Assembly (NCBI GenBank): GCA_943736015.1
Contig: OX031070.1
Span: 21,783,673 to 21,847,672 of the forward strand
DNA length: 64,000 nt
From: Tridacna crocea
Taxonomy: Eukaryota; Mollusca; Bivalvia; Cardiida; Cardiidae
Reading direction: 5' to 3'
Each line of letters begins with the position of its first letter. Positions within the stretch are counted from its first letter, which is position 1. The notes beneath the pieces are model-generated. The model did not search any database. It saw only the letters and a list, made by a program, of their open reading frames with translations, and was not told the origin of the DNA. Of the stretch, positions 1 through 64,000 are shown piece by piece. The translations under genes and the position numbers were made by a program.

Positions 1-473
1 AGCTTTTTACGTCCAAAATAACGTCTAATATCCTGGTAATATGATCTGCAGATAAGATCTATGGGGCAGAAAAGTTGTCGGCCAAAGGACACAGAAACGC
101 TGATCAGGGCCTGTAAGTGTAAATGAACTTTTCACTGAGAGCCGATTTCCATCTTCTGCTAACACCTTCTCCGAGTAAATGTAAACACCGCCAGTCTACT
201 TTACATGCAATATTAATGGAAAAAGAGAGACATTCTCTATTACATGCACCCTTTGCTTAGCATCCTTATTTTGATGATAAAGACGGCAATGTACGACATG
301 TAATTGGATTAAACCTCTAGATGGAGTTGGGAACTTAACATTAATATGTAAAGTAGTGCTTTTAGTCCACCGCTTTGTAGTAACCTTTGGGTCAACACGT
401 GTATCAAAGACGTGAAATTCTTACTAAATAGGGAAGAATATTAACCCATTATCTAGAACTGTAAACTGTCCTG
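1..473. other. Unassigned AT-rich stretch
   Basis: No gene was recognised. Positions about 401-470 look like a diverged partial copy of 557-625 (both carry a shared gtgaaattcttacta-like stretch), so the outer flank of the inverted repeat that follows may itself be duplicated. Confidence 0.4.
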
Positions 474-970
474 GCCAAGACTTTTCTGCGTGTAGATTTC
501 ATTACAACAGTGCTGTAAGACCAAACCATTTAATAATCTTTGAGACAAAAAAGTACCAAACGTGTTGATGCATGAAATTCTTACTAATGCAGAAGGTTAA
601 TCCATGCTTTAAAACCGTGGATAACTATCATCGTCAACAACAAAGTTCTATTTTTTAAAATTTCATACAACCCACTCGATTGACGTTCAGTCTCAGACAA
701 ATGGCTTATCCTGAGATTCGAAAACTTAACAATAGTTGGAATCGTTGGTGAATACTGATTCGGGAGTTACTGATACAATAAACCTGTCAGTGTGGAGAGC
801 GTGTTGACCAACTAATGGTCAATACCAATGACCAACTAATGTTCAATACCAATGATACCATGCTCTGGAACTGTGTTCAGCCATCATGCTAAATGCTGTC
901 TTCTGGTTCTGAGTTCTATAATCAAGATGATCAGTCTAGGCCAGTCAGTTGATTAGTCTTTGTATTTAAA
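474..970 (+). repeat. Long inverted repeat 1, left arm
   Basis: About 500 bp that reappear as the reverse complement at 1761-2261. Landmarks are cttttctgcgtgta at the outer end, gtcagtgtggagagcgtgtt in the middle, and gttgattagtcttt at the inner end. A 25-bp internal duplication (808-861, ccaactaatg units) is present in both arms, so the palindrome formed after it. The arms have diverged by scattered substitutions and small indels. No protein is encoded. It could be the long TIR of a non-autonomous DNA transposon or an inverted segmental duplication. Confidence 0.85.
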
Positions 971-1247
971 CTAAGAACTGACTTTGGGTAAGTTTGTGAG
1001 TATCGTGCCTATTCTACTTTAGAAGGGAAGCGGCCAAGACATACCTTTTACGTATATCAAAGCGACATTCATAACATCTTCATTTTCAGAAAAAGGAGAT
1101 GTCATTTTCAAGGAAGTTGTTTGCGTAGCCGGATGCGACCTTAAATTTTACAGGCAACTTCATCTAACTGATAATTTCAGAATTATAAAGGCTTCTTGCT
1201 TCGGTAATATAGCGTATACATTCGACATTGGTAGCTAAAAGGTCAAT

Positions 1248-1461
1248 TTAACCTTTTACATCACTATCCCGCGTTTTAACGACTCTGAAAGAGAATGGAT
1301 CAGAAAAAACGTGGAAAAGGCTGGTAAGCAATATCTTCTGTGTTTTCCACAGTGTTGTCCATCCTATCAAAGCCAGAACCCATCATCTGAGCTACATTTG
1401 TCTTCCGCAAATGCTTTCGGATTGGATGAGTCTAAAGCTTTGTCGTCTGGTAAAACGTTAA
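1248..1461. mobile_element. Family A MITE, degenerate copy
   Basis: Bounded by TTAA at both ends. It keeps the right-arm signatures (tctgcaaatgcttt-like, gtctaaa, gtcgtctggtaaa) and a weak hairpin (gtgttttccacagtg). It lies in the ~790-bp spacer of inverted repeat 1. Confidence 0.6.
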
Positions 1462-1760
1462 GGAACACGAATTTGTATAGTTTCATGTAAATTAACTACA
1501 TCGTTTGAATTCATGACAAATGAAATATCATTATTCTCTTTGAATGTCAAAGGTTTTGGCTAACACAGATATTGAAGGGAAAAACATGTTCGATGCCCTA
1601 TGTAATTAAGCTGTGATTTAGATCTTCTTGTTAAATAAATTTCTTACAAATGTGGACGTTGAGTAAGAAAGAAATTAATTTATACGATGGGCAACATTGT
1701 GGAAAAACGCAGAAAATACTGCATACCAGCCCTTTCCACATTTTTTCTGATCCCTTCTCT

Positions 1761-2261
1761 GTAAATATAAAGACTAATCAACTGATTGGGTTAGACTGAT
1801 CATCTTGGATTATGGAATTTAGGACCAGAAGACAGCATTTAGCATGATGGCTGAACACAGTTCCAGAGCATGGTATCATTGGTATTGAACACTAGTTGGT
1901 CATTGGTATTGACCATTAGTTGGTCAACACGCTCTCCACACTGACAGGTTTATTGTATCAGTAACTCCCGGATCAGTATTCACCAACGATTCCAACTATT
2001 GTTAAGTTTTCCATCCTAGGATAATACATTTGTCTGAGACTGAACGTCAATCGAGCGGGCTGTGATGGAATTTTAAAAACAAATAGAACTCTGTTGTTGA
2101 CGATGGTAGTTGTCCACAGTTCTACAGCATGAGTAAACATTCTGCATTAGTAAGAATTTTATGCATTGACACGTTTGGTACATTTGTGACTCAAAGATTA
2201 CTAAATGGTTTGGTCTTACAGCACTGTTGTCATGAAATTTACACGCAGAAAAGTCTTGACC
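1761..2261 (-). repeat. Long inverted repeat 1, right arm
   Basis: Reverse complement of 474-970. The short open frames seen here on both strands are conserved only as DNA and match no protein family I recognise. Confidence 0.85.
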
Positions 2262-2420
2262 ACCCTTCACAAAATAAATTTCAAATTTTAAGTCAATTTT
2301 ATTTTGACGTGTGCGAATGTTTTCGATTTGAACAAACTTAATATTTTGTCGTTTTGTAATGTGTTTAAAAAAATAGTTGAAATATCGGTATGATATTTGT
2401 TTAGAAATATCAATCCTATA

Positions 2421-2622
2421 TTAACCTTTCTCCTGCTATATAAGTGAATCAATTGAAACTTTCAAGATGCCACCGTGCTATTTCGAAGTAAATCTTTGGC
2501 GGAAAATATCCCCTATCGAATTGTGTAGATCAAAGATCAGACTGCACGTTTTGTGCAGTCTGATCTTGATCTACTCTGTCCGCAAAAGGTACTTTAGTCC
2601 TGCATTGCAACCTAAAGGTTAT
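2421..2622. mobile_element. Family C hairpin MITE
   Basis: Starts TTAACCTTTCTCCTGCT. The central hairpin at about 2527-2580 has arms of the form gatcaaagatcagactgcac and its complement. The right end is decayed. Confidence 0.7.
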
Positions 2623-2905
2623 TGTTTGTGTACGAAGGATACAAGTATGTCAACTTAGTCCATCAGCGTATTAATTGCATTGTCTTCGTATCAGGTATTG
2701 AGTTAATGAGTTGTAGCAACAAAAAGAATCATAAAAAAGACGATGAAAGGAATACCGGTATATAATGATGAAAACACGGCAGCATAAATTGTGGATTGAT
2801 TTAGCTATTAGCTTTTGTGGTGCCTGTTAGTCATTTCCTATTGTAACCTGAAGCTCGAAACTGTTAAGGAACTAATAAACACCCATTATCATGAAAAGTC
2901 TTGAT
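2623..2905. other. Unassigned stretch
   Basis: No gene, repeat signature or RNA was recognised. Confidence 0.3.
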
Positions 2906-2907
2906 CA

Positions 2908-3200
2908 GCCGGCATAGCCCAGTTGGTAGAGCGTAGGACTAGTGAAGGTGATGTCTCGGATCACAGAAGGTATTGGTTTGATTCCCACAACTGACCATAT
3001 AAAATTACTAATAGTCTTTCAGATGAGACGTAAAACCGAGGTCCCGTGTGACGGTGCTGTACACCGAGCACATTAAAGAACAAGGCGTAACTTAGGATGG
3101 GTTTCATCCTGTATCTGCACTATCTCCTGGAACAATGTTAACAGCCTTCTGAGCGCGTCGCATATATGTGCAACCGGTGATGACGATGAATGAAAGCAAA
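2908..3200 (+). mobile_element. tRNA-derived SINE
   Basis: The head resembles a tRNA gene: a good A box (tagcccagttggtagag, about 2917) and a B box (ggtttgattccc, about 2976). It cannot fold as a tRNA because the anticodon region is expanded. The body contains accgaggtcccgtgtgac and a segment (caccgagcac ... aggcgtaact ... tttcatcctgtatctgcac) that recurs at 26895-26960, which marks it as a dispersed SINE rather than a tRNA gene. Confidence 0.65.
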
Positions 3201-3450
3201 TCCATCAAGATAAGCCACTGTATCATTGACTGAAATGAGTCTTTGAGTAGTTTTACTCATTACCTCTTAAAATATATTACCCGCATACAATTTTAGAGTG
3301 GGCCAAGCTCTGACAAAAGGGGATTCGGTGCACCTCCCTAATGCATGATGCAAAGCAAATTAACATACAATCATGGATCCGAAAATTCCATCTTGTCAAT
3401 CAACTGAATTCTGATGTAATACTTGATAAAAATATCAGTAGACATATTTA

Positions 3451-3625
3451 GATATAGGGAGTGATTTTGATCTCAAAATTAAAAATATCAATTATACTCC
3501 GATAAACCCTGTGCTGTGGGTACTCATTTGAATCGTCTCATCGAGGCGATTCTAATAAGTACCACAACATAAGGTTTGGGATAATGGATTTAGAATACTA
3601 TCACTCCCTCTTATCTGGAGCTCTT
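3451..3625. mobile_element. Family G MITE
   Basis: Inverted termini gagtgattttgat / actatcactccctc flank a central hairpin gaatcgtctcatcgaggcgattc. The same organisation recurs at 40264-40452, with a fragment in HEATR6 intron 2. Confidence 0.65.
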
Positions 3626-4720
3626 CGTAGATATTCAAGTTTGATAACTGAATATGTGTAACGATAGTCTATTTTGGATGACAAGTTAAATGTTAGATTA
3701 AAAGTTAAATGCAAGGCATGGACATCAATATCTTTTACGGCAAAGTATATAGTGTTTATATGAAAAGAAAAAACAATGTTTAAAATCGTTCGATATCATG
3801 AACTATTTTACACTCAATTGAGGTATTCAGCTTCAAATGTATTAAATTTGAACTGGTTATAAATGACAAAAAGGAAATAAAAACGTATTTCTAAATTTAA
3901 ATGATTTTGTTTTCGAGCATTACTATCCACGTTACCCAAAGTCACGTGACTCCATTTATGTCAGAGCATTGTCTTGGAATCCTTTTAAAAGGAATGGGAT
4001 TTGTTACACGAGGAGAAACAAGATATTTAGAGTCCTGCTAACCCTGGCAAAGGAATTACTGACAAGTTAAAGTGTGCTATTGTAACTAATGATATTCGAT
4101 TTATCTTCATTTGTCATGGGTTTTCGATGATCGACATGGTGCAATGTTCCCATCCCTGGTAATATTCAGTATTTGATTCTTCCGTTTTCAAAAACTACTT
4201 TCTGAATTAGAGAGTTATTTAAGAAATCGCTATTCTTTTGATGGGTTTGAATTTAAACCGCTTAGAGCATTGAGTTAAATTAAAAAATCACAAGTTTTAT
4301 ACATCTCTTGTCGATCTTTTTAAACGACTTTGTTCTGATCCTTAACATCTCAAACACACTTTCTCACACAATTTCGCAGTGTTCAACTTTTGAAAACTAA
4401 ATTAGGAAAAATAGCAATTGTTTGTTACAATCAAAATGATTTTTTCCCTCCAAAGGTGCAATAAGCCAGTTTTTGACCCTCCCTTTATTTCTTAGAGAAT
4501 GTGGATATTTTATCCAAAAAATGATGTGAACGTGACAGTTATCCCTTAGAGTTGTGGATGGAGAAAATTAACCTAATCCTCATGCGGCACGACCTTTGAA
4601 ACAATAGTTGGCGACTCTACCAATACAACTATGGGGCCAGCAGTTACTGATATTTTACCCTTTTAGGAAGTACTAATGTCATGTTTTCGGTATTTCATCG
4701 AGAAATGTTGGTAGATCATA
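3626..4720. other. Unassigned AT-rich stretch
   Basis: No coding signal, known repeat or RNA was recognised. Confidence 0.3.
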
Positions 4721-4868
4721 ACATTAGTTGTACGGTCAGGTGGCAGGAAACTTTTCCACGGCTGTGGTAAATCATGTCAACCCGAGCCGATGGCGAGGAG
4801 GCGACATGATCTACCACAGCCATGAACAAGTTTCTAGGTCCCCTGTCACCTGACCGTACAACGAATTT
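4721..4868. repeat. Palindromic hairpin element
   Basis: Arms ttgtacggtcaggtg ... ctgtggtaaatcatgtc and their complements surround a ~25-base GC-rich loop. It is the size of a small palindromic MITE. No second copy was noticed in the window. Confidence 0.7.
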
Positions 4869-5525
4869 ATTTTACTGCAACGTTTACCATCCCAACGTTT
4901 GCTAACCGAATTTTACCTGTCCTTTGGTTTAAAAATTTTAGTACACCGACGTAGAATTTCCCTTCTGGTGGCCTTTTCTTCCTTCTTTATGCCCCAATTC
5001 AATGAAAACTGACATCACTGGGAACTGATGTCACTGAAACCTTGGTAATACGTGCTAAAACGTGTAGCTTGTCGCATAATCTTGATGTTAATCTTGATCG
5101 ACGCCGCCATTTGCTAATGTAGTCATACATACGAGGCTCCCGAAAGCGAAGCTGCTTTTACGTTTGTTTTGCCAGTGTACAAGATATATAAGTTCGGGGC
5201 ATATTATCCAATCAGATCACGAGAAATTTCTTTGAAAAAGGTCTGATACTTAAGTTGCAACTAGTGAAAATAATCGATTTGATGACAGCCAGTACGGATA
5301 TTACGGTGCAGAACTATCTTTGAAAATAAGCCCCTGAGGTAACGTTTTACGAACGATTTGCAAGTTTTTGTCCAAAAAATTGCCCAATTTTAAGCTTATC
5401 TTCAGAATTCGCAGATCCGTTTTTCAACAGTTTCGTAACTGTGAATATTCCTCAATTTTTCGTAACTCTTCAATAGAAGGGGGAAATAGTGTAAGTAATA
5501 TACTTAGGGAAATAGTGCGTGACAT
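4869..5525. other. Unassigned stretch
   Basis: Nothing recognisable as gene, RNA or named repeat family. Confidence 0.3.
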
Positions 5526-5529
5526 TTAA

Positions 5530-5957
5530 CCTGACGGAAAAATGACGTAATTTATGCACATGTACCCTATATATCTCGAGCTTTACGTAATTTGTAATTT
5601 CTTCTTATGTAGGGTAAGGTACGCCACGGGGAATTGTTAAAAATTAACTGTTCTGGATTTTGATGAAAGTTCCAACAAAGAAAAGAGGTAAGAAGCATTT
5701 TATTATTATTATTATTGTCGTTATTAATATTATTGTGAAAGTTCAAAAGAAATTTCATCAAGTTACCATTATGGGTAATATGTTCACTCGTGAGAATCAT
5801 CGGTAATATTTCACTCGTGGCGTAATCGATATTTACTTCATCCATTAACATCGGTGATATTTTGTCTCGTGGCTGCTCCACGAGTGAAAATGTTACCGAC
5901 GATGTTTACTCGATGAAATAAATTTCAATCTTTCACCGAAAAAAAAATATGTTTCTA
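5530..5957. mobile_element. Family B element, diverged copy
   Basis: Shares with the better copies tacgccacggggaat, ctggattttgat and the end gatgaaataaatttcaatctttcaccg. A TTA-rich run at 5700-5735 interrupts it, and the inner hairpin is partly duplicated. The 104-residue minus-strand open frame here is only the reading of this repeat. Confidence 0.6.
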
Positions 5958-7390
5958 AACATTTTTTGTTGTTGTTCATGGGGTGGGAACTTGTGTAAAC
6001 AGCAATATCCATTATAAATGTTTTCGGTAATTCCCTGTATGGTTCCCCTTCTGCATTACAACACATTACAGTATTGCATAGAGCGAGAGAAATGTAGGGT
6101 AAACTATTTCATATTTCTATCTGGTTGAATGGGACGCCCTGTTTACTTAGGTAACTAGTGCGCAGTAACCACTGTTTCCGCCGTCAGCTGAAACGTTGGT
6201 AAATTAAATCGGCATTTTAACTGATCGTAACTATCAAATATCAAACAATAATCCACTGTTGTTTCTTGATAAACTAACATAAAGCATGAAATGAATTGCG
6301 ATATTTTTTTTTCAATGATTAAAACAAATATCTTCTATTTATCCTCCTGTCGTACATAACGACTAAGCTGTTTCTAACGGAACAGGAAATTTTATAGTAC
6401 AAATACATTAAAATACATGAAAAAAAAAACTGACTTGGTAATTCTTCGTGTATTTACTTTTTTTTCTTTTAAGAGCTTTTATCTATGTTTTACAGTTCAA
6501 AGGAGCCATTTTTTAGTTAAAAGGTACTGCTAACTTAAAGTACCGGTGTTGTATTTTTTATGTCCCCGAATACTTATATGAATACTTTGATCTACGTGCA
6601 AGATCTCTGCGTAGCCATGTTGACCTCCATATCGATTCTACGGAGTCCTTAAGCAGCCATCTAAAATCTATGTCTAAAAACAGAAACATGCGAGACTTTA
6701 CGACCTTCGCGAGACAACACAAGCTAAGTTTGACATTCTGAACGTTGATTTTCCGTAAATCTACTGGTGCCATCGGTTGCCCATATGGATGACGCTTCCT
6801 AATGGCTATTATTTATGTATAGGGGGTGGGGTGGTGACAGGGCAGGATGCAGGACGAATCCAACCCTAAGCTACACATGCTTCTTTAATGTATTCGGTGT
6901 ATAGCACCAACATACGGGACTACGGTTTCGGGGTCACTAGGAAAAAAATGCATGCTAACCGTACCTTTACCTCGAAGTACTTTAATTGTTTACTTCGATG
7001 CTGCTTTTTCACTAGATCTTTGATTGTTTACTTCAAACTATGCACATGCATATATACGCATCTTCTTATAGTATAGGCGACTTTACTACAAAACATATCA
7101 CTTTGCTCAGTACTATTAATTCCATTGATATTTTCTATCAATCATGATGAATTTTTACCCTCTTGAGGAAAATGAAATAGAAAAAGAAAAAAAAAAGGAG
7201 CATATGACTTTAACCACCCGGCTACAAAGGAATCTTTCCCTCACGGTCATGAAGATAAAAGTGAAATTCAATGGAGATTGATAACGTTGGTCTAGGATAA
7301 ACAGAGAATCAATTAGGAACTGAGTGCATGAACCTCAAAGACTTCATGTATATTACAGTAAAAATCCGTTCCTCGCCCTTCAGTGGCTTT
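5958..7390. other. Unassigned AT-rich stretch
   Basis: No gene or repeat family was recognised. The small open frames on both strands lack familiar motifs. Confidence 0.3.
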
Positions 7391-7391
7391 T

Positions 7392-7460
7392 GCAGATGGC
7401 ATGGACGAAGATCAAACTGCACAGAACGTGCATTCTGATCTTGCATCCATGCCATCTGCT
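7392..7460. repeat. Hairpin related to family C
   Basis: gcagatggcatgga ... tccatgccatctgc forms an extended stem around a gatcaaactgcac / gtgcattctgatc core that resembles the family C hairpin. A decayed relative is at 7645-7690. Confidence 0.5.
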
Positions 7461-7699
7461 TGTTATGTAAACTTTATGGGGTATAGATATTGTTCTAAAT
7501 ATTTGGGAGTCTCATCTTGTAAACATTGTCTGCAGTTTGCAGAAGTGCAATATGCACAGTGTCGTGCTTTGCAGGCTATGGTATACTGCTGAATCAAAGC
7601 ATTGTGTTCAAAATTTATATATTTCACCGTAGAGTTCAGACAATATAGATTACAGATCAGACAGCAAGTAATGCACAGTCTAATCTTCAAATACACGGT

Positions 7700-8525
7700 A
7701 AATTAAGCGCAAACAACTAAATTCTTCCCAAATATTTCAATAGTGTAAACGAGAAATTTGACGTTCGTGTATTGTCGTAGAAAAAATGTGAAGGCTCTTC
7801 GGCCAGAGCTTTTATCATGGGGAAATATAAACGAGTTACGCTGGGACCTAACCCATTTTTCGACTGAGTAAATTTAATATAGAGAAAATGAACAATGGGA
7901 CGACACAGCCTTTTTATAATGGACCAATTTTTTCTCCAACACGTCTACCAGTCATATTGGACCATTCGTCTGATAAACCAACCGTCAATCAAATGGACTG
8001 CTTCAACACTGGTAGTGAATATTAGGGAGAGCCATACGAGAATAAAAGTAATACTATCACTGTTCTGACCCGACCTTTTCTTGAGAAGTCCGTCGAAGTT
8101 AATCCAGAGATCAGTATGAGCCTAACGTGCAGTTAGTGTACAGTATCCTTTTAAATTTACACCGCTAATATGTGCAGCTACTGATGGTTTTAGCGTGCTA
8201 AGAGTTAATCTAATAAACCTAGCCTAAATGATAACCTTTCTCGGACTTTCTGGCTTTCTGACCCTAGGAAATTATGAGACATGAAGATTTTAGCATCATA
8301 GCTATGAAAGTGGATATGCCATACCGGTATCAAAATCTCCGCCTGATACATGTATCAAGCTGTCCAAACACAAAATTATTTTCACTCTGTTACTATCAAG
8401 GCTGCTTACATTCTTATGACAAAGGAACCGCTGACAAGTAGAGGTTCTTCTTCAGACATTCAACATTAAGATTTATTGTTTTGGTTACAAACACGTTTCT
8501 ATACCTTCTGGTCATCCACCAAGGC
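7700..8525. other. Unassigned stretch
   Basis: No gene, RNA or repeat signature was recognised. Confidence 0.3.
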
Positions 8526-8697
8526 TGCGGTGATAAAAACAATGCAAATGGTTTCTCAAAGAGAATGTCTACCTTGACAACCCCCCTGGGAATCCAGCTT
8601 GGTACAATCAGGTTTTAATTCCCTCTCTTTAACCTCTTACTGAACTGTCACCTCTTTATTATGGCCCTGAGGAAGAAAACGTTTTGAAAACAGGGTT
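8526..8697 (+). repeat. Inverted repeat 2, left arm
   Basis: Reverse-complement partner of 10318-10490, estimated by eye at about 90 percent identity. The inner part (from 8629, TTAACCTCTTACTGAAC ... ctgaggaagaaaa) is a degenerate family A end. The outer part (caaagagaatgtctacc, gggaatccagcttggtac) is unrelated to family A, so the duplication includes flanking DNA. Confidence 0.85.
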
Positions 8698-8992
8698 TTC
8701 CTGTTTTTTCCACAAGGCTTTTCCCCTTTCAAATAAAAAGCGCACCAAATTAGTTGCAATCGATTTGTTGTCTGTAAACGCTTCCAATAAGGACTTCTTA
8801 CATTGCAGATTTTAATAAAGTACGGTATTTTTCTAATGATATTTTTATCACAAGATAAATTGGTCTATCACTTTTTGTCATCTACCAGGACTGGAACGAA
8901 GAAAGTAGGAAAACGGCCCACTTATGGACGTTTCTAGCATAGCGACTCCTCGTCGAATCGAGCTTGCTACATCCAGGTCACAATTCCATTTC

Positions 8993-9130
8993 CTTAACTC
9001 CTTACCAGACGATCGAATTTCAGACTTTTCAAATTCAAAAGCATTTCCGGACCATAAAGTCAAATGATGGAATTGGCTTTGATAGGGAAGAAAACAATGC
9101 GAAACAAAAATGGAAAAATGCTTGTTACGT
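8993..9130. mobile_element. Family A MITE, partial copy
   Basis: Begins TTAACTCCTTACCAGACGA and keeps the left half (cttttcaaattcaaaagcattt, gatagggaagaaaac). The hairpin is decayed, and it runs into the next copy. Confidence 0.5.
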
Positions 9131-9147
9131 GATTGTACGATAGAAGG

Positions 9148-9352
9148 TTAATATTCTTTACCAAGTTTTCACAGAATATTACGACCTGGGGGAAATTGCT
9201 TTTGAAAACATTGTTTAAAAAAGGAGAAAATGGTAACCAGCATTTTCTCCCTTCACAAACATGTTTTTAATCTTTTGAACACAAATCGTAGCGTGCGAGT
9301 CGAATATATTTTTTCAATGGCAAAATAATTAATGCTTTCAAATTGGACAATT
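9148..9352. mobile_element. Family A MITE, degenerate
   Basis: Recognised by gaaaacattgtttaaaaaaggagaaaatgg and the tail gctttcaaattggaca. It lies in the spacer of inverted repeat 2. Confidence 0.6.
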
Positions 9353-9681
9353 CCAAAACATTGTTTTCTGGTACAGAGTCCACAATAAGACCCATGGGAA
9401 TGCTCTAAAGCATATGAAAACGTATTTAACCGGACAGTGGTCAATTCCCAGTCGCTTCCCTATTCGGATTGTCATCCATCCATAATGCCACGTGATCAAT
9501 ACAAAGCCAATTACAAACGCTTAATGAAACTGTAATGACCCTGTTAAGGCGCTAACGAATATATAGTAATAAAGCAATTTCACAGGTCATTTTCCCTGAT
9601 TTGATTATGTTTTTCTGTATATTGATACCGAATCCACAACCGTTCTACGATAGACCACTTTCGTATCCGTATAGTATCTAT

Positions 9682-9683
<2 letters not shown>

Positions 9684-9729
<46 letters not shown>
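9684..9729. repeat. (CT)n microsatellite
   Basis: About 45 bp of uninterrupted CT repeats directly before a tRNA-derived SINE. Confidence 0.95.
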
Positions 9730-9731
<2 letters not shown>

Positions 9732-9954
9732 GTGTCCTACTTAGCTCAGTTGTGAACGTTTAGAATTCGTAGCTAGGAGGCATCATGTTCAATCCCCTCT
9801 TTAAGCACTTGGATTTTCCTTAAGGTATCCTTGGGCAAGAAACTTCAGATATTTAGCCTAGTACTGGAAAACCAGGGACACAAACATGAACATGTCCGCT
9901 GTTGCCGAAAGAATAAATGTTAAAAAGCAGTATAAAGCATCATTCAGTCAATCA
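9732..9954 (+). mobile_element. tRNA-derived SINE
   Basis: A box (acttagctcagttg, about 9739) and weak B box (atgttcaatcccc, about 9785). The body has tgggcaagaaactt and ctagtactgga and ends in an A-rich tail leading into a GTCT microsatellite. The acceptor stem does not pair, so this is not a tRNA gene. Confidence 0.6.
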
Positions 9955-9955
9955 G

Positions 9956-9990
<35 letters not shown>

Positions 9991-9997
9991 TTCTCTC
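9955..9997. repeat. (GTCT)n / CT microsatellite
   Basis: GTCT repeats grading into CT at the 3' end of the preceding SINE. Confidence 0.9.
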
Positions 9998-10135
9998 AAG
10001 GCTTATCCAAGATTCAGCTTGTATTGGAGGTTTTCAAATTCTATCATTAGGCTTTACAGCCAGTGTTGGCCAGTGTTTCATGTCGATTGAGAACTTGTTT
10101 TTCAGTAGATATAAAATAAATGTGTTTAAAACTAA

Positions 10136-10220
10136 TTGATGATAGTCACTGCGATAGGATTCATTCCTCTTTCACCACTGACCATTGTTTTGACGATATT
10201 TATATTGGATAGCAGCCAGC
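10136..10220 (+). mobile_element. SINE 3' core fragment
   Basis: atgatagtcactgcgatagg attcattcct ... agcagccagcggcttgg matches the 3' part of the SINE at 24219-24296. The tRNA head is missing here. Confidence 0.5.
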
Positions 10221-10317
10221 GGCTTGGAAAGATTCAAAGTTACGTTTGCGGGAATAATATCTCGGACGTTGTGTGCAATCTGATTTTGATCTTAGCAGCC
10301 ATATTTTCCTGTTCCCA

Positions 10318-10490
10318 CTACGTTTTCAACACGATTCTTCCTCAGGGCTGTAATAAAGAGGTGACAGTTCAGTAAGAGGTTCAAGAGAGGGAATTAAAAC
10401 CTGATTGTACCAAGCTGGATTCCCAGCGGAGTTGTCCAGGTAGACATTCTCTTTGAGAAACCATTTACATGGTTTTTATCACCCCAGTAT
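10318..10490 (-). repeat. Inverted repeat 2, right arm
   Basis: Reverse complement of 8526-8697. The ~1.6-kb spacer holds family A debris, a SINE and two microsatellites. Confidence 0.85.
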
Positions 10491-12736
10491 AGCATGTCGG
10501 CTATGCTGCATCCTTCTTCCAAAGAAGCATAGACTTACACCCCACCCCACAGGGGTGTATAAGACTGTGTTTGTACTATATTTATAAGACCTCGCGCCTC
10601 AAGCTTTCCTGTGCATTATGTTTGATTTACATTACAACTCCTTTATCAGAACACTTCGCTTAGCAATAAATTTTTCATACTCGTGAAAAAACGTAATAGA
10701 GCTTTAATTGTTTATTATTAAGAATTCGTATTTAAAATACTGTTTGAGACCTTGATATCTGAAGAATTATCCGTCTTGTGCTCCCGGCTTCAATCCTCAC
10801 TAGAAGTGCTGGGTTTTGCCTAGGGGGTTTCCATAAAAGTGTTGATCAAACAACGGTGAAACCAAGAACACACGTTTAAAGTCCTATCCCCAATCTTTGG
10901 TTTGTTTTGGAGGCTGCAATACTTCGGGTAGGTCTATATCTTCATGGTTTAAAGCATTGATTAACCGCATTTCGTATTTGATCAAATCTGTTCCTAGAAT
11001 AAACAAATTTAGCAAATTTCAAAGCACTGAAAGCAGTGACAGACTCGCAAATGTGGAATTAACGGTCTTGGTACAGATGAAACTTGAATGGTCCATACAA
11101 AATTCAAGAAAAATGGTCCAGTCCGAATATTGAGTGCTATTAGCTAAGATCCTGTGCAATCCGGTTATTAAGTCCGATCTAATTTGGCCTGGTTCCGTTC
11201 GGTTATGTCTGACCCTATTCCATCAAATGACTGTGCCCAATGCTCGTAGCTATTTACGTACTACATTTAGTTCACGCAACATTTAAACAACACGTAGAAA
11301 TGCTTGGCTGATCTTTCATTCAAGGAAAAAGCAAGTGAAGAACATGCCAATTCAATATCTATCGCATTTGAATTTTCCTGAGTTTACTTTTAGATTTTCA
11401 CTTACTTATCAGTTAACAATCGTTTAGCTAAACGAGACCTACAACACAGACCGGTATTGGTAATGTAGGCAAGACTTTTGAGTCTTGTCAAAGTCTATAC
11501 AGCAAATCGATTTCACATACAGTCAATAATATGGTATCATAAATTGCATACATGTAAAGTATGCTGTTTAATTGATTTGTTATAAGGACATGTGGTTCAA
11601 TACATGTATATACTTGTAGTTCGACTGGAATGAAATATATGTACATGTAAAGAAATACCCGATTAGTATAATGTCAAATTAAGATCATTTAATGTTTTCA
11701 GGTCATATAAAAAGATATTTGCAATCATATAACCGAATTTTTGGTTCCAATAATCGATGAACCAATATTCAATTATGGTCATATGTTTTGTTAAGTCGAT
11801 TTCACGCAAGGACATTTGGTGCATGGTTTCCTGGTACTATAGAAAGATGCTTGCATTCATATAGCCAACTCTTGTTCGATATATGGATGAATCCATATTT
11901 AATTTCTGTCACATGTTTTTTTAAAAAGGTTCCATTGATGGCAGATGGTTTGATATATGACATGACTTATTTCATTCAAAGGAATATTCGTGTTTTAATA
12001 TTGTTAAGATGAATGATTTAATTTGGCGCTTCTCCGGATTTATACACGCAGGATTCCGTTCAAAACACTAAAGTTGTCGATTAATAGAGTAATATTATTT
12101 AGTTCCATATTAACATGTTTCCATTTCATATGTATAGTTAAAATAAATTCATAACTTTACTGTATAAAATCGTAAGAGAACGATATATGACAGCCATAGT
12201 TTTCCATAAGCTTTCATGAATAACGCCATCATAAAAATGACTTTAAGTGTGACCATTCGCTCATTAGGCTCGCACTTGTGAATTTGCAAATATCGCTAGA
12301 CTTTAAAGTGCGAAAACACTAGGATTTTTGTAAGACCTTTGCGTGACTACTCTTACATATAAGATGATTAGGGTGAAATTCTTTATGCTAATTGCAACAA
12401 AATCCTTTCGAAAAACGGGAAAGCAATTTGTCACCTAAATGAACGTGATAGATTTTTGGATAAATACTTTTATTGTCTTTTATGGCAAGAAATTGACCTC
12501 AATTTTTTGTTACTTGTGATTTTGAAATGATTTTTTTTTATTTCGTCGGAGAGTAAGTGCAAAAATGTGATGGCTTTTAACTGCGTTCATTAGCAATACT
12601 CGTTTTTTGCATGCAACAGATTCTAGTTCGATCTTTCAAGTAAAACGACAACATTATCAGCCCTATCTTCTGTTCTAATACTTGAGGTCAGATATTCTAC
12701 TGGAAACTGCCTTCCTATGTAGAGCCTGAGTTTTTT
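10491..12736. other. Unassigned AT-rich stretch with a diverged tandem duplication
   Basis: No gene was recognised. Segments at about 11700-11795 and 11822-11935 are diverged direct copies (tttgcaatcatata / cttgcattcatata; atcgatgaaccaatatt / atggatgaatccatatt) spaced about 125 bp. A possible SINE B-box remnant (ggcttcaatcct) is near 10787. Confidence 0.4.
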
Positions 12737-12737
12737 A

Positions 12738-12769
<32 letters not shown>
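12737..12769. repeat. (CTAT)n microsatellite, LINE 3' tail
   Basis: On the minus strand this reads (GATA)n and begins 13 bases after the stop codon of the LINE ORF. Tandem short-repeat tails at that position are usual for CR1-like and related LINE clades, so this is probably the element's own 3' end. Confidence 0.8.
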
Positions 12770-12781
12770 GTGTAGAGACCT

Positions 12782-13930
12782 TCATAGGCATGTGCCTCTA
12801 TGGTCCTTTTCTTCTTTGTTAGGTCTTGTAGTACCCGCCTCCGGCCCATAACATTCGGGTGAAAACTTTACTGGATTATTTTTCCAAAAATTATTCAATG
12901 AATTTTTAAAACTATTTACGTTCTCACTATTTACAATATCCCTGGGCAGCTTATTCCATGCGTTGACAGTCCTCTGAGTAAAACTAAATTTTCGCAGGTT
13001 GGTTCTACATAATAAATTATGTTATTATAAATCTTGAAATCATGTCCTCTGGTGGTATTTTATGTATGACTGGATGGGAATAATTTATTTTTGTCTACTC
13101 TGTCTATGTTTTTCATTATTTTAAATAACTGTATGAGGTCAGATCTTTGTCTTCTGTATTCGAGTGTTGGTAAACGAAGATGTTTTAATCTTTGATTGTA
13201 ATCTTTGTCTTTCAAACATTGTATGATCTTTGTTGCCCTCCTTTGTACATTTTCTAACTTAGTCTCTTCTTCTTTGTAGATAACAGACCACACATTTGAA
13301 CCATATTCAAGTTGGGGATGTATCAGACTTTTATATAGGATAAGGATCATGGATTTGTCGATGTAGTTGAATGATCTTTTAATCAAGCCAAGGATTTTGT
13401 TTGCAGTTTTAGCTTTTATATTGATATGTTCTTTAAAGGATAATTTGTCGTCAATGTGAATGCTTAAGTCTTTTTCTGTAGTGTCTTTGATTACGTCCTT
13501 TTAAATAATTGATATCTAGTTGTTTTATCTTTGTCAATTTGTAAATGTTTACACTTTTCTTGGTTGAATTTCAATAGCCAAGTATAAGACCAATCTTGCA
13601 GGTTATTTAAATCTTTCTGGAGGATTTTCTGCTCATTCTCAGTATTTACAGCAGAATATATTTTTGTGTCGTCCGCAAACAATTTTGTAGCATTAACGGT
13701 ACATTCTGGCAAATCGTTTATGAAAATGTTGAAGAGAGTTGGTCCAAGGACACTTTCTTGAGGGATACTGCTTATGACTCTTGCAAAATTATATTGTGAT
13801 CCATTTAATACCACCCTTTGTTTGCTGTCTGTCAAAAACTCTTAATCCATTCTAGAAGACTAGTTTATCAAATATCTGCTGAAAGAAACTGTATTTATCA
13901 AATGCCTGCTGTCTTATAAAAAGCCCTTGA
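12782..13930 (-). pseudogene. Non-LTR retrotransposon (LINE) ORF2 3' fragment, inactivated
   Basis: The C-terminal part of a non-LTR reverse transcriptase is readable on the minus strand. It runs in order as LEWIKSF, KQRVVLNG, QESVLGPTLFNIFINDLP, then the catalytic FADD motif (FADDTKIYS), then the thumb/C-terminal part LYKSLIHPQLEYGSNVW, NVQRRATKII and, near the end, a FTQR ... AWNKLP region. The ORF ends with TGA at 12782-12784. It is broken by a frameshift near 13495-13510, a TAA at about 13060 and another frameshift near 12990-13030. It is 5'-truncated near 13930, since the N-terminal RT motifs and endonuclease are absent. The order and motifs fit a CR1/Jockey-group element; the clade is an inference. 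It is a dead copy with no host role. Confidence 0.9.
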
Positions 13931-14790
13931 TCGAATCTTAGATTTAAGGACATCATTATTTATCATTTTTTGAATAGCCATCAGTATGAATGTAGAACAA
14001 CACAAGTTAATTCTAAGCATGCCAACGGAGACAGTGTGCACCAAATTAAGATCGTACAAAACGAATTTTAAGTTATTCTCTTACACTCTACATACAATCT
14101 CATGTTTAAAAAACCGTGAAAATGATAGAAAGCTTTTGCAAACATTGTAAGAAAGAAGAATTAACATGCTGGGAATTAACATTTTCTCCTTTTCTGACAA
14201 TACTTTCAACCCTTTTTTAGCACAAGTGACATCGTTTGAGTCACCTGTTTTGTCGTTCACCAAAGTTTACAATTTGAGCAATAATGTAATTTTCGTAAGG
14301 AGTGTATAGAAATTTAAATGCGTATATGCAGTTCTGTTTGCTTTCTTTAGGGCTGCTACTATCATTATTTCGCAAATACCATTTTTAGAAAATTCAGAGA
14401 TACAAAGGGATGTCGCTTTTTTTTTACTGTGAGCATTTTACGGTTTTGCCGTTGTCAAAGGCGTTTTTTCAGATTTTCAAATTGTTGCCTGTCCAAAATC
14501 TAATTAGCGATGGTTCAATGCTTAAATCTCGCAAAAATCCGAGAAATATCCCCTGGGAAATTTAAAACGAAGTCGGCTTAGTCCTACAACAACACATGTT
14601 AGCCGATCCCTATATTATCCTATTACAACATATTTTTGGCGTGGCTGAATGTGATGGCATTTGACCTAGTTTTTTGGTACTGATAACGTATGAATAAATA
14701 GATCATTTTCATTGGTCAAAAATGTGAACATGTTTATTATAAGGGCCCCTGCCTATATTTGTTGGCAAATTTACGTCGTTTTCCTTTTTT
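13931..14790. other. Mostly unassigned; decayed family A trace
   Basis: Positions 14118-14215 keep a weak family A hairpin (gcaaacattgtaagaaag ... acattttctccttttctgacaat). Nothing else was recognised. Confidence 0.4.
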
Positions 14791-14791
14791 T

Positions 14792-15003
14792 CTAACCCTT
14801 TGGATGCTAAACGCGACCCGCTGACCTTTTGCGGACAGCGTAGATCAAGATCAGACTGCACAGAACGTGCAGTCTGATCTTTGATCTACGTTGTCCGATA
14901 AGGTAATATTATCCCCCAAAACATAACTTTTAGGTAGTAATATTTATGTTATTATTATCGAATTGAAAATTTACGATTAGTTATACAGCAGGACAAGAGT
15001 TAA
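14792..15003. mobile_element. Family C hairpin MITE, well preserved
   Basis: This is the clearest family C copy. The ends are CTAACCCTTTGGATGC and AGCAGGACAAGAGTTAA. The long stem at about 14836-14896 has arms gacagcgtagatcaagatca and the complement, meeting at tgcacagaacgtgca. It carries no coding capacity. TTAA-like ends resemble family A and suggest the same transposition machinery; a piggyBac-like source is an inference. Confidence 0.75.
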
Positions 15004-15695
15004 GATACGAGAGTTTTCTTGTTCACGAAACCTACTTGTTTGTCTTGATACTAGTAGTTTTTGGCTCCGTTCTGCAAGTGTTTTAGTCATATCAGAACGA
15101 CAGTTATACCTTGGTTACGTTGGTTCAGTGCTGGGTACAGTATCATTCGAGTTGCGCTCTGGATAAAGGGCAGCTTAGTGCATCTCCGTGATGACCTTGT
15201 AACTGACTATATAATTAGGGATCCATTCAATACACTTTTTGATTCATAAGGTAGAATTATCCCTTTGTCATGGAGAAAATTTGAAGATACATGATATATG
15301 TCAATCCGATATTTATAACTTCTGCAAATATTTTATTAGAAGCTGTAATCTATTAATTGATTAAAAATAAAAGAAGGCATTGTGAATGACTGAGACTTAA
15401 GGGCTCAGCCAGTGAAACAGCTAAATTTGGAATATAGAATCCGAAAGACAATAAGAAGAATGGTCAGTGTTATATCCAAGACATAAGAATAAAATGGTCC
15501 AAACATAAATGATTAACGACAATGAAATAAAATATTCAGTGACATATTATATTCTAGTATTCAGCTAGTGAAGACGATCCGCATATTCGAATTTCAGTTT
15601 AGTGTTGATCAGAAATCTCACAAAACATTAATATACTTTATTCAAGTTGTTAGTGTGCGTTACATCATCGTAACTTAATGTTTAAATGTATTACA

Positions 15696-15697
<2 letters not shown>
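15004..15697. other. Unassigned stretch
   Basis: No gene or repeat family was recognised. Confidence 0.3.

Positions 15698-15728
<31 letters not shown>
15698..15728. repeat. (CT)n microsatellite
   Basis: About 30 bp of CT repeats. Confidence 0.95.
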
Positions 15729-15731
<3 letters not shown>

Positions 15732-15979
15732 CACCTCCTACTCTGCCTCTCTCTCAGCTTATGCACTTGTGTTGAAAAAATCTTCATAATTAGGTAAAAT
15801 ATTATACATGTCCAAAAGTAAAAATAAATGCGGACAACCATTTGAATGTGGTCCAAAAGATTGAATTCTTTCTTAAAGAGTTAAAACATCGCGAGAAAGG
15901 AAGAAAATTATGTTTACCCGTCAGTTGAAGTGCGTTTATGTTCTACAAATGTGAAAGAGTTTTCTTGTATGTGTTATAT

Positions 15980-16145
15980 ACAGAATATTTGTTTTTTGGT
16001 GAAAGATCAAATTCATTTCATCGAGTGAACACCATCGGTAATATATCCACTCGCGGCTGTGCTATTCGTGAAAATATCACCCATGATGTTCGCGACATGA
16101 AATAAATTTTGATCTTTCAGTTGAGAAAACAAATGTTTTATATTT
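15980..16145. mobile_element. Family B, hairpin part only
   Basis: gaatatttgttttttggtga ... tcatcgagtgaacaccatcgg and the complementary arm ending aaaacaaatgttttat. The ~300-bp left extension of longer copies is missing. Confidence 0.7.
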
Positions 16146-16182
16146 CAATTTTCTCTCCAAGCCCCTGGCTGTTTTCCCACAT

Positions 16183-16238
16183 AATCATTGTCGTAACAAT
16201 GGTTAGGGGTAATCATTGTCGTAACAATGGTTAGGGGT
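16183..16238. repeat. 28-bp tandem duplication
   Basis: Two perfect head-to-tail copies of a unit starting aatcattgtcgtaacaatgg. Confidence 0.9.
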
Positions 16239-16278
16239 TGGAGAGGAATAAATTCTATTGGACTATCACCAATGTCGG

Positions 16279-16362
16279 AATTTTGGGGAGAGTTTTGCCA
16301 AGCCAAGGATCGAACTCACAGCGCCATGTTTTCAAGTCCTGCACTGAGCTGCCAGGACTTGG
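16279..16362 (-). mobile_element. tRNA-like SINE head, minus strand
   Basis: Read on the minus strand it has an A box (cagctcagtgcagg) and a B box (gagttcgatccttgg) spaced as in a tRNA. The stems do not pair well, so a SINE head or tRNA pseudogene is likelier than a working gene. Confidence 0.5.
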
Positions 16363-16689
16363 ATTGCAGCGAAAAGAGTTGTATCACTTGTTTCACTTGC
16401 AATGCTTTGCATTTCTTTATTTATGGTAAGTCTCGGATACTAACCGTATGAATCAGACGACTAATTAAAAGGTCTTATTGGATACCTAAAATATCTTTCT
16501 GTAAGCCGGGCTCTAACACGCTAGACATGTCAAATTTTTGACAGCTATTTAAAAGTCACGACAACGAGAAATTCTGATCTTCATAAATTGATAAGCATGA
16601 TTTGACAATCTAGATCCAAGACCGTACTGTAACGGAAGCCTATAGGGGCCATCTAAATTCATACGTGTCTAGACTTGTGTGAGTTCTGT

Positions 16690-17246
16690 CATCTTCGCAA
16701 GCCAAGGGTGACGATCCGATACGCTACTGTACCCTTGGCGGATCGAGCTTGATTTCGACATTCTCCCGATACGCATTTTCATTGGTTGCAGCTAGCTCTA
16801 ACTGCACGAATCAAATCGCTCGAAGCAATCATCTTTGATAAAAATAGAACAAGGTTGCGACCTTTCGGATAAACATAGATGGTAAACTTTAACACCTCCG
16901 TGAATGTGTGCAGGATAAGAATGATTTATTACCGGAAAAAAAAAAACATAGACGAACAATATTTGCAGAAAGTTTCCGTTTGACCAATCAATTATCAGAG
17001 GTTTTAGGCTATATTCCAGCACCTGAACATGGAATGACGAAGTACGTTTGTGGTTATTGCTTCATGTTGAATTACTGTATTCGTAAGCGGTTTGTAAAAC
17101 GATATTTCATTGCCTATAAGAAATATAATGTAAAGGGAGATAATAAGTAGCATCCAATAGGAGGCTTATCGCGGGAATCTCGAAATCGGTTTCGATCCGC
17201 CAAGGTAAGATCAACGTAGTGATCGTAACCTTGGCTCGCGAAGATG
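16690..17246. mobile_element. TIR element, ~560 bp, non-autonomous
   Basis: About 95-bp imperfect terminal inverted repeats. The left starts atcttcgcaagccaagggt and contains ccttggcggatcga; the right contains tcgatccgccaagg and ends accttggctcgcgaagat. The interior has no transposase; its open frames are short and unfamiliar. Confidence 0.75.
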
Positions 17247-17511
17247 TGGCTCTGTATACTTTGACTTCGACCTATTTCCAGCTAAAGTAGATAAATTACG
17301 CTTGAACTACGCCAAAAGAATCAATAAAATGCCTCTTATCATAATTATATGTCGTAATCCGTTTGTTTCAAAGCTGAAAACACTAAACAACATGAATATA
17401 TTGATCTATGTAATAAAACGTAGAAAACATTTATTTGTCTGTTTTCAAAGCCTACTAAAACGGGCGATACCATTATCATCTTAACTAACAGCCTGCTCTT
17501 AATGTCTTATG

Positions 17512-17584
17512 TCGGTTTACTTCAAAAACCTCGTAACTACAGCTTGTTTTAAGCTGTAGTTACGAGGTTTCTGAAGTAAACCGA
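17512..17584. mobile_element. Family E mini-hairpin
   Basis: A 73-bp near-perfect hairpin: tcggtttacttcaaaaacct ... actacagcttg / caagctgtagttacgagg ... aagtaaaccga. It is the best of four copies; the others are at 38967, 44786 and 53024. Confidence 0.85.
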
Positions 17585-17589
17585 AGATA

Positions 17590-18200
17590 TGTATTTAACC
17601 ACCTTATCCAAGAGAATCACTCGAAGTACAAAGGCAGATTTTAAAAAAAGCCATATACACCAAAGATACCACTTTTCTTTGTAAGGTATATGATATTATC
17701 CAGAATACATTTGTCCGTGTAATGAAAATGATATCAAACAGTAAGTACATAAATGCATCATTTAATTTATGGGCTTAAAGGGCGAGTTGTAACGGAAAAC
17801 TTCCATTTACATATAGACTGTACATAAATATCTTGATGTAGGCTAATACAGCAATATCATTTTACTTTGACAAGTCTTTTTAAACCTTTAATCTTTTATG
17901 GGAAACACATAAGTCTTTGTGGGCTATTCTAATTGATGGCAAAGCCAGTACATTTCCGGTTCACACCATCCGCCCCGTTTGCATGGTTTGTATTGCCTTT
18001 AACGGCCTTCAAAAATTAACTGCAGTCTTTTGCCTGGAGCCACCATACCTATCTAGGCTTTCCTGGAGTTTCGAATTATAGTGGTTTGCAGAATATTCGT
18101 CCAAGCTACCTACTGTTTTCCATTGTTTACAAACGTCGTCGAAACAAGGATAAGCAGGGAGAAAGGAATGATTTGTGTCTCAATGACCATCAACGATTCT
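17590..18200. other. Unassigned stretch
   Basis: No gene or repeat family was recognised. Confidence 0.3.
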
Positions 18201-18207
18201 GGGAAAG

Positions 18208-18285
18208 AAATTGTCCGGCATGAGGACTCGAACCTGATTTCAGGCCCTGTACGTTGGCTTATGAGCTACGGAGCTCGGCTCATCA
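18208..18285 (-). mobile_element. tRNA-derived SINE head or tRNA pseudogene
   Basis: On the minus strand: gagctccgtagctcataagc (A-box region) and a perfect B box GGTTCGAGTCC, the spacing expected of a tRNA. The 5' and 3' acceptor arms do not pair convincingly. Confidence 0.5.
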
Positions 18286-18503
18286 GCTGATTTGGTCATA
18301 GAAAGTAGTTTTAGTCATAATTAATCCTATAACATGTCCATGTAGTTGAGATCAGCGGTCCTACTCGTATAGTTGTGAGCATGTTGTTTCTTGTTACTTG
18401 CCTTCTTTTTTTGGACCCTTTTCGGTCAGCCGCATGAGCATAAGAAATTTGTGGACGACAAAAGAACTGCATGTAACCTTATTGCTTGTTCGAACCATTA
18501 TCC

Positions 18504-18732
18504 TTTGACCTTTTACCACACAATCCCGACTTCTTACGACCGTGAGATAGAAGCTTTTTGAAAACATTGTGGGAAAAGGAGAAAATGCTGGTAACCAGCA
18601 TTTTCTTCTTTTCCCACAATGTTTTCAACCCTGCTGGAAACACATTTCAATTTTTGAGTTGCGTTGTGTTGTTGTCTGCAAGTGCTTTCAATTTGCACCT
18701 GTCTATAATTTTGTCGTGTGGTAAATGGTTAA
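18504..18732. mobile_element. Family A MITE
   Basis: Full-length, with the left TTAA mutated. The hairpin gaaaacattgtgggaaaagg ... ctggtaaccag ... cccacaatgttttc is nearly perfect. The right end is gtcgtgtggtaaatggTTAA. Confidence 0.85.
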
Positions 18733-19440
18733 GGTTCCTTCATATATCTCTTTAAATTGCGATTTGCCGTAGACTATTTTTAAAACTTAGTGGTAAAAGT
18801 AGAAAAACATTTACTCGAACCAAAAGCTGTAGCAGATCGTAAAGAACAATTCTTTTCGGCCAGAAAATCTTCATAAACACGTGCTAACTGTCAAACTTGA
18901 ATTTTACTGTTACTATTTTGAAAAAAAAAAAATTTTTTTTCAACATCATCAGCCCAGAACTTTGATCAAGATGCTAGATGTTTTAAAGCACGCTTAGGTC
19001 TTACTGAATAAATACATAGAATAATGATCTGTCAAATTGTTGTCACCAGACTTGCTCGTACATGCTGGTAATCGTAGACCATTAAATATTCATTGACAAA
19101 CGAAACTTCCCCCACCCCCAAGTATCCTTTGAATGGACCAAATAGTATATCTAGCCCGTATAATTAATGTCTTTTGAGAAATATAAACCACCGCAAACTG
19201 GTGTTGAATTATTGTAAGGCTGGTCATTTTTGCTAGTTAACTTATTACCCCATTTAGAGATGTATTTCGGCGGCCAGTGGACCTATCCTTGCACTTTATC
19301 TTCCCTCCCCCCGTCATCTTTTCTTAAATATTACGTGTAGGGGATAAAAAATATATATGTTCGGTGAATGGAGGAAAATTAATTAATAATCCTGTCGCAA
19401 TGACTTTGCATACCGAGCAAAGAGTTGATCTTTGAAACTA
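18733..19440. other. Unassigned stretch
   Basis: No gene or repeat family was recognised. Confidence 0.3.
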
Positions 19441-19443
19441 CTC

Positions 19444-19714
19444 GATATGGTCTGCAACAGGCAAAAAGGGGCCCTTAGACGTTTGTGTACAGTGTTGCCT
19501 CGGATCAGCCTGTGCAGTCCACGCAGACTGATCCGAGACGACACTGTCCGATCGTTTGTGTTTTTTTGTTCACGCAAGCCCACTGTAGATCAAAATTTGA
19601 TGTTGACGTAAAGTGCCATCTCGATTTAGCTTGAGTAGTCCGCACAGGCTAATCTGAGACGGTACTTCACGCAAATGTCCGACAGACCGTTCTTGCGTGT
19701 TGCATACCAATTAT
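19444..19714. mobile_element. Family D MITE, diverged
   Basis: Ends tatggtctgcaacaggcaaa / tcttgcgtgttgcatacca. It has two internal hairpins built on gatcagcctgtgcagtcc-like and aggctaatctgagacgg-like arms. Confidence 0.75.
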
Positions 19715-20117
19715 ATGTCTGAGAAACCGAGCTTTGAAAGAGGGAGAGGAAGAGAGATGGGGAGAAAGAAAGGGTTAGAAAGAGAACTTTATGAAGACAC
19801 TGATAAATAAAAGAAGGGACCCACGGGCTAGCTGTTTAACAGCAAAACGAACATCAGAGACGAGCATCCCCAGAGAGGGCCACATAAAGTAACTTCCCCA
19901 AGAAAAATGCAGGACTCACACAGGGCGTTCAACTCTCACTGACCCTGTTTATACGTCTGATTGTGACATGTTCCTATTTGATACATTGCTTCTTTAACTA
20001 TTATTCTCAGCGCTATAGATAGATAAATTCGTCCCTTTTAGAAGCCTTATGATGAAATCCTCTGATACCAAAATATTTTACAACCTACATCTTGGCCAGA
20101 AAAGCTGGTAGTATATA
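19715..20117. other. Unassigned stretch
   Basis: A purine-rich GA tract at about 19735-19800; nothing else was recognised. Confidence 0.3.
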
Positions 20118-20210
20118 TCCAAGTTCAGATTGCACGTTCTGTGCAGTCTGATCTCGACCTAAGCTTTCCGCAAAAACCTATAATTTCTCCTATTGCGCTG
20201 AAAGGGTTAA
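20118..20210. mobile_element. Family C MITE, right half
   Basis: Hairpin cagattgcacgttctgtgca gtctgatctcgacct, then the right end through aaagggTTAA. Confidence 0.6.
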
Positions 20211-20639
20211 ATTAATTATCCACAAATGATTAGGCGTTAATTAGAGACAATCCGTTGTATTTCCATGTATGGAATCTCGTCCAAACAGTTCGCAAAATAA
20301 ATGGAATGGGAATTTTCAGTCACTACAAAAGCACCGGGCCGATTTCACCAGTCACCTCGAAAACTGTGCTAAATCTTAATTCAATGACTAGACGTCTTAA
20401 TTATCGGCCGAGTCTCAGCCATCCATTTTGCTAGGCTTAGAATTTAAAATTGCCATATTATCTATCTTATCATTCTATTTTAGAAAAAAAACAGCCATCC
20501 AGTGGTCGAACTAAACCTATAGTTAAGGATGACTGGATGAGTAGCTGTTTACACTGATATTAATATACTTATACCCTGAATCTTATTTCTCTCTAAACGG
20601 TTGTAACACAGCTTTTAGATATTTTAGAGATGAAAGAAA

Positions 20640-21120
20640 AAAACTTATTTTATTTCATGCTTTCCGGTATAGGATATCGAGAAATAGCAGCGAAAATATT
20701 TTTCGATCTTACACTGTTACTACCAGTGAAAATACCGATTTTCATCATGATCTTGTTGCCTATAGGTAAATTGCGCGTGCCTCACAACCAGATGGGAAAT
20801 ATGGCGTCATATACCTAATATTTCTCGCGTTTGACGTAATATTGTAATGCGTTGCTATGCGGGAGGGGTACACCATGGGGAATAACGGAAAAGAACTCGA
20901 CTAGATTTTGATAAAGCTCCTCCCAGAAAGGGTTAAAGGCGTGAAATAAATAGAATATTTGTTTTTTATCGGTGTAAGATCGAAATTTATTTTATCGAGT
21001 AAACACCATCGGTAATATTTCACGAGTGGCGCAGCACTCCTGAAAATATTACCGATGGTCTTCACTCGATGAAATAAATTTCGATCTTTCACCGAAAAAA
21101 ACAAATATCCTCTATATCTT
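20640..21120 (+). mobile_element. Family B element, long form
   Basis: The left part has ttatttcatgctttccgg, atatcgagaaata, ccagtgaaaata, gcgcgtgcctcacaaccaga, gacgtaatattgtaatgcgt, acaccatggggaat, ctagattttgataaagctcc. A hairpin at about 20949-21117 follows (gaatatttgttttttatcgg ... ttcgatctttcaccgaaaa). The left part recurs at 29574, 39042 and, reversed, at 32440, so it belongs to the element. It has no coding capacity that I recognise. It may be an internally deleted DNA transposon. Confidence 0.75.
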
Positions 21121-21123
21121 TTT

Positions 21124-21326
21124 AACGCTTATCCAGCTAAATAAGTAAGATCGAATTTTCAATTCGATATCAATAACTAAAATATCGGTGCTTTAAAGTT
21201 TTGTTTATAATATCTCCTTATCGGAAAGTACAGATAAAAGATCAGACTGCACGTTCTGTGCAGTCTGATCTTGATCTACACTGTCCGCAGAATGTCAGCA
21301 AGTCGCCCTTAGCAGTCAAGGGATAA
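21124..21326. mobile_element. Family C MITE
   Basis: Abuts the family B copy. Left end TTAACGCTTATCCAGCT; hairpin 21238-21290 (aaagatcagactgcacgttc and complement); right end cagtcaagggataa. Confidence 0.75.
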
Positions 21327-21764
21327 TGAGCGGTAGCTTAAATTTGAGATTCAGCCTTGACATATTCTACTGTTGCTTCTGGAACATTCCAGAAATATTC
21401 TGATAACTCAATGATGGATACACAATTACAAAACTGTCAAAAGTCATTTTTGAGAATGAAAAACAAAAAAACGGGAGTAACAAACGTTTTGTTTTTAAGT
21501 AGCAGATCGCGCCTACTTCATCCTAATAGTTCTTAAACAATTGAATAAAATATTTTAGAGGATAGTATGGTAGTATGTTTGATGGGGAAATGTTGGCGTA
21601 TGCATGTGTACTTATCTCTTTATCAACATAGAAAGTAGACGATAATTGTATAATAAATGTTACTCAAAATAATCTGTATTGATGACATGTATGGATCGTT
21701 TTGGATTTTGTGCAAAAACAACAAACAGAACATTGTCATGGGTTAAATTGGTGTCATTTTACTG

Positions 21765-21796
21765 ATTTATTTATTTATTTATTTATTTATTTATTT
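21765..21796. repeat. (TTTA)n microsatellite
   Basis: Eight TTTA units. Confidence 0.95.
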
Positions 21797-22042
21797 GCGT
21801 TAATTATATGCTACAACTATTTACGTATTTATTCATTAAACGAGTTTCTGGCAACTCTCACACACAAACACACAAATCGTATATAGTAAAATCTTCTAGT
21901 TAATCTAGTGTCTAAATTCGTGAACGTTTAGGATTAATTTTAGCACTTCCTATACATATGTGTCTACTAATTCATATTTATATTACCCATGCACTAGCAT
22001 AAAGGGTTTTTATGTATCTCAGTAATCCATCGTTCAAATCGA

Positions 22043-22313
22043 TATATGGAGTGCAACACGCGAAAAGGGTCATTCGGACATCTGCGTAAAGTGTCGTCTC
22101 GGATCAGCCTGCGCAGTCCGCGCAGGCTAATCCGAGACGGCACTTTCCGTTTTAATGCCATTTTCTGTTTTGCGCATGTCTACTGTAGCACAAAATCTAA
22201 TGTAGTCGTAAAGTGCCGTCTCGGATTAGCCTGCGCGGACTGCGCAGGCTGATCCGAGACGACACTTTACGCAGATGTCCGAATGCACCTTTTCGCGTGT
22301 TGCACTCCATATC
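22043..22313. mobile_element. Family D MITE, best copy
   Basis: Terminal inverted repeats atatggagtgcaacacgcga / tcgcgtgttgcactccatat. There are two separate internal hairpins: gtctcggatcagcctgcgca with its partner, then cggattagcctgcgcggact with its partner. Open frames rich in SRISLR, LRRLIR and CRLGLACADCAG-like strings come from these GC-rich arms and recur in every copy on either strand, so they are not proteins. Confidence 0.85.
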
Positions 22314-22502
22314 ATATTATTTGAAATCTTTTCAGAAGCTATGCTGTCTAACAACCAAGCGAAATAAGGATGTAAAGGAAGATTCTATGGCATGTAGAAG
22401 GTAGAAATATCGTACCAAAATATGTTGACCCAAGTTAGCAGGTTGACCGGCTTCCATAGATTTTGCATGAAACCCCCTTTTTAATTGTGCGTTGCAATTT
22501 TG

Positions 22503-22731
22503 CTTAACCCTTTACTCCATAGATACTCTTTTGGACGTATCAACAACAAAGAGCTTTTGAAAACATTGTGGGAAAAGGAGAAATTGCTCGTTACGAGCAA
22601 TTTCTCCTTTTTTCACAATGTTTTCCACTCAATCCGATTTCTGTATCCTCAGCCCATATTTTTGACATCATATCTTTATTTACTGCTGAAATGGAAGAGC
22701 CTCAAATCGGCATATCAGGTAAAGGGTTAAG
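22503..22731. mobile_element. Family A MITE, A2/A3 hybrid
   Basis: A2-type left end (ccctttactccatagatact). The hairpin is of mixed type: gggaaaaggagaaattgctc gttacgagcaatttctcc. The right end is ggtaaagggTTAA. Confidence 0.75.
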
Positions 22732-22856
22732 AAATGAATTGTTTCTGTCTATTTTCTTAAAAGAGATTAAGTTGTTGATTGATGGTATCCTATATATCAT
22801 AATAATGTACTTAATTGAAAAAAAAAGTTCTTGCTACAAAATTAAAAATTCCATTT

Positions 22857-23060
22857 TTAAATCTTTATCAAAGACTAAATTTTGTCAGACTATAGAATAA
22901 GTGTGACCCAAAAATATAAATTTGTTTTGAGTCGGATAGAAAATATTGACTGAACTGGAGAAAATGCTAGGTACCAGCATTTTCTCCTTTTCCCACAATG
23001 TTTTCTAAAGGTTTCATTCTGAGGGGTGTCAAAAGTAGGGATTGTGTGGTAATGGGTTAA
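22857..23060. mobile_element. Family A MITE, tandem copy 1
   Basis: Reversed relative to 18504. The left part is decayed. The right end gggattgtgtggtaatgggTTAA provides the TTAA where the next copy begins. Confidence 0.8.
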
Positions 23061-23284
23061 CGCTTTAGCAAAGACAAAATTGTAGACTTGTCCAAATTGA
23101 TTACATTTGCAGACTATAGAATAAATGTGACCCAAAAATTTAAATTTGTTTTGAGTCTTACAGAAAACATTGTGTGAAAAGGAGAAAATGCTGGGTACCA
23201 GCATTTTCTCCTTTTCCCACAATGTTTTCAGAAGGCTCAAAGGTTATGATTCGTTAAACCAGGGATTGTTTGGTAAAGGGTTAA
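23057..23284. mobile_element. Family A MITE, tandem copy 2
   Basis: Full-length, head-to-tail with the previous copy and sharing the TTAA at 23057-23060. Both copies have the loop variant ctaggtaccag/ctgggtaccag and the segment actatagaataa-tgtgaccc, so they are more like each other than other copies. Confidence 0.85.
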
Positions 23285-24110
23285 ACCAATCAAAAGGTTT
23301 GTATTTGTCCATTGCTAACATTATGAAGATGAAACCAATAAATATAACTTTTTGGTTTATCAAACACAGCACTTCCTCTTTCAGTAATTTAACTTTTAGC
23401 TGGATAAAATTGCTTACACCTGTCATTTTTCCAAATACCGATTTCATTCTAAATACTAAATAAAAAAAACTAATGTTCTTATCAGAGTAAAATTAATATT
23501 TTCAAGAAATTGACGTCGGAAAATTTCATATTAATTTCAAAAGCATAATATAGTCAACGCATGTTGCGGCTTTGACGTCATTAAATACAAATATGCACAG
23601 ATGTCTCACAAACACAATATTTAGATAACAGTGAAGAAATGGCGCTAAAAGCAAACAGAACTTGGGGAGTAAAATAGATAAAAAACAATCTCATAAAAAT
23701 AACAAACCTTTTTTAACTTTAAAGTTTTCCACAATTATTCCGCTTACTCGTACAAGTTGATACAGTTCGTTTTACGGAAGAGTTATTAAATACATAATAT
23801 GCCAAGTTTGCAAGTAATCTTTTCCGTAGTTAATGCTATATAGACAATCCAGAGTTCTTTTCCTGAACAACTGGAATTTCATCCAGAAAGGTTATACTTC
23901 CGTATGTTTGTTAGGACTATGGGTATCAACTGTTACATTCTCTTATATAGTCCATTACCAAGGCTCGTCACTTGGCTTAATATAACTTTTTTTCCCGATT
24001 TCATTCAGCTCTAGATGGAGTATACTATTGGTAACCAGCATGCGACAACCAATACAAAAGCAGCTAGCATTGACAGGAAAATGTGAATGAAACACGATGT
24101 ACGTAATTGA
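23285..24110. other. Unassigned AT-rich stretch
   Basis: No gene or repeat family was recognised. Confidence 0.3.
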
Positions 24111-24112
24111 TG

Positions 24113-24296
24113 CTGGGCCTTGTAGCTCCGTCGGTACAGCACAGGACTTTAAACAAGGGGTTGTTGGTTCAAAAAAAAAAAAAAAAAAAACGAATCGGCA
24201 AATTTCTCCAAGGGCATTTATGATAGTTATTGCAGCAGGATTCATTCCTCCATCACCATTTTTTGTACAATGGTTATGCGAAAGCAGCCAGTGACT
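24113..24296 (+). mobile_element. tRNA-derived SINE with internal poly-A
   Basis: Head: A box (cttgtagctccgtcggtaca) and B box (tgttggttcaaaa). An A20 run at 24171-24190 follows, then a 3' core (atgatagttattgcagcagg attcattcct ... gcagccagtgacttcgg) shared with 10136 and more weakly with 45940. Confidence 0.65.
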
Positions 24297-24434
24297 TCGG
24301 AACAATATTTTGCAAAGAACTGATAAAAGAAACCAAAGGAAAACATGGATGGGTTAATGGGCCGCTACGACTGATTGAAATAATGATGAAAACGGGATAG
24401 AACACCAAACATACAAACAATATTAAGTTTTCGG

Positions 24435-24663
24435 TTAACCCATTACCACACGACAAAAGTTTACACTGGTCCAAATTGAAAGCATTTGCAGATGACAAAA
24501 TAAAGACGACTGAAAAATTGAAATTTGTTCTGGAAAGGGAAGAAAGCACTGTGGGAAAAGGAGAAAATGCTGGTTACCAGCATTTTCTCCTTTTCCCACA
24601 GTGTTTTCAAAAGGCTTCTTTCTCAGGGGCGTCAAAAGTAGGGATTGTGTGGTAATGGGTTAA
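24435..24663. mobile_element. Family A MITE, reference copy
   Basis: Family A defined. TTAA at both ends, followed by CCCATTACC / ggtaatggg. One flank contains ctggtccaaattgaaagcat ttgcagatgac; the other contains aggcttctttctcaggggcg and aaaagtaggg. Between them is a ~56-bp near-perfect hairpin. Total length is about 225 bp with no coding capacity. TTAA target sites with ends starting CCC are the hallmark of piggyBac-type transposons, so an origin from one is likely though no transposase is present here. Private feature: the stem reads cactgtggg ... cccacagtg, with both arms changed together from the usual cattgtggg ... cccacaatg. Confidence 0.85.
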
Positions 24664-24928
24664 AACCCATGAAGAACCGGCTAAAAGAAACAATATTTTG
24701 GTACCATATTTACGAGCTCTAAAAGTTTTAGGACCTCTTTGACGTTTCATTTTCAATATAACCAATTTATATGATTTACATGTAGTTTCTTTATGGAATA
24801 TTCATATTTATAGTTCCTGTCAGAGACTTGTATTGCTTTATTCTAAGGTGTTATAGAACACGAAGCTTTTAACTCTTATCCTGCTTACAGAGTTAAATGA
24901 ATTTTTCAAGCCAACACTAGAATATAAT

Positions 24929-25037
24929 GTTATTAATCAAGTGATTTCGTATTGACCCAGTTACAGGTCCTCGATCAGCCAATACGGCTGACCGAGGACC
25001 TGTAACTGGGCCAATACGAAATCACTTGATTAATAAC
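24929..25037. repeat. Near-perfect 109-bp palindrome
   Basis: Arms gttattaatcaagtgatttc ... ggtcctcg and complement, loop atcagccaatacggctgac. A one-base difference is seen in each half (tgacccag / ctgggcca). Likely a recent palindromic MITE or cruciform sequence. Confidence 0.85.
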
Positions 25038-25048
25038 AATTTTATTAA

Positions 25049-25222
25049 TTAACCCTTTACCAAACAATCTCTGGTTTTTACGACCCTGAAAAAGAAGCTT
25101 TCTGAAAACATTGTGAGAAAAGGAGAAAATGCTGTTAACCAGCATTTTCTCCTTTTTTCCACAAAATTTTTTCTACCCTGCTGGAAATAAATCAATTTTT
25201 GGGTTACATTTACTTTGCCGCC
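25049..25222. mobile_element. Family A MITE, right end cut off
   Basis: Left TTAACCCTTTACC and hairpin intact (loop tgctgttaaccagca). The right arm stops at tttactttgccgcctcc, where another hairpin begins. Confidence 0.75.
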
Positions 25223-25301
25223 TCCTTGAACGTGATTGGCTAAAAGTAAGCGCAGACGCTCACGCAACTGAACTTTTGACCAATCACGTTCAAGGATTTC
25301 T
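25221..25301. repeat. Hairpin interrupting a family A copy
   Basis: ctccttgaacgtgattggct aaaag ... cttttgaccaatcacgttcaagg. The 15-20 bp arms contain ATTGG/CCAAT. After it, short gtattgatcg-gaggt-like units repeat to about 25380. Confidence 0.7.
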
Positions 25302-26010
25302 GTATTGGTCGCGGGTCATCAATATTGATACGAGGTCAACTGTATTGATCGGAGGTGAAGTCGTATTAAGCCGGGGTCACGACCTGAGTACTATACGAAA
25401 ACAGAAATGTGACTGGTATCGCGTGAACCGGTTTCCATGTATAACTTCTATATATCCAATAGTTAATTAATAATATATAATTATTAGCTATTTTATATAT
25501 ATTTGGGGGGGAAAGATATCATTGTATCTAATATTGTAGAACCAAGATCTAAAATTGATGTGCTATTCATAGTAGGAATTTGAGCCATATCCGGATAAAG
25601 GGGACTCAATGCATTTCTCTGCATGCATGATAGCATGCAAGCCAACACATACTTATACACCCATAAATAAAAATCCTTTTTGTATAAATACCAGCCGAAA
25701 CATGAGGTGTAGTGGTCCTTTGATTTGCAAAAAAAATACCGATTGCAAAATGATGCAGGACTGCGCCGGCTGACTTGGGTCGTAACTTTTTGCAGATACC
25801 TTAGACCAACTTTTCCGAGACCATTGTTCATTTATCATTATTTGGTCGAACTATACCCTTCCAAATTGTATTTTATCATCTAAAATTATTTATTCTTTGG
25901 AATATTATAAGTGAAACAGGGACGACCATGCTGAATTGATAAATACCGAGTTTCGATTCGAAACAGTTGAAACAGTTGAAACTCATTCGGTGTCTTTTAA
26001 TATTTAATTT
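25302..26010. other. Unassigned stretch
   Basis: The small minus-strand open frames have no familiar motif. Nothing else was recognised. Confidence 0.3.
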
Positions 26011-26453
26011 GTGATCCATCACGCAAAAAAGGACCATCTGAGAATGTCGTACATCAATAACATGAAAACATATCAACGATAGTGCAGTCCATATCTACCA
26101 ACTATTCTTAAGAACGTTCTTAGTCTTATTCATTGGAATTTCGTCAATGTGAAAGTAACAGAACCAAATAGGTTTAGCCAATCAGAGGTTCTGTTACTTT
26201 CACAGTCAGAAAAGCATGAAGAATAAGAATAAGAACGTTCTTAGGAATGGTTGGTGAATACAGACTCTTAAAGGCTGTTTAAGTTGATAATTTAAAAATG
26301 ATTGTATAACAAGGCAAAATAAACACTTCTCATACAGAAACTATCATTAAAACGAAAAAGGTTTCAACCCGTGTCAGACTACGCAGTTGGCGCAGTCTGA
26401 CCAGGGTTGACGCTTTTCGCAGTTCCCAGAAGGTCCCTTTTTGCGTGATGGGT
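26011..26453. mobile_element. TIR element with a nested family F MITE
   Basis: Inverted ends gtgatccatcacgcaaaaaa / tttttgcgtgatgggtcac, with similar AT-rich flanks (ttaatatttaat / atttaatatgaa). The interior has a short hairpin at 26370-26405 (gtcagactacgcag ... gcgcagtctgac) and a complete family F MITE at 26091-26263. Confidence 0.65.
26091..26263. mobile_element. Family F palindromic MITE
   Basis: Ends cattcttaagaacgttcttag-like in inverted orientation (left: accaactattcttaagaacg; right: cgttcttaggaatggttggt). Arms contain gtcaatgtgaaagtaacaga and the complement around a ggtttagccaatc core. Confidence 0.75.
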
Positions 26454-26880
26454 CACATTTAATATGAACATGTCTACAAGTTTAAGCATGACGTACTTGA
26501 GGAAAGTTACCGTCATAAATAACGTTGATTGCAACAGTATCCGAAACGAAATCATATTTAGAGAAACTTATAATAAAACGCACCTGCAATGCACGCAACA
26601 GTGAAATAACAATAATTGAAGAGAGATGATAATGATAAAATTTTGACACCCTTTAAATTGAAATATAATTTACGAGCTGAAATGTATATCGTTATTTTAT
26701 TCTTTAACAAACAATAAAGTTCTTTACTTTTCCATATTAAAGGCATTTTCGCATGGCGTTTGAAATGTCTTTTGAATTATGAGATTTCTTTATTTATCAA
26801 CAGAAAACCTTTTGGCAATAGGGGAAAATGGGATTATTAGCCCCTCTCTGTCTCTGTCTCTTACTCTCTCTGTGATCCTC
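26454..26880. other. Unassigned AT-rich stretch
   Basis: No gene or repeat family was recognised. Confidence 0.3.
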
Positions 26881-26887
26881 TTTGAAG

Positions 26888-27005
26888 TCCGATGTGTTAA
26901 ACACCGAGCTGGTTAAAAAAGCCAGGCGTAACTGGGTTTTCATCCTGTATCTTGCACCCCCTCCCCCTCCATAAAAACTGTTTTGTCTAACGACTGACTG
27001 AATCA
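26888..27005 (+). mobile_element. SINE body fragment
   Basis: acaccgagctggttaaa ... ccaggcgtaactgg ... ttttcatcctgtatcttgca matches the body of the SINE at 3060-3150. No tRNA head was seen. Confidence 0.5.
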
Positions 27006-27090
27006 TGGTGTAAAATGGTCATTTGACAATCAGAAAATTGACAAACGGCAAAAAAGTTGCGATTCAGGTCCGCATACTAAAGACCCTTTT

Positions 27091-27107
27091 GGGGGGGGGG
27101 GGGGGGG
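27091..27107. repeat. Poly-G run
   Basis: 17 consecutive G. Its length is likely to be unreliable in sequencing. Confidence 0.9.
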
Positions 27108-28040
27108 ACAATATGGCTTCGAACACCACGAGCATAGTTGTAGCATGTCACATAAAGACTGGGAGTCTTCGGGCATCTCTCCATGACGAAAGGGTCACTT
27201 ACAGGACAATATTTCGGATGAAAATAGATATTGGATAGTCGCAAAGGCGTCGATATGTATATTGAATGCATCACCTTGGGTGTGGGAAACCTGTCTTGTG
27301 CTAAAATATGTTCTGTTGTTAATAGAAACCACATTTGACGTCTTAAAACCCATGCTATTAACTCTTTGCATGTAGACGAATAACAGTTACTTTCAAAGAA
27401 ACAGTTGATCAGAGGTCATACTGCACAGAGCTTGCAGTTTGTTTTAGACATACAATATTTGATTTTCAATGTGGTTCTGTGGATATGGTCGAACTTAAAA
27501 TTACAACGTTTTGGACCCTTCTGTTAAATGAAATCCCAACGTATTTGGTAAGTGGTCAAAGAGTTGACCCTTTCAGTGCAAAATAAGGTAAAAGCATACA
27601 TTCAATCGGGACAAATCGACCAAAAATTCTGTGATTTTTTCTTTTGTCAAAATATATGCAAAAACTTAAGGAAAGTGAAAGTCTAAATACAATACTGGAC
27701 CGCACGTGCGGTCTACTTGGTCTACATCTGTCCACAAAATCTTAAGACAAAAATGATGACTATAGTGCCTGAAGGGTTATGACAAAAGGCGCGATGCACC
27801 GTCTGGAATTGGTGTGAGCGCCAATGTTCTGTTATTGTCAATTATCAAGCTGCAGGGAAATGTACATAAAACACAGATATTGATGATCTTGCATGGTTTT
27901 GGTACCTCTGAGCTATATGGGCAATATTTCTTGTCATCTGTTTGAGAAAAGGAGTGAATCGGATGCAAGAACTCTCCGGTGTACTGGCTGGGTTTTTTTT
28001 TTCAAAAGCTGTCAAGGGCGTTAAGATTTCGTATTTGTAG
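27108..28040. other. Unassigned stretch
   Basis: Short decayed family C-like palindromes occur near 27415-27440 and 27690-27735. No gene was recognised. Confidence 0.3.
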
Positions 28041-28043
28041 GAT

Positions 28044-28312
28044 ACGGCCTGTAACATGGGAAAAGAGGCATGAGGACATTTGCGTAAAGTGTCGTCTCCG
28101 ATCAGCCTGCGCTAAGTACCGCAGGCTAATTCTAAACGAAACTTTCCCGTTTTATGTAATTTTCTGTTTTATGCAAGTCTACAGTGGGACAAAATCTAAT
28201 GTAGTCGTAAAGTGCCGTCTCGGATTAGCCTGCGCGGACTGCGCAGGCTGATCCGAGACGACACTTTACGCAAATGTCCGAATGCCCTTTTTCGCGTGTT
28301 GCAAGCCATATC
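28044..28312. mobile_element. Family D MITE
   Basis: The left terminus is decayed; the right ends ttcgcgtgttgcaagccata. Its second hairpin is almost identical to that of 22043-22313. Confidence 0.8.
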
Positions 28313-28640
28313 GGATCGCCGTGTTCATTGCATTTGTGAATTTATAATAGAAATATGGTGGAAATAATTAGAAATTTATAGACTATTACTAAGCTTCAAT
28401 TCAAATAACAGCGTGTAATTACTAAGCTCGAATGATTATGAATAATCTCCATATCAGATTGAATTGCACAAAGATAAAGAATTGCGGCTTTTGTTTACTT
28501 GTTTTAACGTTACATAACCCGTTACAGTGAAATTTCGGGTTTTATCGTTCCTCCAGTTTACATCTATAGAGAATATTGTTGAAAAGGGACATTTGCTCTT
28601 CTCAAGAAATTCCTCTCATCATTTTCATTATCGTCAGTTC
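28313..28640. other. Unassigned stretch
   Basis: Nothing recognised. Confidence 0.3.
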
Positions 28641-28644
28641 TCAT

Positions 28645-29187
28645 TAAAGGTGGCCCTTCAGATTTTGGGACGAAAATTGTACAAATGTGCAGAAAAATCA
28701 TCCTTATACTCCCAAAGCCTTTTAATTTTCATTCATAAAACGCCAGTAGTTGAACACCTTCCAACAACACGAGAAATCAGAGATTTACTACAGCTCAGAT
28801 CAACACCGACGGGAGACACATTCTATTTTTAGATGATCAGTTCCCTCATTTACATATGGGAATACACAGATTAAATTTCAAACACAGGGTCCGAAGAAGA
28901 CATTATGGAAAATAATTATTACATGTTTGTTAAGTAATGAAATTTAAGCGTTATGAGTCACGTGCCAGTCACTTGGCATTCCCAAAACGCTTTATTGATT
29001 TTTGGCGCGAAATCTAAAAATACCTTAAGAGGCTACGTAGCCTTTTACGGGAACACCATCATTTTTTTTTTGTAATTTTATGAATCTTAATTATTGATGA
29101 TTTGTATTATTTTTTCATATGAATTTCAGTGACATAATATATTTTTTAATTAAGTGAGATGTAAAATTCTAAGTACCCACCTTTAAG
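28645..29187 (+). mobile_element. Family H element, complete
   Basis: About 540 bp between TTAAAGGTGG (28645) and CCACCTTTAA (ends about 29185). Internal landmarks: cagattttgggacgaaaa, agagatttactacagctcag, tcatttacatatgggaata, acgtgccagtcacttggc. The plus-strand 101-residue open frame crossing its start is not conserved as protein. Other copies are at 55552 and, reversed, at 56922. Confidence 0.75.
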
Positions 29188-29355
29188 AGCCTCGGAAAAA
29201 GCAGACCACAGACATTGCAAAGTAATGATAGCCGATACCTTGTCTATTTGTCTGCGACAGCACAAAAACCATGTCAAATTTTGGGCTGACAAACACACAA
29301 GTCTTTACTTTGCGAGAAAGTCAAACCCCAGTGAACAGTGCTTTCGGAAAGGAAG

Positions 29356-29573
29356 GAAATGAACCCTTTACTCCATAGATACTCATTTTTATGCATTGCT
29401 TGTAGGAGCCTTTGGAAAACATTGTGGAAAAGGGTGATATTGCTCGTGACCAGCAATTTTACCTTTTGTCACAATGTTTTCCATGCTATCAATAGGTGTT
29501 ATATACACATAAGAAACGGCTTCATCCTTGCTGTTAGAGATACCATAGAAATGGCTTATGGGGTAAAGGGTTT
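29356..29573. mobile_element. Family A MITE, A2 type
   Basis: gaaccctttactccatagat; hairpin attgctcgtgaccagcaat; right end atggcttatggggtaaaggg then TTTAA. It leads directly into family B. Confidence 0.8.
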
Positions 29574-30012
29574 AATTTTTGGAATTTATTTCATGCTTTC
29601 CGGCAGGTTATCGAGAAATACCGGTGAAATATTTTTCGATATTTCATGGTTACGACCAGTGAAAATATCGATTTTTATATTCCAGTTACCAAGGTAAAAT
29701 GGTCGTTACTCATAACCAGCGGAAATATGACGTCATTTACCTTACATTTCTCGCGATTGACGTAATATTGTAATATTTTGCTATGCGGATGGGGTACGCA
29801 CTGGATTTTGATAAAGTTCCTCCAAGAAAGGGTTAAAAGCAGGAAATAAATAGAATATTTGTTTTTCCCCGGTTAAAGATCGAAATTTATTTCATCGAGT
29901 GAACATCATCGGTAATATCGGCACAACCACTAGTGAAAATATTGCCGATGGTGTTCACGAGATGAAATGAATTTCGATCTTTAACCTAAAAAAAAAACCA
30001 GATATCCTCTAT
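29574..30012 (+). mobile_element. Family B element, long form
   Basis: Same order of landmarks as 20640-21120, hairpin 29851-30012. It contains TGACGTCA at 29728-29735, a perfect CRE-type palindrome. Confidence 0.75.
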
Positions 30013-30185
30013 GTATCATACGAAGCACGTTGTCACATAGTTATAATTATTCTTTTTCTTAACCGACTGAATCATAAGGTAGAATGATCCTTGGAATTGC
30101 AGATCATTTACACATAGCAAAAATTTCCAACCTATGCCAGTCTTTGCAGGCTGATATTGGTCATGAATTTTTACAAACGCATTTA
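30013..30185. other. Unassigned stretch
   Basis: Nothing recognised. Confidence 0.3.
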
Positions 30186-30353
30186 TCCTTTACCACTCAA
30201 ACTCGCTTTTAACTACCTTAAGGAAGAAGTATTCTGAAAACATTGTGTTCCACCCGAAGACAAATTGTATTTTTTTCAGTCACATTAATTTTGTCGTCTG
30301 CAAATGATTCCAATTTGGACTAGTCTAAAATTATTTCGTTTGGTAAAGAGTTA
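30186..30353. mobile_element. Family A MITE with hairpin deleted
   Basis: Left end (cctttaccactcaaactcgc) and right arm (gtcgtctgcaaatgattcca ... tttggtaaagagtta) remain, but the hairpin between attgtg and ttccaccc is lost. Confidence 0.7.
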
Positions 30354-30852
30354 GACCCCTTGTCACAGAGCAAAGCTCGAACACATTTATCAGGTATATT
30401 CTTGGTGTATGAACGTTCAATATCAATTAGCTGATTTATGATGATTTATTAGGGAAAAAATAAATTCAATATGCCATTGTACTTATACTAATTAACTATA
30501 GATAGTCTATATTCAAAACAAAAAAAAACAATATGAGAGACTACATGTATTTCAGGGTTTTTTGCGATATTTTATGGTGTGATGAACCCTTTAAAATGAA
30601 ATTGAAATATACTAATCTAGCATTTGAAAGTCATTTTTGTGTCGAAGAACGCTCTTCAATACTTGTTCCTTTGATTTTTCCCCTGCTTTTAATTATATGT
30701 GACGGGACCAATATAGTAAAATAGTGGCAAAAGACAAAGTCATTTGTAATGGTCCTCGCTTTTACCTTTGTTTTATAAAACAACATTTTTCGGTAAAAGA
30801 GTGACGGTGGCGTTTCTTTGCCGTGAGATATAGAGATAGCTATTATGATTAT
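30354..30852. other. Unassigned AT-rich stretch
   Basis: Nothing recognised. Confidence 0.3.
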
Positions 30853-31082
30853 TTAACCCTTTACCAAACGACAAACTTATAGACTGGTCCAAATTGAAAG
30901 CATTTGCAGACGACATAAATACCTGTAACTCAAAAAATGAAATTTGTTTCCATCTGGGTAGAAAACATTGTGGGAAAAGGACAAAATGCTGGTTAACAGC
31001 ATTTTCTCCTTTTCCCTCAATGTTTTCAAAAGGCTTCCATCTCGGGTTCGTAAAAACCAAGGATTGTTTGGGAAAGTGTTAA
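30853..31082. mobile_element. Family A MITE
   Basis: Full-length, TTAA at both ends, reversed relative to 18504. Hairpin with loop ctggttaacag. Confidence 0.85.
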
Positions 31083-31113
31083 GAGAACTGTCGTGAAAAA
31101 AATAAAAACAAAG

Positions 31114-31301
31114 TTTCCTGGAAATATTATCTAATTTTGGAAATTTTCACGATAGAAATATTACGATTATTCTGTTATCACGATTTTGTTTTTGCTTCGT
31201 GACACAACAAGAATTCCTGGAAATATTATCTAATTTTTGGAAATTTTCACGATAGAAATATCGCGATTGTTCTGATATCATGATTTTGTTTTTGCTTTAG
31301 T
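31114..31301. repeat. 100-bp tandem duplication
   Basis: Units start at 31114 and 31214 (ttcctggaaatattatctaa) and differ at a few positions. Confidence 0.85.
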
Positions 31302-31338
31302 GCCCACAACTGACCGTGACTCGTTGTACTTATGGTTA

Positions 31339-31553
31339 TTAACCCTTATCCTGCCAAATGAAAACTGTTTGACGATTACTCAAAGACATTTTGCAATATG
31401 TACTGGCATTTGGTTGAGCTTATATGACCCAGACTACCGATGAAGCAGCGGAGGGTGTAGAGCAAGATCAGACTGCACGTATGTGCAGGCTGATCTTGCT
31501 CTACACACTCCGCAAAGGTTATCCATGGTCGCCAACGGCAGGATAAGGGTTAA
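31339..31553. mobile_element. Family C MITE, variant hairpin
   Basis: TTAACCCTTATCCTGCC / GGCAGGATAAGGGTTAA ends are almost perfect. Both stem arms differ from the usual family C in the same way (gtagagcaagatcag and the complement instead of gtagatcaagatcag). Confidence 0.8.
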
Positions 31554-32130
31554 GGTACTGTTTCGGAACATCTTTGTCTACATCCTTATGAACTTTCCTT
31601 TTCCTGTCATTTTAATGTTCACTTGCTTCTTTTCAAAAAAAAAAATCATAAGTTCCTATTGCCCAATCTCAACAACAAAGGTTTTAAACAACTGTGCTGT
31701 TATGTCAATGACTTTAGGCGAATTCATTGAAGGCTGCACATCTCTATATTGAAACATAACATGTAACAGTGCACCGCGAATCGATTCCGTATTGGATACC
31801 AGGCAATTAAAGCGGGCTCCGATCATTAACACAAATTAACATCTGTTTGCCCTCCAGGCAAAAACATTACATTTTTCCAACAGTGAAAAGAGAGATGACA
31901 ATTAAGAAAACCCAATTAAATTCCGCGATTCTTCATTATAGTAAATTACTGCGATAGGCGATAGGCGCTCGTCAAAGCAGTTCACGTAATTTTTTCCACA
32001 GGCATGTGTGGTACTGATGTTCCCAGATCGAGAGAGGAATATCAAGTACGACCCCCGTTGAAGTGTGATGTTTGGTCTTTTATTCGTGTTTTATTCTGCT
32101 TTAAAGAGCACATCAAGATTACCAATGTCA
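31554..32130. other. Unassigned stretch
   Basis: Nothing recognised. Confidence 0.3.
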
Positions 32131-32325
32131 CAATGACCACGGTCATTCTCAAGAACTTTCTCAGTCTTATTCAAATTTCAGTTTTCAAATTTTGACAGCA
32201 ATAGCCTACAACTTTTGCTTGGCTAAACCATTTGGTTTAGCCAATCTGAAGTTGTGTTACTTTCAAATATAGAAAATCTGAGAGAATAAGTGTGAAAAAG
32301 TTCTTAAGAATGATTGGTGAATACA
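32131..32325. mobile_element. Family F palindromic MITE
   Basis: Left ctcaagaactttctcagtct; core ttggctaaaccatttggttt agccaat; right ttcttaagaatgattggtga. Confidence 0.75.
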
Positions 32326-32438
32326 CGCCCAGATCAGTTATTCAGACGTTACTGTTTCTACTTCATTTTACACCACAAGAACATGATTGACATGTCCTAT
32401 TTTTCTGGACGTTGGGATTGCAGATGGGAGGGGAATAT

Positions 32439-32850
32439 ATAGAGGATTTTTTTTTTTCCGGTGAAAGATCGGAATTTATTTCATTTCGTGAACATCATCG
32501 GTAATATTTTCTCGAGTGGCTGCGTATTACCGATGGTGTTCACGAGATGAAATAAATTTCGATCTTTCACCGACAAAAAAAAAACAAATATCAAAATCCA
32601 GTACAGTTCCTTTCCGTTATTCCCCGTGGCGTACCCCTCCCGTATAGCAACGCATTACAATATTAGTCACGCACGAGAAATTTAAAATAAATGACGTCAT
32701 TTTTCAATCAAGTTGTGAGGCACGCGCAATTAACCTAGGCAACAAGAACATGAAAATCGGTATTTTCACTGTTGGTGCCAGTGTACGGAACGAAAAATAT
32801 GTTCACTGTCGATATCCTAACGGAAAGCATGCCATGAAAGTCGGTGAATT
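32439..32850 (-). mobile_element. Family B element, long form, reversed
   Basis: Hairpin first (32439-32590), then the extension in reverse (ccccgtggcgtacccctccc, gaggcacgcgcaatt, ggaaagcatgccatgaaa). Contains TGACGTCA at 32692-32699. Confidence 0.75.
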
Positions 32851-32916
32851 GAAGTTTCTTTTTTTTCTATGAGAATCTTTTCCTTTTGCCACAAATTTCT
32901 CAGCTGTATTCATTTG

Positions 32917-33129
32917 CTAAATCTTATCCGTACCCTGTTAAACAAGTTAAATAAAGATTTTAGACAGAAAAAAACTGACCAATATCATTTAAAACTTCTA
33001 TTTTGGAGAAAAGTATGTCCTGATCGGACAGTGTAGAGCCAAAATGAGACTGCACGTTGTAGTCTGATCTTGATCTATACTGTCTGCCAAAGGTCACTGA
33101 TGAGTCGCGATAGGCAGCCTAAGAATTAA
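32917..33129. mobile_element. Family C MITE
   Basis: CTAAATCTTATCCGTACCC left end; shortened hairpin (gagactgcacgttgtagtct); right end TTAA. Confidence 0.65.
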
Positions 33130-33166
33130 CGTGCATTTGAGCCATGCTCTGTATTAATAGGGATTT

Positions 33167-33440
33167 AACCCTTTAGTCCATATAGATACCCATTTCTACG
33201 CATTGCTTGTAGGAGCCTTTGGTGAACCTTGTGGCAAAAGGTGAAATTGCAAAAGGTGAAATTGCTCCTGACGAACAATTTCACCTTTTGTCACAACGTT
33301 TTCCAAGCTATCAAAAGGTGTCATATACACATAAGAAACGGCTTCATCCTTGCTGTGGCGCCACTCGTAAAAATATTACCGATAGTGTTCACTCGATGAA
33401 ATAAATTTCGATCTTTCACCGACAAAAACAAATATCCTCT
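33167..33440. mobile_element. Chimeric MITE: A2 left part joined to B right arm
   Basis: A2 sequence runs from ttaaccctttagtccata through its hairpin (with an 18-bp internal duplication, gcaaaaggtgaaattg) to cggcttcatccttgctg. At about 33355 it switches to tggcgccactcgtaaaaata, the loop and right arm of family B, ending caaatatcctctatgcatt. The B left arm and A2 right end are missing. Confidence 0.75.
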
Positions 33441-33619
33441 ATGCATTAAACCCCATTTTGCCATAGCTCTGAACATTTAATTCAGTTACACGTTGCTTTA
33501 CCGGTACTACGCACGTCTGTAGGGGGAGGATATCCTGTTTGAAGCACAACCAATATCCTAAGCCATGACAAGTGGAAACAAGATGTCCTGATTTAATTAT
33601 CCAGTTTTTTTTTTTATCC

Positions 33620-33848
33620 TTGAACCCTTTCCCAAACAAGCCCTGGTTTTTACGTGTCTGCAGCAAAAGTCTTTTGAAAACACTGTGGAAAAAGGAGAAA
33701 TTGCTCCTTACGAGCAATTTCTCCTTTTCCCACAGTGTTTTCTATCCTTTTTGAGAACTTTCTGCCATTTTGTCAAGATTTAAAATTGTCGTCTGCAAAC
33801 TGTTTCAGCTTGGAAGAGTCCAAAATTTGTTGTTTGGGAAAGAGTTAA
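33620..33848. mobile_element. Family A MITE, A3 type
   Basis: Ends use CCCAAAC/GTTTGGG rather than CCAAAC. Stem cactgtgg ... cccacagtg with inner arm gaaattgctccttacgagc. Confidence 0.8.
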
Positions 33849-34259
33849 GCAAGCATTCAAGATAGTTTTTGTTCACAACGAAGAATACGACAATCCCTTT
33901 ATCTGCTTCTCATGCAAAGTGAAAGCTAATCAAAATGTCAAACCATTTTTCAGTGCGATGGCATTTGTCAGATTAATTAGGTTTTGCAAATTTTTGTATT
34001 TCTACAAAATTTTATTGATCCATTATTTTCAATCAAGTCCTTTCTATCTAAAAAAAAAAGGATAACGGCAATAATAACGAAACCCTCGAAACACCATAAC
34101 AAAAGTAACATGCTAAACTTTGAAACACCTCTGCTCAGGTCCTTTGAAATCAAATGGTCTCGTCATAGACGTATACTGCACTACCGTTGTTGTGGTTTTT
34201 TCTAAGATAATAAATTATGCTTTAAAATAATAAGAAAATAAGAAAGTCATGATACTAGA
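33849..34259. other. Unassigned stretch
   Basis: Nothing recognised. Confidence 0.3.
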
Positions 34260-34522
34260 ATATGCGGTCTGCAGCATGCAAAAAGGGGCCTTTGGACATT
34301 TGGGTAAAGCTCTTGGATCATCCTATGTAGTCCGAGCAGGCTAATCCGAGACGGCACTTAACGTCAACATTAGTTCTTGTCTTATACTAGACTTGAAGCA
34401 GAAAATCTCAGACGATAGGTAAATATCGTCTCAGATCAGTCTGTGCGGAATGCGCAGGCTGATCCGGCAAGGCGCTCCTCGCAAAGGTCCGCATGTCACT
34501 TTGTGCATGTTGCACGCCATAT
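34260..34522. mobile_element. Family D MITE, diverged, first of a pair
   Basis: tatgcggtctgcagcatgca / gtgcatgttgcacgccata ends; hairpin arms decayed. Confidence 0.7.
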
Positions 34523-34774
34523 GGCCCGCAACACGCGAAAGGGGCATTCGGACATTTGCGAAAAGTGCCGTCTTGGATCAGTCTGCGCAATCCGCGCAGG
34601 CTAATCCTTGACGACACTTTCCGCTTTTATATAATTTTCTGTTTTGTGCAAGTTTACTGTAGGACAGAATCCTTTGTAGTCGTAAAGTGCCGTCTCGGAT
34701 TAGCCTGCGCGGACTGCGCAGGCTGATCCGAGACGACACTTTACGTAAATGTCTTTCCGCGTGCTGCAGACCAT
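34518..34774. mobile_element. Family D MITE, second of a pair
   Basis: Starts at the end of the previous copy (catatggcccgcaacacgcg). The right hairpin is close to that of 22043-22313; ends gcgtgctgcagacca. Confidence 0.8.
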
Positions 34775-36912
34775 TTATTATCCAGATACCTAGTGCAGCC
34801 ATTTCTACTGTGTGTTAGACATGCTTTACGTTAGATTACCACCGACAGCTCTCTTATTTGATATCGTACTTGGCTCAATGGATCGGCTTTCATGAATTGC
34901 AATCACATAGTAGCAAAGTTTGGTTCGACGTGGCTCCTGTCACATTAGAGAGCTTTGGGCAACGACAATATAGGAAACAAGTCTTGGGACGATCAAAATC
35001 CAGCAAAGATTTAATAAAGTAGTTGCGTTGTATGACTAAGACAGTGTTGAAAGTTGCCTAAATAAGCCGCTAAAACAAAAAATCAAGACGTCCACTTGTG
35101 TTACAGCATCTAGTTGCGAAAGAAATTCCATAAGCTTCCCCTTTTTTGTAAGATGAAGGAAAAAACAAGGATATCCGCTCACAGACTTTTGTAGTCGTCT
35201 TGGGTAGGATAAATTACAATATAAACGTAACAGTATCTCCAATGTAACAAGTTGATTGTACACTTGAAAGCAATTAATAACAAATGGAAAGTTTACGTAG
35301 AGCTATTATGTGATACAATAATCGCCAAGACGGTACGCTTTATTTTCGTGTTATTCTTTACCCTCCGTGTTGTGGATTCTAAATGTCTTAGATGAGACAA
35401 GATTAATTACTACCAGCCTGCTTATTTGATAACTTAGCGAAGTCTTTGCCAGACGGCAACACTCGGACACATCTACATTAAAAGTATTTTAAAATCAAGG
35501 GAACAAAGCATCTATCATATCTTTGTGCATCATCTCTTTCTGTTAAGGACAAAACTACAGTCACATTTTGCAGGCCGATTGAAACTTGGGTACACTTTTA
35601 ACAGACTAATGAATTCTATTGCCAACATCAATAGTTCGAGATAATAGTTCAATCAAAATTGATAACATCCTAAATTAATAACTGATTATTCAAGTTACAA
35701 ATCACGATAGTAACAAAATTATACAAATATGCCATGATGCATATACATGTATAATAATTTTGAAAAAATGTTGATTTCGTTCTTGGGATAAACCCGTTCA
35801 TCAGATTTATTTAAGATAGCAGCCCATTCGCTTATTGTACGCCGTTGAAACATAGTTGGCAGCAACACCCTTTCTAAGAGCTGATGCTGGCTTATTTGCT
35901 CTCTGACCGTTTTCGAACTTACGCCTCTGCTATCTTTTTATGGCTAATTTATTATATGTATCTTGTGTAATATGGAAATTGAGCACCTCGCTCTGGCCAT
36001 TCTTGCTTGAAATTACTAGCATCTTTTAAGATGATATGGACATGCCTTAACGAAAATGGGTTGAAGCATCCTATACCAGACAAGTCATCACATAACTGAT
36101 AAGTCAAAACTCACCTTTTGTTTATTTTTGTATGTGAAAGATCAGTATGAAAAATATCTGATCTAGATGTGTGTAGAGTGCAAAGCAAAGGAAAGTTCCC
36201 GTAGCAAGTATAAAATCATTTTCTAAGTATGATTATAAATCAAACCTTTTAAATGCGAACCACTCACAGTGCTTTCAGCACTTTGATTTGCCTGCCAATC
36301 TTGTCTTTTATTTGTTTTGACATCTTCAGCTGAAATTCTACCACAATCTTGTTTGAGAAATAATTTGAAAAGGTTTTGAAGAAAGATTTGTCAATACTTT
36401 TTAAAATAGATAAATAAATAGCAATTTCATTTTCGAAGTGAAGCAAGGGAAGATAATATTATATTTTTGGACATTGTATCTGGTCATGTATGCTCTAGCA
36501 TTTCTCAGTCGTTTCCTTATTCTTACTGGCTAAAGTGTTCCTGATTTTTAAGGAAGGCAATGTTTCATTGACTAAACAAAATAGCTTTACCAAGTTGCAG
36601 TTGTAATTCTGCTTAGAAGCAAACACATCCTTCTGTTTTTTCGTCAGTGCTCGAAGCAGAGCTAGGTATTCACTCACGATGAGTCAATTACCAAGTGCTG
36701 TCGCTAAAGGCAGCTTTAAAACCTAATTTAGAACAATTTTCCTCATACAAGTTACTGATTGTTAAACAGATTGAAACCAAAAAGCTCATAAAATATTGAT
36801 GGTCACTCATGTAATTAGACACAAGTGTTTCTGTCTGACCAAGCGAATATTTGCCAATTGTTGTGATTAAATACATTAATCCTTTACCAAACAATACTCT
36901 GTTTACAACAAG
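34775..36912. other. Longest unassigned stretch (2.1 kb)
   Basis: AT-rich, with short open frames only on the minus strand and none with familiar motifs. No MITE family member was found, unusual for this window. Confidence 0.35.
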
Positions 36913-37148
36913 TGAACCCTTAGAATCCTAAACGTGACTTTCTAACCTTTTGCGAACAGTAAAGATCAAGATCAGATTGCACAGAATGTCCTGTCTGATC
37001 CTGGATCTATAAAGGCCGATAAGAAGATAGTATTTTCCCTGTGTATGTAGATAGATATACATGCATATGTATACTTGAAAAAGGAATGTTTTAGATTTTA
37101 CTACCGAATTAAAAGTTTTATTTTGGTTATTTAGCAGGATAAGGGTTA
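36913..37148. mobile_element. Family C MITE
   Basis: Hairpin cagtaaagatcaagatcaga ... ctgatcctggatct; right end tagcaggataagggTTAA. Confidence 0.7.
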
Positions 37149-37273
37149 AAGATGACACAAATAGAATAATCGATTGCAGAAAGTTTAGAATATTGTTGGC
37201 AAAGGAAAACTTTCTGGCTACCAATGTTTTCGCCTCTCTTAACTTTTTTCAACGTCATTCTAATTCAGGGTCT
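37149..37273. mobile_element. Family A debris
   Basis: gcagaaagtttagaatattg ... ccaatgttttcgcctc keeps a weak family A hairpin. Confidence 0.4.
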
Positions 37274-37473
37274 TTAACTCTTTACCCATGGGCAATATTT
37301 TAGGTTTGCCTAAATTTAAAGCATTTGTAGACAAACAAAATAAATGAGGCTCCAAAGATAGAATATCTTGGAATCGGTAGAAAACACTGTGGGAAAACGA
37401 GAAAAAAATCTTGTATCGAGTACCCAAGAGTCAATAAAAATTCGGGATTGTGTGGAAACTGGTAAAGGGCTAA
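37274..37473. mobile_element. Family A MITE, half hairpin
   Basis: TTAACTCTTTACCC left, gaaaacactgtgggaaaacg left stem only, then ttcgggattgtgtgg. The right stem arm is lost. Confidence 0.65.
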
Positions 37474-37670
37474 AACTCATGAATGATGGGTAAAGGGTTA
37501 AACACGTTTCCATTAACACATTATCACCTGAAGAAGAATAGTTTCTTCCTGAAGCAAATGACTTTAGAAAGCATTGTAACGACAGCAGAAATTGCTGGAA
37601 GAACATGCGTCATGGTCCTGGGCCTACAGAAGTCTGCCACTTGATTCCAACGTTATCGTTTTAAGTGGAA

Positions 37671-37894
37671 TTAACCCTTTACCAAGCAATCCCTGGTTTT
37701 TACGACCCTGAGACAGAAGCCTTTTGGAAAATATTGTAGGAAAAGGAAAATGCTAATACCCATTTTCTCCTTTTTCCACAATGTTTTCTAGCCTGCTGGA
37801 AACAAATTTCAAGTTTTCAGTTATATTTATTTTGTCACCTGCAAGTACTTTCAATATGGACCGGTCTAAATTTTGTCGTTTGATAAAAAGTTAA
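37671..37894. mobile_element. Family A MITE
   Basis: TTAACCCTTTACCAAGCAATCC ... gtcgtttgataaaaagTTAA. The hairpin has a shortened loop (aaatgctaatacccatttt). Confidence 0.8.
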
Positions 37895-38180
37895 TGCATA
37901 TCCATGACACATTATACCGAGCAAGTCTTCACATAATCTTGGATCCATAAAGTCCATTTTGTGTAACACCAGACTGTATCTGAAGGTAAATTGGTCTTTT
38001 GACATGCAGAAAACTGGCCATTTTTGGGAACATTCGTAGTCTTATTCTCAAATTTGTTTTTTATAACCCCGCAAAACGAATGTTTTCGGGGGTATACTGG
38101 AATTAGCCCGTCTGTCCGTCCGTGTGTCCGTCTGTGTACAAGTAATTGCCTGTTTCTGTCAAAGCCCTGGGGGGGGGTTA

Positions 38181-38412
38181 TTAACTCTTTACCCCATGAG
38201 GCATTTCTATGGCATCTCTATATAATTGACACTAAATAACAGCAAGGATGAAGCCGTTTCTTATGTATATATTATACCTTTGGTGGTGTAGAAAACATTG
38301 TGGCAAAAGGTGAAATTGCTCGTCACGAGCAATTTCACCTTTTGCCACAATGTTTTCCAAAGGCTCCTACAAGCAATGTGTAGAAATGAGTATCTATGGA
38401 GTAAAGGGTTAA
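38181..38412. mobile_element. Family A MITE, A2 reference copy
   Basis: A2 defined. Same TTAA...CTTTACC ends as A, but the flanks read gaggcatttctatggcatct and catatacacataagaaacgg-like. The hairpin arms are gtggcaaaaggtgaaattgc and the exact complement around tcgtcacga. Stem perfect over about 28 bp. Confidence 0.85.
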
Positions 38413-38449
38413 GTCACATTCAGTTACAGCTCTAGTTTTAAATTTAAAA

Positions 38450-38525
38450 GTAACCTTAATTCTGATTGCCTATACCAAATGGTTTAGCCTATTTAGAGGT
38501 TGTGTTACCTTCTGCATCTAAACTG
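38450..38525. mobile_element. Family F fragment
   Basis: accaaatggtttagcctatt tagaggttgtgttacct corresponds to the centre and right arm of family F. Confidence 0.45.
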
Positions 38526-38966
38526 ACGATGAAACACATGCGTTCGTGTTACGAAGAACATCGCCACGAATAATAATGTAATATAACTCCTAATTGTGTA
38601 ATAAATAAATATTTGGTCGAGGCAGTCACATGAACTGAATATCTACATGTAAATACAGACCCTGAGTAGTAAAGAGTACGATATCTGGCAATTAAGATTT
38701 AGCGTGACACTGACCGTATAAGTTCTGTTTGGCGCCAACTTCAGGCATAAAATACCCAAAGAGCACATTCACAGCATCTGAGGTATGTGATCTCGGGGGG
38801 GTCTGATAATTTACATTCAGCTGCATAACACCATTTTACAGGAGGAGAAAGTCCTATGATTAAAGCCTTGTTACAGCCACTTTATCATAGAACGGCAAAA
38901 AGCTATTTTTTTATTACAAAACTAGTTCTAACATAGCCTTTGAACTCTTTAGCACATGGCAAATCG

Positions 38967-39041
38967 TCGGTTTTACTTTAAAAATATCGTAACTACAGCT
39001 TGTAACAAGCTGTAATTAAGAGGTTTTCAAAGTAAACCGAT
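38967..39041. mobile_element. Family E mini-hairpin
   Basis: tcggttttactttaaaaata ... agtaaaccga. It adjoins family B, which begins at 39042. Confidence 0.75.
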
Positions 39042-39429
39042 GAAATGCGCGTGCCCCACAACCAGATGGAAATATGACGTAATTTACCTTACATTTTTTG
39101 CTCTTGACGTAATTTTGTAATGCGTTGCTATGAGAAGAGGGTGCGCCACGGGGAATAACCGACAATAACTGTACTGGATTTTGATTAAATTTCCCCCAGA
39201 AAGGATTAAAAGGATGAGATAAATAGAATATTTGTTTTTTGTACGGTGAAAGATCGAAATTTATTTCATCGACTGAACATCGCCAGTAATATTTTCACAA
39301 GTGGCGCAACCACGAGTGAAATATTACCGATGATGTTAACTATGCGCCAGTCGTAAAAATATTACCGATGATATTCCCTCGATGAAATAAATGTCGATCT
39401 TCCACCTTAAAAGACAAATATCCTCTATG
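39042..39429 (+). mobile_element. Family B element with duplicated right arm
   Basis: gcgcgtgccccacaaccaga ... hairpin 39225-39429. The segment cgtaaaaatattaccgatga-t occurs as an extra copy, so the hairpin has two right-arm pieces. Confidence 0.7.
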
Positions 39430-39879
39430 TATTAACATGTACATGTATTTAAGATTAACAACTCATATAGCATTTAAATATGTGCAATGAATAATGAAAT
39501 AGTCCGGTGATCAGAGAAAGCTGATACAAGGTGCGGGCTACATCAGTTTTGTCAACCATATATCTAATAATCTGAAATTCGAATACCATGAATTATTTCT
39601 TTTGAACTAGATCGACCAAAGAGATATCCGATCAACTGTAAAGTAGATATTTCCGATATGTAAATTGGAATCAATTATTAATTACAGAATAAACATAAAG
39701 TTGTATCGAATTGTAAACGGTAAATTTGTTATATATTCACTGACAATACAAACTGTTTTTGTTTGTAAAAAAATCCTCTTAAATGGTCCCCTGAACACTT
39801 TACCTCTATGACCTAAGAGAAAAATATCATTCTGGATGAAGCTTGAAACAACACAAATAAGTTGGGTTATGGAGTACGA
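39430..39879. other. Unassigned AT-rich stretch
   Basis: Nothing recognised. Confidence 0.3.
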
Positions 39880-42500
39880 GGATTGTCAAGGCAAAGATGA
39901 GGAATACTATGGAGGTGAAATCTGTCGAAATAAAAGTAAGATGGATCTTGGCGGAAGGTTGTCGAACGCCCCTCAGGAAGAAGATGAGGAATACTATGGA
40001 GGTGAAGTCTGTCGAAATAAGAGTAAGATGGATCTTGGCGGAAGGTTGTCGAAATTCATTGAAACAGATTATGTGAGATGATACTATCTATGAGCAGAGC
40101 TCCTGATAGATTGAGTGATTTTGATTTCAAAATTGAAAGTTTATCAAAGATGAGGAATACTATGGAGGTGAAATCTGTCGAAATAAGAGTAAGATGGATC
40201 TTGGCGGAAGGTTGTAGAAATTCATTGAAACAGATTATGTGAGATGATATTATCTATGAGCAGAGCTCCTGATAGATTGAGTGATTTTGATTTCAAACTT
40301 GAAAGTTTATCAATTATTCTCCACTAAACCCTGTCTTGTGGGTACCCATTAGAATCGTCTCATCGAGACGATTCTAATGAGTACTCACAAGAAAGGGTTT
40401 CGAAGAGAAGTAACGAATTTAGAATACCATCAGTCCCTCTCATCTAGAGCTCTGTATAAGACACAAGATAGATTTGGGGAATAGGCTACGAAGTTCGTAA
40501 ATACACTGATAAGATAGATTATCTAGGTAAATTTTGTTAAGACACAGTAGGGGTGGATTGTGAAGGGCAAAGTTTGCAAAACGACAGATACGATACATAA
40601 TGGAGGGTGAAGGTTGTCAAGGCACAATTGAATAGATTATAGAGGAAAAATGTTGTAGAGACATATTCAAAAGTTCAATATATATATACAGTAAAGTTCA
40701 TGAAGACCCATGTAAGGTAAAGTAATTAATTGGGGAGAAGTTTGTAAAAGCATAGATATATATGTTATATGGGACGAAATTTGTAAAGACACAGATATTT
40801 AAAGTATGTGAGGCAAAAATAAGATAATTTATATGGAGAGAAGCTAGTCAAGGCAAGCATAAAATGGATAATGGGGGCAAAGTTTGTCGAAACAAACATA
40901 AAATAAATTACGTAGGGTGAATATTTACAAGTCACAGATGAAATACCGGTAAATTATAAAGAGCAAATAATGTCGAAATAAAGATAAGGTAGGCCATGTT
41001 GGACGAACAAATCACGTGTAAAGTGGATGATACAGGGTGAAGTTTGTCGAACAACAGATAAGATATAAGATAGATCATGAAGGACGACACAGATAAGTTA
41101 GTCATGCAGGGCGAAGGTTGTCAAGACACCGATATGCTAGATTATTGAAGGCAAATTTGTCGAGACACAGATTAAGATAGATAATGTAAAGTGAAGGTTG
41201 TCAAAATACAGATGAGATAAATTATACTGGGTTGAGATTGTCAAGATGCAGATAAGATAAATTATGCAGGACAAAGATTGTCATATCACAGGTAAGATAG
41301 ATTATGGAAAGCAAAGTTTGTTGGAAACAGATTAGATAGATTATGCAGAGGAAAAGATTGTCATAATACAGGTAAGTTATGCTGGGCGAAGGTTGTTTCG
41401 ACATCAATAAGATATATTGTGAAGGTTATCAAGAACCAGATAAACGAAGTTATGAAAGGTGAAAGTTATCAAGATATATATGAAATATTAATTATGCACA
41501 GCAAACTTTCTTAAAATACAGATAAGATAGACTATGGAAGGCGAAGTTTGTCGAGACACAGATAAGATTGATTATGCGTAGCGAAGGTATTCAAGACACA
41601 GATAAGATAGACTATGGAAGACAAAGTTTATCGAGGCACAGATAAGATTGATCATTCAGAGCGACGGTTGTCAAGACGCAGATTAGATAGAGTATGGAAG
41701 ACAAAGTTTGCTTAGACACAGATCTGTATTCAAGACACAGAGAAGATAGACTATGGAAGGCGAAGCTTAGTTGGACACAGATAAGATAGGTTATGAAGGT
41801 TGAAGGTGGTCAAGACACTGATAAGATTGATTATGCGTGGCGAAGGTATTCAAGACACAGATAAGATAGACTATGAAAGGCAAATGAAATGTTAAGATCA
41901 TCGGGTGGTCAAGACATCGATAAGATTTGTTATGAAGGTATTCAAGACAAAGATAAGATAGAATAGGCTATGGAAGGCGAAGTTTGCCGAGACACAGATA
42001 AGATAGGTTATGAAGGTTGAAGGTTGTCAAGACACCGATAAGATTGATTATGAGTGGCGAAGGTATTCAAGACACAGATAAGATAGAATATGGAAAGCGA
42101 AGTGTATCGAGACACAGATAAGATGGATTATTCAGGGCGAAGATTACCAGGACGCAGATAAGGTAGATTAAACGGGGAGAGAAGGTTGTCACTACACAAA
42201 TGAGATAGGTAATGAAGGGCGAAGGTTGTCAAGACGCTGATTAGAGAGAGTATGGAAGGCAAAGGTTTTCAGGACACAGATGATATCGATTACGATGGGC
42301 GAAGGTCATCAAGCCGCAGATAAGATGGATTATGAAGAGCAAAGGTTGTCATGACAAAAATAAGATAGCAGTTGCAGAACGAAGATTGTCAAGACACATG
42401 TAAGGAAGGTTGTGAAGGGCAAAGATTGTAAATACGAGTACAAATAAGATTAAATACGCTAGTACGGACATAAGATGGACTTTGAAGGACGGGACGAAGT
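39880..42500. repeat. Minisatellite, ~40-bp period
   Basis: About 50 imperfect units after 40460, each resembling cagataagatagattatgga aggcgaaggttgtcaagaca. The first part (39890-40216) is a higher-order block with three ~70-bp copies of gaggaatactatggaggtga ..., each ending ggcggaaggttgtcg. A family G MITE is inserted at 40264. The 81-residue plus-strand open frame at 39836-40081 is the reading of these units, including repeated EEYYGGE; the frame does not persist through the array, so it is not a protein. Confidence 0.9.
40264..40452. mobile_element. Family G MITE in the minisatellite
   Basis: agctcctgatagattgagtg attttgat ... hairpin gaatcgtctcatcgagacgattc ... cagtccctctcatctagagct. Its left end plus adjoining repeat also occurs at 40060-40145, so insertion preceded a local tandem duplication. 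Confidence 0.75.
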
Positions 42501-42510
42501 TTTTTTCCCC

Positions 42511-42630
42511 TTAAACTCTTCCCCCCCGCCCCCGGAACAGCTACCTCTATTAGTTGGGCCATATTTGATTTGTCGCCTGCAAATGCTTTGAATTCAAACA
42601 ATTCCAGACTTTTTTTTCGTTTGGTAAAAT
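42511..42630. mobile_element. Family A MITE, right arm only
   Basis: tttgtcgcctgcaaatgctt tgaattcaaaca ... tcgtttggtaaaa. Confidence 0.55.
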
Positions 42631-42679
42631 CCCATACTTTATATATTTCGTCGCATTATTATAATAATGTTCTAACTCC

Positions 42680-42812
42680 ATTTTCTTATTTTCCCACAAC
42701 TTTTTCGCTCCTTTCAGGGACAATTTGAGCAATACACTCCATTTGCCGTCTGCAAATCCTTTCATTTTGAATCGATCGGGTTTTTTTTTTTTGTCTAGTA
42801 AAGAGATAAAAC
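42680..42812. mobile_element. Family A MITE, right half
   Basis: ttcccacaactttttcgctc, then ttgccgtctgcaaatccttt ... gtctagtaaagag. Adjacent to another right arm, so two copies are stacked. Confidence 0.5.
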
Positions 42813-43077
42813 TTTCCCCATGATGGCCACTTTTACCCTTAGAACTGAACATAAAATATTTATAAGTAATTTGCAGTATTAATCTTTCTTTGTAGTATTT
42901 TCATTCCCACTTTATTAACTTATCACTAATTGATACTGGCTTTTAACTCATTTAGAAAAAGTTTTAATATTGTTAGAGATATAGCGTATTAGTTCTGATA
43001 CCATTAGAGTCTTTCTAAATCTATTTATAAAACAATCTTCCGGGGCTTCATTCGTCACAGAACGTTTCAGATAATAA
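42813..43077. other. Unassigned stretch
   Basis: Nothing recognised. Confidence 0.3.
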
Positions 43078-43286
43078 TTAACTCTTTACCAGACGACAAA
43101 CATTTGGACTTTTGCACTGGATAGAAAAAGAAAAATAATGTGTTTCATAAGTATGCAATTTTAAAAGAATAGATAACCTAGTAAGGAAAGGAGAAAATGT
43201 TGTTCATCACTTTTTTTTTTCCACAATGTTTCATAAGACTTCTTAACTAGGATTGCTGAAACACTAGATTGTTCTGCAAGGGTTAA
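43078..43286. mobile_element. Family A MITE, degenerate
   Basis: TTAACTCTTTACCAGACGAC ... ttctgcaagggTTAA; hairpin mostly lost (aaggagaaaatgttgttcat). Confidence 0.65.
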
Positions 43287-44040
43287 AGATATATAGGTGT
43301 GCAAAGTGATTTATTATAGACAAATAAAAGCAAACTTGCTAGTGAAGCGCGAAATTAAAAAGGTAGTAATTTAGTTGATAAGCAGGCTTGCGTCTATCTG
43401 TGTTTCTTCAGCACGGAACTTGAAGACGTCGATAAAATTCCAATTCTACCAGTAGCCAAAACATCAGGGCATCATATTATTTTTAATAGTTTTTAAAGAA
43501 GGCGAGATATTTTTTTGAAATAATAAGTACATGTATACCAATTAGGTGCAAGGTTACTGATAAAGCAAATTTTTCGTTATGGACGTTCCTTCGTAAAAAA
43601 AAATAGCCGTAGGTTGATTATTTCTCGATGCCTGTAAGTGCTTTTGGCACCAAGGCATGCATTCTTTATAAATCTAGAAAAAGACTAAGAATGTTCTAAG
43701 AATGTTTAGTACATACGGGATCACGTAAAAAGATTTCCTTAATGTAGCGTGTCGTGCTGGCATAAAAGTCTGTAAGCGACAACCGTTGTCAGCTTTGATC
43801 GAGTGATAGCAGTGAGATTTGGTCTCATACACTCACTGTTCAAAGCAGCATAGTGAGGAGGGTCTTGTTTCTTTTGGAAATGACGGCTGAAATATCTTAT
43901 TCAGTGACATGGCATCTGCATACTCAGTATAAAGCGGATGTGCTTACACCTTTTCTCTTCAGCGAAATACCACCCACCGTATTTCAATTTTCAGGTCATA
44001 CCTCGAATTGAGTACTTTTAGCTTTTTTATCGTAATTATC
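43287..44040. other. Unassigned stretch
   Basis: A short imperfect hairpin occurs at 43790-43853 (cagctttgatcgagtga ... ctgttcaaagcagc). No gene was recognised. Confidence 0.3.
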
Positions 44041-44298
44041 TTCAAAACTCTTTACCAAAAAAACAAATATTTAGACAGGCCCAAATTCGAAGCATTTGCA
44101 GAGGACAGAACAAATGTAACTAAACTGACGGGATTTTTCCTTAAAGGAAAAAAAAATGTTGTGGGTAAAAAGTTATAAGAAATGCTGGTTATATAAGTTA
44201 TAAGAAATGCTGGTTATCAGCATTTTCTTCTTTTCCCACAATCTTTTCTAAAGTCTCCTTCCTCGGGGCCACTAAAACTCGAGATGACCGGATAAAGA
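44041..44298. mobile_element. Family A MITE with duplicated hairpin base
   Basis: ctctttacca left. The stretch aagttataagaaatgctggt tat is present twice at 44171-44218. Right arm cagcattttcttcttttccc acaatc. Confidence 0.65.
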
Positions 44299-44785
44299 TG
44301 TTCAATGTAACCAGTATACCACAAGTTGATTACAAACTGGATCGACGTTGGCAATAAATGGGCATTCAAATGGACATTTATTTGGCGATTTCAAGGACAA
44401 CTAGTGTAGGTTATTCGTATGTTTCATGATGTCGGATTCAAATTGCCCACATAGGGCAGGGATTGTTATCTAGAGAGTAGGGAGTTTGAGTATCGGCTTG
44501 GTTGAAGTTCTTTCCGTAGACCTGGGTTTGTATTCACCTGCCATTCCTAAGAACATTTTTGGTATATGATATAGTTTGTTAGTACATTTTGGAAAGCAGA
44601 CAGAAAGCAGGCAGAAGCTATGACAGTGTGTTGTTCAAAGTGCTGTTAAAAAGAAAGCAGGACATGTCGTGGATATGTCGTGTTACACAGAAATACTGTT
44701 TACACTGTCGTTAATGAGAATGCTCAATTCAGATCTTGTTGTCTATACATGTACACATAATGTTGCGGACAATATATCGATATTG
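44299..44785. other. Unassigned stretch
   Basis: A family F end (gtattcacctgccattccta agaac) at about 44529; otherwise nothing recognised. Confidence 0.3.
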
Positions 44786-44862
44786 TCGGTTTAATTCAAA
44801 AACCTCGAAGCTACAGCTTGACACAAGATGGATTTACGAGTTTTTTTTTTTTAAGTAAACCG
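44786..44862. mobile_element. Family E mini-hairpin, diverged
   Basis: tcggtttaattcaaaaacct ... ttaagtaaaccga with an expanded T-run. Confidence 0.65.
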
Positions 44863-45059
44863 ATAATATGTCAATTTCAGACTGCATAGATCATAGTGTG
44901 GTCTTTATCCAACACTACCCCCTGGCTTACTTTTTTCACAAATTTTGATTGAAAAATGTTTTAAATCAGATTGTACGTATCTGGGTCTATACAAGACTTA
45001 CCACGCCTTCCGGATGGTTTAGGTCAAAATCAGTCTGCTTAAAATGTGAAACATGGATT

Positions 45060-45246
45060 CATATTCACCAACCATTAGATACGAACATTCTTATTCTTCA
45101 GAATTTTGTCAATGTGAAAGTAACAGAACTTTTGATTGGCTAAACCAAATGGTTTAGCCAATCAGAAGTTCTGTTACTTTCACAGTCAAGAAATCATGAA
45201 GAATAAGACCAAGAACATTCCTAATCTGAATGGTTGGTGAATACGG
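45060..45246. mobile_element. Family F palindromic MITE, best copy
   Basis: The core arms gtgaaagtaacagaactttt gattggctaaacc and complement are almost perfect over about 40 bp. Termini catattcaccaaccatta / gaatggttggtgaatacg. Each arm holds ATTGG/CCAAT. Confidence 0.85.
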
Positions 45247-45351
45247 GCCCTGATCTTTCTACTCTGCCCCGTGTGGTTAGATTTTGCTATGATGAAAAGA
45301 ACAATACTATTTCATTTTTTGGATCTCTTATGATAGACCGGAGATGCATTT

Positions 45352-45557
45352 TCAACCCTTTACCACACAGTAACACCCAAGAGGAAGATGGCTTTTGGAA
45401 ACACCGTAAGAAAAGGAGAAAGTGTAGGTAATCAGCATTTTCTTCTTTTTCCACGTTGCTTTTTACCCTTTCAAACGTTACTTTAGTCAAATTTAACTTG
45501 TCGCCTACAAATGCTTTAAATCGGCACGTCTCCTAGTTGGACTTTCAATAATAGGTT
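45352..45557. mobile_element. Family A MITE, diverged
   Basis: caaccctttaccacacagta ... gcctacaaatgctttaaatc ... ataggTTAA. Confidence 0.65.
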
Positions 45558-45844
45558 AATTTATTTAAGAGTCTAGAAATGGCTCGGGGTATTAAAGTTT
45601 ATGGAAGCGGCAGGTGTCGATATTGTGTTTGATCATGATTTAAATATCGTGTTATACAAAGCCTTATATACTTTTATAAAATAACCTTAATTAGATAATT
45701 GTATTTTGTACTTAAGTTTATTAGCAGCCAACACTTCGAAATAGGGGATGAAGTGGAAAAACAAGTGATTAGATATTGGTTATCGTAGTGTACAGAGTCG
45801 GCCTGGTCCCAAGAAATGTCTACTGTTCCGGCAAATTCTAGACC

Positions 45845-46010
45845 AACAAGCCTTGTCTAGTTGCTCAATCGAGAACATAGAAGGATGGAAATCCAACGGT
45901 CACTGGTTTGATTTCCTGCCCGGACAATTCTTTCCCAGAGTTGATGGCGGCCATTGCGAAGGGTTTCATTTCTATCTGACCACTGAACACTGTTTCGACG
46001 GTTGTTATGT
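45845..46010 (+). mobile_element. tRNA-derived SINE
   Basis: Head with A box (ctagttgctcaatcgaga) and B box (actggtttgatttcctg). The 3' core gatggcggccattgcgaagg gtttcatttctatctgac resembles the cores at 24219 and 10136. Small open frames on both strands here are readings of the SINE. Confidence 0.55.
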
Positions 46011-47195
46011 TGGAAAGCAGCCCGTGGTTTCATGTGCAAAGCACTGATTCAAGAACAAATAAAGCAGAAGGACCACAAGGTGCCAAACTCAAACAAAATG
46101 GGGGTCATAATGTCGACAATACAATTCACACCAATTGAAAATATGGGTATTATTTTTGTGGTATTTGTCGAAGACAATACCACTATGAGTTTAATATTGA
46201 ATTTTGAAGACCATGTATCGCAATTTGTGCAAAACCGAAGGAAATAAACCCATTTATACTCGGTTTTTCTCGGGCAAATGAGCTTTTCGGTAGCACTCGG
46301 ATATGTAGACCAGGCCTACATATAACTAGAAATGACTTTTTAAACTAAAACGGATGAGGTCATCGATCGTCGAAATATTTTTTTTTTATTGAAAATAGCT
46401 TCACTCGCTCAGAGCCTTCTATTGGCGCTATGATACATAATTTGTCTATCGATCGCTTCGTCCTGGGCTTTTTCGTTCCAGTTCGTCCCATGACTTGTCC
46501 CTTCCATGATTGCACGCTAATTAATTCATTTGGTTCGGCATGAATATTTAACAGATCGACATAATTGATTGTAATGCTGGGAACTAAATGTTAACGACCA
46601 AAGATATTTCTAAATTACAGTTTACAGGTAGGTACAAACTATTTTTTTCTCGATATGTTAGCATAATAACTCTTTCAATCTATCATGCATCCTACTGTTC
46701 AGGGACGTTACTCATGACTCCTAATGAACAAATGAAGACCACCAATTTTCAAATAGCCCAACTTTGTCATGAGTACTCTCCCTTCAACAAAATTCAAAAG
46801 ATATTCATTTACTTAGTAAGTTGACTTTCAAGCCAATATTTGAATATCATTTCTCTTTTTCTTTCAAATTATTAATTCCACAAAATGGTCTCCTTGACAA
46901 AGACCACTTCAGCTTTCTCAACGCTTTGATTGGTCTAGCAATGCTTACAGTGGAATCTGCCAAACTTTCTGTCGCCGTCGCTCATAGAAAAATGTATTGT
47001 AAAACTACAACATAGGTTGGCAACCTTTGTCTTAGATTTGCAATGCATTTTTTCCAGAGACTGGAACTTTGACAGCTTTCCCTGTACTTTACGTATTATC
47101 AGACTCGTGAGAATACCCATACTTTTAATGGTATGACTTAAAGATACATTTTTAATCATTTCGTCCATTTTTTAAAACAAATTTGGTCTTTATTC
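46011..47195. other. Unassigned stretch
   Basis: Several 60-80-codon open frames on both strands, none with recognisable domains. No MITE was noticed. Confidence 0.3.
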
Positions 47196-47197
47196 TC

Positions 47198-47275
47198 TGC
47201 AATCTGGTCTTGATCTACACTGTTCGCTAAAAGGCCAGTGAGTAGCGCTTTGCAGCCAAATGCTTAAAGAGTTAA
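47198..47275. mobile_element. Family C MITE, right half
   Basis: caatctggtcttgatctaca ctgttcgctaaaagg ... aaagagTTAA, sharing its TTAA with the next family A copy. Confidence 0.55.
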
Positions 47276-47496
47276 CCCTTTCCCAAATGACAAATTTTAG
47301 GCTGTCCCAAACTCAGTGTTTGCAGATGACAATTTTGAATTTGATGAGAATGCCAGAAAGTTTTCCGATAGGCTTGAAACACTGTTGGAAAAGGAGAAAT
47401 TGCTCGTTACGAGCAAATTCTCTTTTTCCCACGGTGTTTTCTAAAGACTTGTACTGCAGACACGTAAAAACCAGGGCTGGTTTGGGAAAGACTTAA
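47272..47496. mobile_element. Family A MITE, A3 type
   Basis: TTAACCCTTTCCCAAATGAC ... ctggtttgggaaagacTTAA. Stem cactgttgg ... cccacggtg with inner arms aaattgctcgttacgagcaa. Confidence 0.8.
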
Positions 47497-47732
47497 ACAA
47501 TTTTCCCAACCCACGGTATTCATAAATGTTCCAAAAGGATTCAAAGTATGCAAATAATACCAATACGGCACAATGTCTTGCACATTCATATATTTTTGAG
47601 AAAAAAAGAAACAAAGACAGGAAAGAAACTTTATTAGGCATTAAAATGTACATTGAAAAAGAAACCTTGTAAAAGCCATACAACAGTGTCACGCCAGCTC
47701 TTTCCCTTTGCCTATAAAAGGATAAAGATGGT

Positions 47733-47961
47733 TTAACCCATTACCACGCAATCCCTACTTTTGACGACCCTGAGAAGAAAAGCCATTTCAAAACATTGTG
47801 GGAAAAGGAGAAATGCTGGTAACCAGCATTTTCTCCTTTTCCCACAATGTTTTCTACCCTTCACAAAACAAATTTCAAGTGCTCAGTCACTTTTATTTTG
47901 TCATGTGCAAACGCTTTCGATTTGGACAAACCTAAAATTTTGTCGTTTGGTAATGAATTAA
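47733..47961. mobile_element. Family A MITE
   Basis: TTAACCCATTACCACGCAATCC ... gtcgtttggtaatgaaTTAA. The stem is near-perfect apart from one missing A in the left arm. Confidence 0.85.
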
Positions 47962-48104
47962 GTCAGTACAAAAACTTCCGTTTTGTTGAAATCTAATGAC
48001 TGTTATGAGAAGAAAAGTCCACTAGTTATTTAACAGTGTATACCCGGAAACACACTGCACGTTCTGTGCACTCTGGTCTTGATCCACACCAATTGCAGAG
48101 GCAC

Positions 48105-48340
48105 CTTAGCTCATTACCAAACGATAAAATTTTAGGTAGCCTATGTCCAAATTGAAAGCATTTGCAGACGACAAAATAAAAGTGATTGAAAATTTGAAAA
48201 TTGTTTTACAAAGGGTAGAAAACATTGTGGGAAAAGGAGAAAATGCTGGTTACCAGCATTTTCTCCTTTTTCCCAAAATGTTTTCTAAAGGCTTCTTTTT
48301 CAGGGTGGTCAAAAGTAGGGATTGTCTGGTAATGGGTTAA
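48105..48340. mobile_element. Family A MITE, reversed
   Basis: cattaccaaacgataaaatt ... gtctggtaatgggTTAA; hairpin gggaaaaggagaaaatgctg gttaccagc. Confidence 0.85.
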
Positions 48341-48621
48341 TTCGTCCTGAGCACCACAGGGTCTATAAAGTGAGCGATTAATTCTACTTGAACGAGTGTG
48401 AATGTACAGCGATGTTAAGCATGGAAAAACATGTCCTTATTGGTTTTATTACGAAACAATTTACAAGCATAAATTGTTAGGAAGTTAATGAACTGTGTAT
48501 GCATATTGAGGAGCATACATGAAGTTCGAGGCTAGTGCTGATAAATATTTCAAGCAAACTGATATATAGATAATTTTTATGGCCCATTATATACGACGTG
48601 CAATTTAATGTAATAGAACCA

Positions 48622-48722
48622 TGCACTGCTAAAAGGAGGCTTAATTCATCTGCGAAAAGTATCGACTCAGGTCAGCCTGCGCATTCCGCGCAGGCTGACC
48701 TGAGCCGAAACTTTTCGCCATT
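48622..48722. repeat. D-like single hairpin
   Basis: gcgaaaagtatcgactcagg tcagcctgcgc / gcgcaggctgacctgagccg aaacttttcgc. Both arms share ctcaggtcag rather than the ctcggatcag of family D. Confidence 0.75.
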
Positions 48723-49214
48723 GATCAAATTTCTGTATGTCCAGGGACCAGTCTACCTCATTATTAATTTTTTTGGTACAAAAGGTGGACATTATGGATC
48801 CATATATATGCGATGACTTGCTTGGTATCACGAATCACGGAGATGCATTAAGCCCCCTTCTTCTAGAGCATGCTTTAAGTGTATCGATTACTTGGAAATG
48901 TATGTTTTAAGCGCCATATCTTTAAATAGAAAATTAAAGGCATACTATCGACCAAATGTAAACATTGCTGGGGTTTTCTCCTTTTCCAACAGTGTATTCA
49001 ACAGTCGTCTCTTTTAACGTCGCTTAAGCTCGGGATTGTGTGGTAAAGAGTTACAGCTAAAACTGGATCAAGTAGGTTGCTTTATCAAACACTGGATCTA
49101 TGTTTATCGAATGGTGCAACAGAACTGACAGTCATGGTGGTTTTAGGTCATGATGTTTTGTTATGGTCATGAAAGTCTTCCTGTCTGTCTGTCTGCTTGC
49201 CCCCTATTTCTCTC

Positions 49215-49215
<1 letters not shown>
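48723..49215. mobile_element. Mostly unassigned, with a family A right-half fragment
   Basis: 48958-49053 carries taaacattgctggggttttc tccttttccaacagtg and ctcgggattgtgtggtaaag, a family A right half. A GTCT run at 49183-49196 follows. Confidence 0.45.

Positions 49216-49217
<2 letters not shown>

Positions 49218-49260
<43 letters not shown>
49218..49260. repeat. (CT)n microsatellite
   Basis: About 42 bp of CT repeats. Confidence 0.95.
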
Positions 49261-49263
<3 letters not shown>

Positions 49264-50305
49264 ACGTGGAAGCAATAAAATCGTCACTTTCTATGTTTGA
49301 TCCGTTTCTTCATCCTCAAAAGGTAAAAGCGCCTTCTTTTTTTCACCCACCCACTGATACCACCTGACTTTTTAAAACTTAAAACTCTTTAAAGTTCACT
49401 CTCACTTCTAACAAACACCAAATCTCTCTGCAGACAAAATTTTACTGTAAAACGTGTTTTCAGTCTGTTTCAATTACAATGGAATGTTCACTCCCTGTAT
49501 TCCCCGCGAGACCCACACCTCGTCTGAAGGCGCCAACATAATGAACTAAATGACGAGATCTCTCTCATTTCGCGCTTGGATGGTAAGCTCTTACTTACGA
49601 ATGCAGATTGAAAACAGCCCATCTAACAATGTTATCGTTTTAGCTCTCTCTCTAAATTACAAATTAAGGCTTATCCCACGATCATTAATGTCTTTTTTTC
49701 ACCCTGTATTCTTTAAACCGCTGTCACTGAAATAGTGGGACAAACTAAGCCAGAAGAAGATGATGATGATGAAGAATCTATCGCTGTATAATACGGATTT
49801 TCACCCTTTGCAATAATGGATTTTAAAAACCGCTTGCTGATGAACAGACCTAACATCGAAATCAAAGCAATTTAATTTAACACACCATGCCTACCCCCAG
49901 TCAGCTTCGCAAGTTCCACATTTTAAACCATAGAACAAATTTTAACTTATCCATTTTGACAGCAATTCCAGTTGACAACTTAAATATGACTCCATCAAGG
50001 AAATTTTGATGCATAACATCAGGTGTTTTTTTTTTTCTGAAATAAGGTACTTTAAAGCATTTCAAATTGTCCAAAGTAAATTTACAAAGAAATCGGTGAG
50101 AAATGGACGAAGAAGACCTAAACAAGCCTTAAAATCCAACTAAAAACTTAAAGGAGAAAGAGGTAATAATGGTAAGGCACAGTCATAGCCATTCTTCGGC
50201 GAAATTTAACATAAGTTTAATGCACAATTTTAAGCAGTTGTCATTCAGCAAACATCACAAAGAAAATAGTAGCAAGTCTAGGTTCTACATTACTAAATTG
50301 ATATT
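49261..50305. other. Unassigned stretch
   Basis: No gene or repeat family was recognised. Confidence 0.3.
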
Positions 50306-50312
50306 AAAAACT

Positions 50313-50374
50313 GGGTACGAAATGACCAAATTGTACGAAATGACCTAGGTACGAAATGATCTTATTACGAAATG
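50313..50374. repeat. Short tandem repeat, tacgaaatgac units
   Basis: Four copies of ttacgaaatgacc-like units at ~17-bp spacing. Confidence 0.8.
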
Positions 50375-50399
50375 ACTGGAAGCCGAGTTAACAATATGG

Positions 50400-50890
50400 C
50401 TGCCTCCATAGGTACTTTTCAACATCGAATAAAAATATAGTGCCGCCGCTCATGCTGCGCCACAAAAATGGCAATTTATTCCAAACCGACAAAAAACACT
50501 GAGGGATAGAAGAAAATGCGGTTACCATCATATTCTTCTTTTCCCGCAAGTTCTTCACAAGATTTCTCTCTCGCATGAACACAGAAGTCTGTGATAAAAA
50601 TTGAAACAACTAAGATCAGTTTCTGTCTCCACTTTCCTAAACCATTTTTCCTATGATCCTGAAATTTGCAGCCACAGAACGAAATGTGTGTGATGGGAAC
50701 TAGACCGTGAAATGAGCTTTCTCTTTTCCCACAATAATTTCAACATTATTTGGAAGAGACTTAAAATTTCCATCGAATATTTTTCTACTCTTAAAGCCAC
50801 TTATAGGCATACTGAACCCCCTTTTCCCAGAACACGGCTCAAGTTTTGAATTCGGACAAGTCGAATACTCTGTCGTGTGGTAAATCATGA
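50400..50890. mobile_element. Two decayed family A copies
   Basis: 50495-50565: aaaaacactgagggatagaa gaaaatgcggttaccatc ... cttcttttcccgcaag. 50700-50890: tttctcttttcccacaataa ... tcggacaagtcgaatactct gtcgtgtggtaaatc. Too diverged to define ends. Confidence 0.45.
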
Positions 50891-51240
50891 TTATCAAACT
50901 TAGAAACCACGAAAGAAAGAAAGAATAGTAGGCGTACCAGGACAGAGAGGCTGATATTGCGATTATTTTCTGTAGATTTTGGGGTCAAAATATTCTGATA
51001 ACCTAAAGACAAGATTAGCCTTCACGCAACATATTGTCTGATCCTGGATTTACATAATCCAGAAAAACACCTACTGTTTGTTACATGTAGAACTATACGT
51101 GTACTGTTACAGGATGTCAAATATTCTTTTGTTCATACATTTATAAAATAACTCGAATTCGAATATGTATGTTCACAATCCTCTCAAGTAAAACAAAAAC
51201 TTCAATTCCAAGGCTCAGTCTCAGACATTGTAGATCCAAT

Positions 51241-51455
51241 TTAACCCTTAAACAGGTAAGCGCGATTCTCTGACCTTTGGCGGACAGTGTAGATCCAAGA
51301 TCAGACTGCACAGAACGTGCAGTCTGATCTTGAATCTACACTGTCCGTTCAGGATATATCTTTTCTCCCAAAGAATACACTTTAAATAAGATAATTCGGG
51401 TTTTCGGTGTCGCTTTGACAGTTATCTTGAATGCATGTAACAGGATAAGGGTTAA
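51241..51455. mobile_element. Family C MITE, full-length
   Basis: TTAACCCTTAAACAGG ... caggataagggTTAA. A nearly perfect stem at 51283-51347 (gacagtgtagatccaagatc ... ttgaatctacactgtc): the extra base beside the core is cc in the left arm and a in the right. Confidence 0.85.
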
Positions 51456-51482
51456 GACTACACGTGTTATGCAGTTACCGTT

Positions 51483-51688
51483 TTAATATTTATCCTGCTG
51501 GCACACTTAAATGATATCTTTAAGCTAATGGTGAAAAAAAAACAAACATAAGTTGCAATTTTGAAGTCATTTTTCGGGGAGAAATATCTCGTTATTGGAC
51601 AGTGTAGATCAAAGATCAGACTGCACGTTCTGTGCAGTCTGATCTTGATCTACGCTGTCCTCGAAAAGGTCATCATCCAAAGTGTTAA
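51483..51688. mobile_element. Family C MITE, opposite orientation
   Basis: TTAATATTTATCCTGCTGGC ... ccaaagtgTTAA, reversed relative to its neighbour only 28 bp away. Confidence 0.8.
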
Positions 51689-51914
51689 TCCGCACAACTA
51701 CGCAAAAGTCACGTGATATTGTGTTGATGAAGCGAAGGGTTATCTGGGTCTTATCGCTCATTGTCCTTGTCGCTACCTTTCCTATAACTTTCAAACTCAT
51801 CAACTGGTAATTGAATCCCTGTCCAATATATTTTCTCCATGGTCAGCGGCATAGAAAACTGGACCTCATTTTGGTCATATTTGCACTGGTCAGTTGAAAG
51901 TATTTATTTTTTTC

Positions 51915-52945
51915 TCCTGTTCTCAGCAGTGTTTCAGTTATATAGGGTTGTTTTTAACACTAGTGAAATACGAGTGCATCTCGCTTGTTTTCAATTGTAG
52001 GCCTATTTCAGTTATATTGCGGATGCTTCTCACAGTAATTTTGGTAACTTGCGCCTGTTTTCAACGGTAATTCAGTAATACTGCGGATGTTTTCAACGGT
52101 AGTTCAGTTACCCGACAACTGTTTTCAACAGTAATTTAGGTGATGAAGTTGCTCCTTTCAACAGTATTTCAGTTTTAATGCGACTGTTTTCATCAGTATT
52201 TCAATTATAAGTTGCGGCTGTTTTCATGAGTATTTCGGTTATAAATTGCAGCGGTTTTCAACAGCACTTCGGTTATAAGCTGCGGCGGTTTTCAACGGCA
52301 TTTCAGTTATAAGCTGCGGCTGTTTTCAACAGCATTTCGGTTATAAGCTGGGGCTGTTTTCAAGGGCATTTCAGTTATAAGCTGCGGCTGTTTTCAACAG
52401 TATTTCGGTTATAAGCTGCGGCTGTTTTCAACGGCATTTCAGTCATAAGCTGCGGCTGTTTTCAACAGCATTTCAGTTATAGGCTGCGGCTGTTTTCAAC
52501 GGCATTTCAGTTATAAGTTGCGGCTGTTTTAACGGCATTTCAGTTTTAAGTTGCGGCTGTTTTCAACGGTATTTCAGTTTTAAGTTGCGGCTGTTTTCAA
52601 CGGTATTTCAGTTTTAAGTTGGGGCTGTTTTCGACAGTAATTCAGTTATATTGCGGCTGTTTTCAATCGTTTTTTTTTTTTTTTCAGTTAGGTTGTGCAT
52701 GCTCTCAAAAGTATTTCAAGTAGGTGTACATCCCTGCAGTTTTTAACATTATTTAAGTCACATCTTTGCAATTCTCATTTGCATTTCGGCAACGTTGTTG
52801 CTGTTTTAACCCTTTACCGCACAGTCCCGACTTTTAACACCCATGTGAAAGAAACCTTTTGAAAACATTTTGGGAAAAGGAGAAAATGCTATAACGCGGC
52901 TGTTCCAAACAATTTATCAGTTATAAATTGCTTGTTTTCAACATC
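51915..52945. repeat. Minisatellite, ~34-bp period
   Basis: About 23 units resembling tgcggctgttttcaacggca tttcagttataagc, most regular at 52250-52630. It is interrupted at 52806 by a truncated family A MITE and resumes briefly at 52893 (gcggctgttccaaacaattt). Confidence 0.9.
52806..52891. mobile_element. Family A MITE, cut off in the hairpin
   Basis: TTAACCCTTTACCGCACAGTCC ... gggaaaaggagaaaatgct, then directly into minisatellite sequence. The right half is missing. Confidence 0.8.
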
Positions 52946-53023
52946 AATACTGTGGCTACCAGTGGACCAAATAAAACGCTTTATTTCTAACTTCGTTCTC
53001 GCCCTCAGCTTAATCCTATATCA

Positions 53024-53097
53024 TCTGTTTACTTCCAAAACCTCATAACTACAGCTTGTGACAAGCTGTAGTTACGTGGTTTTCGAAGTATACCGAC
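53024..53097. mobile_element. Family E mini-hairpin
   Basis: ctgtttacttccaaaacctc ... actacagcttgtgacaagct gtag ... gaagtataccga. Confidence 0.8.
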
Positions 53098-55550
53098 GAT
53101 ACATAATGTACTACCTAAAGTTCTAGACGTTTTCTACTTGAGAATACTCAGGAATAAAAAAAAAATGACGATTAATTTGCTATACAATACCCTTCCATCT
53201 CTGTTCTAGTTTATTCTTTCAAAATAGGAGTCTTTATCCTGGTCCTGAAGCGTTCGTTTACTGCATCTAGGACATTTCAGGGCTTTCGAATTGTTTACCA
53301 CGAAGGTTAGTTTTCCGGAGAAGGACTTCGAAGCAGCAGCCATAGCAATTTGCGACTTTTTAGAAGGTACATTGTCCTGCTAGAGAGGAACACCTCCCAG
53401 AGTCAATTTTGTCAATTTGACGCACCATTAACCTCTTTTCAGTGATTTCCTGGTGTAATCAAAGAGTCAGAATCTCTTAACCTACGTAACCTTCAATAAT
53501 ATCAATAGTTTAAACATTGATTTTCTTCCATAGGAAGTTATAGAGAACGAACCGGAAATTGGCCAAATTAGAAGTAATTTTATGGTCGAAGGGAGGAAAC
53601 TCGTACGTACTGATACCACTCTTTTAATGGCAGAGTTGCGTCCCTTACATTTGGGGACAGCATAAAACTGAAGACGAATATAAACATCATTGCAGTCTGT
53701 GAAGACGATAGACCTATATCGGAAAAATGTTTGTAGAGCTGTAAATATTTCTGCTAGGCATATAGTTTACGACATGATTGTGGATACTACTACTTTCGAA
53801 AATATCATGACAGTAGACAAAAGAAAGAAAACGCTGTTGGAAACGTGGTTACTATTTTGTACCTGTAGAGGTAGTGGTCTCCCTTTGTCACATTTGTAAA
53901 CAATGTGACCGCCAAAATTTGTAACAATTCCGTTATCAAAGTAAGAGCTCACGCAGAATATAAATATAACTTTCATTTTAAAATTTATCAACCAATGAAT
54001 GTATGTGATATACAAGCTCTCTTATGTTACTATATTTGTATTTAGATCTAAACTTAAAAACTAACGACATGTTTTCGTTCAATTAGGCTTTCGTGGTTAT
54101 TAAGCATATTTCGTTAATATAGGCTTTATTGTCAAATTTCAATCATTTCCTTGATCACCGATTGTAAGGAACATGCGACAGAAAGTGAAAGCATGTAGAT
54201 CTGAATCTTCCAAGCAAATAAATGGAGATGAGCTATGCTCCCCCCCCATCATTGATATTGATTCCCGTTTAGATCCACTTTTTTTTAGTGGAGGTGGGTG
54301 AGGGGTCATAAGAGGGGAGGTCACTCTCTTTTAATTAATCTCCTACAAAATAGATTGAATTATGGAAAGGGCACCCTAATGCAGATTCCTTTAGCATCGT
54401 GTTTCATCATTGAAAAAGTAACGAGGTGGGGTTGGGGTGTCGGCTTCGACTTGGGAAATCCGCAATCAATCAGCAGATAGATATTTATTCCTCGAATCGA
54501 TTACTGATTACCCGAGTCTTAGCCGAATCCGTAAGATGATAGGCGATAATACACGAATCCCATTTGGGTACCACATCCTTTAAGTTACGCAATAGCGTCC
54601 TTTGACAAAAAAAAAACAACAGGCAAACCATGAAAAACCATACAGACTTAACCTAGGGATGTGCAGTCTGGTTAGTCCTTCAAAATATTTTTTTCACAGA
54701 AAAACTGCCTTGAAATAGCAAAGATCTTCGGGGCTTTTTTTTTTCGGCCTGAAAGTTTCATTTCTCTCTTTTTTTTTTAGCAGAATATTAGCAGAGGGTC
54801 CGGGTCCGGGTTTTCCGATGGGTAGAAAAATTAACCTTGCACCGGTTCTTAAGGTTCCGGTGTGACTGCTTGTAATAGATGAAAAAAAGATTATTCCAAG
54901 GAGTGGGGGGGGATTAAATTTTAAGGGAGAGTACTCTTCATTACTAAGGGATAAACAGATTATACGAGTTATTTCCCTTTGACCATAAAATCACAATGGA
55001 ATCTGACGGTCACTGTTTCCAGACCCGAGACAGAACCACAGTGATATTTAGCTCTACTTTCTCTCGTTTTCTTTATTCTTGTCAGATTTTTATCTATATC
55101 CCTTCTTTTAAGTCTATTGCCTACTATATTTATTCTCAATATCACTGCAAATCTAGATCAACTTAAATTTGAATTTCTTATTACACATAGTTGGCTGTTT
55201 TTGAAAGGAGGGTAGCTCTGTGTTTTTTTTTTCCGTCTCCGCTGGAGACACTCAATGCTCTAGTCTGTAGAGGATCAAAAGGATCAACAAAGGTTACCCT
55301 TTGTTTTGAAGGATGAGAGGGCTTTGTCAACGTGTCTCAAGTGGGATTCGAGGAACCTTTCTCCGAAAATAAGTCAAATTTACAGCAATTCTGATGTATT
55401 TTGAGAACAGTTGTGCTAGTAAAACTCAAATATAGACTAGATCTTTCTTCAATAAATACTCGCTAGATCTAGATCTACTGTAAGCGGCGGAAATAGTAGT
55501 TTAGCCATGGCAAATTACAAATTTGCAGAAGGTCTTCTCTATGGCACCCG
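53098..55550. other. Unassigned stretch upstream of HEATR6
   Basis: No exon, MITE or RNA could be supported. T-runs near 54737-54779 and short open frames only. Confidence 0.3.
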
Positions 55551-55551
55551 T

Positions 55552-55702
55552 TTTAAAGGTGGCCCTTAAGATTTTGGGACAAAAATTTTACAAAAAAAAA
55601 AACTCGAATACATCGAAAACCATCCGACAACTAGATAAATTAGAGATTTACTACAGCCCAGGTCGACACTGAAGTAACTCGTTCATTTACAGGAGTGCCA
55701 GG
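55552..55702 (+). mobile_element. Family H fragment in the HEATR6 5' flank
   Basis: ttttaaaggtggcccttaag attttgggac ... agagatttactacagcccag ... actcgttcatttacagg corresponds to the first ~190 bp of the 28645 element. It ends about 200 bp before the HEATR6 start codon, so it lies in the promoter or 5' UTR. Confidence 0.7.
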
Positions 55703-55898
55703 AATCAGTGCAATATATTCTTCTTAGTGCACCAGAGTCGGGCAAAGAAATTCATCGAGGAGACTATCAAATTTGGTGAATCTAACTTATATCTTGAAAT
55801 ATTCTTTACACAATTACTATCAAAGTCCTATCAAATTCATTTAGAGACGAACAAGTCCGGGCGAACTATCCCAGGGACGAAAACGCACGTTACTCGCC

Positions 55899-56069
55899 AT
55901 GGCCGTGGCTGCAAATTTTGACTGTCCGGATAGGGACAAATTTCAACACTGTCTCTCTAAATTACAAATATTTTCTTTCAAAGACGACGATTCATCTAAA
56001 ACTGACATAAATCTTCTGTTGGATAATTTGAACTCTTTGGACTACGACACAAAAATCGTGAAAGACCAG
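55899..56069 (+). CDS. HEATR6: HEATR6 exon 1
   Basis: 57 codons, MAVAANFDCPDR to IVKDQ, ending before a GTGAAT donor (phase 0). It holds KLQIFSFKDDDSSKTDINLL, which matches the RLCAL ... EIHLLFDQL region of the vertebrate protein. The open frame continues 15 codons into the intron to a stop, but those residues do not match the family, and the next exon continues in phase from 56069. Confidence 0.85.
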
Positions 56070-59000
56070 GTGAATATTGAAGCGCACTTAGTGTCCATAC
56101 AGTCGGACATAACCTAAATGACTAATTTTGTATAGAAATAAAAAACCAGAACACCATGTCAGTAACCTACGTTACAATTATATTAAAGTTTTTATTTCAT
56201 TTTAGGTTTATTTGATATGATTATCAAAATATCTTATAAATTTCTAGGCAGTTGTTGATACTGATATAATTTCTAAGGGGAAACCTGGCTGTTGCAGCCA
56301 ATGCAGGTTTTAACCCTTTACTCCACAGATACTCATTTCTACACATTGCTTGTAGGAGCCTTCGGAAAACATTGTGGCAAAAGGTGAAATTGCTCGTGAC
56401 GAGCAATTTCACCTTTTGTTACAATGTTTTCTATGCTATCAAAAGGTGTCATATATACATAAGAAATGGCTTTATCCTTGCTTTTATTTAGGGTCAATTA
56501 GAGATACCATAGAAATGCCTCATGGGGTAAAGGGTTAAACTGGAGCAAAGGGCATTGCACAGGTGCTCAACTGCTAGAATACCTATCATTAATCCAATAT
56601 TCAGTGCATATGTATATTATTTTCAATTTGCCATATTACACAATGAAATGTTTTTTGATACAGGATGGAAATAATCTCATCATCAAGTTGTGTTCAACAA
56701 TACCATTACATGAAGACCGATTGGTTGTAAAGTTTTCTCAAGTGGTGAACAACTGGAGAAGAAAACAAATGGTAAAACTTTCTTTAACATCTTAAACTCT
56801 TAACAGAGCTCCAGATAGACCAGGCAAAGATTGATCTCACCGAGAAGATTCTAACGAGTACCCACAACATATCATTTTGAAGTGAAATAATGGATATATC
56901 AAAGCATTGACGATTGTGGAAACATCAAGTGACTGGCATGTGGCTAATGACTTTTAAATTCCATAACAGAACAAACATGTAATTTTTTTCAGGGTGTCTT
57001 CTTCAGATGCTATAATGTTTGAAGCTTCATCTCTGTATTTCCGGTATGTAAATGAACGAGTTGCTATTTCTTAAAATAGACCATGTTTCTCATCGGTCTT
57101 GACCTGGGCCATAGTAAATCCCTAATTTCTCTTGTTGGATGGTTTTGGATTACCAGGATTTATGAATGAAAATTAGAACTTAGAAGGCTTTTGGAGTATA
57201 AAGATAATCTTACTGTATTTTTGTAATTTTTTGTTCTTTTATAACCAATTTAAAAAAAGAAAAAAAAAACTTGTCATGTGTTATTGTTCAAACTGGAACC
57301 TATTTTATTCACAATGTTATGTATGGGAAAGTGGCTTTGGTGTTTTTCAGCAAATTTGCAGCAATATTTTAAAAAGTGGTCTGTATAAAGGAAAAACAGT
57401 TACCTGCATGTAGTAATGATTAAAGCCTTAACAGTTCCAAGTTTTAACTCAACGAGAAACAGCTTTTGCAAAAAGCTTGAGGAAAAGGAATAACTGCTTG
57501 TGAATAGAATTTTTTCCTTTTCTCACAATGCTTTCTACCTCTTCTGAAAGAAATTCCATCATTTTAGCCACACGTAATTTATTGTCAACAAATGCTTTCA
57601 ATCTGGAAAAGTCTTAAACTTTTTCCTATGGTAAAGTATGAGTTACTGACTTATTAACCCTTTACCAAATAATCCCTTGTTTTTATGACCCTCAAGTGAA
57701 AGCCCTTTGAAAACATTGCGGGAAAAGGAGAAAATGCTGGTAACCAGCATTTTCTCCTTTTCCTACAATGTTTACAACTCTTCTAAAGTCAAGTTTCAAG
57801 TTTTGAGTCATGTTTATTTTGTTTGTCTGCAAAAGCTTTTAATTTGGACAAGGATAACATTTTATTCTTTGGTAAAGAGTAAAGGCTTTCCTCCCCTGAA
57901 GCTTCAGGTCAACATGACACAATTTTTGTTGTTGTTAGGTTATGGAAAATTTATCATTATTCAATAATTCCATACATTTTTAACCACTCAGAATTTCTTC
58001 AAATGTCTGTCTACTAAGAATTTCTTCAAATGTCTATCTAAAAAAATTTTGTTCATACCTTTTTTTACTTTTTTTATAAAGGGAGGTTATAATATTAATC
58101 TCCCTTAGAAGTAAGGATATAGTGATTTTAGAACTAAAAATGATAATTTCATGAATGCAAAAAATCCCAAAGTGGCTCGGTTAAGATGCTACAACAGAGA
58201 TGATTTTTTCATGATGTCATATTTTCCAGAGTAAATTTACAGAGGAAAAAAGATGTTGTGCTTCAGGGTTGGAACACCTTAAGATAAGAGATTCTGTGCT
58301 TTCTGATTGTAGTCCACAGAGTCCACAACAGCATGTAAAATTGACATGCATTTTAAGTTTTGAAACAGAAGTTTTTAATACATATTTTTCCAGTTAGTGC
58401 TTACAGAACAATGTATACAGATCATCACAGACTATTTGATTAAAGCAGTGCAGAGATGTCAGTCTTGGGCCATACCAGACCTACTGAGGACGCTTGGGGC
58501 CATTGTGTATGAAAACTGTGACAGAGTCCTTATGGTAAGGGCCAAAGAACATTCTCTTTAGTGTATTTTAGCTCGGCTGTTTTCAAAGAAAGCGTCAAAA
58601 ATATTGTCATAGCCTAGTCTTCCTGAAAAGCTGATGTTTCTGTCATAACTGAGAGCATTTATTTCAAACTCGGGCTAGTTCTAGTTAACCAAAAGGAACC
58701 ACTTTTGATTTTGACCAGGCAAAAAATCTGCCTAGCATTTTTTTCCCCTAGCTATACAAATTTTAATTCCTGACAATCCTTCTTAAACAAATAAACTGCA
58801 GAGCAAGCTTGATTATCACAAAAACATGGATCACACATCTTTTTTTTTTTTTTTCTTGATATAATTCTTTACCGCACAATTACGATTCTTAATGACCTTG
58901 AGAAGGAAAGCTTTAGAAAACATAGTGGGAAAAGGAGAAAATGCTGGTAACCAGTATTTTCTCTTTTTCCCACATTGTTTTCTGCCCTTCCAAAATCAAA

Positions 59001-62000
59001 ATTCCAAAATTAAAATTCAATTTTTGAGTCATATTTATTTTGTCATCTGCAAGTGCTTTCAACTTGGACTTGTCCGAAATTTTATCATTTGATAATTTTT
59101 CTGTTAACTTTTTCAGTTCTATGATCAGCTCCTTGGAAGACAGGGTGTTCTGATACAACTTGTTAATGATAGTGTTACTGATACAGAAGCTTTGAAAGAG
59201 GCAGTGATGTGCATAGAGAGCTTGACAATGAAGTAAGCTGCTTAATATTACTTTTTTCTTTTTCTCCTTTTCAGTCACTTTAACTCTTTACTGAACAACA
59301 AAATTTAAGACTAGTTCAAAGTGAGAGCATTTGTAGACAACAAAATAAATTTGAATCAAAAACTGAAATTGGATTCGGGAAGGAAAGAAAACATGATGGG
59401 AAAAGGAGAAAATGATGGTTACCAGCATTTTCTCCTTTTCCCATCATGTTTTCAAAAGGCTTCTTCCTCAGGACCGTTAAGAGGTGTCATTGTGTAGTAA
59501 AGCTTTAACCATTTCAAAAACAGTCTCATGTTGTAACCCTGCATTACACAATCCTAAGTGTTAACAACCCTGCCCTGACAGGGTAGGGTATGTGACTCAT
59601 GAACTTTTGGTTGTGTGTTCTATACCTGGTTGTGGCAAACTTTCTTTTTGGCCATTTTTTGCCCTTTACCTCTGATGCAAGTGAGAAAAAAGCAGTCAGT
59701 TGCATGGAAAGAAAGTTGTGTCAGTACTAGTGTGATAAAGCCAGGAAACACATAGATAAATCCAGTGGCTGCCATTATTTGACCTAAGTTGTTAAAATAA
59801 CCCTTTACCAGATGACAAAATTCTAGCCTTGTCCAAATTAAATGCATTTGCAGATGTGTATTTCATATGTGGCTCAAATGGTGCAAATTTTCTTTGATAG
59901 GGCAGAAAAAATTGTGGGAAAAGGAGAAAATGCTGGTTACCAGCATTTTCTTCTTTTCCCACAATGTTTTCAAAAGGCTTCTTTCCCAGGGGCCTCACAA
60001 GGCGGCATTGTGCGGTAAAGGGTTAACTCTAATACAAATAAATTAGTTTTCTGTAAAACAGTGTGGGCAGCAGAGCTGGTGACTAGCATTTTTTCTCCTT
60101 TTCCCTCCAACTTTTCAAAGAACATACCATTATTTTAGTCTCATCAAAATTTTTATGTCTTGCTAAATGGTTAATGACATACATTCAATTGTCTTCTTAT
60201 CTATCTCTGTTGTGAAATTTTTTACTTCATGTGATTTTGAGTTCCTTTAGCTGTCAGTTTTTGCTAAAATCAAGTGACAAAAAGGAGAGCTCATATTTTG
60301 TAATTCCATCATTTGGCTGATTTTTTTTTTTACTCTTGGATTATCAACATTTTGTTTAGGTTGGTCATCCATACATATATTTTTACCAGGAGTTTAAAAA
60401 AAATTGTGTGTTACAAATTAATCTTTTGCTCTATTAGCTTTTCATTGAATTTGAAAAAAATATTGGGAGTAAGGCAATAATTGAAGGTTTTAGGACACAC
60501 AAAGTTCTGAATTAAGTATGCATTAGTTACATGTAAATCTGATGGCATTCTTGTAAAATAATGATTATCAGCATAGATTAATATTTTAAGTGATATTAAT
60601 TTGGAAGCATTGTGGCAAAAGGAGGAATTCATGGTGAAAACTATTCATTTCATTATGTTTTCAAAAAATTTCTGATAGACAAAAAAGTCATTTGCAAGAG
60701 TTAATGGGTATATGGTGTACAAAACAACCTAAGATCTACTGAACCTGAAAAAGAAAACTACTTTAGACAATGTGAGAAATGCAAAAATTGCTGGGTTTTT
60801 CCTGGTTTGAAAGACAGATCCATTCATTTTTACCACTTCTATTTTTATTGTCTGTACAAGATTTTAACCACTTCTGTTTTTATTGTCTGCCAATGCTTTC
60901 TGATTTGAAAAGTCTAAATTTTTTTCATTTAATAATTTATATACAGTTAATCCTGTATTTCAGACCAAGTGGTGGGGATTACATATCTACAGAGTATTTA
61001 GAAATTTGTTTCAACATGTTTTGCATGCTACTGCATAGAATTCCAACCACAAAACTGGACCAACATACTCAGAGTAAGGTATGTGAGCATTGAATCTTTT
61101 AGTATGCTGAAAATGTCAATGGAAAACAATTTAAATTATTGCTTTATCAGAAAGCAGACTTTTTGACTTTCTGAATTGATATTGAATGGATTTTCGTGTG
61201 ATAAATGAGAACTGATAGGGTTTGTTTTTAGAGATATGTAGAAATTATTACCGGAGTGTTACTGTGACACAATCAAGGTCACAGGGGTTCAAAGGTCACA
61301 CGTACTGGAATCATGTCAGCCCGCTATTTCTTGAACCCCTTGGTCTAATTTTAAGAATGTTTCTCAAATGTGTCCATTTTGATAACATAATTTACTTAGA
61401 AGGGAGGCTACACATTCAAGGTCAAAGTCATAGCAAGAGGTTGTGAAGCTTTTTGTGAAAATATGTGGTTCTTAGGAAAGGCAAACACCTTGTGATGAGT
61501 CTTTTTATTACAGATATTTTCTATGTTCATTAATCATTTAAATGATAAGACTGGGCTACTAGAAGATTGGAAATTCGTTTCAGTAAGTTGGGTCTATCTT
61601 CATCCAGTTCAAGAATATTTTTCTGTAAGCTGACAATATGCATATTTTCACTTTTTACAGGTCCTTATAAGCTGTCTTCGTGGGATTCAGAACATCTTAC
61701 AAGTGACAAAAGTTATGCCCCTTGACAAACTGGGTCTCCTTCTAGCAGCTGTTAGGGTAAAGATGAGATTAATATATACAGTTCTGATAAAAGCCCAAGT
61801 CATCACATAATTATGGATCCATAATAGCCACTTGTTAACCCTTTACTCCATAGATACTCATTTCTATGCTTTGCTTGTAGGAGCCTTTGGAAAACATTGT
61901 GGCAAAAGGTGAAATTGCTCGTCACAAGCAATTTCACCTTTTGCCACAATGTTTTCTACACTGTTAAAAGGTGTCATATTCACATAAGAAATGGCTTCAT

Positions 62001-63479
62001 CCTCGCTGTTATTTAGGGTCAATTAGAGATACCATAGAATACCATATGGGGTAAAGGGTTAAAATAAACGATGTAATACTGAGGTAGACTTGTCCTTTGA
62101 CAAACAGAAAATTGACCAGTAGGGAAAAGTGTCAGCCTGCACAGGCTGAGGTGAGTGGATACTTCTTGCATATGCTTTAACTCATTACCTCTAGACAATA
62201 TTTCAGGCTTGTCCAAATTGAAAGCATTTGCAGACAACAAAGTAAAAGTGACTGAAAATTTTAAATTTGTTTTGTGAAGGGTAGGAAACATCATGGGAAA
62301 AGGAGAAAATGCTGCTTACCAGCATTTTTTCCTTTTCCCACGTTGTTTTCTAAAGGCTTCTTTCTCAGGGTCGTCAAAAGTAGGGATTGTGTGGTAATGG
62401 GTTAAGCCCCCCTTTTCACAGAGCATGGTTCAATATATTTTATTTTTATGGCACTCATGCACTGAAATTTATAATGTTTTCTCTAGAAATACATATAATG
62501 CCAACTGTTTCTGTATATTACAGGCATACATGTTCTTTGGACTGTACAGCCAGCCTCTAGACATACCAGACAGTTTATATCCGTCTCCTCTAACCAAACA
62601 TGAACTTCCAGTACTGGGTAAAATGTCTGAAACCCCAACACCCACAAAGGACAATACTGAAAGAGATGGTAAATAAGGATACTCATTACTTTTTTAACTC
62701 TTACCACTTAATCTAGAGTTTTAACAACCCTAAGGGAGAAGCCTTTTGAAAACATTGTGGAAAAAGGAGAAAATGCTGTTACCAGCATTTTCTCCTTTTT
62801 CCACTATGTTTTCTATTCTTCCAAAGGTAAATTTCTCTTTATAAGTGATAATTATTTTTTTGGCTGCAAAAGCTTTTGATTTAGACAAATCTGACTTTTT
62901 TTTTGCTTTTTTGTCAAGAATGAATGATCATGGATAATCATATATTTAGCAGCCAGTGTGACTGGCATTAGATTTTGCTCTATATTGAGTGGAACCAATG
63001 AGGTTGTTAAAGTCTTATTTTTGGAATCCTTTGGGTTCTTCTTGTTATTTATGGTCAAATGTGTAATCTACTAGCTTTTGTCATACTATGCTCTTGTGGC
63101 AGCCTGTTGACTGTATAACAATTTATATGTCCCTCTCCTATATTGGATTATCAAAGTTTTGCTTTATATATGATAAGGTCAAAAGAAAATCAAAAGGAAA
63201 ACTAGAAAGAAAAATGAAAAATCCAAAGGAGCACAGTCAAGATCTGAAGAAGATTCTAGTCATACAACAGAACACACATCAGACACTCAGCCAGTCTCTG
63301 CCATATCCAGGACAGCAGAGCTTGACAAGGAGATGGGTGTTTACTCCCAGACCTGGGCGGGTATCAGTAGTTCAGACTCAGAGTGGTCAGATACAGAGGG
63401 AGGTCAAGTGTCAAGGGCAAGGTCAAGCTGTACGAAGGTCAGGCAGTGTGCCCTCAGCTGCTTCTACTGGATAGTTAAG
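55899..63479 (+). CDS. HEATR6: HEAT repeat-containing protein 6, N-terminal part (exons 1-8)
   Basis: Eight exons (55899-56069, 56664-56771, 58394-58534, 59117-59232, 60964-61078, 61661-61756, 62524-62668, 63178-63479) splice in phase to 398 codons. The translation follows vertebrate HEATR6 in order, as I remember it: an N-terminal helical region, an EQ ... W ... LL.ALGAIVY repeat, a region with LRGIQNIL ... LGLLLAAVR, MFFGL ... LYPSPL, a lysine-rich linker, and SSSDSEWSDTEGG followed by KVRQCALSCF, where the family's conserved DUF4042 region begins. The human protein is about 1180 residues, so two thirds lie past 64000. The start is the first in-frame ATG after a TAG at 55842, in a good context (gccATGg). 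The family consists of helical HEAT-repeat scaffolds whose biochemical role is poorly known. Nothing else in the window suggests a partner gene. Confidence 0.92.
56070..56663 (+). other. HEATR6 intron 1
   Basis: GT at 56070, AG at 56662-56663. It contains a complete A2-type family A MITE (56310-56538). Confidence 0.85.
56310..56538. mobile_element. Family A MITE, A2 type, HEATR6 intron 1
   Basis: TTAACCCTTTACTCCACAG ... catggggtaaagggTTAA. The left stem arm is exact; the right arm has two changes (ttttgttaca). Confidence 0.85.
56664..56771 (+). CDS. HEATR6: HEATR6 exon 2
   Basis: 36 codons, DGNNLIIKLCS to WRRKQM, between CAG and GTAAAA, phase 0 at both ends. It corresponds to the LLVQACRLVPLNQ ... 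VSQLIHHLL helix pair of vertebrate HEATR6. Confidence 0.9.
56812..56905. mobile_element. Family G fragment, HEATR6 intron 2
   Basis: agagctccagatagac ... gattgatctcaccgagaaga ttctaacgagtacccaca; only part of the family G hairpin remains. Confidence 0.5.
56922..57245 (-). mobile_element. Family H fragment, reversed, HEATR6 intron 2
   Basis: Read on the minus strand it contains ctcgttcatttacata, tctgaagaagacaccct, attacatgtttgtt and catgccagtcacttg in the same order as 28828-28980, then the first half of the element upstream. The TTAAAGGTGG end is decayed. Confidence 0.65.
57428..57650. mobile_element. Family A MITE, decayed, HEATR6 intron 2
   Basis: TTAACAGTTCC ... gaggaaaaggaataactgct ... 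aatttattgtcaacaaatgc tttcaatctgg ... tatggtaaagtatgagTTA. Confidence 0.65.
57654..57893. mobile_element. Family A MITE, HEATR6 intron 2
   Basis: Almost intact and adjacent to the previous copy in the same orientation. TTAACCCTTTACCAAATAAT ... ctttggtaaagagtaaa, with a near-perfect ctggtaaccag stem. Confidence 0.85.
58394..58534 (+). CDS. HEATR6: HEATR6 exon 3
   Basis: 47 codons, LVLTEQCIQIITDYL to YENCDRVLM, between ttccag and GTAAGG, phase 0. The vertebrate counterpart has VDEQ ... IHQCSSWTHREVLQAL.LVY, so this is the most recognisable N-terminal HEAT unit. Confidence 0.95.
58862..59096. mobile_element. Family A MITE, HEATR6 intron 3
   Basis: tctttaccgcacaattacga ... gtgctttcaacttggacttg tccg ... 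catttgataa. It ends 20 bases before the exon 4 acceptor, and its right arm may replace the usual pyrimidine-rich intron end. Orientation is the same as 57654. Confidence 0.8.
59117..59232 (+). CDS. HEATR6: HEATR6 exon 4
   Basis: 116 bases: FYDQLLGRQGVLIQLVND to CIESLTM, then AA of a split codon, between tttcag and GTAAGC. It matches YLPELLGNTGLLMKLSDL ... MANL in vertebrates. It is flanked closely by two family A MITEs in opposite orientation. Confidence 0.93.
59280..59508. mobile_element. Family A MITE, reversed, HEATR6 intron 4
   Basis: TTAACTCTTTACTGAACAAC ... gtgtagtaaagctTTAA. The stem reads catgatggg ... cccatcatg: both arms changed together from the usual cattgtggg ... cccacaatg. Confidence 0.85.
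59577..59790. mobile_element. Probable SINE remnants, HEATR6 intron 4
   Basis: 59582-59640 resembles a tRNA-SINE head (gggtatgtgactcatgaact tttggttgtgtgttc). 59720-59780 read on the minus strand (taatggcagccactggattt atctatgtg) resembles the 3' core seen at 45940. The two parts are in opposite orientation. Confidence 0.4.
59797..60026. mobile_element. Family A MITE, reversed, HEATR6 intron 4
   Basis: ataaccctttaccagatgac ... gtgcggtaaagggTTAA; stem gggaaaaggagaaaatgctg gttaccagc. Confidence 0.85.
60057..60950. mobile_element. Decayed family A traces, HEATR6 intron 4
   Basis: Three weak copies: 60057-60173 (agcattttttctccttttcc), 60602-60710 (ggaagcattgtggcaaaagg) and 60730-60950 (attgtctgccaatgctttct gatttg). 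Limits are approximate. Confidence 0.45.
60964..61078 (+). CDS. HEATR6: HEATR6 exon 5
   Basis: 115 bases; the first base completes the lysine codon begun in exon 4 (AA+A). Then PSGGDYISTEYLEICFNMF to LDQHTQSK, ending before GTATGT. The vertebrate counterpart has ... PYQNVCFQAFLTILQ. Confidence 0.9.
61079..61660 (+). other. HEATR6 intron 5
   Basis: The only complete HEATR6 intron here in which I find no MITE. It ends with a good tract and acceptor (cactttttacag). Confidence 0.8.
61661..61756 (+). CDS. HEATR6: HEATR6 exon 6
   Basis: 32 codons, VLISCLRGIQNIL to DKLGLLLAAVR, phase 0, between tttacag and GTAAAG. It matches ALKGIQSLL ... LGALLAVLK of vertebrate HEATR6. Confidence 0.95.
61835..62062. 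mobile_element. Family A MITE, A2 type, HEATR6 intron 6
   Basis: TTAACCCTTTACTCCATAG ... tatggggtaaagggTTAA. The stem is perfect except one A in the loop-side of the right arm (tcgtcacaagc). Confidence 0.85.
62177..62405. mobile_element. Family A MITE, reversed, HEATR6 intron 6
   Basis: TTAACTCATTACCTCTAGAC ... gtgtggtaatgggTTAA; stem with asymmetric changes (catcatggg ... cccacgttg). Confidence 0.85.
62524..62668 (+). CDS. HEATR6: HEATR6 exon 7
   Basis: 145 bases: AYMFFGLYSQPLDIPDSLYP to DNTERD plus one G of a split codon, before GTAAAT. MFFGL ... LYPSPL matches the FMFHGL ... LYPTPL block of the family. Confidence 0.95.
62694..62915. mobile_element. Family A MITE, HEATR6 intron 7
   Basis: Begins 25 bases after the exon 7 donor: TTAACTCTTACCACTTAATC ... 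ggctgcaaaagcttttgatt tagac. The stem lacks one base pair in the loop (tgctgttaccagca). Confidence 0.8.
63178..63479 (+). CDS. HEATR6: HEATR6 exon 8
   Basis: 302 bases; GT completes the glycine codon left by exon 7. The frame then gives a basic linker (QKKIKRKTRKKNEKSKG), an acidic/serine part, SSSDSEWSDTEGG, and KVRQCALSCFYWIVK before GTAAAG. The last motif starts the conserved DUF4042 region. The acceptor (tatatatgataag) lacks a strong pyrimidine tract. A longer open frame in a different phase crosses this exon but does not match the family. Confidence 0.9.
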
Positions 63480-64000
63480 GTAAAGCAATAAAATGGCATA
63501 TATTGCCTCAAATCAAAAAGATAAAAGTCAGCCACTGTTTCTTTTCTGATTTCACTATCACTGTAATTTGTGTAATTTGAGTTTTTTGTTTCATAGAAAT
63601 GCCACTTTCAACATTATTTCAGCTTTGTTAGAATGAACTACTCCTCCTCAGTATACCTATTTATGCATTCCTAAAGTTGCTTCATCCAGTAATATGCACA
63701 ACACTCTTTACTTGTCTGTGGCTGCTTTCCCTCATGCAGAAAGTGAAAAATAATTGCAGAAGTGAATCCAATTCTTGCATAAGACATGAAAAAGAAATGG
63801 AATATTAATTCTAACCACACAATCCCAACTTTTAACGACCCTATGAATGAAGCCTATAGAAAACATGTTTGGAAAGGTGGAAAATGCTGAAAATGTTCTC
63901 CTTTTCCAACAATATTTTACACCCTGTCAAAGTCAGAAATCATCATATTAACAAGATTTAATTTGTTTTCTGCAGATACTTTGAATTTGGTCCAGTTCAA
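63480..64000 (+). other. HEATR6 intron 8, incomplete
   Basis: Starts GTAAAG and runs off the window. It includes a family A MITE from 63808. Confidence 0.8.
63808..64000. mobile_element. Family A MITE, diverged, cut by the window end
   Basis: tctaaccacacaatcccaac ttttaacgaccct ... tctgcagatactttgaattt ggtcca; hairpin decayed. The right end is outside. Confidence 0.7.

What the first reader, a model, noticed from the sequence alone, without database searches (positions are those of the whole stretch)
24435..24663. The two hairpin arms of single family A copies change together
Seen directly: most copies have cattgtggg ... cccacaatg in the stem, but 24435-24663 has cactgtggg ... cccacagtg and 59280-59508 has catgatggg ... 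cccatcatg. At sub-type level, A2 (gtggcaaaaggtgaaattgc) differs from A (gtgggaaaaggagaaaatgc) at several stem positions and in each case the other arm carries the complement. Family C at 31339-31553 (gtagagc in both arms) and the D-like hairpin at 48622 show the same. Independent mutation would rarely hit both arms, so something copies one arm onto the other: cruciform or hairpin-templated repair, or arm conversion during transposition. Selection for an RNA or DNA stem is the alternative.
Basis: partly seen in the sequence, partly recalled or inferred. Interest (0 to 1): 0.75.

Follow-up and report, generated by a model that had tools for sequence, protein, structure and literature searches.

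The report
Mobile-element hairpins with occasionally copied arms
A very common small DNA transposon in an unnamed, probably animal, genome carries a near-perfect hairpin; the matching changes in its two arms are mostly inherited from parent elements, but at one tested position genome counts show the arms matching each other about twenty times more often than chance.

Summary
The sequences are as described. Family A is a ~229-bp TTAA-flanked MITE with a 33+1+33-nt hairpin; one exact 57-nt hairpin core alone occurs 34,027 times in the 1.05-Gb genome. But 24435's CACTGTG/CACAGTG is not its own change: of 40 aligned close relatives (itself included) 37 have it in both arms. A versus A2 is also a subfamily difference. 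Within copies most stem changes hit one arm (430 one-arm sites, 68 symmetric, in 119 copies). Without subfamily markers, and allowing for copy age and site rate, 35 symmetric sites face 23 expected: weak.

Genome counts give one clear positive. With one arm carrying T9G and the rest exact, the other arm is T 490 times, G 146, C 7, although C9 and G9 arms are about equally common (6322, 5819). Chance predicts about 7 G/G and 8 C/G. The G/G copies arose many times (16 rows, 13 changes). A second site, G12A, shows no such preference (A/A 346, T/A 164).

Reading: mostly inheritance, plus rare arm-to-arm copying of the known template-switch kind.

The parts
24435..24663 (+). Family A MITE copy of the finding (TTAA-flanked, TIR AACCCATTACCACAC / GTGTGGTAATGGGTT); identical copies at two other genome sites
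24542..24574 (+). left hairpin arm (33 nt); one-arm G at position 5, subfamily C at position 8
24575..24575 (+). single-base spacer (T in element orientation)
24576..24608 (+). right hairpin arm (33 nt)
59280..59508 (+). Family A copy whose arms both carry T9G and G10A (CATGATGGG / CCCATCATG); best of 40 scored relatives 87%
59387..59419 (+). left arm of that copy (one-arm A at position 29)
59421..59453 (+). right arm of that copy
61835..62064 (+). A2 subfamily copy used as query; one right-arm-only change against the A2 majority
38181..38412 (-). A2 copy with a fully complementary hairpin (38291-38357)
56310..56539 (+). A2 copy, two right-arm-only changes
29360..29589 (+). A2 copy, six one-arm changes
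33620..33850 (-). intermediate subfamily copy: A stem with symmetric changes at 8, 26 and 31 but not at 14 and 21
31339..31553 (+). GGCAGGATAAGGGTTAA, central hairpin with GTAGAGC/GCTCTAC)
48665..48718 (+).

Best explanation
Two layers. First, most symmetric differences between copies, including 24435's and all of A versus A2, are inherited subfamily states: each arose in a propagating lineage and was spread by ordinary transposition, which copies the arms as they are, mismatches included. Second, after a one-arm change the other arm is occasionally rewritten to match, in the resident copy or in its recent ancestor. The likeliest route is that a nascent or displaced strand folds on the palindrome and is extended on the opposite arm (intramolecular template switch, 'quasipalindrome correction'). 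Shown: inheritance of the 24435 state; faithful transmission of a one-arm mismatch; a 20-fold matched-only excess at position 9, with many origins. Inferred: that this excess is arm-to-arm copying, and its biochemical route. Not shown: that it acts at all stem positions; position 12 does not show it.
For: Inheritance: C/C at position 8 in 37 of 40 aligned copies. Faithful transposition: identical copies keep the position-5 mismatch. Matched excess at position 9 in otherwise exact 57-mers: T/T 34,027, T/G 490, G/G 146, C/G 7. If left and right arms change at equal rates, 490x490/34,027 = 7 G/G are expected. C9 and G9 arms are about equally frequent (6322 and 5819), so about 8 C/G are expected too: mismatched doubles come at chance, matched ones at 20 times chance. 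Differences in copy age or general mutability of the site would raise both alike. Recurrence: on a flank-only tree of 116 rows the 16 G/G rows need 13 changes and one clade is rejected (p-AU 0.00011); within one background 9 G/G rows need 9 changes, and L098 (G/G) is the supported sister (100/96) of L180 (T/G). Of 19 G/G copies, 14 have a T/T copy as nearest flank relative. 59280's kin: 13 of 29 rows carry right-arm G9; their left arm is T in 8, G in 5, never A or C.
Against: Position 12: otherwise exact hairpins with right-arm A have left G 2689, A 346, T 164; A/A is only 1.6 times the product expectation (212), and its ratio to T/A, 2.1, is no higher than A:T among random arms (26 to 11, counted). 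T/A rows are as scattered over backgrounds as A/A rows (8 rows, 8 changes; 11 rows, 9 changes), so scatter alone does not prove copying. In the random copies the excess beyond markers is small (35 against 23.2; copied fraction 0.030, bootstrap -0.000 to 0.057). A2: 25 one-arm sites, 1 symmetric, 2 differently changed, in 13 copies. No co-conversion: the 27 copies with symmetric sites do not have fewer other mismatches than the rest at equal flank divergence (permutation p 0.79); L098 keeps left-only changes at positions 1 and 5. Spacer inversion is not clear (centre T 87, A 13, C 12, G 2). Left-only G/T and C/T were not counted; of 20 hits of the T/G pattern fetched, 4 proved to be G/T copies with an A centre read from the other strand.
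Confidence: 0.6

Rival explanations
1. Inheritance only: every symmetric state marks a subfamily and no arm copying happens in resident copies.
For: True of 24435 and of A/A2. Random copies show little excess beyond markers.
Against: G9/G9 lies on several flank backgrounds, is not one clade (p-AU 0.00011) and for 14 of 19 copies the nearest relative is T/T.
Confidence: 0.2
2. Selection for a paired stem (RNA or DNA) in transposition-competent elements: mismatched lineages propagate worse, so surviving lineages look symmetric.
For: The majority sequences of A and A2 are perfect palindromes and their four differences are all symmetric, while resident copies mostly carry one-arm changes; stem columns differ less between copies than flank columns.
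Against: One-arm variants do propagate: position 5 G in 6 of 40 copies, position 12 A in 5 of 40, right-arm-only G9 in 8 of 29. It does not explain G/G scattered over single copies. It may act in addition, on long-lived lineages.
Confidence: 0.3
3. Exchange of whole hairpins between dispersed copies (ectopic gene conversion) spreads both matched and mismatched variants over flank backgrounds.
For: Would explain why mismatched T12/A12 (164 exact copies) is also scattered, and the T/T pair L047/L051 inside the C/C subfamily.
Against: Exact G/G donors (146) are few beside exact T/T donors (34,027), so exchange should mostly erase G/G; it does not by itself favour G/G over C/G (7).
Confidence: 0.15
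4. Independent mutation of both arms, inflated by old copies and mutable sites.
For: Fits position 12 and most of the random-sample symmetric sites.
Against: Predicts about as many C/G as G/G at position 9; counted 7 and 146.
Confidence: 0.15
5. Arm copying during transposition (one arm rebuilt on the other at each jump).
For: Perfectly palindromic majority sequences of A and A2.
Against: Identical copies at distinct sites carry the same one-arm mismatch.
Confidence: 0.05

Closest known systems
Template-switch mutation / quasipalindrome correction (PMC8794818: abstract and Discussion read; PMC8604942: abstract read; PMC3820800, PMC7202029, PMC7954356: starts of abstracts seen in listings)
   Same: Imperfect inverted-repeat arms are made alike by copying one arm onto the other; recurrent parallel changes are expected.
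   Different: There the evidence is from RNA genes, yeast coding DNA, reporters or ape genomes; here from dispersed MITE hairpins. No multi-site tract and no clear spacer inversion was found here.
TTAA-inserting MITEs (piggyBac-like; Kolobok also uses TTAA) - classification recalled
   Same: TTAA at both ends, short TIRs beginning CCC and ending GGG, small, non-coding, very numerous.
   Different: No autonomous partner or transposase was sought here; the long central hairpin is, as I recall, unusual for a textbook MITE.
Bivalve MITEs in general (PMC10294476, 12 of 19 passages read)
   Same: MITEs occupy a considerable share of bivalve genomes.
   Different: That paper left MITEs unclassified, and the word 'hairpin' is not in its main text. 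That this genome is a bivalve is my inference only.

Membership tests
Template-switch (quasipalindrome) arm homogenisation | matched changes in both arms in excess of chance and of mismatched double changes | tested here: inconclusive
   met at position 9 (G/G 146, C/G 7); not met at position 12 (A/A 346, T/A 164)
Template-switch (quasipalindrome) arm homogenisation | independent, recurrent events in separate copies | tested here: met
   16 G/G rows, 13 changes; 9 rows, 9 changes; but mismatched T/A is also scattered (8 rows, 8 changes)
Template-switch (quasipalindrome) arm homogenisation | several neighbouring mismatches corrected together (tract) | tested here: not met
   mismatch fraction 0.182 within 3 nt of symmetric sites, 0.152 beyond 8; no depletion overall. 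59280 has two adjacent matched changes, a single case
Template-switch (quasipalindrome) arm homogenisation | spacer inversion | tested here: inconclusive
   centre T 87, A 13, C 12, G 2 in A; G 9, C 4 in A2
Template-switch (quasipalindrome) arm homogenisation | event seen arising in replication | not testable with these tools
   needs pedigrees or reporter assays
piggyBac-like TTAA MITE | TTAA at both ends | tested here: met
   TTAA strings found near the left end in 39 and GGGTTAA near the right end in 38 of 40 copies, by a loose string check
piggyBac-like TTAA MITE | terminal inverted repeats | tested here: met
   TTAACCCATTACCACAC / GTGTGGTAATGGGTTAA
piggyBac-like TTAA MITE | mobilised by a piggyBac transposase with the same ends | not tested
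   no search for an autonomous relative was made
Selected RNA/DNA stem | broken stems fail to propagate | tested here: not met
   one-arm variants shared by 5, 6 and 8 copies

The most novel reading that the evidence does not exclude
Tens of thousands or more of dispersed transposon hairpins undergo continuing arm-to-arm copying in the germ line, reaching about a tenth of single-arm changes at some positions and strongly dependent on position or mismatch type, and this process rather than selection is what builds new symmetric subfamilies such as A2.
Probability: 0.15. Interest if true: 0.65.

Novelty: new member of a known kind. Interest (0 to 1): 0.42.

Why it matters
The origin of compensatory changes in stems is usually argued from selected RNA genes. 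A MITE with tens of thousands of near-identical hairpins lets the ratio of matched to mismatched double changes be counted site by site without presuming an RNA function. One site already gives a 20:1 answer and another gives none, which makes mismatch-specific or position-specific arm copying directly testable by counting.

Tried and rejected
Rejected: 24435 as a private symmetric change; copying at each transposition; a single G/G master. Tried without result: co-conversion around symmetric sites; spacer inversion. Not done for lack of searches: genome-wide counts of the private double variants of L028 8209-8439 and L019 362-583; left-only G/T and C/T. Families C and D were not tested at copy level. 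Rfam: no match in the window at gathering thresholds. The open frame at 13060-13500 had no Pfam match at E 0.001. Plasmids, with the 24435 element, and phages, with window 13000-13600: no megablast match. Literature searches; I make no claim that the family is undescribed.

My first reading of recurrence over backgrounds as proof of copying was withdrawn when mismatched T12/A12 proved equally scattered. An early estimate of about 20,000 exact T/T hairpins (5 seen in 264 kb) was replaced by the count 34,027.

Rows dropped: one search kept 119 of 403 hits (at least 85% of columns); one search kept 215 of 659 hits, 114 of them from the window and the 20 stretches (at least 80% of columns, at most 6 gaps in the hairpin). 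Sites with gaps were skipped. Marker states (position 8 C or T; 14 C; 21 T; 26 T; 31 C) were left out. One of 10 fetched T/A places fell below the filter, and one of 20 G/G places. The tree holds rows within flank distance 0.22 of L103 (14 of the 20 fetched G/G copies, plus L062 and L075); that rows within 0.16, without the 24435 relatives fetched as L002-L008 and L029-L060. Of the 39 other scored relatives of 59280, 28 were fetched. The 264-kb sample holds the window, which was not chosen at random, and 20 stretches at round coordinates on contigs C1-C7 and C9.

Full report
What it is. The window lies in a 1.05-Gb genome of 31 contigs; I suspect a bivalve from recalled repeat types, which no call tested. 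Family A is a ~229-bp element flanked by TTAA with short terminal inverted repeats and a 33+1+33-nt hairpin. In the window plus 20 stretches of 10 kb (264 kb) there are 119 near-full copies. The exact 57-nt hairpin core occurs 34,027 times in the genome. Ends and size make it a TTAA MITE (piggyBac-like by recalled end sequence).

The observation. The named letters are present. The 24435 copy belongs to a young subfamily: of 40 aligned copies (95-100% identical to it), 37 carry C at position 8 in both arms, one in the left arm only, and two sister copies (L047, L051) T in both. Three copies are identical at different insertion sites and carry the same one-arm G at position 5, so the element moves without making its arms alike. 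A and A2 have perfectly palindromic majority hairpins that differ at four positions, each in both arms; other copies have the changes at 26 and 31 but not those at 14 and 21, so these seem to have been acquired in steps along a propagating lineage. For the 59280 copy the best of 40 scored relatives is 87% identical; among 29 aligned copies its G10A is matched only there, L083 has it in the right arm alone, and right-arm G9 is shared by 13 rows, of which five have a left-arm G, eight a left-arm T, and none A or C.

How common is it in single copies. In 119 copies there are 208 left-only, 222 right-only, 68 symmetric and 25 differently changed sites. Judged against local flank neighbours, 114 copies have 67-74 symmetric sites; swapping right arms among neighbours gives a mean of 14-16. 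Leaving out the subfamily markers, 35 remain (21 transitions, 14 transversions); nulls give 5.5 (neighbour swap), 17.8 with maximum 29 in 500 draws (age and spectrum kept) and 23.2 (copy times position rates). The last gives an excess of 3% of single-arm sites (bootstrap -0.000 to 0.057). A2 copies have 25 single-arm sites, 2 differently changed and 1 symmetric in 13 copies. In the young subfamily the only symmetric change is the C8T pair of the two sister copies. So 'the arms change together' is true between subfamilies and mostly false within them.

Genome-wide counts. For otherwise exact 57-mers at position 9: T/T 34,027, T/G 490, G/G 146, C/G 7. Of 20 T/G hits fetched, 16 are right-only copies and 4 are left-only copies with an A centre read from the other strand. 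Arms with G9 number 5819 and with C9 6322, so an arm is about as likely to show C as G. If left and right single rates are equal, which was not counted, 7 G/G and about 8 C/G are expected: mismatched doubles are at chance, matched ones 20-fold above. In the first 100 listed arms of each kind, 4 pairs of G9 and 3 of C9 lie in one hairpin; comparing the two lists by eye I found no exact G9-C9 pair. Of 40 solitary G9 arms fetched (of 92 in the listing), the partner base is T 28, G 2, A 2, C 1, partner lost 7. The double variant of 59280 has 390 arms, with 2 pairs in the first 100 rows.

Independent origins. Twenty of the 146 G/G copies were fetched; of the 19 that passed the filter, the nearest flank relative is T/T at this site for 14, G/G for 3 and T/C for 2. 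On a flank-only tree of 116 rows, 16 G/G rows need 13 changes and a single clade is rejected (p-AU 0.00011); the bootstrap had not settled. In one background (52 rows) 9 G/G rows need 9 changes. L098 (G/G) and L180 (T/G) are supported sisters at different sites; L098 also has left-only changes at positions 1 and 5.

Result against the reading. At position 12 the counts are G/A 2689, A/A 346, T/A 164. A/A is 1.6 times the product expectation, and A:T given a right-arm A (2.1) is no higher than among random arms (26 to 11, counted). Ten T/A and ten A/A places were fetched; nine and ten passed the filter, and both sets are scattered over backgrounds. So scatter by itself is no sign of copying, and position 12 gives no sign of it. 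I have no explanation for the abundance of T/A.

Reading. A rare matching process accounts for position 9; intramolecular template switching is the known mechanism that would do this (PMC8794818, PMC8604942), but tract and spacer marks were not found. The perfect symmetry of the subfamily majority sequences, above that of resident copies, suggests that long-lived propagating lineages also feel selection for, or more copying of, a paired stem. I put arm copying as a real but minor process at 0.6.

Noticed in passing
whole genome, position 12 of the family A hairpin: A mismatched double change (left T, right A; 164 exact copies) is about half as common as the matched A/A (346) and is scattered over flank backgrounds; unexplained.
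   Followed up: partly
A2 copies in the window and random stretches (for example 61835-62064): The single central base of A2 is G in 9 and C in 4 of 13 copies, never A or T, as spacer inversion would give.
   Followed up: partly
47796-47928 and 48144-48276: Two family A copies in opposite orientation form a 133-nt inverted repeat with 215 nt between the arms.
   Followed up: no
19498-19672, 22044-22312, 28183-28311, 34311-34786, 48665-48718: A second hairpin family (TCTCGGATCAGCCTGCGCAGTCCGCGCAGGCTAATCCGAGA type), 12 places in the window.
   Followed up: no
20963-21101, 29862-29995, 32447-32584, 39219-39432: A third fold-back family (about ATCGGTGAAAGATCGAAATTTATTTCATCGAGTGAACACCATCGGTAATATT) with arms of 57-90 nt.
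   Followed up: no
41089-42368 and 52045-52666: Tandem arrays with 40-bp and 34-bp units.
   Followed up: no
13060-13500 (-): 146-aa open frame that to my eye resembles a non-LTR reverse transcriptase fragment; no Pfam match.
   Followed up: partly
family A stem versus flanks: Arms show about half as many singleton differences per site as flanks (0.0045 against 0.0091 in the young set, 0.0157 against 0.0257 in the older set); unbiased arm copying would not be expected to lower the rate.
   Followed up: partly
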